Position numbers and translations under genes: made by a program. This document shows, one piece after another, positions 1 to 64,000 of a stretch of DNA of 64,000 bases. Position 1 is the first letter of the stretch. Every line of letters begins with the position of its first letter. This DNA is from Cheilinus undulatus. Taxonomy: Eukaryota; Chordata; Actinopteri; Labriformes; Labridae. Below the pieces are notes generated by a model, which had not been told where the DNA came from, did no database searches, and saw nothing but the letters and a program-made list of their open reading frames with translations. The stretch spans positions 29,664,196 through 29,728,195 of the forward strand of contig NC_054873.1 in NCBI RefSeq assembly GCF_018320785.1, written 5' to 3'.

Positions 1-334
1 TGCACTGCTATATATCTAATGGTCCAGATAACAGCTTTAACTAGTTTCAGATTCTGTAGACCTCAGTGTACTAAAATAATCACCAAAAAAGATGACATTC
101 TGTCATCAAATAAAATGATTCAAGTTAGTGACTTTGAATCACAAAAATACAGTTTTTGTATTACAGCAGAGAAATGACTTCAGAGAAGTATATTTGGGCT
201 ATAAAGATAGGGATGGTTTAAAAATGAATCCTTGATATTTCAACCATACAACGTTTTTTTTACTCGTGTAGATTGAAAATCAACCACAAATTCATGGTTC
301 ATATACAACATTCATTATTCACAATGCTGATCCT
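1..334. other. No recognisable feature
   Basis: A/T-rich sequence with no open frame of note, no splice-site-framed exon and no clear repeat. Nothing can be supported here. Confidence 0.5.
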
Positions 335-605
335 GTTCTGGGTCATGGGGTGCTGGAGCTGATCCCAACTGACACTGGGTGAGAGGCAGGGTACACCCTG
401 AACGGCAGTTGTACAGAGACAAAGGATCAGGCTTAGTATTGGGTAATTTTGAGTCACCATTTAGCATTTCTTTGGTCTGTGGGAGGAAGCAAGAGTACCC
501 AGAGGGAAACCCACATAGACAGGCCCCATCTGAATGGGATTCAAACCTGGAACCTTCTTACTGTTAGGCAACAGCGCTAACCTCTGTATTGCTGTGCATC
601 CCCTT
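335..605 (+). mobile_element. L2/Maui-like LINE 3' fragment (interspersed repeat)
   Basis: The segment reads like the widespread fish repeat whose landmarks are a 'ggggtgctggagc' start, a 'gagaggcagggtacaccctg' block, a 'ctgtgggaggaagc' block and an 'attcaaacctggaaccttct' block. These landmarks occur here in that order, with an internal deletion of the usual central part. The block is usually assigned to L2-clade LINE ends or SINEs sharing that tail. Recognition is from memory of the consensus. The short open frame inside it is not a gene. Confidence 0.6.
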
Positions 606-973
606 TTCACTGTATTGAGTATGGAAATATAAATATAAAATGACAGAAGAAAAAAACACTGTCTTAAGATAAAGTATCTTTTCTGGGATGAGCCATTGAT
701 TACAAATCAATAAGATAAAAACCAAGGAGGGCAGAAATAGCCAGAATCTGGACCTTGCCGAAGTCCCACTAGGATGCAGATTTGACGCAGGACCCCCCTT
801 AGCCTGCTAGCCATCAAAAGTGTTGCATTGTTTTACAAACATTAATGCATTATTATTATGAACAATAATTTCCCTGCATTCATGTGCAGTATTTTTTTTT
901 TTTTTTACAATGGTTACACTGAATTTACTTCTATTATTTCTGGGCTGCCAGATGGGGTGGGGGGTGGGGGGGT

Positions 974-1004
<31 letters not shown>

Positions 1005-1159
1005 GGTAAGCACTATTCCCTTACAGAAAAAAAGGTTCCTGGTTCCATTCTCAGCACCTTTCTGTGTGGAGTTTGCATGTTCTCCCCTGTGCATGTGTGG
1101 CTTCGCTCTGAATACTTTGGCTTCCCTCCACCACCAAAAACAATCTTGTTAGATTTAAT
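606..1159. repeat. Low-complexity stretch with poly-T and (GT)n/poly-G runs
   Basis: This stretch contains a T run near 892-906 and a G-rich/(GT)n microsatellite at about 955-1007. No gene is supported. Open frames crossing it on both strands are products of the low complexity and of the minisatellite that follows. Confidence 0.7.
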
Positions 1160-2070
1160 GGTGACTGTCATCCTCATCTTGCTCACTATCCCTGCTTTCT
1201 TCTCCTCCTTCTTCATTTTGATCTCTGTCCCTACTTTGTTCTCCACCATCATCCTTGTAATCTTGATTTGTGTCCCTGCTTTCTTCTCCATTTTCATCTT
1301 GCTCTCTGTCCCTGCTTTCTTCTCCTCTATCATCCTTGTCTCTCTCTCTGTCCCTGCTTTCTTCTCCTCTATCATTCATCTTGATCTCTGCCCCTGTTTT
1401 CATGTATTTTATCATCTTTATCTTGCTACCCCTCCCTGCTTTCTACTCCCTCATGATCCTCATCTTGCTATTTCTCCCTGCTTTCTTCTCCTTCATCCAC
1501 CTCATATTGTTTTCTGTCCCTGCCTTCTTCTTCTCCATCCTCCTCCTCTTGCTCTATGTTCCTACATTCTTCTCCTCCATCATTCGTTTTACCCTCTGCC
1601 CCTGTTTTCTTCTCCTCCATCCTCCTCATCTTGCTTGCTATCACTGCTTTCTTCTCCATCATCCTTATCTTACTTGCCATTCTTGCTTTCTTCTCCTACA
1701 TCATCCTCATCTTGCTTGCTATCCCTGCTTTCTTCTCCTCCATCATTCATTGTACTCTATGCCCCTGCTTTTTCTTCTCCATCATCCTCATCTTGCTTGC
1801 TATTCTTGCTATCCCTACTTTTTTCCCTCCATCCTCATCATCTTTCTCTCTGTCCCTGCTTTCTTCTAAATCCTGTTCATCTTGCATTCTGTTACTGCTT
1901 TTGTCTCATTCATCATTCATCTTGATCTCTGTCCCTGCTCTCTTGTATTTCATCATCCTCACCTTGCTGTCTCTCCCTGCTTTCTTCTCCCTCATCATCC
2001 TCCTTTTGATCTCTGTCCCTGCTTTCTTCATCATCCTCATCTTGCTTTCACATCTTTCCTTAACCCTTAT
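1160..2070 (+). repeat. Pyrimidine-rich minisatellite, array A (~39-42 bp unit)
   Basis: About 22 degenerate units repeat a core resembling 'ccctgctttcttctcc' followed by 'atcatcctcatcttgct'. The + strand is overwhelmingly C and T. Because the commonest unit length (39 bp) is a multiple of three, long open frames arise on both strands, including one of about 355 codons at 858-1925 and acidic or basic 13-residue periodic frames on the minus strand. These are repeat artefacts, not proteins. The last ~280 bases (about 1645-1925) are nearly identical to array B at 7100-7380. Confidence 0.9.
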
Positions 2071-2755
2071 GCATGTCAAGGACCCTTAACGTGCTTAAAG
2101 CCTGCACCACTCGGTGCTCGGGCCCTAAATAAAGTACATTAAAACAGATAGTGAGGCTAAATGATGTTAGTGTTGCTGTCAAGCTATCAACTTTAACCTT
2201 CTACAACTGCATCACACAATTCTGTTACAGTAATGCATCAAATAACCCTTGTAATGCCACTTTAGCTTAACAACAGTTGGAATATCAGGAGGTCCTAAAC
2301 TGAAACTCTGTTCATTAACTACAGGCTAGACCTCATATAATTTTGGACACTCACAAAAGAAGCAGATGAGTTATAAATCCAGGACAAAAAATTACATACT
2401 GTATTTCAGCAGTTCTTGCTTGAGCAATCTCATATATAGGTCTGTTGGATTTGTAGCAAAATTCTGTCCTGAATAATGAAAAAGAAGTGTCTAGGTGATA
2501 TGGGTGCGAAAATATATTAGCAGAATAATCAATGTTAGCAGTTAACTTTTTACATGCTAGGATAGCCATTAACAATGTGTCTTGTAAGCTGAATGTCAAA
2601 GTAACTATGATTGCAATAGCCAGGTTTGAAAAAAGTATAGGATTTGTTAGCACAGTGTGGAATTAGCTGGCTAAATGTTTAAAGTTGGATATTTTTGTAG
2701 TTGGCACCAAAACCACGTCTCATCTACACTAACAAATATCTTGTTTTAATCAGTT
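2071..2755. other. Unassigned spacer
   Basis: This A/T-rich spacer separates minisatellite A from the dispersed repeat. It has no counterpart beside array B, so it was either lost there or inserted here. No coding exon is visible; a 100-codon minus-strand frame at 2351-2653 lacks any recognisable family or splice context. Confidence 0.5.
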
Positions 2756-3446
2756 CAAGCCCGTGATCCTGGTAAAAGCTTGGTCTAAACTGTATCTCAG
2801 CTGCCCTCCACTAGAAGCAAACATAGCTGTTTAATAATGACCACTGCCTTGCTGCCACAATGCTCTTAAATCAGATATAAACAACTGCTAACTGTTAGCA
2901 CAGATAGCATCTCGTGGCAGTAATGCAGCTTAGAGAAAATGGGGATTAAGTTGTCCAGAGGCTGTGTCAGGTAATATAACTTAGCAGTGAGTGACGATAT
3001 TCAGTACAGGAATGTGGACGTTGATCTGAAAAGGTAACATCCCTTCCATAGAATGTGTTTTTAAATTGAAAACAATTGCATGTCTCATATGTTTACTCAG
3101 AGTTTAATGAACAATACCGCCGCCAACCAGCAGGAGGAGCTCTGAATGCTTTGGCTTTGATTTCAAGAGCTCTTGTGCTGTCCAGTCTTTATACAGTCTA
3201 TAGCTGTTTTTCAAAGTCTAGGATCCTTCCTTGGCTTTGAGAAACAGCTTATGATTCCTCTACACAGGTCTTTGGAACTCTTGCTTAGAAATGAGTGCGC
3301 CAATCATAACTATGACTACATAAATTATGGGTGTGGCCTTCCACAGAGAAACTCCTTTATGATTAATCTAGTGTTTTTAGTTTATTATCACCTATCAGCT
3401 TATCATGTTCATAGTCAGCCATAACTAACCATCATGTCTAATGACA
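2756..3446 (+). repeat. Dispersed repeat family, copy A
   Basis: Starting near 'aagcccgtgatcctggtaaa', this ~690 bp block matches 7634-8312 almost base for base and matches 50601-50830 more loosely. Three copies in one window show that it is an interspersed element rather than unique sequence. Copy A ends at the point where the DNA transposon at 3450 begins. The 83-codon frame found in copies A and B is shared only because the DNA is duplicated. Confidence 0.85.
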
Positions 3447-3449
3447 CAA

Positions 3450-6122
3450 TGACTGCGTTTACATGGACATGAGTATCCTGGTTATGAGTCATATGCCGGT
3501 TTTTATCATATTCGGGATACTGTGTTTACATGCGCACAGAGATACTCGGTTATTCATATTCCCATATACATAAAAAAACCTAATATCCCGGTTTCTGATC
3601 ACTGAATCATATCTGCGCAGGTGCCTGTGATGTTATTTTACAACACCAGATGAGGTAAGTTTGTAATCTGAGGAAATTAGATCACTGTTGGTTATTCTGG
3701 GCTAAACCCTCGTAGCATATTCGGGACCAAAAGTGACATTTTGGCTGTGTTTTTTGTTGTTGTTGTTGTTGTTCGGCTCTCAATACAGTGGTCAGTTTAA
3801 AGGCTAACTGTATGAAATTTTGCCACTCCTTTTTTTTCACTTTCATTTCCTAATTCCAAAATCCTGTCTACTAGAAGTGTATAGAATAGGAGATTTCCAT
3901 CACACCGACACTCTTTGTCCTCGTGACCAAATTTGCCACATTGACTCCCATTATAATCACGTATTTTTCATATACTATAATCCTGACATATCATAATGCT
4001 TTTTTCATTAATCCCTAATAAATCTAAGCCTCTCACTTCAAAATATACGGAAAACATGTTTTAGGTGTAATGGCCCCCTTTAACCACCAGAGGCCATCAC
4101 ATAAAGTTTCAGGGAAATTTCAGTGAAGGCCTGGATTTCTTACCTTGCCAAGTGCATAGCAATAATAAATCTGAAGACCATAAAATGGTCTTGGTATATT
4201 AGCAGTGATATAAAAGAGTGGTGAGAATAAGAAAAAAAACATGAACAGAGCCCATTTGACCTGGGATTTTTCAATTGTCACACACAAAGACATAAAAACA
4301 GACATGCCTGTGCAGGGTCCTTATGTGTCCAGAGGGAATGCCCTCTCTAATCGGTCCTGACTCAGATGAATCCTCACTGCTGGTAAAATCCACCTCAGAA
4401 ACATGCTCCTCATTCTCCTCAGAGGACTGAAAGACTGCAGAAACACACACACACACACACAAACACACCCCCCCACACACACACACACAAACGGTCTATG
4501 TTTTCATATCTGCAAAAACATGCTATTCCACACATCCAATAAGGTTTCCTTATGATCAAGAAAAAAAGTGAACTTCAAACACAACTTGGCTGGTCATTTC
4601 TCCAGAGGACATCCATCTGAACTTGGAGCAGATTTGATCTCACGCTGATTTTGAGTCAATTGATCACATGACCTGGAAGCTATTGAGCTAAAATGCTAAT
4701 ATTTATAAATAAAAACTGATAGAAATTTTTTAGAAACATGAAATGTAAATTCAAGAGGCGTATCTCATGCAGCCAGCAGAGTACTTTGATCTCACGTTGA
4801 TTTTAGCTCAATAGCAGCCAGGTCATGAGATCAATTGACTCAAATAAGGCTGAGCTCAGCGTACTCCACTAGCTGCATGATATACGCCTCTTGTTTTTAC
4901 ACTTTTAATTTATTCATAATTTTAAATCATTTTAATACATAAATATTTGCATTTTAGCTCAATAGCTTCAAGGTCGTGTGATCAATTGACTCAAAATCAA
5001 TTTGAGATCAAAGTACTCTGCTGGCTGCCAGAGACACGCCTCTTGTTTTTACTTTTCAAATCTCTTAAAAATTTCTATCAATTTTTATCTCTAAATATTA
5101 GCATTTTAGCTCAAAGGCTTCCAGGTCATGTGATCAACTGACTCAAAATCAACGTGAGATCAAATTACCCCGCTGGCTGCATGAGATACGCCTCTTGATT
5201 TTACATTTCATGTCTCTAAAAAATGTCTATCAATTTTTATAAATAATTATTAGCATTTTAGCTCAATAGCTTCCAGGTCATATGATCAATTGACTCAAAA
5301 TCAACATGAGATCAAAGTACTCCGCTGGCTGCATGAGATACGCCTCTTATTTTTACATTTCAAAACTCTAAATATTATTTATTATTTTTCTATTTAAATA
5401 TTAGCATTTTAGCTCCACTGGTTGCATTAAATATGCCTCGTTTTTATTACAATTTCAAATCATTCATTATTTTTATTCATGAAAACATTTGCATTTAAGC
5501 TGAATATATATTAGGTCATGTGATTTTATATATCAAAATCAATGTCCGAACTTACTGATACGTCTCTTTTTATTGCCTTTGGATGCAGTATCTCTGCTTT
5601 AAATATCTCAGATTTTTGTTTTGAAACAGGAAGTCGATACACGCTGTAGCTGTACACTGTGAGTTTACTGTATAAAGTCTGCAATACAGGTGCACTCGAA
5701 ATGTTGGAGGGGCTAGCTTGGAGTCGGACTTGGTGGTACAGAAGAGTTTCCCCCGGAGCAAATGTCTGTCAAATATCCAACTTAAAACTAACTCCACCGC
5801 GGTGCTCAGCTGTCACTCTGGGCAGAGATCAGCTGTTCCTCTGCCACGCAGTATTTACAGTATCCTATCTGAAGTTAAATGAAGTTGAATCAAAGTTGCG
5901 CCTTCGCAGGTAGTCTTCAGCTGTGAGAAAACAGGATACTGCATGTATATGGCACAGTATCCCGTTTTCTTTTGGAGTTCTCCAGGTAGCAAAAGCGGGT
6001 TTCTCAAAAACAGGATACTGTAATATCCCGTAGAAGAAGACGTATACATGCACAAAGAGAAACCGGGATACTCCAAAAACCTGACAGAAAACAGGATACT
6101 TAAGTCCATGTAAACGCAGTCA
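3450..6122. mobile_element. Non-autonomous DNA transposon with terminal inverted repeats, 2.67 kb
   Basis: The left end reads 'tgactgcgtttacatggac' and the right end is its exact reverse complement. Both ends are followed inward by several copies of a subterminal 'gtatcctg'/'gggatact' motif in both orientations, including a hairpin-like pair near 5925-5970. No transposase frame is visible, so the copy is non-autonomous. No convincing target-site duplication could be read, so the superfamily is left open. The interior carries a (CA)n tract (4441-4490), a (TTG)n tract (3750-3770) and a ~155 bp tandem array. Confidence 0.8.
4590..5420. repeat. ~155 bp tandem array inside the transposon, with an orientation switch
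   Basis: The unit contains 'ttttagctcaatagcttcc', then 'gtgatcaattgactcaaaat', then 'gctgcatgagatacgcctc', then an A/T-rich spacer. About four to five units read forward from ~4790 to ~5400. The first unit (about 4610-4790) reads as the reverse complement, which makes the array head-to-head at about 4780-4800. Units differ by scattered substitutions, suggesting local amplification within the element. Confidence 0.8.
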
Positions 6123-6548
6123 CTGTTAATATCAATCCAACCATTAAAGATGACTTATCTGACGGCTTCATACCGCAAGGATGGGTGACCACAGCAGCAC
6201 GCTTCAGAATTTGAAACTGCGCTGGGGTGATGAGCATAAATTACTGTTTTTTTTTAAGGGAACATTCAGCCAGAGCGTTGGCCGAGTGGATAGGGTAGTG
6301 GCGTTAGAACCGCAAGTTTGCTGGATTGAGGCCTGAGCTCGGCTACGTCGTGCACTTCGGTGTTGTAGACATAGGGCCGTCCACGTCGCTTGCTCTGCTT
6401 TTTACCATCTTTGGAAAAATTCAAACATCCAAACGCTTCTTTATTTCAGATGGATATTAACTGGATTTCTCCTCAAAAAAAAAAAAAAAACAATCACTAA
6501 ACACCTGTGGAAAAACAACACAAAAGTGTGGATTTCTTATCATTTAAG
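6123..6548. mobile_element. tRNA-derived SINE-like segment within unassigned sequence
   Basis: Around 6270-6345 the sequence has a tRNA-like 5' region: an A-box-like 'tggccgagtgg' followed about 40 bases later by a degraded B-box-like 'ggattgaggcc'. It is followed by a T-rich stretch and A runs near 6474-6490. This resembles a decayed tRNA-derived SINE, but the fold is not complete and no target-site duplication was identified. The rest of the interval shows nothing recognisable. Confidence 0.35.
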
Positions 6549-7052
6549 GTGTCAGTTGTCAGTTCCCTGTACGACCCTCTTGGGTTTCTTTCCCCTTTCA
6601 CACGGTTGGCAACATTGTTGTTACAGGAACTGTGCAAGAGAAATTATGGATGGAATTAAAAAGTTCCACAGCTTTTTTCTCAGAGGTGGTCTGCATGGCA
6701 ACAAGGTTTTGAAAAGATTGGAGAGTTCAAAGTGGATCGTTGCTTTAAACCAAAGGACTTTGGAAAGTTGATCAGTGCAGAGTTGCGCCATTTCTCTGAC
6801 GCTAGTCAAGAGGGTTATGGTACTGTGTCCTTTCTCCGGTTGAAGAACAGTGACAACAAGCTGCATGTTGCATTCATCTTTGGAAAGGCCAGAGTTGCAC
6901 CATTAAAACAAACTACCATTCCCAGGATGGAACTCACAGCTGCTGTTCTTGCTGTGCGAGTTGACAGGATGCTCCAGAAAGAATTGCAGCTACCTGTGCA
7001 AAGATCAACATTTTGGACAGACAGTACAACCATCCTCAAGTATCTGAGCCGA
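6549..7052 (+). mobile_element. BEL/Pao retrotransposon pol fragment (RT end to RNase H), degenerate
   Basis: In one frame the translation shows a BEL/Pao-type connection after reverse transcriptase (SSLYDPLGFLSPF and a 'LLQELC' helix), then 'LRHFSDASQEGYG', 'ARVAPLKQTTIPRMELTAAV' and 'FWTDSTTILKYL', which are typical of the BEL/Pao RNase H region. An in-frame TAA at 6657-6659 interrupts it. At about 7053 the frame runs directly into minisatellite B, so the element is truncated at both ends. It is a non-functional fossil; the open frame continuing to 7649 is a chance fusion with the repeat. Confidence 0.85.
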
Positions 7053-7632
7053 TTATCTGCCCCTGTTTTCATCTCCTCCATCCTCCCAATCTTGATGGCT
7101 ATCCCTGCTTTCTTCTCCATCATCCTTATCTTACTTGCCATTCTTGCTTTCTTCTCCTACATCATCCTCATCTTGCTTGCTATCCCTGCTTTCTTCTCCT
7201 CCATCATTCAGTGTACTCTATGCCCCTGCTTTTTCTTCTCCATCATTCTCATCTTGCTTGCTATTCTTGCTATCCCTACTTTTTTCCCTCCATCCTCATC
7301 ATCTTTCTCTCTGTCCCTGCTTTCTTCTAAATCCTGTTCATCTTGCATTCTGTTACTGCTTTTGTCTCATTCATCATTCATCTTGATCTCTGTTCCTGCT
7401 TACTTCTCCCCATTCCTCCTCTTCTTGCTGGCTGTCCGTGCTGTTTACATCATCCTCAACTTGTTTTCTATTCCTGCTTTCTTCCCCTCCATCATCCTCT
7501 TCTTACTCCCCGTCCCTGCTTTATTCCCCTCCATCCTCCTCCTCTTCCTCCTTATCCCTGCTTTCTTCTCCTCCATCATTCATCTTGATCTCTGTCCCTG
7601 CTCTCTTGTATTTCATCATCCTCACCTTGAAG
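7053..7632 (+). repeat. Pyrimidine-rich minisatellite, array B
   Basis: About 14 units of the same 39-42 bp family as array A. Positions 7100-7380 repeat 1645-1925 with only a few differences, including the distinctive 'tttctaaatcctgttcatct' and 'tgttactgcttttgtctca' variants, so the two arrays share a recent duplication. It abuts the BEL/Pao fragment on the left and dispersed repeat copy B on the right. Confidence 0.9.
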
Positions 7633-7633
7633 C

Positions 7634-8312
7634 TAGAAGCTTGGTCTAAACTGTATCTCAGCTGCCCTCCACTAGAAGTAAACATAGCTGTTTATAATGA
7701 CCACTGCCTTGCTGCCACAATGCTCTTAAATCAGATATAAACAACTGCCAACTGTTAGCACAGATAGCATCTTGTGGCAGTAATGCAGCCTAGAGAAAAT
7801 GGGGATTAAGTTGTCCAGAGGCTGTGTCAGGCAATATAACTTAGCAGTGAGTGACGATATTCAGTACAGGAATGTGGACGTTGATCTGCAAAAGGTAACA
7901 TCCCTTCCGTAGAATGTGTTTTTAAATTGAAAACAATTGCACGTCTCATATGTTTACTCAGAGTTTAATGAACAATACCGCAGCCAACCAGCAGGAGGAG
8001 CTCTGAATGCTTTGGCTTTGATTTCAAGAGCTCTTGTGCTGTCCAGTCTTTATACAGTCTATAGCTGTTTTTCAAAGTCTAGGATCCTTCCTTGGCTTTG
8101 AGAAACAGCTTATGATTCCTCTACACAGGTCTTTGGAACTCTTGCTTAGAAATGAGAGCGCCAATCATAACTATGACTATATGAATTATGGGTGTGGCCT
8201 TCCACAGAGAAACTCCTTTATGATTAATCTAGCGTTTGTACTCTATTATCACCTATCAGCTTATCATGTTCATAGTCAGCCGTAACTAACTATAATCATG
8301 TCCAATGACACA
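7634..8312 (+). repeat. Dispersed repeat family, copy B
   Basis: Nearly identical to 2776-3446 (copy A), with scattered substitutions and one-base indels. It begins at 'aagcttggtctaaactg' and ends around 'ccaatgacaca'. It stops only ~180 bases upstream of the proposed slc28a start codon, so it forms the distal promoter flank of that gene. Confidence 0.85.
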
Positions 8313-8405
8313 TTGCCCCATGCTATCATTGCTGCATTATCACACTTGTGCCTACATCTTGTTCCTCCTGAGACAAATCAGAGCAGTGGCCTACGTAAGG
8401 TGTCT

Positions 8406-8421
8406 GTTAATTAATGATAAG
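8406..8421 (+). promoter_or_regulatory. HNF1-like / GATA-like site upstream of slc28a
   Basis: The sequence 'gttaattaatgataag' resembles the HNF1 palindrome (10 of 13 positions) and contains a TGATAAG GATA-type motif. It lies about 75 bases upstream of the proposed start codon. HNF1 and GATA factors act on absorptive-epithelium transporters, which suits an intestinal or renal nucleoside transporter. This is motif inference only. Confidence 0.35.
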
Positions 8422-8493
8422 AGGGCAGAGTATTTTTTCCTGCTGAGTATTTTACAGCACAACATTTGACAGTCTGGCGTAGGAGGACGCACA

Positions 8494-11400
8494 ATGAGTA
8501 AGCCATTAGCTCTGCTTTTTCTTTCATTTAAGCTGTTTGTTTTTGTACTTGTGAACTGGTATTTTTGTGCACCGTCTTTGAGAAGATAAGCCACGTGGAC
8601 TCTGTGGACATATTCAGAGAGTACACAGCTTGTTGCTTGTTTGGCATTTCTGCTTGTTAAAGTTGAAGCAGCTTTCCCAAAGGCTGCTGCACACAGAAGT
8701 AAAACAAAAGTTGTCTTTTTCAGCGGAACCCAACGGCGTCCAGCTCAAAAGTGTATCCAGCACACATGGAAATGGTGTGGACAACCCAGGATTTGAAATA
8801 GAGGTATGTATCACATTTAATTTTTACAGGAAGTCACTCAGCTTGTCTCTTTTTCCAAAATAACAAAATGCCTTTATTTTCTTAGGAGGACAACATTTCA
8901 GATACTAACAGTGTCAAAACCAAGACTCATAAAACTAAAAAGGGATTGGGATCATATTTAAGGTGTGTTTGCTCATGTGACTGAATTTTGTTGTGGGTTT
9001 AAATCTTCTGGGTATGCACGAGAAAAGAAAAGAAATCTCTGGAAAGCAATATTCATCCTGCATATCAATGTACAGTATGTGATTGATTAACATACCGGAC
9101 ACAGATCAGACAATCCCTGCTGTTTTGTGTGTTTTTGTAAACTTTAATATGTTGAAGTGCTATGGTTTTCATACAACTGTTCACTTAGGCACATGTGGTT
9201 AAAATGTCTGCTCAACAATAATATGAGAGACAGTGTTGGTGATTCACATATATTGTAAACCGAACCACATTTTCCCACATTTTGACCTTTCTGTTTATTT
9301 TTCCTGGTCTAGCAAAGTTGCAAAGCCTATTACTGCCACAGAGGATTACGTCAAGGCTCACTCAAAAACCTTCAAATATGTTGTGCTGGGAATACTTGGA
9401 GCAGGTAATTTTAAACTCTGCTTAGTAGTGCTTGAAATCTACACTTTGTATAAGTTTACTCAATTGTCTTCTCTTATGTGTAAAAGTGTCAGACAATTTT
9501 TTTAACTGAGCAGTCTTTTGTCTCCCATAGGTTATGTGGCGTACTTCATTGCAGCCTGTGTTCTGAATTTCCAAAGGGCTATAGCTCTTGTAGTCCTAAC
9601 CTCTTTGGCTGTTGTTTCCAAGTCCTATGATCTTATAAAGACATACAAAGGAGAAAGCATCAGCCGGTGTTTCAGACCTGTAGTCAGATGCTTCAAATCT
9701 AACTTAAAATGGCTAAAATGGTGAGTGAGTAAGCTTGTTTTTTACAGTGTGATGACGCCCACATATTGGATTTTTTTTTTTCTTTTTTTACAAGTGAAGG
9801 TGTGTTTTATTTTGTTCACAGGATTTTCATTGTGGCGATCGTGGCTCTGCTTGTGGCATGGCTGGTCTTAGACACAAGCAAACGTCCAGAGCAGCTTGTC
9901 TCATTTGGAGGTGTGCTCATGTTCATCCTGCTTATATTCCTGTTGTCTGCAAACAGGAGAGCGGTGAGTTTTTACACTGACTCTTATAAAGGAAGAGTTA
10001 TAACTCTGACAACTGTTGTGTAACACACTTAGGCGTTATCTCTTCACTTATCTAAGGCATGCTGTGCTAAGATATCATGTGGCCTTGTGCACCTATCATT
10101 TAAAGGGTTTAGCAAATTCGCTTCCTTGTAACAACAAGAAGCTTCATAGAGACTCCCTGATACGCCCATGATCTAATACTTCCTTGTGTTTTTAAATATT
10201 TCTCAGGTATCATGGAGACCTGTGCTTTGGGGTCTTGGGTTACAGTTCTGCATTGGCCTTTTTGTGATAAGAACACAACCTGGACTCATAGCATTCGAAT
10301 GGCTGGGAAATCAAGTGAAGGTGGATGTTTTCCTTATGCAATATACATAAAAGATGTTTAGATAATGATATTTTCCTGTTTTTAAAAGAAATAATCTTAA
10401 ATGATTAATCAGAAGATGATTAGGCATGTGTAGCCTCACTTTATTGAACTATAGGTAACTTTAACAGCTATTTAAATATATTTTATTAGGAATCTCAGCA
10501 GCATATACTCTTCAATTGCCATAACATCATCAGGGTTCGTACGTGCTTTTAAAAATCTAGTTTAAGACTTTTTAAGTATTGAGATTTCTCAATACACCAG
10601 ATCAGGCCTGAATTGTCTGATTTAACAAATTGTCTGTGAAATGTCAAACAGTACAGGGCAAAAACTTTTTTTGTCATTAAAGCTCAACTTTTTGGCACAT
10701 TTAATGCCTCTATTCAATCAACATGCCATATGGTGATATTAATCATAACACATATTTAGTTCGTGTGCTAAGCTGATTCTAAACAGTGTCGTACCCCATA
10801 TTTTGACTTTGAAACTCATGGTTTCAAATGTTGTCATTTTAGATTGATAATTTTTACTTTCTTATATCCCAATTTGACTCCCAATTTTAAATTGAAGTCA
10901 TTTGTAAAAACTTTTTAAGATGTCATTTTGAATTCTAGCTCAGATTTTAACATTTTCAACTCCTAATTTTGGCTTTTTAATCCCATATTTTGACCTATCA
11001 GACTCACAATTTAAAATTTTAAGACATATTTTGACTTTTAAACTCATGATTTCAAATTTGATCTCATATTTTGACCTTCCAAACCTATGATTTAAACTTT
11101 CTCTTCATATATTTATGAAATACATTATTTTTCTATTCTTAATATTGTGGTCTGATTTTTTGAACTAATAAGTTGGAATTTTTATCTCAGATTGCCTTCA
11201 AACTTATCTTTTTTACTTTTTTGAATTTCCAAATGATTTATCATCAGTGCTGTTTTTGGTATATTTAATATTGATAAAAATGAGGTTGATAGATTATAGT
11301 TAAATGTTTACCCTGTTAGGCACTCAGGTTAGACCTAAATCCAGAATCTGGCTCCTGATCTAAATGTATATGGTCTTTATCATGCTGATCCATCCATGAG

Positions 11401-14400
11401 GACTCATTCATTGAGATTCTGATGCTTAGACTTACTTTACGTGACATGCAGAGTTCCTTATCCACCAGGGTACAACACTGTTAAACCAAGCGGATCATAA
11501 GTGCTTATCTTTAGAGCTGTTTATCAGGCAGTTCAGCCTATTGCTGGGTCATACAAAGGTTGAGTTTGAATGTGTGGTTTAGCCTCCTGTCTCTTCTAAG
11601 CAGCAGATTTAGAGTGATGACTTCCTGTTGTAAAATCAGTATCAATAAGTAGCTGTGTCTAAGCCATCATAAACAAGTTAATTGAGGAAAGAAAACATGT
11701 GATCTAATAAAACTATGTTTTCTCTTTGTTTTATACCAACAGACATTCCTTGATTATACCAAAGAGGGCTCATCATTTGTCTTTGGGGATCTAATTGATG
11801 ATATTTTTGCCTTTCAAGTAAGTTGATCGGTGATTGATAATGTATGCTATCTGTAGCAACCAAAAGAATAAGCTGCTGAATGTATTCTTACCTTTGACTC
11901 TTTTTTCAGGCTTTGCCCATCGTAATCTTCTTCAGCTCTGTGATGTCTGTTCTTTACTTCTTGGGGGTCATGCAGTGGCTCATTCTGAAGGTATAAAAGG
12001 GTTAAAATTTATATTACAAAACATCATATAGGTTTCTGTAGGTCTGCTTGTATTTTGCTTACATCTGCAGTGATACTTTATGACCAGGTGCCATGTGTTT
12101 TTGTCCACTCAGATCTCATGGGTTATGCAGATAACGATGGGAACCTCTCCTACAGAGACCTTGAGCGTTGCAGGGAATATATTTGTTGGGCAGGTACTCT
12201 GGGCAAGGCTTCGCGTCTTTGCAAATCTATAATTAATACCAGTCAAAATACATTCGGTGTGGAATGTCATGAGCTTGAATTGCTGTACATGACTTTTATG
12301 GCACAAAAAAACATTAGAACTGTTTTTAAAAATCATTCATTCTGCATATTTTATTTTTCTCCATGACTTTGTGCTAGACTGAGGCTCCACTGTTGATCCG
12401 CCCATATCTGAAGGACATGACCAAATCTGAGATCCATGCTGTTTTGGTCGGTGGATTTGCTACAATTGCAGGCAGTGTCATGGGGGCATTTATCTCATTT
12501 GGGGTGAGACAAAACTACAACTACACCTGATCATACATCTGTACACACAATACTATGACAATATACTCAACAGCCACTTTATTTGGAATATCTGTTCATT
12601 AACTCAAATATCTAATGAGCCAATCACATGGCAGCAAGACATGGTAAGGATGATCTGCTGAAGCTAAGACCAAGCATCAGAATGTGGAGGACAGGTGAAG
12701 ACTTGTTTGAACATGCAAAATACTGCAGACAAACAAGACTCATCACACGATATGTTTTTCCACATTTCTTTGGCCCAGTTTTACTGAGTCTGTGTGAGGC
12801 TCAGTTTCCTGTTGTTAGCTAAGAGAAACAGCGTTCAGTGTTACTGTGCTGCTGTATTCCCATGAAGTAGATCTTCATGGTGTGATGTGCTCTGCATTCA
12901 GAGACGCTCCTCCACACATCTGGGTTATAATGTGTCAAAACCTTCTATGAGCTTGAACCAGTCTGGCCCTTCTACCTTCATCCATAAACAAGGCATTTTG
13001 GTAAAGAAAACTGTTGGTCAATGGATATTTTTTTCTTTTTAGACCATTGTCTGTAAACCTTGGAGATCAAAATCACTTAAATCAATTCTCTTACAAATTC
13101 TGATGCTCAGTTTGATCTTCAGCACATCATCTTCGCCATGTCTACATGCATAAAAGCAGGGGTGGATGATGGGGCTAAAGCCCTGAATGTTTCTTGTGAG
13201 ACGCAAAGGCCAAGGTCCCAAGAGGGGGGCCAGTACCGGGAAGGTGCATGTGTTGGGAGGAGTCAGGAGGAGACGTAATGGTTAGAATGGTGTGATTTTA
13301 CTTCACGTAATGATGACGTGTTCTGAGTGTATAAAAAGTTTGTGATTCCTTATCTCTGCTGAACTTTTTATGCTCTTTTTAAGGAGGCAGAAGTGAAAAT
13401 AATTGATATTCAGCGTGCTGGTTTCACAGCTATGAAGAAACTGACAACAAATTGATTTAAAAAATGAAATTGGCTCTAAAGGATTTCTTTTTAGCTTTGT
13501 TTTGCATAAATGGTATGATTTATTGGCATTTTAAATGTACATTTTTAATTAAGTTGGATTGAAAATAGCGTGTATAACTACATAGTTGAATTGACATACC
13601 TAATAAAACCCGAGAGCTCTGTTTATGTAGATCAAATATAGGTTGTAATAAACTAGTCTTGGTGTGAGAACCATTAATATTAGGGAATCAGCTGGAATCA
13701 GAGACGTATAAACCAGTGATTTAAAGGATACATTGATTTCCCAGAATGCATTTTCAAAAAAGAATGAGACCTAGAGATGTACCTCACTAGAAACACTTCT
13801 CTCTTCAACGAAAGACAAGAAAATGCTGACAAAGTTTAGTAGCAAATAAAGGAAAATACGGCTATCTCTACCGTATGCTTAGAAATTATTCATTTAACTG
13901 GAATTCAGATGTTGAACAAGGCGAGCTGAATAACAGCCTGTCTATGATGAGAGGTTAAAGTTGCATTCTGCTGTTTATGGCAATCAGAAAAGCTGATGTA
14001 GTGTAAGTAAATAAATAAACAATTTCTGCTATCAATAACTTTGTTTGGGCTTTAACTAAATTCTACCGTGCTTAATGATATAAAATGTATTCTTATTTTG
14101 CAGATTGATGCCTCTTCCTTGATATCCGCTTCTGTTATGGCTGCTCCCTGCGCCTTAGCCATCTCCAAACTGTCTTACCCAGAGACAGAAGAGAGTCCCT
14201 TCAAGTCAGAGAAAAACATCAAAGTGGATTGTGGGTATGTGTATCCATCAATTGTACTTGCCCCCTCCCCTTTATTCATTAAGCTTGTTTGTCTAAAATC
14301 TCTTTTTTTTCTTTAACACTCTTAGAGATGAGCAGAATGTTTTGGAGGCTGCTAGCAGTGGAGCATCTGCTTCAGTAGGTCTTGTTGCTAACATTGCGGC

Positions 14401-15818
14401 AAATTTGATCGCCTTCCTTGCCATCCTTGGATTCATAAATCAAGCACTCAGCTGGCTCGGAGGTATGGTGGGATACCCTCAAATCACATTTCAGGTATGT
14501 TTTTGCAGAAGATGGAAAATTTGATCATATTCATATTGAAAAATGCAATATCTAAAAGTATTATTTAAAAAATAAGCAGGTGGTAAAATGTGGTTAAAGA
14601 AGAGCTAAAAATAATACTGTTCTGTGTTGACAGCTGATCTGCTCTTACATCTTCATGCCTGTGGCCTTTATGATGGGAATACCATATGAGGACACTTTCA
14701 TTGTTGCTGAACTGATTGGCACGAAACTCTTCCTCAATGAGTTTGTGGCGTATGAGAAATTATCTGAACTGAAGGCCAGCAGACTCAGTGGAAGTGAAGA
14801 ATTTATTGATGGTGTAAAACAATGGATAAATGTAAGTGATAATTTGAAAAGGAATATAGTATTTAAAGCTCCTGTGCTCAGTGTTAGCTTGTTATTAAAC
14901 TACCTTAAAATAAAACTGATGCCTTTATATGACTAAAAAAAGCAAACGAGATCATCAGCAGAAAGACAATTTCTATATGGTTCTTCACCCTGCTGATGTT
15001 ATACGTTTGAGTGTTAAAAGAAAAAGATGATCATTTTTTTGGTAGATGAAGTAGTTGTACAGGATAAAATCAGCACAGGAGAAAAGGACACCCTTATAAT
15101 GGATATAAGAGCGTTACAAACACAATTTTGTTCATCATGTTTCAGGTCCGATCAGAAATAATCACCACTTATGCTCTTTGTGGTTTTGCCAACCTCAGCT
15201 CACTGGGGATTGTGATTGGAGGCCTATGTGAGCATTTTGTTTTTTTTTTTATTGTGCCTTATGAAAAAATATACCCCCCTCTCACAATGATGTTTTTTTA
15301 AACAAAGTATTTTCTTTTCTCAAAGCCTCTATATGCCCGTCCAGAAGAGGCGACATCTCATCTCTGGTGTTGAGAGCTATGATCACTGGGACTTGTGTAT
15401 CTCTTGTAAATGCTTGCATTGCAGGTCAGTGCTCTTGAATTTTACTCGCATTTAACTTGTTTTTTTACAGCAGTGTAACTAGTTTTCTCTGTCACTTTAA
15501 ACCTTAGGACTCCTCTTTGTTCCTCCATTCGACTGTGTTGGGCTGTTTCAGACAGCTGCTTTTAATGTCTCAGACGTAAATATAAAAACTTGCTGCCTAG
15601 ACCTTTTTGACAGGTAAGCATTTTTTCTTTTATTGTTTTAGTTTAGGAGTAGCTCTCTTTGTTAACATACACACTGATTATTGAATAAATTCTTTTGCAG
15701 CACTGTAAACAATGGGACCATCTCATTTGAAGGCTCTTGGACCAATGTAGCAAATGTCACTTTGTTTTTCTCCAACTGTTGTAAGTGTTGTGGTATTTCT
15801 GAAGCAGTGTGTTATTAG
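8494..15818 (+). CDS. slc28a1: Concentrative (Na+-coupled) nucleoside transporter, SLC28A1/2-like, complete
   Basis: Imports nucleosides across the plasma membrane by sodium symport. Eighteen exons: 8494-8497, 8724-8803, 8886-8962, 9313-9404, 9531-9720, 9822-9963, 10207-10320, 11743-11817, 11910-11990, 12113-12193, 12378-12503, 14104-14234, 14326-14494, 14634-14831, 15146-15227, 15326-15424, 15508-15613, 15701-15818. All junctions are GT-AG and the model closes to 654 codons, the family's usual size (human CNT1 is about 649). The polytopic core shows GNIFVGQTEAPLL (residues 306-318) and [12 protein letters not shown] (339-350), the substrate-pocket helices. The C-terminal tail has N-glycosylation sequons and the cysteine pattern of CNT1/CNT2 (NCC...C). 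The start uses a four-base coding exon (ATGA|gtaagc), inferred from phase. The body resembles CNT1/CNT2, but the pocket residues match CNT3. The symbol is by best resemblance; slc28a2 is the alternative. Confidence 0.93.
10780..11260 (+). repeat. Degenerate A/T-rich tandem repeat in slc28a intron 7
   Basis: A loosely repeated ~45-base phrase ('catattttgacttt...aaactcatgatttcaaattt') recurs about eight to ten times with heavy divergence. It lies within intron 10321-11742. It has no coding content. Confidence 0.6.
12559..13165 (+). mobile_element. Tc1/mariner-derived non-autonomous fragment in slc28a intron 11
   Basis: The left part carries the hallmark phrases 'actcaacagccactttatt', 'aatctaatgagccaatcacatggcagca'-type sequence in shortened form, 'gacatggtaaggatgatctg' and 'agcatcagaatgtgg'. 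The right end (about 13080-13160) is an inverted, partly matching copy of the same phrases. It looks like a fold-back, internally replaced Tc1 derivative. No transposase frame remains. Recognition is from memory of the fish consensus. Confidence 0.6.
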
Positions 15819-16113
15819 AGGAGCTAAAACATAATATTATCTGTAATTTAGGATTTCGTATGTTTGTATATATTTGTTGCCATTAATGTAAAAATTTTAA
15901 GCTGGTATATTTCAAGATGAATGTAAATGTCTTGTATTTTATTACGAAATAATTTGGGTGTTGACTTTTATTCAAGGTGTAAAAGATTAAAAGGACATAC
16001 CTTAAGAAGTATATACCTCAGGAAATACTCAGGCACCAACAGTTTGATAAATGTAAATATAACAAATGGATCTGTGACTCTATTTTTTATGATGTTGTTG
16101 AAAACCTGTGGGA

Positions 16114-16119
16114 AATAAA
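16114..16119 (+). other. Poly(A) signal AATAAA, probable slc28a 3' end
   Basis: A canonical AATAAA lies about 300 bases after the slc28a stop codon, in a non-repetitive 3' flank. A plausible cleavage region follows at about 16130-16145. Confidence 0.55.
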
Positions 16120-16571
16120 ATGTGTGCTATACCTGGACACAAATATTTCATGTATTTATTTTTCTTTAAAAATGAACAGACATGACTTTACACAACAGAG
16201 ACAATGCACGCTGAAAATCACACTTTTTCTTCGTTCTCATTCATTTTCTCTCTCACTCACTCACTCTCATTTTTTCTTTAAAATATTTCTGATATTTAGT
16301 CCTTTGACTGTATTTACACATAAATACAATACAACAGTTTGCTTGTATGACAACAAACCTAAACACCAGCATGAGTACAATTTTAAACTCATCTGTCATT
16401 AACGGTGAACAGCTTTATGCAGAGGCAGCTGAAGTTAGAAACGGAAATCTCCAATCAAGTGAAGACACATTATATAAAAACAAATGTACAGAAATAGTTG
16501 GAGGGGAAAGTTGCACTTCACATCAGTGTAGACTATCAGTGGAGTGCTGAGCCTAAGATCAAAAATCATTT

Positions 16572-16739
16572 AAAAGTTTCAAAAAAGGCAGCACATCTCG
16601 AAACATCAAGTTATGGAGGACAACACAATAACATTTTACTAGTTGTGATGTGATATAAGCCTAATAAACTAGTAAAATTTTATTGTTTTGTCCTCCATAA
16701 CTTGATGTTTCGAGATGTGCTGCCTTTTTTGAAACTTTT
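16572..16739. repeat. Near-perfect 73-bp inverted repeat with 22-nt loop
   Basis: The arms 16572-16644 and 16667-16739 pair over 73 positions with only two mismatches, and the loop is 16645-16666. The arm contains 'ggcagcacatctcgaaacat' and 'tatggaggacaa'. The sequence is not low complexity. It lies in the slc28a 3' flank between converging genes. It could be a young fold-back transposon or a hairpin-RNA locus. No coding frame is present. Confidence 0.95.
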
Positions 16740-16759
16740 GAAAATGAACAGAAATGTAA

Positions 16760-18700
16760 AAAGATTTCTGGTCACACTAGTGAAGGATCTGCTAATTATT
16801 AATTAATTTCCATGAATTCATGAAAGAAAGAATGATGAAATATCAGTGGTCCTAATGTATTAATCGTATCTCTTCATTAATGAATAATGAAATTTGAATT
16901 ATCATGGCTCAAGTTATTAATATATAGATAACTTTGTACATAAAGGGACAAGGACAAGGGACCAATCCGACCCTTAAATAAAGCAAATCAATGATCTGTC
17001 TTTAAAATGGTTTAAAATCATTTGTGGTGTGATTGTTTTGAGTCAAACTGTTTGGAAGACAGTTTCTTCCATCACTCCCTGCTTGGAAATTTCAATTTGT
17101 GAATTTGAAACCTTGTTAAATGGATGATAAGTGATCTGTAAAGCAGCTATAAAATGTTCAAACCTAGCTATGCATCAGTTATATGAGGAATTGAGTAGAT
17201 TGGTCTGTTTTTGTTTTATTTCTTTCAGTGTTTACCTGTGAGGACATCGTGAACAAGATTAAATCTTGGTTTCATAATGATTCAAACACCTTCGTTAATG
17301 AATATATAGAGTCAGGCATGAGATATTAATACATGTGCACTCCTGAGATTTCATAATGCATGAATTCATGTTTTTCATGTAGGATTCATGATAATTCATT
17401 GATAATCTGTGGACCCTTAACTAAAGTGTGGCCAGATTTCTTGTCAGCTTTAATTGATTTGTAAAGAACTCTTCATAGGACTGAACTATGACTTCCTGTG
17501 TAAAGCCAGACATGCCATTTTAAACTATGTTCAAATTCAAGCTGGCGTTGCACCATATTTAAACAAAGAAACTGTTCTGATTGATGAGGCTGGTTAAAGC
17601 TGTCCATCTCTACATTTGTAAAAGCCCTGGTTTCCAGGAAAGTGTGATTTTCAGAGTAAGTAAAACTTCACAGATTTCACACCAGGAGCCTTACTGAGTG
17701 ATCATCAGACTCCTGGAATTCTGAGTGTGCCTTTAGCCCACAGTCCATAGGTCAGGTCCAAATAACTGTTAAACACTCATTCAGCAGCTTTCCTTGTACC
17801 TGGGAAAACATGATTTGCATGTCAATGAGCTTCAGCATACCGCATAGTTAAAGAGTTTACTGGTAAGCCCCCTTTCTGCTCATTGCTTTGCACATGACAT
17901 TCAACGACATGTATCTGGAAAACTTTAAGAGAAACACAGACATTAAAAAGGAATACAACAAAATAATGCCAAAAACAAGGTGCACACGAACATTTTTGAC
18001 CAAATGCTGAACTGTGATTGAACGGCATGAGCTCAACTGTGCAGTAAAAATTTATGCTGCATAATCAGTTCTAATGGAAACAATAAATTCAGTTCCCAAC
18101 AAAATTATGCCCCACAAACATACTGTACATCACAGATGGACATGCAGTGTTCATTATGGACACATCACCCCAGTCTCCTCTGTGACTGTGGCTCTTTCTT
18201 TTTTAGATCAAACATGTAAAAGGAGTTTAAAAACAGAAGTAAATTTCAGAGCGACTTCTAAAGTTTGAAGTGCAGTTCAATGATGACTAATTCGGCTTGG
18301 AGCTATTTGTCCACTTGTAGAGCTGATAAGACTCTGAAGCATTTGTTTCAAACTATTTCATATATGTGTGTTTAGGCACCATTAGTTTGATTTTCATTCT
18401 TCTAGGAGAGAAAATACACTGAATTTACTGTTTGGTGTCTATGAGCTAAAAAGTCATTAAACCCATGCAGACTACTGCAAACATCCTCATAAATCTTTTA
18501 ACAACAGTAAGAGGATGGACGTCTCTTACTGAAACTGCAATGCTGACAGAAATTCACAGTAATTCTTTATGACAAGAAAGGTCAACAAACCTTCCTATTT
18601 TATCTTTCTCTTCAAGTCTTTCTGGCCTTAGAAATTGGAAAAACAGGTAACACTTAAACATTTAAAGTGATAACATTTAATCTGAAACAAAAGAGGCACT
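16760..18700. other. Intergenic spacer between slc28a and alpk3 (tail to tail)
   Basis: A/T-rich sequence with 'taattattaattaa' and 'atgaattcatga'-type motifs (about 16795-16900 and 17345-17400) that look like an old dispersed repeat. The only coding-like piece is a short frame after a strong splice acceptor at 17229-17230, discussed as a possible alternative last exon of slc28a. No independent gene is supported. Confidence 0.5.
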
Positions 18701-18707
18701 TTTTTTT

Positions 18708-21700
18708 CTACCTCATTTCAGAAGCATCAGCAGTTTCTGCCGGCGCTGGTTTCGTGCCTGATTTAATGTCCTCTGTCTGCAGAACTTTTTTAGTTACCTT
18801 TGGGCTAGAATTTGCCTTTCTCAGCATCTGCGGGCTGTTTCCTTTCCGCTGAAGCTGTGGGCTAGAGCCCAACTTGCGGTTTAGCAGGGGGCTCCTGGAG
18901 CCTTTTGTCTTGCTTGGCTGCTGCAGACTATCCATGGCCTTAAGAGGATGCAAGCCAAGCAGTCCACAGTAGTAGTTGCACTGATGATGTGTCAGGAACT
19001 GTTCGAATATCTCTGGAGAGCCGTTCTCTGTAAGTCCTTGGTATCTAAAACACAAAGGAAAATAGTTTATTCCAGCTATTCTGAGAGGAAACAAATAATT
19101 AAACATTAATGTAGGGGTGCATGTACAAACCCTTTTGACTTGGTCACAACTCTGATATTTGTAATCTTTGTTTCAACACCTGAAAAAAACAGATAATAGC
19201 ACAATTTTAATTTGGCATTAGTCCCATAGAAAGATAATTACTGCTTTGTTATTAATAAGTATGGGTGTCCTACCCTCTAGTCGGATGACCAGCAGATTTC
19301 CATGTGTCCATTGATGGATCCAATGTTGGAAGGTGCAGCATTTCTGCTCCACCTCAGAAGAGGATCTTGTCATTAGTTTGCCTTTAGGATCTATTGAACA
19401 GTACTCGATGAATTCACCCTTTAGATCAGCCTCCACTGTGGCATATGGCACAGAGTTTGCAGGCCGGTACATCAGATACTGAGGAATCACTCTGTGGGCA
19501 TCACATAAAAGTAGTGGGTTGATAAGTTTTTTTTTAGTTTTGTTTTATGACCAACTTTTGATTCATTTTGAGAGAGGTTGCATGGCTCTACACCATCATG
19601 ATTATAATAGTGTGAGAAAAAGATACACAGTTTTTACACCCTTAAACCTCCCTGTGGGTCTTACTCTGTAATTTACAATACATAAAATATATTCAGAATA
19701 ATTCACAACTGAAAAACAGTGCTACTAGTAGAACTACAGCTAAATTGTAGATCTGGCAGCGTCCAACACTTCCAATCTGTTTTCAATCATAACCTGTTGT
19801 CTGATTTATCCTGAAAGCTCCGTTGTTAAAATTTCAATGAATGAGTTAATCCACAGATGTACATTGAGTATGTGGTGGCTATAGTCTAAAATTTTCTGCA
19901 TGTTTTAATAGAAAACTAATACCAAAGCTACTGCACTTACTCCAGTGGGGTGCCAAAGTTCTCTCGGACTCTTGCCTCAGCTGAAAATATTTTACAGTAT
20001 TCTCGAATCATGTTTTGGACTTTGCATTCCTGTCAGCACAAAAAGGGATATAAAAAAGATTGATGTTCTGATATTGTTAATAAGACTTTATTGGGTGTAA
20101 TTCAGGAATGATTCCTGGCACTAACTCCACCACTTACTTGCTTAGTAATCTCTAGATTTCTCTCTGCAAGGTTGCTCTCCTGTTTGGTCCCGTACGCGAT
20201 GGGATTTTGGACTTTGATGATGCAGGCGCTTCCAGACTCAAAAATGGGATCCAGGCCATAAATGACCTTAACTTTGCTGGCTTTGTGAGCGCAGCCATTC
20301 CCAACATTTGCTGCCTCAGTCATGATGCGGCCAAAGTACTTGCCACCCCAGGTGCCTGAGTCAGCCAGGCCTTTGGTGAACAGCAGCGGCGTCATCTCGA
20401 TCTCCTCTCCAACTGAAAGAAAATGAAGAAGAGTTTTCAATGAGTACTGACTGACAGAGAATGAGAAAAAGTTCAAAGCAACTTCCAAAGTTTACCTTCC
20501 AAATCATCTCGAAGAAGAATCTCAGACAGAACTGTAAAACACAACATGGACACGCTTATTAACACACAACTGCAAGTGCATCAGTGATATTTAAAACTGA
20601 AAGAAAATGAAGTTTCTTACTATCTTCACTGAGTAAGAAGTCCGTGCTGTCAGTCCCATATTCATTTTTGATGGAGCAGCCGTAAACCCCACAGTCTCCA
20701 TTGGATGCAAGAACAATAGCCAGAGCTACTTGGCTTTCATCTCCTCCACTTTAGGATAAAAAAGAAAAAACAGTCATATTTAACTTCAGAGAGTCCTACC
20801 AAACTTCACAGAATCATCAACAACCCACAAGGTGTCACTGTAACACCAACATTCATGCTGTGTGAGAGCAGTTTGCTGACGCAGCCGTCAAAGCACATAT
20901 ATAGCCCTTTAATGCCCCCTGCAGATGGGAAAAATATTGTGTCAGGTTACAGTTTCTGTGTCTAGCCAGAGATTCACCTCTCTGTCACAGCTGTGGGGTT
21001 CACAGTCATATGAGTGCGACGTCTCTGCAGTGAATTTATGAGATTGACAGAAGGCCATGGTCGGCACCCTGAGTCCTTGTAGCATTATTGATTCATATTT
21101 GGAACCTGTCCATTTTTATCAGTCATGCTGTGCTGGAAAGCCTCAAAACAACAGCAGCAAAAAAGGTGACAGGGAATGTTAATACCTACAACATTTTCAA
21201 CACGGTTTATGTCTCAGGTGGCTAGAATAGTGTTAAGGCTTTAAACAAGAAATGGGAATTTACCTTCTCTTAACCTCAAGTATTTCCTCCTCATCTCTGA
21301 ACCACTTTATGGTGGAGTCACTGAGCACATTGAAGAACTGGCACCACAGCTTCAGATGTCCCGAGGCATCTGGGAACGGCTCTCCCCTGATCTTTCGGAT
21401 AACCTGTGGAGCTGTTGGTGTGTGAGAAAGAGAAGTGGAGCCCAAAGTAAATATATGCTGTACTGGAGAGAGGAGACTGTCTAATGTTTCCACTTCCTGT
21501 TAAGTGGTATACCTATCAGACCTACTGTATGTTTGACAAACTTATTTAATAGAAACTACTCTAGAAAATGAAATAAAATGTTAAGCTGTAGAATGCTATT
21601 TGTCAAAACTGATGAGAATTAAAAAAACAAGTGGTTTTCTGTATAAACTGGGAGGCATAGCTCAAATCCTGCTTCCATATCATTGTATTATCTCAAAAGA

Positions 21701-24700
21701 ACTGCTGATTATTTTACCTTTCAATGGGTCTAGCTTCTTTTCTGGTTTCTCCTCTCGTTTGGAGCTGCTTTGCTCCTCCTTGGGAGTCTCTTCCACCACT
21801 TTTGGTACCTCTAGGGTAATCTTCCGGCGGCTCAGCAGCGGGGATCGCCTCTCCATCGGTGGTGTATTCTGTCCAGTGGGAGCTTGTAGTAATGCTGCTC
21901 TGCGAGCCTGGCTGGGTGACATGTAGGGGCTCTCTTTCTTTCCCTGCGAATCCAGTGAACCGACAGCAGCCCCTTCATCTTCTTTTGGTTTTGGGATGAA
22001 TATTTTGCGACGAGCTCCAGAGGCCAACTCCTCTGGTGTTGCGGAGCGAATGAGTGACAGGCTGTCTCTGCGTTTCAGCCGGGGACTGCTTTCACAAGAC
22101 AAGGATGAAGTTGGTGTGGAGCCTCCGCTTAGATCTTCGTCTGCCTTGTCGCTCTGACGGTCACTCACTAAAGTCACGCTGTCTGTGTCTGGAGCAGCTT
22201 TGGACATGAATTTACGCAGGCTGGCTGGGCTCAGTGATGGATATGTGGGGGGTTTCGAGCTGAGTCTTTCAACAGATGATCTGTTTTTTTGCAGGTCCTC
22301 CAAAGACATAAAACTTTCTGTCTTGGCCTCTTTAAGAGGTTTTGTTTTTAAAATATCAGGGATAGTGTCATCTTCTGTTGGTTTACTGTCCCCAGCCTTT
22401 GGTATTAGAGCTTCAAACAGCAACGAGGGAATTTTCTCTTCTATACTGTTATCTGCCATTTCCTTTAGAATAAATTTTCCACTCAGAGTTTTTTCAGGAT
22501 TAGTGCTCATATCATTGCCAACATCATTCTCATTTCCCTTTTGCATGCCAGCTGGAGTTTCTGTTTGTGTCAGATCCGTCTGAGTGGGTTGTGTGAGCAC
22601 AGAATCACTTTCATAACAAGTGACAGATATTGGAGGCACCACAAACAGGGGTACTGCTGCTGTTTCAAAAGGCTGCTGTGTGTCTGAAACATGGCTGTTT
22701 GCATACACACCATCCTCCTTGTCATCAGAGCATAAAACATTTATAACAGGAATGGATGCTACTGCCATCTGAGGGAGCTGTTCACTGCTTATCACAGGCG
22801 GCTGCTCTCGCTCAAACATTTCAGTCTCGTCATCTAATTGCACAACTTCCTTGACTTTTTCTGTGGGTGAGAGGCTATAATCATTCTGCATACCTTTCTG
22901 CATGGGCAGCAAGCTTGGAAAATCAGTCATGTTTTTGTTTTGTGCTATTTCATCAGATGCATGTGCTGAGTCATGTTTTTGCAAAGCTACAGGCTCAGAT
23001 TCCAGCTTATTCAGTGCTAAAATAGTAAGTGGCAGAGTGTGCTCTTTGTGCTCAGGCTCCATTACTTCAATTTTTGGGATGACAAACTCTTCACTTGGCT
23101 TTTCATAGGACACAGTTGGTTTAATATCTATTGTGTCTTTAGTGGTAGATATTTGAATTTGTGGATTATTCTCTGACGGCCAATCCTGCTGCCTCTCACT
23201 GCCATCTAGATGTGCACTAGCACTGCCTTCTCCCACACTGCCTTCATTGCTTTGTGCTTCCGGAAGGTTAAATTTTGCTTCCTCTTCTTGATCTCTACTT
23301 TCTGCCACCACTTCAAATGGTAAACTATCTTGCCTTGCTTCTGTGTTTTCCTCTAAAGCCACCTGGTCTTGTGTTTTCAGGCTGTTGCACAACCCCTCTG
23401 TCACAAAAACAGGACTTTCTTCACTGCTGCTTAAACCTGAGTTTGTACTTTGTATTGCACTAATGCCTTGGCCCTCTTTGCTTTCTTCTTCCGGTGCAGA
23501 CATGCCCGCTTGCTGTATTTCTAGGTCACCCTCTTCTAAACTCTCTGGGGCTTCATTGGGCGGAAATTCTACAATCATTTCCTGACTCTGTAAAGTTTGT
23601 TCAATATCTTCTTTTACATTATCACCGTATTCTGCCACAGAACGCGGTGGTGGTGGCACCTGATCTGATGTTATAGATTCAAGTGGCACTATTCTCTCTT
23701 GCACAGAAGGAGCAGTCAGTTCAGTAATCTCAGATCTGTTCACATCCGAGCTCGGCTGTTGGTCTAATTTCATTTCAGCTTTCTCTTCCTCATATAACTG
23801 ATTCAAAGGACGGCCCTCATCTGCCTTGAGTTCACTTTCCCTCACATCAATGACACCCATCTTATCCTCCTGCACAGTTTCAGTGGGCGCCTCTCTAACG
23901 CTGTCTGATGATAAGATAACACTGGGAGGGAGAGTCCAGCTTTCTTCCAGGCTTGTGAGGGTGGGGGAGAATGCTTCTTCAATAGAGGCTTGGATATTTG
24001 GTGAGACAGGTTTATCTTCAAGGGCTGAAGAGTGATCTGTTGCTGCCTGGCCAGTGGGCAGTGGTGAGAGCACAGTAGACACAGGCTCTTGCTGGATTAA
24101 GGGAACAGCCTGATTGACAAACAACAAAAGCATTTTAGTTGTTATGTTGTGTATTTCACAATGAACTTGCACACACCTTTCATTGATTTTGAGTCATGTG
24201 CCTGTAAACTGTTTTTTTTTAGCAGCAGAAACCAACCGGCTAAAACATTCAGTGTCACGTTGAGGAGTTAAAAGTATTTTTAAGAAGCTTGTTACAGGGA
24301 ACTTACTTCAGTGACCTTTGACAGTGTGACATGGTAACACTTTTAGACTTAGACATGTTTTCCACCATAAATCAACAGGAGCATGACCATAACAGAGCTG
24401 AAAATCTGTCATTGAAATGCTGTATTATACTATTGATTCGTAGGCAATAATTCATTCAGAAAAACGTGAAGCAAACACAGTAAATCAACACATTCTTCAT
24501 GTTTTATGAGATGTCAGCTTATATCAGGAACTTCTTTACTTCATGTCACGTGCAAGGGAGCTGAAGCCAAGTGTTTACTCCTACATGGTTCCTATTAAAT
24601 GTTTGAATAAGCCTCACCCTTGACAAACAAGAGGTTATCTTTTTAGGTCAACCTCCCTTAATAATTCATTTTAAAATGAGTTTGAGGCAGTTGTGTATTC

Positions 24701-27700
24701 TAGTAGTTCAGAGAAATCCCCATGTTTGACAAAAGCGTGCCATTTACATGAAGAGGAAGGGCAATTAATTAAAAACAACCCTCTCTGTTAAAACATGGTA
24801 TTCATTCATGATATTAACCTGTTATGAATGCTTTGATTAGTTATGAATTACGAATAAAAATGTTGGAGAACATGAGGCTTGTTCTTTGTCAGACTAGATA
24901 TAAGGAATTTATTTTGTGTGTGACAAAGTGACATATTTGATTCGATGAAGATGAGAATTATAAATATAGCCCAAAACTCTTCAAGTGTTGCAGGGCCTTT
25001 CCCCTTTCTGTCCCTATTATTGCAACTCACAATCATTAAAATTCATGCGGAAGTGTTGCCACTTTGACTATGTGTTTGGTCAACAGTGGCTGCTAAGAAA
25101 AAAAAAAGAAGTTGCTGCTTTCATTGGAAGGAAACAGGTGTCACATTCAGTCTAAAAAAGAAGCTGTGGTCATCACTACACCTCCACGTGTAACAAAGTG
25201 TCACAAACGTGAGACGACATTGCTCAAATGCAGGGTCTGACTTCCTCCACGCATTATTCCACTACCACAGTGAAGGAACAGTGTTAGTTCCACATGACAG
25301 ACATACAATCGCTCTGCAGGTGGATACAAATAGAGTTACTTCAGTTTCCCTTTTCCAGAGTCGTTTTGCATTGCACACTGTGCATGTTATATTTGCAGCA
25401 TCACTGCAATCAATTCAAAATATTTGCATACACTTGCATATACTGAACCAAAGTTTTACATATTTTCCTGTTTCTGTGTGTATTTTTTCATGTCCCAGTT
25501 TCATTTTGTATTTAGGTAATTGTGTGTTTTTGTGTCATATTGTCCCACTTAGTTGTAGTGTTTTGTGTTTTTAAATCCTCCTGTCTCCTTAGATTATTTT
25601 CTAGTTGGTACTTTGGTATCTTGTGTGTTAGTTTGCTCCCCCATGTGTGCATGTTCCTTGTTGTTATCCTGTTGAGTTTCCTGTTTTATTTTGTAATCCT
25701 TGTCTCCTGTGTTTCATGTCTAGTTTTACTTACTGGTGTTTTCCCTCCACTCTGATTGCCCTCGCCGGTTTCACCTGCGTCTCGTTTGTCACACCTGTCT
25801 CCCTGCTTATAATCACCCCCTGTATATTTAGGTTCTTTGTTTTGTTCTGTCCTTTGTCAGATTGTTGTTTGTCTCTGTGATGTGCTCCTGGTGAATCATC
25901 CCTTTGTCTCCTGTGTACTTTCACCTTTTTGATGGACTAAGTTTGGTTCTGAATTTGGGTCCTCCTTTTGTTTTTGGATTTTTTGAAGCTCCTGACACAT
26001 ATACATCATCAAAAATAAAAGGGATTTTTGGTCAAAACTGCTCATCCTTGGTTTAAAGTTAAGAATAGAATGTTTAAAAAGTGCATGTTGTAACTTTTTA
26101 CAATCAACTCAGTTGATTTTTAGGTTAACATTGCCAAATATTTCTTCTTTTTAGGAAATAATCAATGAGTGAAATATGTATTTATTTAATTAGCTAAATA
26201 TAAAATGTAATTATTTTGTTTGGGACAAAAAGCAGGGGCAATGCTAAAATAAAGTTAAGCTTTTTCACTTCAAAATTCATTCACAAAACACACCAATATG
26301 AAAACCCTCCTACAGGAATTTATGATCTTGACTGGAAGTAAGTCAATGCATGCCTGAATAAACAAAAACTACACACCAGAGCATCACAGCATACGTTCGC
26401 ATTATAAGAACCTTCACTGGACTGTGCATTAATTCCCTCATAGACATGAAACAACACTATGAGATTATCACTGAGATAATAAAAGTACTACCGCCTTCCT
26501 CTCACTCTGCTAGTTAAAGGAGGGGTTTATTTTAAGATATGGGGGGGGGGCAGAGAGGAATGCGGCCAATGTGACAAGGCCCTCCTTTCAAGCTGGGGCC
26601 TGCCGTAGAAGTCTCTCTACTACTGCTTGTCCAGACCACACGGCAGTCTGTCATACAGAGTCCTGTTTGTAACCTGAGAACCACCTCTAACACTCAGGTT
26701 TCATCATGATCTCTGACGCACTGCTGCCCCACTCATCACAGTCAACATCAGAGTTATTCCATGGCCTATTTTACAGTTTTCAGTGCAGAGGCATAACAGC
26801 CCCCACCCCCACATAGATTAGGTGCAAGGCTCTTACAGTTTCCCATTAATCCCACACTTATTTGTTTTTTCACGCCTGTGAAGTGAAATTGATGCATTAA
26901 AACCAAAGTCTCACATGGCCAGGCTGACTCACCCCACTAGTCAGTGGTATTATACTGTAGGTTAACAAGTGGTTGTGTTCTACAGTACATCTAACTCTGA
27001 GTTGTCATAAGCTTCTTATTACCACATTTACCACCAGCAGCAGCTCAGAGACTAAACTGTGTCGGGCATAGTTGACATAGTTCAGGCTTTAGCACTGAAG
27101 TAGCTCTTCTTGTACTATCTTGTCACACAAATGCAGTCTAAATATATCCGTCAAGTGGCAGCCAGCTGCCCTGCACGACCACTGTACGTACCTCAGTGAG
27201 AACTTGAAGCCCAGACAATGATATTTCTGCAACTGGACTGCTGATCTCTGGCCCCTCAGACACCTCCATGGCCTCCTCAGCATCATCGGCTCCCTCAACG
27301 CTCAGTCCTGTGGGCTCATCTATGCTTACAGCTGCAGGCAGCACAATGTGTGGAACACTTTCTTCACGTTTGTGCTCATGTGGCTCCCGTGATACTGTTT
27401 CTAGGTGCTCCTTTGGTTTATCAATATCCATTGGCAAAGTGTTCTCTGTAAGAGGCTTACACTCTTGGTTTTGCATAATTTGCAGTCGAAAAGATGGTGG
27501 AGTGTCTGGTTTAGGAGGCAGGTGGTCAAGCTCTTTCTCCTTGTTCTCATTGTGATCATGAGAGTCTTTTTTACCCTTCCCAAAGAGAAAGTCTTTGACT
27601 GAGTGGAACATCGAGGAGATGGAAGCCGGGATTTTGTGGTGTTCATGATCCTTGTGCGCCTTGCTGTGATGTTTGACTTCTGTGCCATGTTTGGTGTGTG

Positions 27701-30700
27701 TATGTGACGTCTCTCTTTCTAATTCTTCTTCGCTCTTTTTCTCTTTCTCATGCTCTTCCTCCAGCACTTTCTCTGGTTCCTCTCTCTCTTTCTCTGTATT
27801 TGCACCTACAGCAGGTATATCCATCTCTTTTCGTCTCTCTCGAGGTGAGTTCTGTTTCTCCTCAGCAGCCTGAGACTGAAGAGCCTCGGCCAAAAACTGT
27901 GCCAAACTGATTCCTCCATCGTAACAATTTTCACCTCCAATTCCCATCATATGGCTTCTGTTAGTGCTGCTGCTGTTGCTAACTGGAACATCTCCTCCGT
28001 TTGAAATCTTAATTTTCTTTTTGGCCATGCTTTTCTCAGATGGAGAAGTCTCATTCTCAAGGTCAGTGTCTTTGGACGTCACTGTTTCCTTAACTTCCAA
28101 GCTAACTCCATTAGCTTCAGCAGCAGCTCCCATTAGCTCCACAGCCTCAGGCTGCTTGACCTCTGCTCTGTCCTCTGATGGTGGAATGGGACGCTTTCTT
28201 GGAGGACGTTCTGGGCTGCTACGTAATTTTTCTTGTTGAATTATAGCTGTCTCTTCCTTCTTATTCTGCACTTCCATTTCGTTTCTCTTCTTCTCTGCTT
28301 TCTGTTTCAGCTTAGCAAAGAACCTCTGGTGAATCTTGTACTCATTCATGGTGCCAACCTCTAAAACTCCAGAACATGAGACAATACCTTTGCTATTGCT
28401 TGCTGAGACCTGATAGATGGCTGCATCATCCAATGTACAGCTGAAAAATATAAATGTAGGTAAGGTTGCCTAATATTTTTTACAAGATGAAAAAACAAAA
28501 AAAGCTTCCTTCCTTTTACTTTAAAGTGATGAAATAGATTCTTTAAATGTTGTTTTACATACTTGAAAATATGGAGAGTGTGGGTTTTTCCATTACGGCG
28601 GATTTCATATTTAGGGAGTCCACAATACCGGTCCATTTCCATGTCATCTTTATACCATTTCAGTTCTGGAGCTGGATAACCTAAAGACAGGAAAAGCAAA
28701 CAGATAAACGATTTATCAACATTGAGGAACTCCAAGTACAGCTAAAAAAATGAATCATTAGAAACATTATTCCACAAAAATGAGACATTAAAATAACAAA
28801 AAAAATGTGTTGTAGTATTAGCCAGATAATGAGGGATGCACCAGTGCTGATACCAGGCCTAAGTACTCATACTCATACTTACAAAAATTGTTGATTCTTT
28901 ACCCCAAATTAGTTACAGTATGATGCTAGCCTTTATTGTTTTGAGTGGGTAGGCAAGTTGCGGCAATGTCTACATGACAACTGTAGAGCAGACTTAACTA
29001 TGCACTGCTAAGTTGTCAAGGGAAGAGGAGTGGTTTCTGATGAGACTAAAACTAATTTTCAAAACAATCTCAAGACCTGTAACTGTATTATTAAGTAATG
29101 GTACTCAGTGAGTACTCAAATGTTAGAACTTGGCATAAAATAAGAGGTATAGGTGTGTCCCTATCAAAGGCTGCCCATCAGGCAGGATAAAGGGCCCTCC
29201 ATGAGCAAAGCCCAAAGGGGGTCCATCATGATCCATCATAAAGTTAAGCTGTGATAACCATGATTCATATTTGACTTGAATAACTACTAGTCTTATCGAA
29301 ACTACAAAAATTAATTTTATCTATTTATTTATGCTGTTGTACAATATATCTTGTTCAAAATATAAAAGCATAATTACCTTTTTGTTGCTAATGTTAACAA
29401 TCTGGATGGGCACATTGACTAAAACATTTGGGTAGTGATGTCAGACCTCATAGCTAAACCATGATCCGCACAAACACCAGGGTGCCAGAGAATAAAGTAG
29501 ATAATAATTTCAAAAAGAGGAAAAAAAAAAAATTGGCAAAATGGAATGAAATGGCAAAAAATGGCTTATAAAAAGTGGTTACGGAGAGGCAGATTGGGCT
29601 CAAAAGTCAAAAATAGGATAATAGCTGCAGAAATGGGTTAAGAATGGCAAAATGGGCAGGAAAATGTTGAAAAGCTGTTAAAAAGTGTCAAAAATTGGGT
29701 AACAGTGGCAAAAAATAGGTTGAAATGACAAAATGGGTTGAAAGATGCAAAAATTAGATAATAACTGCAGAAACGGGTTTAAAAAAAGGCAAAAATGGAC
29801 GCAAAATGTTGAAAAAACAGTTACAAAGAGTCAAAAATTGGTTAAAGGGGAAAAAATATTGAAAAACGTTTGGAAGAAGTAATAGAAGTTATTAGTATAT
29901 CACGAGGGCTAATTCGCTGGGTTTTTTCAAGGGCCCAGCCAATTCTGTGGGCAGGCCTGTCCCTATCAATAACCATCAATTTAACTTTTTTTAAATATAA
30001 CTTTTAAATGAATAATTGTAAACAGCACTGCTGCTTATGCTTGCTTTGGATTTTGCCTTTATTGTCAATCTCTAACACAAAATATTTAAAATCAAACTCA
30101 TCACAGGCAATTATTTGTGTGGGGCCCCACACCATGTGAAAAATCTTTTATTGAGCATTTTAACTGTTTATAAATTCTGTAGGGGCCCTCAACCAAATAT
30201 GCTGTTGAATTCACATTATTAAATCAATTCAGCTAATTTATTACTTTTAATTCATAAAATGAAAACAACACTCATACTCGGCCTGACTCTCAATTGATGC
30301 CTAAATCCAAAGAGAGAGACTGGACAAAAAATCCTTTCATAGAAATAGATTTGGGAATTTGTAAATAAAATAGGCACAGAGGCTTTGGCATGAATGTGTT
30401 TATGCTGTTGCATCATGTAGTGTTGTTATGTCCCACACAGAGGAACAGCTGCAGCTGTTAGATGGGCCCACCCATCCAATCTGCCTGCTGTTAAAACACA
30501 AAATCTTGAATGAGAATCTTTAATAATATATGGTGTGTTATGTTTACAGAGCAGTTCAAGATGAATAAAGCAGTTAATCTGCACAGTGAACTCTTTCCTT
30601 TTGTTTTCAGATTAGTCACATCCTGTCTCTTTACAAGAGAAATGAGTCTAAATGTTTAATTTACTCCATAAAAAAACAAACAGAGGCATGCAAAAGAGGG

Positions 30701-31732
30701 CAGACCTACCTGACACCACACAGCTGAACTTCACATTACAGTTTTCTGACACTGCCTTGGATTTCAAGGTGGTTTCGAAAGACGGCTGTATGTCTTCAGT
30801 CAGCTGAGCCATGACGCTGCACAATGTGCTCCTGGAAGCAAACACAAACGCATCAGATAGTTGTTTCATACTGAAGTGACAGTGTCATTTCAGTGACCTC
30901 TTCATGGTTGTGCAGTACATTCCAAGGACTTGCTTCATTAAGAGGAAAGGATGTTAATGGGAATATCTGGTAGTGACGAGAGTGTGAAAGAGTGAAACGA
31001 GAGACTTGTGAGATGTCAGGCAAAACAGAGTCGTCAATACAACACTAACATTGATGTCTATCACTAAAACTGAACGCAACACTGGACAAACGGACACTTG
31101 CATCGCAGTTAAATTGTATAGGTTTCATTCTTGGGGTCACCCAGTTTTCGTGGTTAAGATGTTAGTTGGGAGGAATGTTTTGAAAGTATGGTTTACCTCG
31201 TTGGTCTGTAGTGAGAATACCTTGAATAGCTATTCAAAGAAGAGGCAAATGAAGGGATGTCAATTATTAATTAGATCTTTTTATATTGAACCCAGATAAT
31301 AAGATAATCTAAGATTTGCCCTCTTCTTTGAAAAAAAGACCACTTTATTACATTTGTAGATTTGAAAAGATACTAGCATAATGTATGTGATACATGTGTT
31401 TCTGTGAAAAGAACCCACTGTCACAAATATATGTTTATCATATTTTGTTATTGCTTTAACTCAGCTTGTCTGACCCAGATGATTTCTTGACAGTCATTAC
31501 ATTTGAATCTTTTAGAAGAAAAATTTAACCAGATTTATGAAATCAAAGATTTACATGCTCTCTATAAATGGATTGTAAACAAGGTTGCCTACCTGTTTTC
31601 TGGCCTAACATTTGAGAGGTAAGTGTTACGGCTCTCTGAGCGGCCATTGGAAGAGCTGCCCTCCTCTTCACTGAAGCTGCTTGTCCTCCCATTGCCAGAG
31701 AAAGAGCGAGTCATTGGCCTTCTTGAAGTCAT
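18708..31732 (-). CDS. alpk3: Alpha-protein kinase 3 (alpha-kinase-like muscle scaffold), complete
   Basis: Thirteen exons in transcript order: 31732-31593, 30831-30710, 28680-28563, 28440-27192, 24109-21718, 21411-21264, 20748-20621, 20531-20496, 20412-20138, 20029-19941, 19491-19274, 19179-19131, 19044-18708. The model closes to 1,766 codons, close to mammalian ALPK3. Order: N-terminal low-complexity segment ending in 'TYLSNVRPENRS'; Ig domain 1 (about 60-150); 'YKIHQRFFAKLKQKAEKK'; a long acidic disordered region (about 200-1330) with 'TPEELASGARRKIF'; Ig domain 2 (about 1341-1432, 'CGVYGC'); alpha-kinase domain (about 1445-1690). Zinc ligands H1622, H1675, C1677, C1681 and the ATP-site lysine K1511 are present, but the two aspartates expected at 1636 and 1646 are Arg and Asn. 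ALPK3 acts in cardiac and skeletal muscle at the M-band and nucleus; loss causes cardiomyopathy. Assignment is strong; exon 1 upstream UTR is unresolved. Confidence 0.95.
24110..27191. other. alpk3 intron 4 (3.1 kb)
   Basis: This intron separates the two large exons. Its middle part (about 25300-26000) is T/C-rich with phrases such as 'ttgccctcgccggtttcacc' and 'tttttggattttttgaagc' that resemble a common fish dispersed repeat, although the class cannot be assigned. A G run lies near 26540. The open frames here have no splice or domain support. Confidence 0.6.
28829..29163. mobile_element. hAT-like MITE remnant in alpk3 intron 3
   Basis: The left end 'gagggatgcacc' and the right end 'ggtgtgtcccta' are imperfect inverted repeats of a family whose ends read approximately 'agggatgcaccgat'. 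The interior, with 'actcatactcatact' and 'ggtactcagtgagtactc', fits the same family. No coding capacity remains. Confidence 0.5.
29500..29890. repeat. Purine-rich tandem repeat in alpk3 intron 3
   Basis: Two imperfect ~145-base copies start at 'caaaaataggataatagctg' and 'caaaaattagataataactg'. Each is built from shorter 'gcaaaatggg'-like submotifs. The + strand is strongly A/G-rich. It sits inside a larger interspersed repeat that ends near 29960 ('agggcccagccaattctgtg'). Confidence 0.7.
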
Positions 31733-32269
31733 TGTCCACCGAAACACTTCACAATAAAGGTAAAATCCGTGATAAATGTGCTACCCAAAGTATAAAACTA
31801 CTCTGTGGTCGTGTCCACAGCTTGTTCAGGAGTCAGGGCTCAGCTTATATGATGTCATCCAAGTAAAAGCCCCTGTAGAAGAAAAAAGAAAACACTTCAG
31901 AATGGCAATAAAACTTACTGAAAGTCAAAAACAAAACTATAACAATGTTTTTTACCTTTACAAAACTCAAAGACGTTCCTTAATGCTTATTCTTTTCTAG
32001 CCAAGCAAAGTAGCTGCTTTGGAGCAGGTTATAAATAGTGTCAGCTATCAAGTTGAGGAAGGGCTGTTAGTGGTCAAACACTAGCCTAAGATTAGTTATT
32101 TACTCGTAGGTGTTAGGAATATTATTTGAATGGTTCTCAGTCTCCTACAAAGTTCTTACATTTTCCAACTTACCATTGAGATGTTTTCAGTGCTGCTTTG
32201 GAGCAGGAGTCTGTGGAGAAAATCTCAGTAGCCTCCTATCATAGACAAGCATGTGTTGCCAGCAGGGGC

Positions 32270-32279
32270 CTATTTATAG
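32270..32279 (-). promoter_or_regulatory. MEF2-type palindrome / TATA-like element upstream of alpk3
   Basis: CTATTTATAG fits the MEF2 consensus (YTA-W4-TAR) on both strands, and it also reads as a TATA element on the minus strand ('gctataaatag'). It lies about 540 bases upstream of the alpk3 start codon, so a 5' untranslated exon or a UTR intron would place the transcription start just downstream. MEF2 control would suit a striated-muscle gene. This is inferred. Confidence 0.45.
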
Positions 32280-33142
32280 CAGCCCTACAAATAGGTGCAA
32301 GAGCACATCAGAGTTTCCAAAACTCAGTTTTAGACTTTTACAAAAGAGATGACAAAATTTAACCAAATGTAAGTAAAACCCTCCACACCAGTGTATTTTC
32401 ATGTATATCTGCCATTTCATTAATGATCATGCTGTAAAATTTCCCCAGCATTGATTCAATGTTGCTAACAAGTTGAGACAGCGGAGACCTATCTTAGCGA
32501 GATACAGTAGTGGGTCTGAGGATTATGGTTCATGATGTAGCTGATGACGACCAATGGTCTATGTCCTCTGCTTTGCTCAAGAGTTGCTAAAGGACAGCCC
32601 CCCTGACTCTGGATTGCAACACATAGTAAACATAGAGAGCCACTTGCTTCTCAAATTTCACATCAATTAGACAAAAACAGAATCAGCTGATAAAATCTGG
32701 ACTTTGACAAGAAATTTAATCTCAGAAAACCTGACAATAAATTTAATATTTACATTCCAAACCCCTCTTCATACATTTTTAGACAATCACATCTTCATTT
32801 TTTTTTTACTTAAGTCGTCTAAAAGAAGCCGCACCACAACCAAGGAGTGCCAACAGGATTAACAAGTTTTGCACTGCAGTTGAAGCTAATAAGCAGAATA
32901 GCATACATTTTAAGGACATAATATAAGGTATAACTGTCTATTTCAGGACACTTATAATACTCTTTCATTCTGATTTTAAGGTATGTTAAAGTCTACAATC
33001 TCTTTATTCTAAAATTCAATCACAAAATTTAAGACCTTATGGTGACGCATTTAAGACTTTTTAATACTTTTTAAAAGCTTTAATTTTGTCTTGACTAATT
33101 GATCAACTTTTAATACTGTTTAAGACTTGCAGATCCCCTGTC

Positions 33143-33590
33143 TTAAAGGTACAGTGTGTACAATTGTGATTATCAGCAACAAGAAATAGTCACTTCTAGA
33201 TTGTGATGTACATTTCTCTAGTGGAAACTGTGGCAATCAAAGACAAAAAAAAAATTGTATTTTTTAGTTTGGTTACTTCTGTGGTACCATAAAAACACAC
33301 AAAATACAAAATCCAAGATGGCGTGGTGGGGACCCTCCCTATTTATGAATAAAGGCTTCTTCTGAGTTGATAAAAATCATATTTTTTGTATTCAGGTGAT
33401 TGAACACAAAGTTTGATAAACATCCTTATAAATATTATGTTTAAAATAAAACCTACAAATATACATATATTTTTAATGCTTTCATTACTGTCTGAAAAAG
33501 CATTTTACACTTTTAAGAGATTTTTTTGTTACAACTTATCTTACGATGGTTAAAATCATATCATTGCCCCATGACACACTCTAAAAATAT
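33143..33590. mobile_element. Fish dispersed MITE-like repeat
   Basis: The block opens with 'ttaaaggtacagtgtgtaca' and continues through 'ctctagtggaaactgtgg', 'tccaagatggcg' and 'tattcaggtgattgaacac'. These are landmarks of a common fish repeat whose consensus begins 'ttaaaggtgcagtgtgta'. The right end is weak. The preceding 33015-33140 block ('tttaagactttttaatac') resembles another repeat that also appears near 10540. Confidence 0.55.
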
Positions 33591-34419
33591 GCTACATATT
33601 TCCCACAAATAGACAGTATGAAGGAAGTTTTTTGTTAGGCATTTTTTAATCTCCGGACTGATTCTGCACAATAAGACAAGAATAAAGAAACAAAGCCATG
33701 AATTAAAAGTTACAGTTCTCTGTTAGTAATTCATCTATCACGTTTCATAACAATGTAAATAATTTCAAATAAGCCACACCAGACGTAGAATAAGTTCTGC
33801 TGTGATCACTACAGTTTCTATTTCTTAGTAGAACAACAAGAAAACCTAATGCTTCTGCCATGTTTGGATCCTGTATTGCATCAAAGGGGACAGATTCCTC
33901 ATTACCGTAATGCAGTTACAAGTGACTCAACTAGTATATCTCACAAAACTTTAACTTCAGCGTGGGTCACCTGCCAGGATATTTTGCAAATACAAATATG
34001 ATTTTCCTTTCAAGTCAAACCACATAATCGTTTTTACGGGACTAGCAGAAGTAATACAATCTCTAAACTCTCTCAATCCTTCCATATTACGTTCACTACG
34101 GTAGTGACTCATTCCGGGAAATGGGAAGAGTTCACTCAATATATTAGAAGTCATAACGATAGTGAGGGTAGAAACCTATCTGAGAACCGACAGCTTCTCA
34201 ACTGGCACAAGGCTGAAAGCAGGTATTCACTGATACAAGTTTTATTTAAAATGTTTAACAAGTTAAACATTGTAAAAGAGGAAATTGACGATACAATATT
34301 ATACAGCATGATTTATATTCAAAGCGAGCTTCAGTAAAATGAGAAATCGCGGGCTGATTTTGAACGTGTGACTTACTCGCGTTTTAATCCGCAGATTTTT
34401 GTGTTTGGTCGTTAAATCG

Positions 34420-34497
34420 ATGGAGGCAGAGGCAACACTAATCTATACTCTGATTTGACATCCAGCAGTCTGGCAGAAGAAGATTAAGATGCATTGA
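34420..34497 (+). promoter_or_regulatory. Two upstream ORFs, the second overlapping the paracaspase start
   Basis: A 12-codon uORF runs 34420-34458. A two-codon uORF (ATG CAT TGA, 34489-34497) ends so that the A of its TGA is the A of the proposed main ATG (TGATG arrangement). Such overlap is known to permit termination-reinitiation. The main ATG has a weak context (T at -3), so initiation at the in-frame ATG at 34530 is also possible. Whether transcription begins upstream of these uORFs is not shown. Confidence 0.5.
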
Positions 34498-37400
34498 TGA
34501 ATGGATCTCGCCCCAATTCCGGTCGAATAATGATCAGAGGTATGTTATATTTCTCGACAACACCACACCACACTGTGACCTCGGCATGTTGTCTGTTACT
34601 TTCACAAATAAAAGTAACAGTGTTTTTTCAGATGACTGAGACCTGACCTGATTTGTTTCAGATATCGTCATAGTGCAGCATCCCGTCTCTGTTTGTGTGC
34701 CTGTGAACCACAGAGTGACTCTGAGCGTTCGTGCTGAGGGTAAAGGCATCCTCAACTACCAGTGGTTTACTGAGGATGAGAATGAGGTGTGTGGATTTTA
34801 CCTGTGCTATGAATTTGAAATCCTCATTAAGGGGTAAAAAAAAAAAAAAAATCATACTGAAGCATACTTAAAGGCTGCTGTTATGTTTACATGCTTGTTC
34901 TGAAACTGTGGGGGCAAGTTATCAAATGTCACCTTGAAACCAGAAAATGCCACTGTTTCTCAACTGGTGGGTTGGGGCCCAAAAGTGGGTTACGGAGTGG
35001 TTTTCAATTTGTGTCGCAAAAATGATGCACAGAAGCCATAAGCAGACATGTATTTTATTTGATCCCAATTTGTCCAGATCTCTAGAAAACAACAAGTTTA
35101 CGTTATCACAGGAAATGAAGAAAAATTAAACACATGTATAGTTGTCCCTCCAAGAGTTCTGAAATCATTCACTTACTTAACAGGTTTGTTTTGCCATATT
35201 TCTGTTCAGTCATATGTTTGCTTCAATCCAAGGGCTAAAGCGCAAGATTTTTTATTAAATAAATCTGAGCCAGTGGCCTTGTCACTGTGCTTGTATCTGC
35301 ATGCCCCATGCACAGAGGCTGTTGTTCTCGAAACAGCCTGACTCCACTCTCATGTCATTCTCTCCATCTCAATTTTCCTATTGTACAATTTCCTATTCTG
35401 AAAAATCTTAATATAAATAAATATGAGTGGTTGGAAATGTGCACAGATTTGGTTCTAATTTCTAATTAAGGTCAGTGGTGGTGGGTCATGATGGTTGACC
35501 ACTTGAGAACCACTGATATATGTTATTAAGAAAATCTTGATCTAAGCACTAGAGTTTTCTTCAACAATATTTTTCTCTGCAAAGAGGGACAGTATTTTAT
35601 TTTGTTTATTTTCCAGGTTCCCGGTGGCACTAAAGAACACTTGACTATCACGGCTACACAAACACAGCTGTATGTGTGTCGAGTGAGCGACCATCTGTAT
35701 AACTTTGTGTTCAGCGACTGGGTAAAAATGAAGGTGGTGGACATTGATAAATCAGGTGTGCATTTTGCAATTCTTATCTTGATTTGGTTGTAGTGTGGTA
35801 CCTGTGTATTCTTGCAATTTTGCTAGTTTATGGTGCACATTTCTTGTTTATTGTTGTGGGTTTGAATGCATCATTTTCATTTCAAACATCATTAGGTTTG
35901 CCAGTACACTGGGCAGGGGAGCCCCATATTGCTGTCAACCCAAAACCTCAGAGAGTCAGGAAAGGCTCAAAAATCACTCTGCGCTGTGTGGCCTTTGGTA
36001 TACCAGCTCCTCGCTATCAGTGGTACAGAAATGGACAGCAACTGGTAGACAAAACCAGTGACACACTGCAGGTAAGGAAGGTTGACAAGTGAGTGTTCAT
36101 TTACCTCAGTCCTCGCAGAGATTGTTTACATAGTGCTTTATTGAAGGTGTCATTTCCCTTACCCAAAATCAACCTTCACAGGCTATGCTGACAATTGTAA
36201 AATGTGGCTAGTATTGTGTATAATATAGTTCGATATGCCAGATCACAGAGAAACAAACAATGATAAATAATCTTGTCTTTTTCATACAGATTGAACATGC
36301 AGCAGCTGAACATGAAGGATCATACCTGTGCTCCATATCTAATGTGTTAGCAGAGAGATGGACTGAACCAGCGGATGTTGACATTGGTAAGTCATGACTG
36401 AAACTGCTGTTATCCACTTGATACCATTCTGTATATTCAGAATCAAATCACCTTATTGTTAATATCAGATTAACTTCCTCCTTTTAAATGAAATGGCAGA
36501 AAATCTGATTTCCTTACACTATTTCATTCCACTGATTTAGCTCTTAGGCTTAAAATTGTTTCCATGATGCTGAAGGTACTTTCCAATTTCTACAGACCAA
36601 AAAAGGAAGTTGCTAGACTCCAAATAGTACTCTGTCCGAGCCCCAAACACAAAACAGGAAAGTGATGTAAAATGAAACTAGTTCTTACTGTTTGTTACTG
36701 ATTCTGTTGAACATAACATAAAGAGCAAATAAACCAACAGCAGCATAAGCGTCAAACTGTAGTCAAACTGCAGTGTATTGTCTGCGTCTTCTGGGCTAAA
36801 TTTGGGTATTTTAGCTTAAAAAAAAAAAAAAAAATTGACTAAGTGTGGTTCTCTTCGTTTATTTCTTCCAGTGCGAGTGGATCAGATTCCCCCTGCAGCA
36901 CTCACAGGTACAGTTTAAATTCTTAACCTCTGTTTAAATAAAGTCATGTTTTAAATTAGCTATCACAATATATATCAAATTACTTATTTTGCTATCTATT
37001 ATCTTTCAGCCACTGATAAAGTTGCCCTACTTATTGGCAACCTGAATTACTCTAACCACCCTGGCTTGATGGCCCCCATCATGGATGTACACAAGCTGTC
37101 CAACCTCCTGCAGCACCTTGGCTTCAGAGTGGTGTCGCTGCTTGATCTCACCAGGGACGAGATGCTCGCTGCTATTGACAAGTTCATTCAGCTCCTTGAT
37201 AGAGGAGTCTATGGTGAGTCCAAACTGACAATACCGCTATATTTGTTAGTTAAAAGTTAGCCTCATTTATCAGTTGATTCAATATTCAGCTGTTAATCAG
37301 GTAACTTTTAACTATTTTACATTTTTACATTCAAGCCTTTATTGTTGTTTTGTGGCTGATGATGGCTGAGTGGACTAATAAGGACTAAACAGTAATGTAT

Positions 37401-40400
37401 GCAATGCTACTAAAACTTTATGTAACAGTATTAAGAGCACTTCCTCAATGGCTGTAGTTTTTTTGTGAAGTGTTCATTAATAATCTGGCAATGAACTGAA
37501 CTTCCATATTTCTTCATGTGATTATCAGTTTAACATATTTCTAACTTTTAGGACCAATAATCTATCCCATATAGTTACATCAGTTACTCACATTTTCAAA
37601 GGAGCACAGCAACCGTTTGTTTAAATACAGACAGACATTTTACTCATAGAGCTGCATTATGAAATCATGTTAATGGTGAACTAAAAATAACTTCAGAACC
37701 GTCCTGCTGTGTCATTATGATACTGTCTGTTTCTATTCTCTGCAACAATGAAACAAACATCAGAAACAAGAAAGCATATTTATGTAGTTACTCGGTACTC
37801 AAGAATCTATTTTTACCTCTCAGGGCTAAAAATAATAACAAATGATTTACCTCAGTATTATAGCAAATGTGCAGTGCAGAATGTGACAAGATTGTAGTTG
37901 CTTAATGTGCATTTGATCACCATTTACAGGCCTTTTCTACTATGCTGGTCATGGTTTTGAGCGTGCTGGGAGGAATTACCTGGTTGCTATTGATGCTCCT
38001 CAACCGTACCAACCTAAAAACTGCGTCTGTGTGCAGAGGGTCATGCACAGCATGCAGCAAAGACAGACTGCACTGAGTGTCATCCTTCTGGATGCCTGTA
38101 GAAAATGGTAAATAATCTTTTTAGACTCACACATGGATTTCAACATGCTTAATCACACATTGTAGGATACTTTATACCAAATATATATATTTGCTCTCTT
38201 TTTAATACACTGTATTTCACTTTTTTAAAGGTACAATCAAGATTGTATTCCCTCAGCCATCATGCCATTGTCACCCAGCGGGAACACTGTTTATGGATAT
38301 GCCACGTATGTACTGTTTATTAGTGTTTATAACTACCTGTATTTACTTGCAACCAATACCCAATAACCAACTCACTGATAAGACATTTCTGGCGCTGACC
38401 TTAGAACGGTTTTTGAATGAAGGTGAAGAATGTTTAACTATTTATATCAAAAAGGTAGATTAAGTTTTTTCTATTTAAATAACCTCTCTTTATTAATCAT
38501 TGCAGGTGTGAAGATGCTGAGGCCTTTGAGGTGCAGGACGGGGGGAAAAGTACTGGAATCTTCACCAAATACTTAAATGCACACATCCTACAGTCTGAGA
38601 AAGTCACACATGTCTTAGAAAGGGTGTCTGAGGGTAAGGAATTTCAACAAGGCTGTAGATTAAGTTTCTAAGAATTTACGTAAGATGCTGCTGCAACAGT
38701 TTTTTTCTTTGTACTTGGTTTTTTGTTGGTTTGTGGGTACAAACACACCATCGTGGAAGTGGTTTTTATAAATGCAATGTTTTATGGTTTCATTATTCAT
38801 ATACCCCAAGCCTTGTCAGATTGTATGTATCCAGTGAGTTAGTATATCTTGCAGAATGAGAGTAAACAGATCTGAAGGGAACAGGTTGTTCTCTCGTGTG
38901 CTCACTGGACTACAGACGAATTTTATAATTGTAAGCAGAGCATTTCAGTGTTATTTACACAGGACCTGCAAATCTGGCTGTGATGGAGCCGGGTTGCTGA
39001 AGTTATCAAGTTGTCCTGTCTTAAGAGTGTGTTTGTCTGCTTGATGGGCCTCTGGTAGAATAATTTTTTGAGATACCATTAGCATGTGACCTCATTCTCT
39101 GGAAATTTACACTGTTGGCGAGAGAACAGCAAGAAACCTGAGAGCTACAGGGTGCAAGACAGCTGCTCTGCCTTTTAGGCACCCCCTGCTTCTGCTCTCA
39201 TGGGTTCATGCACAAAATCAGGGCTAGCATGACAGGAAGGCCTCCAGACAGCATTCAGCATGTGTTATTAAAAAACACTGAGTTTTTTTAATTGAGCTGT
39301 GTTCTTTTCCCTCGAAACTGTTGGCAGTGATGTGAAAATCCTCGAGCCCCTGCTTTTGATCTCTGCTCCTCTTGTTGCTGACTTATTTAGAGATGGAAAA
39401 AGAGATGTTGATGGTGAGCTGCTGGGTGCTCATCCGTTATAATGACAAAGTGAAGACAGTTTGCTCAAAATATCCCTGGCACCAAATCTCCATAAATGCC
39501 AAGCATCAAACCATATTCAGTTGTTTGAACACGGTTTCACTGCTGCTGTCAGTTACCAGTAACCAACTGTAGAAATGTGTTTGTTGCATATATTCAGTCT
39601 CATGAGGAGGATTTTCCCATTAATCATCATTACGTCCAGACAATTCCTTAGAATACTGAGTGTTTTACTTTCAAATTCAAAGTTCATATTGTTTATTTGA
39701 ATCTGATTGTTTTCTTAGCAACTCAATTGTTCCTCTTGCCCTGCTGTTGCAAAACACAGGGAGACCCTTTGCCAATAGTGTGTACGTGCTTTGGCTGTTG
39801 TTGTAGGTTGTGTTTAAAAAATATATAAATTTGGACATAATAATGGTGTCTCTCAGACGCCAGACAAATGAATTTCTCTTTGGGGATGAATAAAGTTATT
39901 ATTGTATTGTAAAAAGAAAATCCTAGAAAACTGTATCCAGAGGCCCTGTAGTGCTTTATCTCCAGGCCATTTAAGGTTAAAATTTACCTGCATTTTGGGT
40001 TTTTTTTCTCTCCATAACAGATCTGGGAAGAGACCCTCTAGTCAGAGGCAAGCAGGTAGTAGAAATCAAACACACCCTGAAGGAACCCAGATCCCTTGCA
40101 GACCCAGTTCGGACTACTGGCCACACAAGAGAGCTTCACTTGCGAGACGCCTGCTGGAGACAAGCAAATGGTCAGTACGGGGAAATCCCCAACTATACAT
40201 GTTTTTTCCTGTTTGTCAAATTCCATGTCAAATTATGGTAGCATGAAAAAATAGTCATATTTTCATTAGGTTAACCACTATTCCACTTTATCTGATGTTG
40301 CCTTGAGCAAGAGATAGAGATTGTCCTATTTACCCCTCCTTACACCACCTACACTCACACCACTAGAGCATGTGAGAAACTGAGTACAGACATTGTGGTT

Positions 40401-42041
40401 TACTGTGATATTTTCAACACTTTAGTTGGCCAGTCGTCGTCTTTTTTTTGTAATGGAAACAGGGAACTGGTGTATTTCACAAAGTTCACGTTGCTGTTCG
40501 ATGGAAGCGAGTCATCTCTTACAATGGGATAACTCCCTTAAATTAACTCAAATCCCTTTCAAAAATGTAAATAATTTCATCGCATATCATCTGGGAATCA
40601 TTAACTGTAAAGACTAAATAGAGGATAAAAATATCTTTGTCATGAATTAATAAAAAAGGTGACAGTTTCTAATGTTCATAAAGTGCAAAATCACACACTT
40701 TATCCTTGTTTTACAATACTGTCATGATACACTGTTTTGGGTATTCTTTTTTTAAATCACTTCTTCACATCTCCTTTCAGAGCTGCCACAGAGGAAGCGG
40801 CTGATGTTTGTTTGTGGAGTAGAAGTGGAAGTAAGCTTCTCAGCTTTGTTCTCAAATGTCTTGGTGGCTTTTGCCACTGTGAAGACTACAGGCCCCAAAA
40901 CCCAGGACTGCACCATCACTCTAAGTAGCACACCGGTAAATATTACTGTTTTCTCCTAAGTATAAGCATTACTTTCAAGTATAATTTCAATGAAAAAAAA
41001 ACACAAACTATACAATGCCAGATTTTTAACACCTCGCTGGTGCCAGACTTTCTTCTGTAGGAGTTACTAAACTCATTAGGAGGTTTTAAAAGTGTGAGTT
41101 GTACACATCAGATATTCCATGTTGCTCACTGTAGATCGCTCTCAATTTCCATTAGCCAGCAAGAATTTCTCAGTGATGACTACCCCTACGCCTCACATGT
41201 GAGAGGATGTACTGCCCATATATAGACTTCCAGCCTGCTGAAACCACTGACAGAGACAAAGCAGGAAGTAATAACTGCAATCTGTAATACTGAGTGTTGG
41301 ACATCTATGCTCTGATATTTGACAATCATGCCATCTAGAGGCTGATTTGAGAACAGGGAATGTTGCAGCAAATTTGTAGCAGTGAGTCAGTGCCAGGACA
41401 GTGCAAAAACAGGGCAGGGGTGTTGTCACAGTTGGTCAAAATGCTTGATTATACTAACAACATATTTTCTGTTTTGAATCCTTAGACAATGGAGGACTTG
41501 TTTTCTGGCCCTGGCAGGTCGGAAGAGATGGACTCCCTTCTGTTTACTAAATCTGATGACTCAGACTGTTCGCTACGACTTTGTGCTCTTCAGAAACTCA
41601 CGGTATGTCATCACTGACTTGATTTACAGTGCTAATACAGAAAAAAGAGCACGTCTTTGAGAGGAGTTTGGTAAATGATGAGAATTTTTTTTTTTTATCT
41701 CTTTTTAGGAACCCCTGGTCATCAAAGTGGATCTGCACTATACACACATGGACAGTAGGCTACGTAAGACAGAAAGCCTAAAGGTGGACATAAGAAAACC
41801 TTTGGTGGCATCTTGTAAACTTCACAGGAGAAGTCATACCGTAACAAGCAAGAAGAAAGAAATTGCTGCTGCTCAAAGTATGGGCAACTTTGCCAGTGGC
41901 AAATCTCAGCTGCATAAGACTCTGGCTGCTCCTCTTCGCCCTTTCACGAGGAAGGCAGAGTGTGCTCCACAAGTCGACACATCAAGGCACAATGAACCTG
42001 AAGAAAACGATGAAAATGAACTGCACGACTTTACTCTTTAG
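34497..42041 (+). CDS. MALT1-family (type 1) paracaspase without a death domain, complete
   Basis: An arginine-directed cysteine protease of the MALT1 family, acting in cytosolic NF-kB-type signalling. Fourteen exons: 34497-34539, 34662-34786, 35617-35755, 35896-36071, 36290-36386, 36872-36907, 37010-37213, 37930-38107, 38231-38305, 38506-38633, 40021-40170, 40781-40935, 41486-41602, 41709-42041. The model closes to 651 codons. Domains: Ig1 (about 18-103), Ig2 (about 104-197), caspase-like domain (about 207-400), Ig3 (about 440-560), short basic/acidic tail. Catalytic His281 (YYAGHGFE) and Cys330 (LLDACRKW) are 49 residues apart, as in MALT1 (415/464). Acidic S1-pocket residues D231, D328 and E366 and the regulatory Trp446 fall at MALT1-equivalent spacing. 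No death domain precedes Ig1. Jawed vertebrates have MALT1 paralogues called PCASP2 and PCASP3; this is one of them, but which cannot be settled here. Likely symbol malt1-like/pcasp. Confidence 0.94.
34951..35515. mobile_element. hAT-like MITE in paracaspase intron 2
   Basis: The ends read 'cactgtttctcaactggtgg' and, inverted, 'cagtggttctcaagtggtca', an imperfect terminal inverted repeat. The same family occurs at 48569-48900. There is no coding capacity and no obvious target-site duplication. Confidence 0.65.
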
Positions 42042-42356
42042 ACCTATTTGGTGCTGTTATTTCCCGTATGGAAAAATGTAATGTTTTTGCTTGTGTGATT
42101 ATAAATAACTGTTGCACATAATGCCTCTTACATGTCTATGACTGGTGATGAATGAATGAATGAATGAATGAATGAATGAATGAGGCTTGTGTTACCAACC
42201 CTGCGTATGTGGCCCAACACTGAAGACAGATAACACTTAATTTTGCCAACCACTGATTTTATCATGAATTGTAACATAGTTGCAACATATCACTTTGTAA
42301 TCAGCAGAGAGCCTAATTTATGAAAACTGGAAACCATTACTGTTAATAATTTATAA

Positions 42357-42362
42357 AATAAA
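42357..42362 (+). other. Poly(A) signal AATAAA for the paracaspase gene
   Basis: A canonical signal lies 316 bases after the stop codon. Between them lies a short (ATGA)n microsatellite at about 42150-42182. Confidence 0.65.
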
Positions 42363-42530
42363 ACTTTCAATCTTTTTGAACTTGTCAGTGTAATCTTAAT
42401 TTATTAATTGCCAAGTTAGCAATTTGATATTGCATGTAAATGAAAAACAATGTTGATTAATACCGGCTGGTCTTAACTCTGAAAGCAGGAGTTGCGAACT
42501 GCCGATAAACTTCAAAGAAGAGGAAGAGGA

Positions 42531-42605
42531 AAGGATGAGTAGCATGCACGCAGGTGTGAGGCTACCTGAACGAGAAATCATCCTAAAACGGTCAACTCAG
42601 TTTTG
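42531..42605 (+). other. Candidate orphan first coding exon
   Basis: An ATG at 42535 opens 23 complete codons with residues such as MSSMHAGVRLPEREI, ending in a strong donor (TTTTG|gtaagtaac). It is preceded by purine-rich, non-repetitive sequence. No downstream partner exon in matching phase was recognised, and the family is unknown. It could be the start of a small unannotated gene, an upstream exon of a transcript crossing the tRNA, or chance. Confidence 0.25.
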
Positions 42606-43182
42606 GTAAGTAACAAACCGCAGGGAAATGTGACACTGGCAATTTATTTATGTTTGGCCCACTGCAGACTTGATTATATATGACAAGCATACAGTATAAG
42701 AAAACATAAATGAGGGTGGTGAAGTTGAAACAGCAATCTAGGTTAGTTTCTTGTCAAAAGTACTAGCTAGGTGCGTTAGCTTTATTTTGCACTAAAGCTA
42801 GAATGGTAATATTTAATTTAATGCTTTGACAGTCTTTCAGTTTGAATTTGATAAATGGTAATTTAAAATGCGAGCTTTAACGTGGACTGTGCCGTCATTC
42901 TGGTTCTAAAGTAATGTAAAGCATGGGAATGCTACATAAACTTTAGCTCGGTTGGCTGCATAACAGCCAGTACAGCGGCTGCCAGAACTACCGCGCACTT
43001 GCAAACGCAGGTGCCGCTGTTTAATCCATTCACTGTTGTCTAAAATACAAAAATTGCTTTTCTTCTTAATATGTTGCCTGTGTGGCAGCTGCTGTCTTAT
43101 CTCTATATCTAACTTACTTTTAGCGTAGTGAGTTGTTATTAACGCCAAAGTGTTGCATTGCAGCTCCAGTCTCCGTTAGCTC

Positions 43183-43254
43183 GCCGTGATCGTATAGTGG
43201 TTAGTACTCTGCGTTGTGGCCGCAGCAACCCCGGTTCGAATCCGGGTCACGGCA
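43183..43254 (+). tRNA. tRNA-His (anticodon GTG)
   Basis: Seventy-two bases fold into a full cloverleaf: acceptor GCCGTGA/TCACGGC, anticodon stem CTGCG/CGCAG with loop TTGTGGC (anticodon 43216-43218), and T arm CCCGG-TTCGAAT-CCGGG. The discriminator is A. The internal A box (TAGTGGTTAGTAC region) and B box (GGTTCGAATCC) are intact, so the gene should be active. No intron is present. As usual for cytosolic tRNA-His, the extra 5' G is not encoded. Confidence 0.97.
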
Positions 43255-43289
43255 GGATGTGAAAACATCCTGGAGACATCCGTTTTTTT
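43255..43289 (+). terminator. tRNA-His trailer: GNRA-capped hairpin and Pol III T7 terminator
   Basis: Directly after the discriminator base, GGATGT-GAAA-ACATCC (43255-43270) forms a perfect six-base-pair stem with a GAAA tetraloop. A T7 run at 43283-43289 is the likely RNA polymerase III terminator, giving a trailer of about 30 nt. Confidence 0.8.
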
Positions 43290-44119
43290 CAGGACCTTAT
43301 GTTGAAACAATCCAAACACAGTGCACATGTAAAGTATTTTTTTAAGCAGCAATACAGACCGCTCATTCTTATTCTAGACTCCAAGAATACATCCATGGAT
43401 AGATTCCTATTTATAAATAGGATCTTTCCAAAACTAACTTGAATCCATTCCGGAAATAATATGTTGCGGTCCCCACTTTATGTAGTCGGGACGCTTGGGA
43501 AGGAGATGACTTGTGTGAAATCTTAAAATCAATAGCCCTTTAGGGACCCGAGAGACCTTAAAACGAAAGAGTTTAATGATTTCTTAAACAAAGACAAGAC
43601 TACCATTAAAGTGCAATAACAACGTTTGACCACCAGGTCGCAGTCTATTACATTTGATGCACACATCTGCTGCAACAGGATCAGTTATGAGTTCAGCTCA
43701 TCAGTTCATCTTCAGTTTCATCAGTTATCATGCCTCGCTCCCTTTTTGATTGTCTAAACTTAAAATAACGTGTACATATGAACAAAGCACTTACAGTTAT
43801 GTCATAACTGAGATCAGTATGTAAGGTCAGTTAAGGTTATGAGCATATCTACCACTTGGCCATGAAAACACAGGAGGGATTTCTTTGGCATCGGGACAGG
43901 CTTGGCCCAGACCCCTGTGAAGGGTGTCAGGGGGGTCATCCTCAGGAAAATTATGAGAAACAAACTCAATTTTTGTGCTTTCTTTTGCAGTCTGCTATAC
44001 AGATTTTAAATCTGCATCTTAATGTTATTGTTTGTTAACCTTGTAAAGCAGATGGATACACCCGTTTCCTTGTTTCTCACTGGCGAATCCATCTTGCAAA
44101 GCTCCCATCTAAACCGTTT
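43290..44119. other. Unassigned intergenic sequence
   Basis: No exon, repeat family or RNA gene is recognised between the tRNA trailer and the promoter-like cluster. Short open frames lack support. Confidence 0.5.
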
Positions 44120-44460
44120 GGGCCCGGTTAGAAAGTGACAAGACCAATCAGCAAGGAGGGGCAGTACTTTCAGGCGCAGCAGTGTCGTGACGTAAACAAG
44201 CAGCAGCAAGAGCTGGTGCAGTTTTGGAGGAAGAGATTAGCGTGGAAGCTGCCAAGGTGCCAGTTTTATCAGAGCTTGACAACATTTCTTCATAAATAAG
44301 AACAAAGAACAGCAGTGAGTTGTTTCTTTTCAAAAACCACAAAAGTCGAGTACTTACATGTCTATAGTCGCCATGATCCGCGTTATTCTTCGGCAGCTGC
44401 GCACGTGCACCTCGGTCGCAGCTACCTCACGTGTTTTGTTGCTGTGATTGGTCCATAAAG
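44120..44460. promoter_or_regulatory. Promoter-like cluster (NF-Y, CRE-like, E-box motifs)
   Basis: CCAATCAG lies on the + strand at 44144-44151 and CCAAT on the minus strand at 44447-44451. TGACGTAA lies at 44188-44195, and two CACGTG E-boxes at 44402-44407 and 44428-44433. CpG is locally enriched at 44365-44430. On the minus strand an ATG at 44374 opens a 17-base coding piece ending in a strong donor (44358, GACAT|gtaagta). This looks like a bidirectional promoter, but no partner gene is identified. Confidence 0.4.
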
Positions 44461-44789
44461 ATGTGACACAGTTTTTTCAAATCCTCTGCCCTTTCTCAAA
44501 TGCTTAGTATTGAAGCTTTTGTGTCAGGTTAGTTCACTGTTACTTCCTGTAAAAAACAAACAAACAAAACATTAGTTAATGGCCGATGACAATCGTTAAC
44601 AAAAAATAGGTCAAATGGCAGTTTTATGATCTGTTTAGATAATGATTTAATGTGACATCTTTAACATGCATGGAGACCACAAATGTAAATCTTATCCTAA
44701 TCCTTATTTGAAACTTTACACTTCAGACTTTAGAATAGATGAAAAAAGCTTTGATTTTGACTTTAAAACTCTTGTTGGACAGGAGGAGC

Positions 44790-45115
44790 TCTGCATTCAT
44801 ACAACAGATAATAGCTCTGCATTCACACAGCCAATAGGAACACTGCTTTTAATGAAGCAATAGGAGAGCTGTATTCATACAAGAAACAAGAGCAGCTTAT
44901 TCATACAGCCGATAGGAGCGTTGTTTGTGTTTGAGGAGCATTGCATTTATAATACCAATAGAAGTCCTGTGTTCACACAGCCAATAGCAGTGCTGCTATT
45001 TTTTAGAGGCAATAGGAGCGACCCATTGACGCAGCCAATAGTAGCACGATATTCATACAGCCAATAGAAGCATATATTCACACAGCCAATAGGAGTGCTG
45101 GATTCATACACTTTA
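44790..45115 (+). repeat. CCAAT-containing minisatellite (~34 bp unit)
   Basis: About nine or ten degenerate units repeat the pattern 'attcatacagccaataggag' followed by a short variable piece. At least five retain the exact 'cagccaata' core. It lies about 1 kb upstream of the frmd5 first exon and just downstream of the promoter-like cluster. It has no coding content. Confidence 0.85.
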
Positions 45116-45796
45116 TGCTAGCACTTCTTTAAAACAGCCAAGAGGACCGTTTTCATTTACTTCAGTCAAACTCGATTTTAAAACATTTTTTTCAGTACAG
45201 TATAGTATAGAGATGTGAACACAACAGAACTGCATGAACTTTATCTGTAAATGTCTGACAAGAATTCATACATTACACAGTATTAAAATGCAGACTATTT
45301 AACATCCAGTTTTTATTCAATATTAATAATAAATTATAAATAAAACTACAAACCACTAAGTCATCATTTATCAGAAACGTTACGTTTTTATTGAGGTATA
45401 CTGCAGTTTTTCCATTGTAAGCCTGAAAGCCATGACGCTCATATGAAGTATCCCACTTATGCATTTTTCCTGGAGCTTCTGACAGCCTGTTTACTTTATT
45501 TGCTATATAATGTAATCTCACAAGTCTTAGACACCAGCATTTTTTATGTCTCTCAGCACAAAGAAGAATATTTGAATGGATAGATTCATGAATACAGCTT
45601 TTGTCTATAAGATATGGAGCTGCAGTTAGTTATGCAGTATGAATAAATATGGAACTCCATGTAAGCGCAAGTCTCACATTCATCAACTCAGTTTATTCAC
45701 TATTAATTTTTAGTAAAGAAAACCCTTTATAAAGAAAGAAAACTAAAGTATAAATGAAATTTTAGAGAAAAGCCCAACTCTCCGGTTGGTTGACGT

Positions 45797-45804
45797 TGAC
45801 GTCA
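45797..45804 (+). promoter_or_regulatory. CRE palindrome in the frmd5 promoter region
   Basis: A perfect TGACGTCA is preceded at 45791 by a half site TGACG. It lies 310 bases upstream of the frmd5 start codon in a G/C-richer stretch, as expected for a CREB/ATF-responsive promoter. The 84-codon open frame at 45786-46040 is regarded as 5' leader, not protein. Confidence 0.5.
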
Positions 45805-46113
45805 GTTGTCGTTTGGTCCCGCCTGCTCGCTCAATGGTGAGAGATAATCCTCGGCTCCACCACAGACACACAACACGGCTGAGCTGCCGCTGGATCTGGA
45901 TGCGGGCATCCTTGGATTCTGCTCCGCTTAGCACGGGCCCATTGCACGGACAACTTAAAGGGACAACAATGGTGCTCGCCTCGGCGGCTGAACCCGTGGC
46001 TGCTGGTCGTTTAGTGGACCGGGGATTGTGGTCAATGTGACATTCACTTGCACGCTGGTGTTGAGTTTATTGTTCTGGTACTAGACGCAGCAGAGCAGCG
46101 TTTCTCTGAGAAG

Positions 46114-46215
46114 ATGTTGAGCAGATTTAAGAGTGGCAGCATCAGGAATCTTGAGCGGGAATACAGCTGCACCGTCAGACTGCTGGACGATACGGAATAT
46201 ACGTGCACCATTCAG
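46114..46215 (+). CDS. frmd5: FERM domain-containing protein 5, first coding exon (partial gene)
   Basis: The exon encodes exactly 34 residues, beginning MLSRFKSGS and containing [13 protein letters not shown] and EYTCTIQ, and ends at a phase-0 donor (CAG|gttagt). This matches the remembered N-terminus of vertebrate FRMD5, in which the segment is the first strand-helix region of the FERM F1 lobe; FRMD3 differs clearly here. FRMD5 is a membrane-cytoskeleton adaptor at cell junctions. The remaining exons must lie beyond the window, because no second exon encoding the F1 continuation was found up to 64000. Fish may carry frmd5a and frmd5b; which one this is cannot be told. Confidence 0.9.
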
Positions 46216-47505
46216 GTTAGTCACCTGTCGACTACAGGTTTTTCTCTCTCCGCATATCACTGAAAAGCTCTGCAATTGTGTCTGAGCTGGCAGACGGAGG
46301 GGCGAGTGTTGGAGCAGCAGAGGGACCGTGAGTGCCTGCATGTCCCGCTGCTGGTGTCTGCTAAGACAAAGCACAGCCCCTGAACGCGAACATGTAGAGA
46401 TATTTGTGGTTTCGAGTAATATTAGGGGAGCTTTGGGGGGACGTATTTCCCTCACATGACCCACTATGCCAGGATACATAAGGGGGTTTGATAGCAGGCT
46501 GAGACGTCAAGGAGCTCTGTAGGACAGACATGACATTCCCCTCAAGCTCCAGTTGACAGGATGTCAGGAGCACATTGCACTCTTAAGTATATGACTTTAA
46601 GGGCTTTTATGTCAAGATTATTTCCCTGTGTGTCTCTTAGCTTTGGGTATTGTTGCTCTCTGGATTAATGCTTGTTGGTTCATCATTGCTTATGCAGTTT
46701 CCCTTGAACCTTGAACATCAATTATGCACACGGGGTATCCCATTGCTGCTCTGGAGAACATGCCAACTAAGTTACAATGTGGCTCCTGTAGAAATGTAAC
46801 TTATAGAAGCCTTTAACTTGAATGAGTTGTTCATGCAGAATATAATTGTTATAATAGGGTAATCCATTCAGTGCATTCAGGACATTTTTTTTAATAAAGA
46901 TGGACATTTTCCACTGAAGAGAATAACAAGGATGGTCAAAGAAAGATTGTTTGTGAAGATGAAAAAAGAGCCAGGCCCCGATGTTCAAAATCTCACACTA
47001 CAAGCAATGCTTTGATGATTGAGCCGTTTAAATGCTCATGCTGATTTTCATAAAAGTAGATGAGAGGGCCTGTCACATCAATTACAAGACAAAAATATTG
47101 TTCCTTTTGTGGTGGCTCTACAGTTGGAGGTGTAAGGAAATCCTGACATCCTCAGAGAATCCCCTGACTACTAAGTAACTTAACAACACATAAGTCCTCT
47201 TCATACAGTACAGGGAAAATATATAATCTGCAGTGTGAAACAGTAAAATATTAGGAAAAAAGATATCACATGCATGATTCCTGTCACTTTAATATCATCA
47301 CCAGCAAGCTATCCTGCAGTCTCTTTTCCCCCACACATACAAGCGTGAAACAGATACTGCAATTACTGTAGATGGTGACTGTGTGCCCAGGTTGTAAACA
47401 GACCTGAATTTCTGCTCTGAGCTGAGCCAGAGATGGAGCTGGGCCAGATGGACTGTGAAGCCAGCAGGTGTGCTGCTTGCAGCAGAGTCGTGTGGTCTGG
47501 GTGGC

Positions 47506-47630
47506 TGACGTCAGCGGGGCTGGAAGGAGGGGAGTGGATTGAAAAAGGAGAATGCTCCGGCTCTGCTGTGACTGTCTGGCAGCTTGACTATCTTTCTGTC
47601 TAAGCAGGTCCTGGGAGGGAGCATGCAAAT
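47506..47630 (+). promoter_or_regulatory. Intronic CRE and octamer motifs (possible alternative frmd5 promoter or enhancer)
   Basis: A perfect TGACGTCA (47506-47513) in a G/C-richer island is followed 110 bases later by a perfect octamer ATGCAAAT (47623-47630). The island (about 47395-47640) is not an evident repeat. It lies 1.3 kb into the intron. Confidence 0.35.
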
Positions 47631-48568
47631 CCACCTGACTATGCCCTTTGCCCTTCCTTTATTCTCTTCTTACTTGCAGGCTCCTGTTTTTGCCAAAATC
47701 TAAATCACACAGGATACAGGACACCTAGACTAGGGAATGCAAAGTAAGAGGCATAACTAGGTCATATATTCTCAGCCTCTTATGATCTCTCTCCACCTCT
47801 TTCTGTGCCCCTGTCTCTCCTTCTTTCTCTTCTTACCTTGCAGTTTGAAGTTTGCTGAGATTTAACTCCGACTAGACCTGTTTCCGTTACACCGTACATT
47901 TTTCAACAGCTCTCTTGACTTATGTCAGCATCCTCTCGGACACTGAACCAAAATCCTCAGTGGTATTGACATATTGATGGTATTGATGTTGACAAAATCC
48001 CATTAGAAACAACATGTGTGTGTTACAGTCGAGCGTTAAGCAGTGCTAGGAGAAAAAGGGGAGAAAGTGTGTCTGTCTTTTTAAAGCAGAGGCAGCTGTA
48101 ATGCATGAGCTTAAGTTTTGCTTTAATGAATTATGGATCCATCCACCATGTTTGGGGGAGGAAAAAGTGAGCACTCGTCATTACACAGGCCTGTAGACTT
48201 AACTCTCATCTAGTGAAGGGTTGATGGAAGTGCCTGAAATCCTCAGTTGCCCTCAGGCCTCTTCTGCTCCCTGATTTTAATGCAATGTTGCAGCAGAGTC
48301 AGATGGAGACTCCTCACTTTCAGTCACTTACATTTTTATGTTCAATATACAGAGAAATCAAAGAAAAGAAAATAACAGTGTCATTACAAATATAGCATAT
48401 ACTCCCATTTTTTGTGGGTCTGCTCCAGGACTCAAGCATTTTCTAATTTAGTTCTGTTAGATGAATTATTGATAAGTACCAGGCATCTCAATTCAGGTTG
48501 TTTATCCTTACATTTTTTTTCTAAAGTCCTGTCTCTAAGCTTGTTTTTTCAAATCTATCTTTTAGACA

Positions 48569-48900
48569 AGTGTTTCTCAGCTGGTCTAGCCTCAGGACCA
48601 ACCGCCACCTCCTAAATGAACAGTTGTGACCCAAATTTCTGAAAATGTATAACCACTAAAATGTGTACAATGACAAGTGTTACAGTTTAAACCTTAGATG
48701 GAACAAAAAGAAAGAGACCGAACAAAACAAGCATGTTTACAAAGTGTGTTGTTATAGAAATAAAATGAAATATATTTATGGGGTCTGCTCAGGGCTTCTA
48801 TATATCATGGACATTTTTTCCCAGGCACACATTCATGACCCATTGAAAACATCTCTGTGACCCACTTTTGAGTCCCAACACACCGGTTTAGAACCACCAT
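48569..48900. mobile_element. hAT-like MITE, same family as 34951-35515
   Basis: The ends 'agtgtttctcagctggt' and 'ccggtttagaaccaccat' are decayed inverted repeats of the family that reads 'cagtggttctcaa'. The interior phrases 'gtgacccaaatttctga' and 'ctgtgacccacttttgagtc' fit. Confidence 0.55.
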
Positions 48901-49928
48901 TGTAGGCCATCAATTCCCAAGATTTTTTCCAGATCTTAAAGTGACTGCATGTCTCTTTTAAAAGTAAATCAGGAAAAGTGTATTGTAAGTGCTGAGTGTG
49001 CAGAGGAGGCTGGAAAAGTAAGAAAGACACTCTCTATAGACAATAAAGATCTATTGTTTATCCTTAAAAGGACAGTTATGCTTTTTGCAGTTTTTTTTAA
49101 ATAGAAAAAGTAGGGTGTGTTTTGTTCTTTCCAAACACGTCCTGTCCTTGAGGGTGTGAATTTAATGTTTTTAAATGATTATTTCTAAAAATGCCTTTAC
49201 GGAAAAGGACTGTTGAGTTGATCATACTTATTTTCTTCTTCACCGCTGTAAATCTGATAAAGATATGAAATACCCTCTAGTGTTTGGTCATAGTGCTTAT
49301 AATTAATTTTTGGATTTATTGAATGGCTGTGAGCACAGTGGTCTGGCCCTAGAGTTAATTACAGCTTGCAACTTGTTAAATCTTTGATTTCCCTTGACCT
49401 TCTAAAAACTGTTTGTTTGAGGAATCTGTCTGATTTCAGGACAGTGCTACTACTTTTTCAGGGTAGAGATAAGCATTTAATTTTGTTTTTTATTTATATG
49501 GTTGTGATTATACACTTAATTCTTTACTCTATCAAATGAAATGTCAAAATATGAAAAAGTGAAATTGTTCATCTGTACATCCAGATTGCAAAGTGCTGTT
49601 TTCAGATTCCACCACAGGACTACTACACAAATTACAAAGAAAGGCAAAAGTTTTTTAACATGTAAGATGCTTGAAGTAGAGAATCAGAACTGGGAGATGA
49701 TAAACAAAGTTTTGGGGCTGCTGTGGCTTAGTGAAATAGTCGGTCGTTTTTCAGTTTGAAGGTTGGAGATTTGTTCTCAGCTCCTTCAGTCCACATATTA
49801 AAGTATTCTTGGACAAGATACTAAACCCTTCTGCCATGAGTCTGTGATTGTGGTGTGAAAAGGTGGATGTGATATGGAGCTCAGAAACGTTTTGAGTGAT
49901 CACCTGCCTTGAAAAGCACTGTTTACAT

Positions 49929-50499
49929 TAGGGCTGGGCAATTAATCACAAATTAGATTAAATCGCAATATAGCCTGCTGCAATTTTTAAATCACAGAAG
50001 CTGCAATATTTCTTTAACTTAAAATGTGTCAAAATACCAGTTTAGTAAATCCATTTTTTGCAGCTGAAAAGATTTTAAGCACATTTTGCAAACATTCAAG
50101 ACAACACATTTTTAATGGTTTAACAAAAATCCTCCTTTGAGTGACATGAAAATCCTAATCCCCTTAAACAAAGCAAATGACATCACATTACTTCACGAAA
50201 GTCATACCCCAGCTGCGATCAGCTGGTAGCCAGCCTCACCTCCTCCACCCCAGCCGCCTCTTTTATAGCTTAAAGCTTGTTGCACCCCTATATTCAGATT
50301 CATGCTACTATGGATAACTGCTTTGGAAATAATTTCATTGTATTCAATACACATGGTCTTACGTATGAAATTATTTATTGCTTGAATTTGTCAAAAAATA
50401 CACAAGATTAACCCAAGAATAATCGCATATTAAATTGCAATCACAATGTTTGGGAAAAAAAATCACAATTAGATTATTTTTGCAAATTATTCAGCCCTA
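49929..50499. mobile_element. hAT-type non-autonomous element with 8-bp target duplication
   Basis: The ends read 'tagggctgggcaattaatca' and, inverted, 'tagggctgaataatttgca'. The flanking octamers are gtttacat (49921-49928) and gtttaaat (50500-50507), matching at seven of eight positions, as expected of an aged hAT insertion. There is no coding frame. Confidence 0.75.
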
Positions 50500-50600
50500 G
50501 TTTAAATCCAGGATGGGCATGATTAGTTTGCAAAACGGTTGAATTCGAATCCCTTTGTCATTAGCACCAGAATTGCGAGTCTGCTATTTTTCATCATTTC

Positions 50601-50830
50601 AGGCCCGTACTCCTGGTAAAACTCTGTCTCAACTGAAATGTGGCTGCCTGTTGCCAGTAGTTTTCTTTACAACTACTGCACCAACCACTCACTGCTAAAG
50701 AACTGATAGCATCTCAAGGAACACTGAGATTAAGCACTATTAGAACTATAAAAATGAGGATACAGTTGTCCAAAAGCTGTCAGGTAGTATTCACACATAA
50801 CTGAAGTATTAACCATATTCGTCTCGATGG
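50601..50830 (+). repeat. Dispersed repeat family, diverged copy C
   Basis: 'gcccgtactcctggtaaaac' and 'cagttgtccaaaagctgtca' align in order with 'gcccgtgatcctggtaaaag' and 'aagttgtccagaggctgtgt' of copy A. It is clearly older than copies A and B. Confidence 0.65.
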
Positions 50831-53800
50831 CCTGTGGCACTAACATTGCTAAGCTAACATTAGTCACATTCTGCAAACCAACTTTGCATTGTTACGGTGT
50901 GAAGTTGTTTCACCGTTGCAGTGTGAAGTTGGTTTACTGAATGTATTTACTTAAGACTTGTCTGCTAAATGCTATTTTATTTTGGGTTTAATTCAATGGG
51001 GAATTGTACACCAAAGAACACATCTAGTATAAGTACAGCCTTTTCACCATTTTACTTTATCTTTTGACTTCTTATCTTTTCAGAGTTGCTAGAGGGGTCT
51101 GCTGACATCTTTTTGGGGAGACAGCTGGGGGACTAGAGCCTGTGTGTGTCTGTGTGTATTGAGGGGCTTTATTTTGAAGCATGGTGCCAGGCTCTCAGCT
51201 GTTGCCAAGGTGACTCCACAGTTACTTTAACAAAATGTGGGATTTGTCACTGGTCAGGATTCCCCTTCCAGAAGATCTGACAAAGACTTGGGCCTTACTG
51301 CTCTCACAACTAGGTGATTTATTTCCTGGATGCTGTTGGAGGCTGCTGGTGGTAAGGTGGCAGAAGTCATGCTCACACCAAAATGGCCTGTTCTACTGTT
51401 CCACCTTAAGGGATGTCATTATTGTCAGAGATTATCTGCTGCTTCAAGCCTGCATTTCTTTATCTTGGGATTTTTTTGGTCTATTAGGGATGAGTGTCCC
51501 ACTTTGCAAGGTCGCTTGCCTTTGATCAGAACAGAAATGCAGAGCAAGGTGCAGCTGGTGTATGTGTAAATTACGGGTTAAGGGCCTGTGTGCACAGCCT
51601 TGTTAGCACTGGCAGCTTGGGTATGTGTTTTGTTTTTTGTTTTTTTGTTCATCTGTTCATATTATTCTTTAGTATGTGGTCTGTACCAGACCCCTAGTTC
51701 ACTTTAATGAATGAAATGAAATTAGATTTGATAAATTGCAGTGTAAACACACCCAGAAGTTTTTGATACCTACCGATGCTGTATACCCCGCTGTAAGCAC
51801 AACTGTTTTCTGTTCTTTTGATATGAGTGGATGACTATTGTCCTTCACTAGAAGAAATACACAGCTGACAGCAAAGATGTTTCATTGCACACTGTAAGCA
51901 GCAGTGTCCAGTGTAGCACTTGAGAATTCCCAGGTGTTGACTGCTGCTTTTTGCTGACTTTAGACAGAAATGACCTTCAGAAGTGTCCTGTACCAGGTTG
52001 TATGAGTCAATGTTGAAAGAGTGCACACTTCAGTTTTTGTCCTTGCAGGTGTATGTGTGTTCAGAGCTCATGGAAGCTAACACACTGTTGCGCTGCCTGA
52101 TATGAATGATTAAAATGTGTGCTAGGTCTGAAAGTTGCATGAGGAGTAACCTCTGGAGGACGTCATTGAGTTTACCAGCATCACGATAGGCTGGACCTGT
52201 GGCGCATGGGCTGCTTATGATGACTATTACATCACTGTAGCAACAATCTAGACCGCAGAGCAGGGCAGGACAGCATTGTCTCACGGCCCTCCTGAATCAA
52301 TCACTGGGATTTGATCTGTGGGAGCAGCCACTTGCCACATACACTTTATCAGTTATGTCTTGTTGCTAGTGAGAAGGCTGCTGCATCGTGTCATGGTTGC
52401 TCAGCTCCTCTGCTCTGTTGCTGCTTTCAGTCATGGTCCTTAATCTCCCCCTTGTATTTCCTTTGCCGTCTCAATCACAGCTCTGATATTCCAACAGAGT
52501 ATTAGAGGGAAATTAGAAATTGCCTGACCTGCATTGGCTTACTGGGATTGATGCCGGAGCTTAGCTGAAGACGAGAAGCCAAATGACTCTTTTGTTATGA
52601 GCTCATGACTTTTCTCTCTTGGAAATGTCATCAGCTCTCTCAATCGGCAATATCTGGAGCTGAGGCCACTAAATGTAGCTTGTTTGAGTTTGTCTCACCA
52701 AATGGCCCGCTCATATTCCCCAGTGTCTCTTTGTGTGTGTGCGCGTTTCTGTGTGTGTGGGCTGGATGGAGAGCAGGCAGGCAGTCTGTCAGTGTGTCGG
52801 TAGCAGTCTGCTGAGCCCTCTATTGTGCTCTCTGGGATGTATATTGTGTGACAAAGAGAAACACAGAGGGGCCTGAGGTTATGCTCCACCTGGAAGCATG
52901 AATATTAAACCTCCTAACACAGCAATATATTCCTTTGGTAACTGGTCTGCTAATAAGATAAGTGGACCAGAGCAGTGCATGGTGGATTATCCTGTTCCCT
53001 TATCAGGCCAGAGTTCACTTTACAGAGGCAGCCTACAGCTATAGTAACAAAAACAGATTGCACAGCTTGTTGGTGATATTTATACTCTCCAGTGGCCTCA
53101 TAAATGACTTAACAGGGTGTAGGCAGTGTAAATTTTTGTGTGGACAAAAACAGGAGATTCTAACTCATTTGAAAATTGGAAAAATCTCAAACTAAGCTTT
53201 GATCACTAACAGATAATGAACGGTTTTAGTAATCTATTGTGCAGTTATGATGCACTGAAAGGATATATCACCTCAAGCCAGAGAGTGAGTCTGATAAGAG
53301 CCATCTTCAAAAGCTGACCTCAATAGTTTGAGAGAGCAATTTGATATCAAACAGAATTTTAATTGCAGCATTATATCAGGACTCCACATTTCCTGTTGGG
53401 AGGCAACCAGCCTTGGTAAATGTTGGATGTTGGGTTTAATGATGAGATTTGTTTGTGCAGAACAAACTTTGTTGTGCAACTACCCTGATATGTTTTCCAC
53501 TGGAACATAACGCACTGGATTAAAATTATAGTCATCTACTAAGATGGCCCAGGTGTGAATGTGAGCGTGTTACAGGTTATTATCGGTTATTGGCCATCAG
53601 GGGTAGGAAATGATCAGTTATTGGTATCGGTTCAAAAAAATACTTATAGTGCATCACTAGTTGTATGCAAGAAAGCAATCTGTGTGGAGATATAAAATGA
53701 AAATGTGCCTTGAATGCAATCCTGGAACCCTTTATTCTCATCTGATAAAGATTTTTGCAATTTTTTATGCCAAAAACAAATATCCCCAAGAAGAGCAGAT

Positions 53801-56681
53801 AATAATCCAGACTTGAGTCACAACTCCAACTCCATTCCTGCACCTTATAAGCAGCTAGCTGGTTTATAAACAATTACCAGCGAACTGAAAAATGAATTTC
53901 ATGGCTACATATATTTATCACTAATTTGCAGTCTGTGGGCTAGGATGAAAGTCTTAAAAATGGCTTTATTTCGAGGGTATCATCATGGTATCTGCTGAGA
54001 TTCCTGACTGCTTGTGATCAATAGTGATCGAAATGTAATACAATGTCTTGTGTATTTATTTACTGAGTGCCCCATTAGATCAAAAAGTGAAGCCAATGTT
54101 TTCTTTCCAAATGTAATTTTTACACCATATATTTTAGATGGCACAGAACACATTGTTTGGAAAACATTTATTTCAGTGAGTTATCATCAATGGCTGAAAT
54201 TCATTATAACTTGTTCTATTTGTTTTGATGTTCTCTCTTTGCAGCTGCCTCGCTAACTTGTATGCCTTCAGTATGTTTTAATGGACAAAGTCACCATGTT
54301 GTTATGGAAAGTCAGACCTTTCTGTTTGTCTTTTGCTCTCTGTGTCCTCTTCATTGCTCTGGATCTGTTTGTCTTGGGGCCACTGGGCTCTCTGCTGTAC
54401 AAGTGAATCTATCCTTTGTCTCACTCTGTACTTGAGTCCCTGTGGCTCTGCAGACTAATGAGGAAACACAAGGATAGAGTCAAACTCCTACTCTTGCTAA
54501 GCAGCAGAACTAAAATTTTAGCAGTCTGCATTTTTATGTGTATTTGACTTGTTTTTTACTCCCACCTTTATACGTTGTTAAACATTTTTTAACTTTATTG
54601 GAGCAAGCACCTATTGTTTGATCTTCTCTGTTAGTCTAGCAAGGTTGTCACTGAGCTCTTGGGAACGACACCTCTTGTATCACTGTGCTTGATTTTATAC
54701 ACCTAAATTAACGGGTCTGATTTAAACACCTGACTTCAATAATTAACAAGTGTAGCCAAATACATTTGTCCGTACATTATATGTTGGATAAGACATACTT
54801 CCTTATAAAATCAGGTCATTTTCCAAAAGGAGACTTCATTTCTTAATAGAAAATCAAGGACCTAAAAGCCTGTTAAGAATCAGTCTGCAGATGACAGACA
54901 TCAAAAGGCACATGATAACTTGCTGTCATGCTTAATAAATGGAAAGGTTTGGTGGACAGCTGTGCTACTTTTAGTGGACAAGTTAATGCACTGACAGTCA
55001 TGAAAAAATGCACCCTTGATGCTAAATGATGATGTTGTCTGTAACTTCTGTTACTGATGTCGAGCAGACTGTAAATATGTGTGGAAACAACATTAAACAG
55101 AGCAGGCAGGGCTATGTCTAAGAAATAGTGCTGGATCTGATCATGTCAACAGCTTTGCCTTTTGCTTTTCTCTGGCAATTTTTCGGCAGTTTTCAGATGC
55201 CTTCTGAATTGGCACTCTACCAACATTAGCCTTCGGCTTGTTGCTAATGTTAGCGGCTTCTATCGTATCGTATTCCTTTCATTGTCTGTTTATGGGATGA
55301 TTACTTTTTTGTGACTGATAAAATCCACTGTGTTAAAATTTTGAAGACTTGTTTCTTCCCTTCAAGATCTTTGCAGAACATGTTGACAATTATGTCATCC
55401 TCCTCTGAAACACCAATAAACACCAACACCAATAAAGCCATCTTCTTCTCTGTGATTACTGGCAGATCAAACACAGCCGTGCCATCTACTGTTTAGGAAT
55501 TAGTAGTCTCGTCAGGGAGTTAACCAACGGCTTTCTTATCGGTGGATTTTATTGGTTAATATTATATTACTGGACTCATGAAGTTAGGTAAAACTTAGGC
55601 ATTATCAGCTAAAATCCCTAATTTTAAACACCTGATCTGTGTCTCTCCTGTGTTGGCCAAGAGAAGAGCAAAAGTCAGAGAAGAACTAATACAGAGTTTA
55701 GTAGAGATATTAATTTGTTCTTCATCATCAATCACTTGATGGGTAGCACTTTTCAATAGGAGTTAGTGTCTCATCCTCCTGTTATTTCTCTTTCATCATG
55801 CCCTCGTCTGCTCCACAGGTCACCTCTTTCCTCTTTCTCTGTATCATCAGGCTTGTGGTCCTCCTGCTTTTAGCCTCTCTGCAGGGTTTTCTGAGCTAAT
55901 GACTGCTGTTTCTACCCTCCTTCTTTCATCTCCCTTTCCCTTCATCCAGTCCTCTGTGAGTCGTCTTTATTGTCTCTTCAGCAGATTTACTTGCTCAGTG
56001 TGCATTGTTGGATCTTGCTTCTGTAACGTTTTCAGTGAGGTCACTGTTCAAGAAGCTACTGTTGGGCTGTGATTGATTGTCAGGATAGCTGAATGTTTTT
56101 AAGGGTATAACAACATCTTATTGCTACTGTCAAAATGAACCCTTTTTGTGTACATATTGTATTTTCCACCTTACCTCGCATTAAACACAACATAACTATA
56201 TCTGTGTTGATTTTTCTCTAAGTAGGAGTTTTCCAGTTATTGTGTCGTGCCTTCACTCTGGAGCTTTAGTGGGAGAAATATGACTGCTCATCATAATGTT
56301 TTCCACGATTAAGCCAAGGCTTATTCCAAGGTTCAGTGTATCCTCTTGCTTTTAGAGTCCATCTTAAGTAGATTTGTGGTTCAGCTGATTCTCATATAGC
56401 AGCTAGATTTATGGATCCTGTCTGTCTCTAATTTAGCTTCAGAATAAAGAGATGTGGTGTATTCATTAGACTTAAAAGGGGACTGTTTTGACTGGGTAAT
56501 GTCTCACATCACCTGCCAGGTTCTTAGAGTAAAGGCTTTTGAACACTGAGTCCATTTTTTTTTTTTTTTTTCAGAATTATTTCTTTCTGGAACAGGTTCG
56601 ATTTGATGCAAATTTTCGCATCAGTCCAAGTAATTTAAATATGTGATTAATGATTCAGATCACACCTGCTGCTTCCTTCCG

Positions 56682-57212
56682 AGGTTATAATAGTTTCTGA
56701 TTTTTCATTAGTTTTTATTTTTATTTCGTTTTCACTTTCTATGTTGGATTTCAGTTTAGTTTTTATTAGTTTTGGCCGCTGGTTTTTTAGTTTAGTTTTT
56801 GTTGGTCGCAAAACTGCTTTGTTTTAGTTTTAGTGTTGGTTTAAGTTTTTTACAGATAGATGTCAGGGCTGAGTGAGCGTCATATATTTTTAAACACATA
56901 TTAAACAGGCTACTCTTCACTTATCGTTTTATTTACTTAATGGTGATGTTTGAATAAAACTGCAGACATAAAACTACCACTATGTGAAGTCTTAACCAAT
57001 CAGATCAGGCAACTTTTACTCTCCCCAGTCTTGGGGGTAGGTGCCAGTCAGTATGGTTATGTCAAAGACTAAACTAAGCTTAGTTAAGTTTAGCTGAGTT
57101 TTTTGGTAAAGCTTAGTCTTTATTTAGTTTCAGTTAACTAAAATGATTTTTAGTTAACTGATTTTTAGTTATTTTGTTAGTTTTAGTTAGTTTTAGTTAA
57201 CTATAACAACCT
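56682..57212. mobile_element. MITE-like element rich in TTTAGTT repeats
   Basis: The ends 'aggttataatagtttctg' and, inverted, 'aggttgttatagttaac' are imperfect inverted repeats. The interior is dominated by 'ttttagtt' repeats. It is typical of a non-autonomous DNA element in fish and has no coding content. Confidence 0.6.
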
Positions 57213-57659
57213 TGCTTCCTTTTTTGCTCACTCTCTCTCCCTCTTTCACACCGAAATGTCACTTTAAACACCGTAGTCTTCCTATGTATAATGTGGAGAG
57301 CAACCATGGAAATATGACAGATAAAGGCATCAGTTTGTTCTCACAGCCACCTCACAAAGACTGAATTAAAATTTGCTCTCTATCTCTCCAACTTGGCTCA
57401 GCTTTGACGCAAGAGCTGATGCCATATAAAGCTGGATGGATCCAGTGTGATTTTTCTAGGGAGTGACAGAGCCACAGGCTCATCCTTACTGCTTATTTTC
57501 ATCACAGTACAAAACAATTTGCCACATTTCTCTAATTTTCACAGTGGATACGCATAAAATGCAACTGACTGTTGTGTGAAAGAGTATGTGTTTCTTATCA
57601 TTTATCATCAAAATTGTCTATTTTATAGTTTACAAAACTAGCTAGCTAACATTAGATCA

Positions 57660-57785
57660 GTGTCCCCCCCCCCCCATATGTACCGAAAGTGGAGCCTCAG
57701 AGCAGACAAAGCCTCATGCCCACCCTAAGATCTTTGGGCCCCCCCCCCTGCGGGGTCCCGGACCCCAGGTTGTGAACCATTGCAT
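57660..57785. mobile_element. Repeat-tail fragment with C runs
   Basis: Two C runs flank sequence ending 'ggtcccggaccccaggttgtgaaccattg', which resembles the common 'ccccaggttgagaaccactg' tail of fish DNA repeats. It is short and truncated. Confidence 0.4.
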
Positions 57786-60700
57786 TACATTGATAGATGT
57801 ACTCTACTATATGTATTGTGCATATGTGTGTGTGCACAGTAACAGTACATACAGTAATGTTGGCTGGCTAGTGTTAATTTGTTTATACATGATAAAACAT
57901 ACTCTTTTACTCATTAGTCATGAATGTCACGCTGCACACACATTTCTTAGGAAAAAAATGAAGATAATACTTACATGTATGAGATGTTGCTATGTAAAAT
58001 GATCTTCTTCAGGGCTAACACTTACGATATAGTCTGTGTGGTCCACAGAATATACGATCCTGACAGTCACAGCTGATAAGAATCAGAGGTTGCCATGTAA
58101 TTCCGTAGGAAATGAATGCAGGTTATTTTTGACCCACTTATGGAAGAGTGGGGTAGTAATACAAAAACTTGAATTTCATAAAATCTATAAAAGGTAAATT
58201 AGAATCTCAATGGTATGATATCAATAGCATGTTTTTGAGGAATAGCTGGAATACAAAATTATAACTTTTCATTACAAAGATATAGCAAGAAAACAACCCC
58301 CCCTCCTCGGGTCATTTTTGACCCACTTATGCCTCTAAGGGTTGAGGCTTTCTGTTTGTGTGAAAATCCCCCTAAATAACACTAATTGACCTCTGTATAT
58401 GCCTAGCTTCAGCATCCATTTTGTTGTCTGTTCTGTTCTAAAAAGCATTTAACTCCAGACAGTGAGTCATGTATAAATAAAGCAGAAATATAAAACATGC
58501 AGACTGGGTTGAGAAGTTCAGCAACAAACCAAATAGTGCACATAATTTCCATGTCTTAAGGAAGATTTTATGTAAAAGCATGAGTGCTGACAAGAGAACA
58601 GTATCTATGAAATGATAGGTGTCCTGAGATCTGACTCAGGATATTAGTTTGCCTGGGGCGTTATGAGGAACAAAACAAAAAATGTCAGCAAAAGCCCTTC
58701 ATTGATGAGAGAGGTTATACAAGTAACAAGCTTGGTGCAGAGGGTGATTTGCATAAAAGATCCTTGCACAACCTGTCCACTGCAGCTGGAGAGGACAATG
58801 GACACACTTGATAAAAGCTCAAACCAAAGGTGGGAGAAAGTCATTGTTTTGCAAGTCTCAAGTAGCTCTCAAGTCTTTAACCCCAAGTCTCAAGTCAAGT
58901 CCAAAGTCATAGGCTTGAAATTTTCGAGTCCTTACAAGTCATAAGCACTGTTTACCAAATAAAATGCCATTTTAACAATGTAACAGTCTAATAAATTTGA
59001 CAAATACAATGAATGCATTTTGAATTGTTTTATTTTTTTAAATAAAATAAGACCTGTGTGACAGAACTTAATCACACAGAAAAAGAGTGCTGACAGCATT
59101 CAGGATATAATCAGTGCTAAGGGGTGCAACAACAAATGAACTTCTGAAGACATTGTACAGTCATTTTAACTCATCTAATGTGAGTGTGTGTGTGTGTGTG
59201 TGGTGAGTGTGTGTATGGGTATAGGTGTGTGAGTGGATATATAGGGTTTGTGTGTGTTTGTAAGTGAACATGTTTGACTGGTCAACATTAGGTTTAAGGT
59301 GTTATAACCAGTTCTTAACCTCTAGTTATGTGTTATGTGTTAAGTTATAAGACCTCAAGTTATGTGAACACAGTGACTGCCTCCTAGTGAATAAACAAAA
59401 AAAAAGAGCTGATGAATCATGGGTGTCTGTTTGGGTATTTATATTTAATATTTTGACATTTACTGTATTTCTGTGACTCTGTTAACTTAAAGTTATGCTT
59501 TCTATTTTTTGTCTTCCCATTATTATTGCTTTTAGCTAAAGGTGCAAATATAGCACAGATGATGTAGCCAGTAAATGTCCTCATTTTGATGATATTGATG
59601 GATTACAAGCCTATTGATTTATATTTAGAGCGAGAGCAGGATTGAACATTATGGGCTACTTTAAATGAATGAGAGAGCGGTACACACTGCTGTCTTTAGG
59701 AACTTGTCTCATCAATGAAGGAAAGATGCTCATACTTCCATATAAAGTTGTCTGAATTTTACCTAAGTGAATGTTCTGCCCCTGTCCCTCTTGATAACCC
59801 TCTCTTCCATCAACAGCGACATCTCTTCTGCTGCTGATCAAAGTAAAATAATGTGTCTGCAAGTGAGAAGGGGAGGATTTAGACTTTTTGACTGGGGTAC
59901 CCAACTAGGGCTCAGACTTGCACAGGAATGGCATAAAGTTTGCATGTGGACCTACACAAATGATCATCACTGATATCCCTCCTGTCCCGACAAATCTTAT
60001 CTACTGTCAACAAATGAGTATCTAAGACATATTCTGATGTTTTTATTTTATAAAGTAAATTTACTAACCCTTGGCTAGGTTTTACCAGGTCCCCACCCCC
60101 AACATACAAACCTCATTTACAAGAATAAAGTGAAATATTTATCGGAAGAATCAGCAGCTGGCGTAGCATTTTACATGTTTATGCTGTTGTTTACCTGAAT
60201 CATCTTGAGCTCTATGACTACACAGGAAAACCATCAACCCTCTCACACGTGAGTCCAGCCTCAAGAGGACTATTACATGCTGTCATCTTAAGCAAAGATG
60301 GCTAGGAGCTTGTGAAGAGGGCTAGTTAAAGTTCACTGAGAGTAGGGATGTTCATATTCTGAGGGTCTCACTCCTGTCTTTTATCTCTCTGTTGAAAAGA
60401 GCAACAAAACTGTCTCTGTGTTGTACCACAGCACACAGTAGGACAAATCTGCTTATAAAAATGAGAGCGGAGGAGCTTGGAAAAAGAGCCAAGTTTATGG
60501 GTGCCACAAGACACTGAGACAAGGTGGGCTGGTTGTTTTTGGTATTTAGTCACCATTTTAATGTTCAGTCTGATTTGCAACACTGATTTTCCTCCAGAGA
60601 AGGAGTGGTGTTTTCCACATGGTAGACACATATTGGACTGGGTTGTATTATTAGAGTGATATTTATGTATTTTAGCACTTTATCCTATTATTGTGTATGT

Positions 60701-63700
60701 TTCTCTGGTTATATCTATATGAATGGATCATCTCATACCATCCAACAGTTTTTCCATCTTAACCTAAAATAAGGCCTAGGTGGCTCCCATTGTTCTACGT
60801 GTGTCTGGGTTTGCAGATTACACTTACAGCTATTCATGCATGCAATCAGTCTGCTTTCCCTTTGTGTGTGTGTCAGCTCAGCAGTCGGGAGATGAGTGTC
60901 TCTGGAGAGGAGATAGATGAACACACACTGGGAGACAAAGAGGCTGGCAAGTGGAAATACACAACAAAACGCACACACAAAGCCAGCTGTCCGGTGTAGT
61001 GTCTTGGACAAAGCAGTAAATATATTTTAGATAGCAGCAATAACTAAGGTGTAGAACTTGCCAGGACAAGATTTAGTCTTTAGTACTGAATTTCAGTATT
61101 TTTAATTTCACAGTTAAATGCAAATCCTTTGCTTTTGAACACTTAAACGGCAAGCACGAATGAACTATTGTGCTCAGGGATCTTGGACTTTCTATTAGCT
61201 GAAGTTTTTTTTTTTTTTATACATCTTTTGATCCTGGAGAAGTCATGCTATTTGACTTTGCTATTATCTTGTTTGGGTGATGTTCTTTATCACAGTTCGT
61301 CCTATTCTGTGTTTTTCCACCACTGAGCATTTTCAAAATGAAATGACGGTTTTTTGTTACGTAATTGAAGAACAATTTGAATCTTTGGCAATAACTCAGT
61401 CAGTTAAAGCTTTAGGGCTTTCCTCGTATTTATGTTGCACTTGCACTAACCCTGTAACACTGTCAAGAAGAGAAACTGGGGGTAATTTACACCTTTGCAA
61501 TGTTACTTCTCTGGATTACTTAGTGGAATGTCTTTCCAAGTCATCTTTTCAACCTCTGATTCTCTGGACAACTTGAAAACGTGCTAGGCTGGTCTCAATG
61601 AACAGGGCAACTGCAGCCTGTCACAACGTATTTCCCAGGTGTCTCACTCCCTTAGCCACAACAGCTGCTGGAAATCAGTTAAGGTGAAACATTTAATGGT
61701 TCATTAGGTTGTGTGTCTGAATTTGTTTGACAACAGGGTAAGATAATCTGTTTTGCGGGCCTTTCTTCTTCTTCTCCCTTCTCCTCTCCTCATCTGCCCT
61801 CTGTTGGAATAAAGGTGGACTCAATCAGGACTCAATCACAGGCCTCTATTCAATTGAGACTGAATTCTCATTCCTCACTTTATAGCGTTAGTAATTAAAA
61901 CAGGAGGCTATTCCCATCCCTGGTACAGGAAAATCACATTAGGAACTGTGTAAATGCTGAACTACGCACTGCTGCCTTGAAGAAAATGAGTTTTCAGGCT
62001 AAGTAGTGACATGGGTTTAAGGTCTAATAGTTGTGCAAATGATTGTCACTGTGTCTGTGTCTCTGGGGTATTTTTGTCATTTCTGACTGAAAGGAGCGCC
62101 TGATATCCTCTGAGCCATCAGGTGCTCTCTCCTGCTCTCTGTTACTAGAGAAGAGATGCTGGTATAGCACCCTTTACTGCACTTTTTCAGTTTCAAACCA
62201 AATTGTAAATTAAAAACTCTTAAGGATAACAGTCAGAAGGAAGCATTGTCCCTTAGAATTTTCCTTTGAAAGAATTAGATAAAGGTGCTTAAAAGACAAA
62301 CATTTCAAATGCTTATAGTGTTATCTTAAAACTAGGGGTGTAAATCACCAGTTTCATATGGATTCTTTGGACAGAGATATATTTTCTGATTACACAAAAT
62401 TTGCCATGGTACATTTGTGTCATTTTCGTATTGGAGCCTAAGATAAGTCATGTTCAGATTTCACACATTTACCGAAAAAAGTATTTTTGGCAATTGAATT
62501 GATGAAAGGTTTCTGTATTTAATAAAAACAATCTTTAACAAAAAGAACAAAGACCACTGTGTCACTGTTCAGGACCATTTCTTAAAAGTTGCAAATGTTT
62601 TTAAGTAATTCAAATTGAGGGCCTTATATTAGGAAAACATATTTGAGTTAAAACACGCTGACTTTATAGCAGCAAACTTTTCCGGCATCAATCATTTTAT
62701 TTCCTTTCATGTACTCTGATCACTATAAAACAGTGTGTATTTTTCTGCAACCTTACATAATCATGATCAAGAAGTCTTTTGGCCCCTTTATTACTCTTTT
62801 AGAAATTTACACATGTTAACTTGAATAATTATTCTGCTCTGAATCGGTCCTTTATACTTTACATAGGGGCCTGTTGATGTGGCTTATAGTTCATTTGCAG
62901 TTTTGTAATTGTGTGATTTTAATGAGATGTAGGCCTAATCCATGGCATATGATGTTACAGTGATGAATTCACAATTTTTAATCAGCAGACAGCAAGGCTA
63001 ATGATAATCACAGAAACTCAACTAAATAGAATGATAATGTTTGGACAGTCTTACCTGAAGATGGCTGGAGGGATTGAAGAAGATCACCAAAGTTGTCAGG
63101 GTATATGATTGTTTCCACAATGCATAGCATGGCGACAAACTAAGATGTTCATTTTTACGGCTATCACATCCTCAGTATATGCTGCTTTCTTATATATGAA
63201 TTTGTAATTGAAGATAAATGAAAAAACAAAACTGCAAACACACTGGTGTTATAACATTAAAATTAAAACAGTCATAATGAAACAGCTGCCACTTTGGCTG
63301 CAAACATACATCTCAAGCACTAAAATTAAATCATTTTTAGACAACTGACTCCCTGCTTTATTGTCATGTGCATATTAAATAAGCCTTGGAAAAATCTGCA
63401 GAAATCGTCCCAAGAAATGACTTCAGGAATTAATTGAGGCTTCTGGTGGCAGCCTGTGTCTTTGTTTTGGCTGAGCATGCAGACAGAGGTGAGCCATATG
63501 GCAGCAGAATAGCAGTCTAGAGGGGATTGCTTCAACAGTAGTGCTTTCCTCTCAATAAATGGTGCTCATGAAGCTCCCCACTGCCCCCAGGGTGGGAGAC
63601 AGGTGCTGCTGATGGGAATAAAGGGCTTTTTGCACAGCTACCCAGCACGTCAGGCTCACAACTCATTTGAAAGGGACGAGTGATTGTTTGCCCAGGGCCT

Positions 63701-64000
63701 CTTTGGCTGCGCATACAGTGCAGGAGAGGAAGAGCTGCTTCAGTAGAGTTTCTGGCAACCCAAAACTGTAAGACTGTTGTTCTTTAAAATAAAATTAGAC
63801 TAAAAGGAATATCAGCCTGTTTTGTTGCTTGCCAAAGGTGGTATGATTGTAATGACGCTATAAATCTAAACTGTTTTAAGGGCTTGTTTTTCCCATAACA
63901 TATCCACCTATGCATCACATGAGCTATCCTAAAGTGACATACAATTTACTATGTTTCAGTCCAGTCAATACAGAGATCAATCAGGTATCCTGTGGGCTGC

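Follow-up and report, generated by a model that had tools for sequence, protein, structure and literature searches.

A gene for a MALT1-type paracaspase stands head to head with alpk3 in a 64,000 nt stretch of the Cheilinus undulatus genome (the window, part of contig NC_054873.1, called C9 below), and the question that this locus raises is where such a paracaspase comes from and what kind of paracaspase it is. Its neighbours suggest an ohnologue origin, and we consider it highly probable that the gene represents PCASP3, the third paracaspase of MALT1 type in vertebrates, and is a MALT1 ohnologue from an early vertebrate genome doubling.

Gene models in the window

The features discussed here are as follows.

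9733..15435, + strand: gene for a nucleoside transporter of slc28 type, taken as slc28a1 from its position; Gate and Nucleos_tra2_C in successive exons from 12378
18711..31732, − strand: alpk3; first exon 31732-31593, Ig-region exons ~30839 to 27138, large exon 24193-21680 (ORF limits), kinase exons ~20413 to 18711
31733..34496: region between the alpk3 and paracaspase start codons, 2.76 kb
34497..42041, + strand: PCASP3-like paracaspase gene; 14 exons, 651 aa, open splice model
34497-34539, 34662-34786, 35617-35755, 35896-36071, 36290-36386, 36872-36907, 37010-37213, + strand: its coding exons 1-7
37930-38107, 38231-38305, 38506-38633, 40021-40170, 40781-40935, 41486-41602, 41709-42041, + strand: its coding exons 8-14
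34497..34539, + strand: putative first coding exon (MNGSRPNSGRIMIR) of the splice model, without recognisable death domain; start codon inferred only
37930..38107, + strand: exon encoding the catalytic His (YYAGHG) and Cys (LLDACRK), by alignment to human MALT1 H415 and C464
40781..42041, + strand: exons of the third Ig domain (MALT1_Ig, PF18703, 1.4e-51, aa 449-581) and C-terminal tail
46114..46215, + strand: frmd5 first coding exon; 65 % to FRMD5, 51 % to FRMD3

The paracaspase model has AG/GT at all internal boundaries and no stop across its 651 aa, and it has the layout of a Type 1 paracaspase, with two Ig domains, a caspase domain with catalytic His and Cys, and then MALT1_Ig. Besides MALT1_Ig (1.4e-51), the Pfam matches are Peptidase_C14 (2.5e-28) and Ig_3 (1.3e-21, two stretches). 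Human MALT1 is the best solved-structure match among PDB sequences (E 1.7e-102), and its Ig1-Ig2 region hits structure 3k0w, Ig1-Ig2 of human MALT1 (E 1.1e-24). In tblastn, a human ALPK3 query matched exons between ~30839 and 18711 with identities of 34-69 % (the lowest values read through introns), both in the kinase domain and beyond it, and the Alpha_kinase profile matched at 19221-19544 (6.1e-17). The N-terminal match of the slc28-type gene (9733-10020) is weak (E 0.022), and frmd5 continues past the downstream end of the window, with further exons at C9:29762958-29772489.

The start codons of alpk3 (31732, −, its first exon ending at 31593 before a GT donor) and of the paracaspase (34497, +, with the first Ig exon at 34662-34786) lie where the first-pass annotation had placed them, the latter gene continuing to 42041, and the two genes do diverge head to head, with ATGs 2765 bp apart. 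That annotation had also raised the question of shared regulation, of which we see no sign. A bidirectional promoter or co-regulation holding the two genes together has the head-to-head layout alone to speak for it, and we consider it very improbable: the starts are separated by the 2.76 kb region, G+C is only 0.345 at 32001-34000, and contig C1, which has an alpk3 gene too, shows no paracaspase match among the best candidates scored. Two MEF2-like sites (32029 and 32270) lie 300-540 bp upstream of alpk3 and none lies near the paracaspase start, though such sites are enriched across this A+T-rich window (23 observed, 10 expected).

Three paracaspase loci

The genome searched was the window's own, that of one fish (1.17 Gb), and because the scans score the best candidates only, all counts from them are lower bounds. 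MALT1_Ig matches were found at three loci, on C5, C7 and C9 (9 matches among 10 candidates scored). Core exon lengths of 204, 178, 128 and 150 are common to all three genes, with 72-75 and 155-158 for two other exons; the window gene is no retrocopy, because its introns are conserved. In the caspase-Ig3 region, identity to human MALT1 is 71.1 % for C5, 64.3 % for C7 and 44.0 % for the window gene, which is 43.2 % identical to C5 and 41.2 % to C7. Jawed vertebrates have three paracaspases, of which PCASP1 and PCASP2 form one branch (PMC5978004). The C5 gene is malt1 (PCASP1), the C7 gene is read as PCASP2-like and the window gene is best read as PCASP3, a label that rests on distance and published trees, because one fish genome was used with no outgroup paracaspase.

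In a weak, unrooted tree of four sequences (human MALT1, C5, C7 and C9), the best topology fits PCASP3 outside PCASP1 plus PCASP2, with C9 the most distant of the three, and the alternative pairing of human with C9 and C5 with C7 is about as good (deltaL 0.56). It is unlikely that the labels are swapped, with the window gene PCASP2 and the C7 gene PCASP3. The unrooted tree does not decide this, and the labels come from distance rather than from named PCASP2 or PCASP3 sequences, but PCASP1 and PCASP2 are the published sister branches (PMC5978004) and MALT1 is far more similar to the C7 gene than to the window gene. Moreover, the C7 gene (28.24 Mb) lies 0.48 Mb from a rax gene (28.72 Mb), which agrees with what the available text of PMC7137802 implies about a Malt1 paralogue next to Rax2.

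The C9 branch is 1.44 long, the others 0.34-0.56, which counts against an early origin in that it is also compatible with a fast-evolving later copy.

According to the first-pass annotation, a tree placing the gene inside a recent malt1 duplication would defeat the ohnologue explanation. The topology joining C5 and C9 is disfavoured by bp-RELL (0.012) but is not rejected at 5 % by the AU (0.064; the program itself warned that replicates were too few), KH (0.14) or SH (0.25) tests. That survival and the long C9 branch favour a recent, teleost-specific malt1 duplicate that landed beside alpk3 by chance, and yet we give such an origin very little credence. Identity of the window gene to human, to C5 and to C7 is uniformly 41-44 %, against 71 % between C5 and human, and site patterns over 555 columns number 16 for human with C5 and C7 with C9, against 7 and 7. 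The alpha-kinase scan gave at least 9 matches at at least 7 loci (16 candidates scored), three of them read as alpk2 or alpk3; the chance of a random place within 50 kb of one of these three is ~3 x 100 kb / 1.17 Gb = 2.6e-4 (computed post hoc). Several other neighbours also have paralogues in other blocks.

Neighbouring genes and the origin of the paracaspase

Gene order on C9 is znf592 (−), slc28 (+), alpk3 (−), paracaspase (+) and frmd5 (+). On C1, alpk3 (−, 26.676 Mb) is followed by frmd5 (+, from 26.711 Mb), with no caspase or MALT1_Ig match among the best candidates scored in the genome scan. C17 has an alpk2-like gene (15.568 Mb), znf532 (15.608 Mb) and rax (15.632 Mb) and no malt1 there; C5 has a trpm6-like gene (16.92 Mb), malt1 (29.77 Mb), a frmd3-like gene (40.9 Mb) and the second of at least two slc28 loci (41.15 Mb), a span of 24 Mb and therefore chromosome-scale linkage rather than micro-synteny. 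An Ig exon (residues 168-210 of the ALPK3 query) is 63 % identical in the window, 60 % on C1 and 44 % at the C17 locus read as alpk2. The pairs ALPK3/ALPK2, ZNF592/ZNF532, SLC28, FRMD5/FRMD3 and TRPM7/TRPM6 fall on matching contigs, the malt1 side being C5 and C17 combined, with many identities resting on human query sequences that may deviate from the database records, alpk2, trpm6, frmd3 and slc28 named by lower identity or position, and FRMD3 compared only with the window exon.

The first-pass annotation had read the pair as a mirror of ALPK2-MALT1; the mirror exists against human only, because this genome has alpk2 and malt1 apart, on contigs C17 and C5. Its proposal of ohnologue origin fares better, in that a multi-gene paralogous block rather than a two-gene coincidence and the even distance of the window gene from human, C5 and C7 both speak for it. 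As a positional origin for the extra paracaspases it accounts for one; the C7 gene is rax-linked, with no alpha-kinase match on its contig among the candidates scored in the genome scan.

The history that we propose would begin with a pre-doubling chromosome block holding ZNF532/592, SLC28, an ALPK2/3-type alpha-kinase head to head with a paracaspase, and FRMD3/5. Doubling would have given one block, later human 18q21 and 9q21, which we take to carry ALPK2, MALT1, ZNF532 and RAX; FRMD3 and SLC28A3, and a second, later the human 15q25 region, presumably with ALPK3, ZNF592 and SLC28A1, and FRMD5 in addition. This ALPK3 block would have retained its paracaspase in this fish and, to our knowledge, lost it in mammals, and a third block, with RAX2, would have retained PCASP2. 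The copy of the alpk3 block on C1, which then lost its paracaspase, would date from the teleost doubling, and the same event seems to have divided the alpk2/malt1 block between C17 (alpk2-znf532-rax) and C5 (malt1). The gene itself, the trio of paracaspase loci, the map positions and the distances between sequences are observed directly; the order and timing (1R for MALT1/PCASP3, 2R for PCASP1/PCASP2), the choice of rax2 among the rax loci and the pairing of C5 with C17 and of C1 with C9 are our inferences.

For Malt1-Rax-Cplx4 and Rax2, an ancient duplication of a small segment in the ancestor of jawed vertebrates, in place of whole-genome doubling, has been proposed (PMC7137802); the available text argues this from lamprey and hagfish and concedes that synteny by itself does not exclude it. 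We regard such an origin as improbable for the window gene: the shared genes (alpk, znf532/592, slc28, frmd3/5 and trpm6/7) are spread far along the contigs, and ALPK2 and ALPK3 are assigned to 1R/2R, as ohnologues on the TRPM6 and TRPM7 chromosomes, in the available text of PMC13143021. For the ohnologue reading, the available text of PMC7137802 also describes Malt1-Rax-Cplx4 and paralogous counterparts in shark, gar and coelacanth.

A 2018 study considered the sequence of events in the jawed-vertebrate paracaspase expansion undeterminable (PMC5978004). The gene neighbourhood would offer an independent clock: if the separation of MALT1 from the window gene dates to 1R, like that of ALPK2/ALPK3 and TRPM6/TRPM7, and MALT1 parted from PCASP2 later, together with RAX/RAX2, the order would be fixed without recourse to short protein trees. 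The neighbourhood further suggests the place of the mammalian paracaspase loss, beside ALPK3 at 15q25.

Predicted activity

In the alignment the window paracaspase is identical to human MALT1 at H415, C464, D365, D462, E500, R465, W580 and E549, of which D365, D462 and E500 are taken here to form the acidic substrate pocket; R551 is replaced by K, and the K644 position falls in a gap. Roles of E549 and R465 (active site) and of C464 are described in the available text of PMC3747146. The protein very likely adopts the MALT1 caspase-Ig3 fold and acts as an arginine-directed cysteine protease.

The Ig3 TRAF6 site reads TPEETG in C5, RSEEMD in the window gene and TLLEAG in C7; because the C7 gene also lacks TPEETG, we do not treat that motif as defining Type 1 paracaspases. 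A profile for the N-terminal death domain of Type 1 paracaspases found two exons on C5 (4.7e-29, 5.1e-18) and two on C7 (5.4e-26, 1.7e-4, with a chance match at 0.024) and nothing significant on C9 (best E 1.9); leave-one-out controls gave 1.5e-8, 8.9e-5, 4.4e-19 and 2.7e-6. In a spliced alignment to the C5 protein, 33964-34090 (+) emerges as a marginal candidate exon that might encode a degenerate death domain; 2 of 300 shuffled upstreams reached its score.

What is new is a paracaspase predicted to be without recognisable death domain, K644 or TPEETG. MALT1-type recruitment and activation are therefore improbable, and the protein, unlike MALT1, is probably not recruited or activated via BCL10, mono-ubiquitin or an Ig3 TRAF6 site. 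More tentatively, the alpk3-linked paracaspase may have lost its death domain in its lineage and turned into a protease independent of BCL10, equivalent to the fragment released when MALT1 cuts itself at R149 but encoded as such in the genome; this is possible, though we would not favour it. If it were so, another trigger would be needed, given the absent K644 and Ig3 TRAF6 site, and the three paracaspases would form a dated 1R/2R series, each in its own block (ALPK3, ALPK2, RAX2). Such a protein, a natural paracaspase with possible independence from BCL10, would help to separate the protease from the scaffold role of MALT1.

Comparison with known systems

The window gene shares with MALT1 (PCASP1; human and C5) the Ig-Ig-caspase-Ig3 order and, with C5, the core exon lengths, but is 44 % identical in caspase-Ig3, has no recognisable death domain, has K for R551 and a gap at K644, and reads RSEEMD for TPEETG. 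The C7 gene, read as PCASP2, has the same architecture and core exon lengths, but keeps a death domain, is 64 % identical to human MALT1 and is linked to a rax gene rather than to an alpha-kinase. As to PCASP3 (zebrafish DrPCASP3), an Ig3 TRAF6 site in all three jawed-vertebrate paralogues and a domain structure conserved since Cnidaria have been stated (PMC5978004), whereas the window gene does not show them. The Malt1-Rax-Cplx4 and Rax2 loci concern the Rax2-linked copy, and 'alpk' is absent from the main text of PMC7137802, but they too place paralogous Malt1 genes in paralogous jawed-vertebrate blocks. Finally, the main text of PMC13143021, on the ALPK2/ALPK3 ohnologues, does not contain 'malt1', and alpk2 of this fish is on C17, off the trpm6-like contig C5; the chromosomes are nevertheless the same, and the trpm6/7-like positions found here agree with them.

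A divergent alpk3–paracaspase pair

An alpha-kinase gene, alpk3, and a MALT1-family paracaspase gene lie head to head in the window, and direct reading of the sequence bears out both the positions and the divergent strands proposed in the first-pass annotation. The window is C9:29664196–29728195, and the genes of this part of the contig, in order (window positions unless the contig is named), are:

C9:29656391–29661149, minus strand, znf592, about 3 kb outside the window
slc28-type gene, preceding alpk3 in the window
31732 (start) to 31593 (end of first exon), minus strand, alpk3
34497–42041, plus strand, paracaspase gene, 14 exons, 651 aa
frmd5, first exon beyond the paracaspase in the window, later exons reaching C9:29772489

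The paracaspase model is complete, is free of stop codons and has AG/GT at all internal boundaries, its first exon and start codon (the ATG at 34497) being predictions. In Pfam searches its product shows a caspase domain preceded by two Ig domains and followed by the MALT1-specific Ig3, and its nearest solved structure is human MALT1 (E 1.7e-102). The alpk3 gene was matched across many exons at 34–69 % to human ALPK3 and also has a Pfam Alpha_kinase match; znf592 was named from scores of 352+452 bits with ZNF592 vs 290+322 with ZNF532. No published mention of a link between alpk3 and a paracaspase was found in the open-licence literature. We note nine perfect ATGA units at 42148–42183, about 100 bp past the paracaspase stop codon, and, just past the exon 11 donor at 40180–40190, the sequence GGGAAATCCC, which forms a kappaB-like site on each strand, the two matches overlapping.

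Near-identical ORFs at 3070–3424 and 7931–8285 lie 4861 bp apart and the low-complexity stretches at ~0.85–2.1 kb and 6.9–7.7 kb are alike, so that there looks to be a local duplication of ~4.9 kb before the slc28 gene. An ORF at 6660–7156, which resembles a BEL/Pao-type retrotransposon pol fragment, runs into the second low-complexity stretch, and ORFs downstream of the window at C9:29733533–29734444 resemble a Tc1-type transposase.

Three paracaspases

Scanning the 1.17-Gb genome for MALT1_Ig yielded 9 exon matches, from 10 scored candidates, distributed over three loci on contigs C5, C7 and C9, and a caspase scan gave 41 matches from 51 candidates, with three loci read as paracaspases by profile range; all such genome counts are lower bounds. 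Across the caspase–Ig3 region, identity to human MALT1 is 268/377 for the C5 gene, 241/375 for the C7 gene and 165/375 for the window gene, the last sharing 43.2 % with C5 and 41.2 % with C7. The TRAF6 site aligns as TPEETG in C5, TLLEAG in C7 and RSEEMD in C9. Together with a published scheme that unites PCASP1 and PCASP2 on a single branch (PMC5978004), these identities and residues lead us to read the C5 gene as malt1/PCASP1, the C7 gene as PCASP2-like and the window gene as the outlier, PCASP3 by that scheme. Because the C7 gene carries TLLEAG for TPEETG, the TPEETG site is not universal among jawed-vertebrate paralogues. A C-terminal PEENDE (aa 638–643) fits a loose TRAF6 pattern; it is the one match in 651 aa and was not used.

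The C5 and C7 models, from a spliced-alignment script, are partial and stop where the local alignment ends, and the C5 model includes a 10-bp exon that is probably artefactual. A tree of four sequences without outgroup, and weak as such, was best with human–C5 and C7–C9 as pairs; human–C9 with C5–C7 followed at a deltaL of 0.56, and the topology joining C9 with C5 gave bp-RELL 0.012, AU 0.064, KH 0.14 and SH 0.25, the program warning of too few replicates. A viral-contig scan with the 277-aa caspase region gave 3 pattern-matching stretches and 1 confirmed locus, which was set aside, its 30 % identity covering query residues 68–123 only.

Gene neighbourhoods and origin of the pair

Related loci elsewhere in the genome are:

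C17, 15.568 Mb, alpk2-like gene
C17, 15.608 Mb, znf532 (61 % over query residues 2–693)
C17, 15.632 Mb, rax (94 % homeodomain)
C5, 16.92 Mb, trpm6-like gene
C5, 29.77 Mb, malt1
C5, 40.9 Mb, frmd3-like gene
C5, 41.15 Mb, second slc28
C7, 28.24 Mb (28236646–28244424), PCASP2-like gene
C7, 28.72 Mb, rax (89 %)
C1, 26.676 Mb, minus strand, second alpk3
C1, from 26.711 Mb, plus strand, second frmd5

In human 18q21, ALPK2 and MALT1 are neighbours arranged head to head; the C17 set is human 18q21 minus MALT1. The alpk2-like gene, znf532 and rax fall inside 64 kb (C17:15568344–15631877), malt1 being instead on C5. A human 18q21.32-q22.1 deletion is described as spanning ALPK2, MALT1, ZNF532, SEC11C, GRP, RAX, CPLX4 and LMAN1 (PMC5050361). 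Around the paracaspases of C5 (90 kb) and C7 (80 kb), no alpha-kinase was found with the ALPK3 query and no rax, sec11, lman1, cplx3 or csk match at 1e-3; grp gave none either, a miss that says little with so short a query. Calreticulin, a weak RRM match and fumarase lie near the C7 gene, in a region that presumably resembles human 19p13. A third rax match of similar grade lies on C13 (98 %); among the 149 RAX matches listed the top three reach 89–98 % and the next 67 %. Apart from the window gene, the C5 slc28 was the sole SLC28 locus that the scan recovered (10 matches among 12 candidates, a lower bound), and further alpha-kinase loci lie on C20 and C22.

On C1, alpk3 and frmd5 (C1:26676212–26820593) keep the order and orientation of the window, and genome scans, as lower bounds, gave no caspase and no MALT1_Ig match on this contig. 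The block looks like the teleost-doubling partner of the C9 block with the paracaspase lost, and is a natural comparison for the intergenic gap after that loss. A trpm7-like kinase also lies on C1 at 19.07 Mb, with 114.9 bits to structure 1ia9, which we take to be the TRPM7 kinase, vs 82.3 for C5.

ALPK2 and ALPK3 are described as ohnologues of the early vertebrate genome doublings (1R/2R), located on the TRPM6 and TRPM7 chromosomes, which appear to date from 1R (PMC13143021). Shark, gar and coelacanth keep Malt1-Rax-Cplx4 and paralogous counterparts, for which the source favours segmental duplication without excluding genome doubling (PMC7137802). Combining these accounts, we infer a split between MALT1 and the window gene in 1R, followed later by one between MALT1 and PCASP2, an order that fits the published tree and the distances measured here. 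The earlier proposal of an ohnologue origin is well supported by independent position data, but was drawn too widely, since it covers one of the two extra paracaspases.

Regulation of the pair

Shared regulation, also raised in the first-pass annotation, is unsupported. The start codons are separated by 2.76 kb of A+T-rich DNA; MEF2-like sites lie upstream of alpk3 at 32029 and 32270, but such sites are common window-wide (23 found vs 10 expected), and the C1 alpk3 has no adjoining paracaspase match. A motif scan of the window gave 7 NF-kappaB-like sites vs 3 expected, none of them between the two genes. Nothing here points to shared control.

Catalytic residues and the death domain

Aligned to human MALT1, whose numbering is used, the window protein keeps the H415/C464 catalytic pair, the pocket residues D365, D462 and E500, and R465, W580 and E549; R551 is replaced by K, and K644 falls in an alignment gap. 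Roles for E549, R465 and R551 are described in PMC3747146; residue 397 was dropped as a dimer contact, that source giving E549 and R551 instead.

No death domain was found in the window gene: a profile of the human, C5 and C7 domains detected a pair of exons on C5 and another pair on C7, with a best E of 1.9 on C9, and leave-one-out profiles recovered the control exons (1.5e-8, 8.9e-5, 4.4e-19 and 2.7e-6). The C9 gene diverges faster than these controls, which counts against loss of the domain. Spliced alignment with the C5 protein selected a candidate exon at 33964–34090, but neither the C7 query nor the human one did so. When the upstream sequence was shuffled, 2 of 300 shuffles scored at least as high as this exon, as did 1 of 30 in an initial run. 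Because of the null profile search, the faster divergence and this marginal candidate, the domain would appear to be either gone or degenerate. An upstream ORF at 34002–34337 was rejected as a death domain, having no death-domain match in Pfam, which may miss MALT1 death domains. The PCASP2-like gene on C7 retains two recognisable death-domain exons.

MALT1 is reported to cut itself at R149, shedding its own death domain and leaving a fragment with enhanced, K644-dependent signalling (PMC5214165); the window gene would likewise encode a protease free of the death domain, with the K644 switch missing as well.
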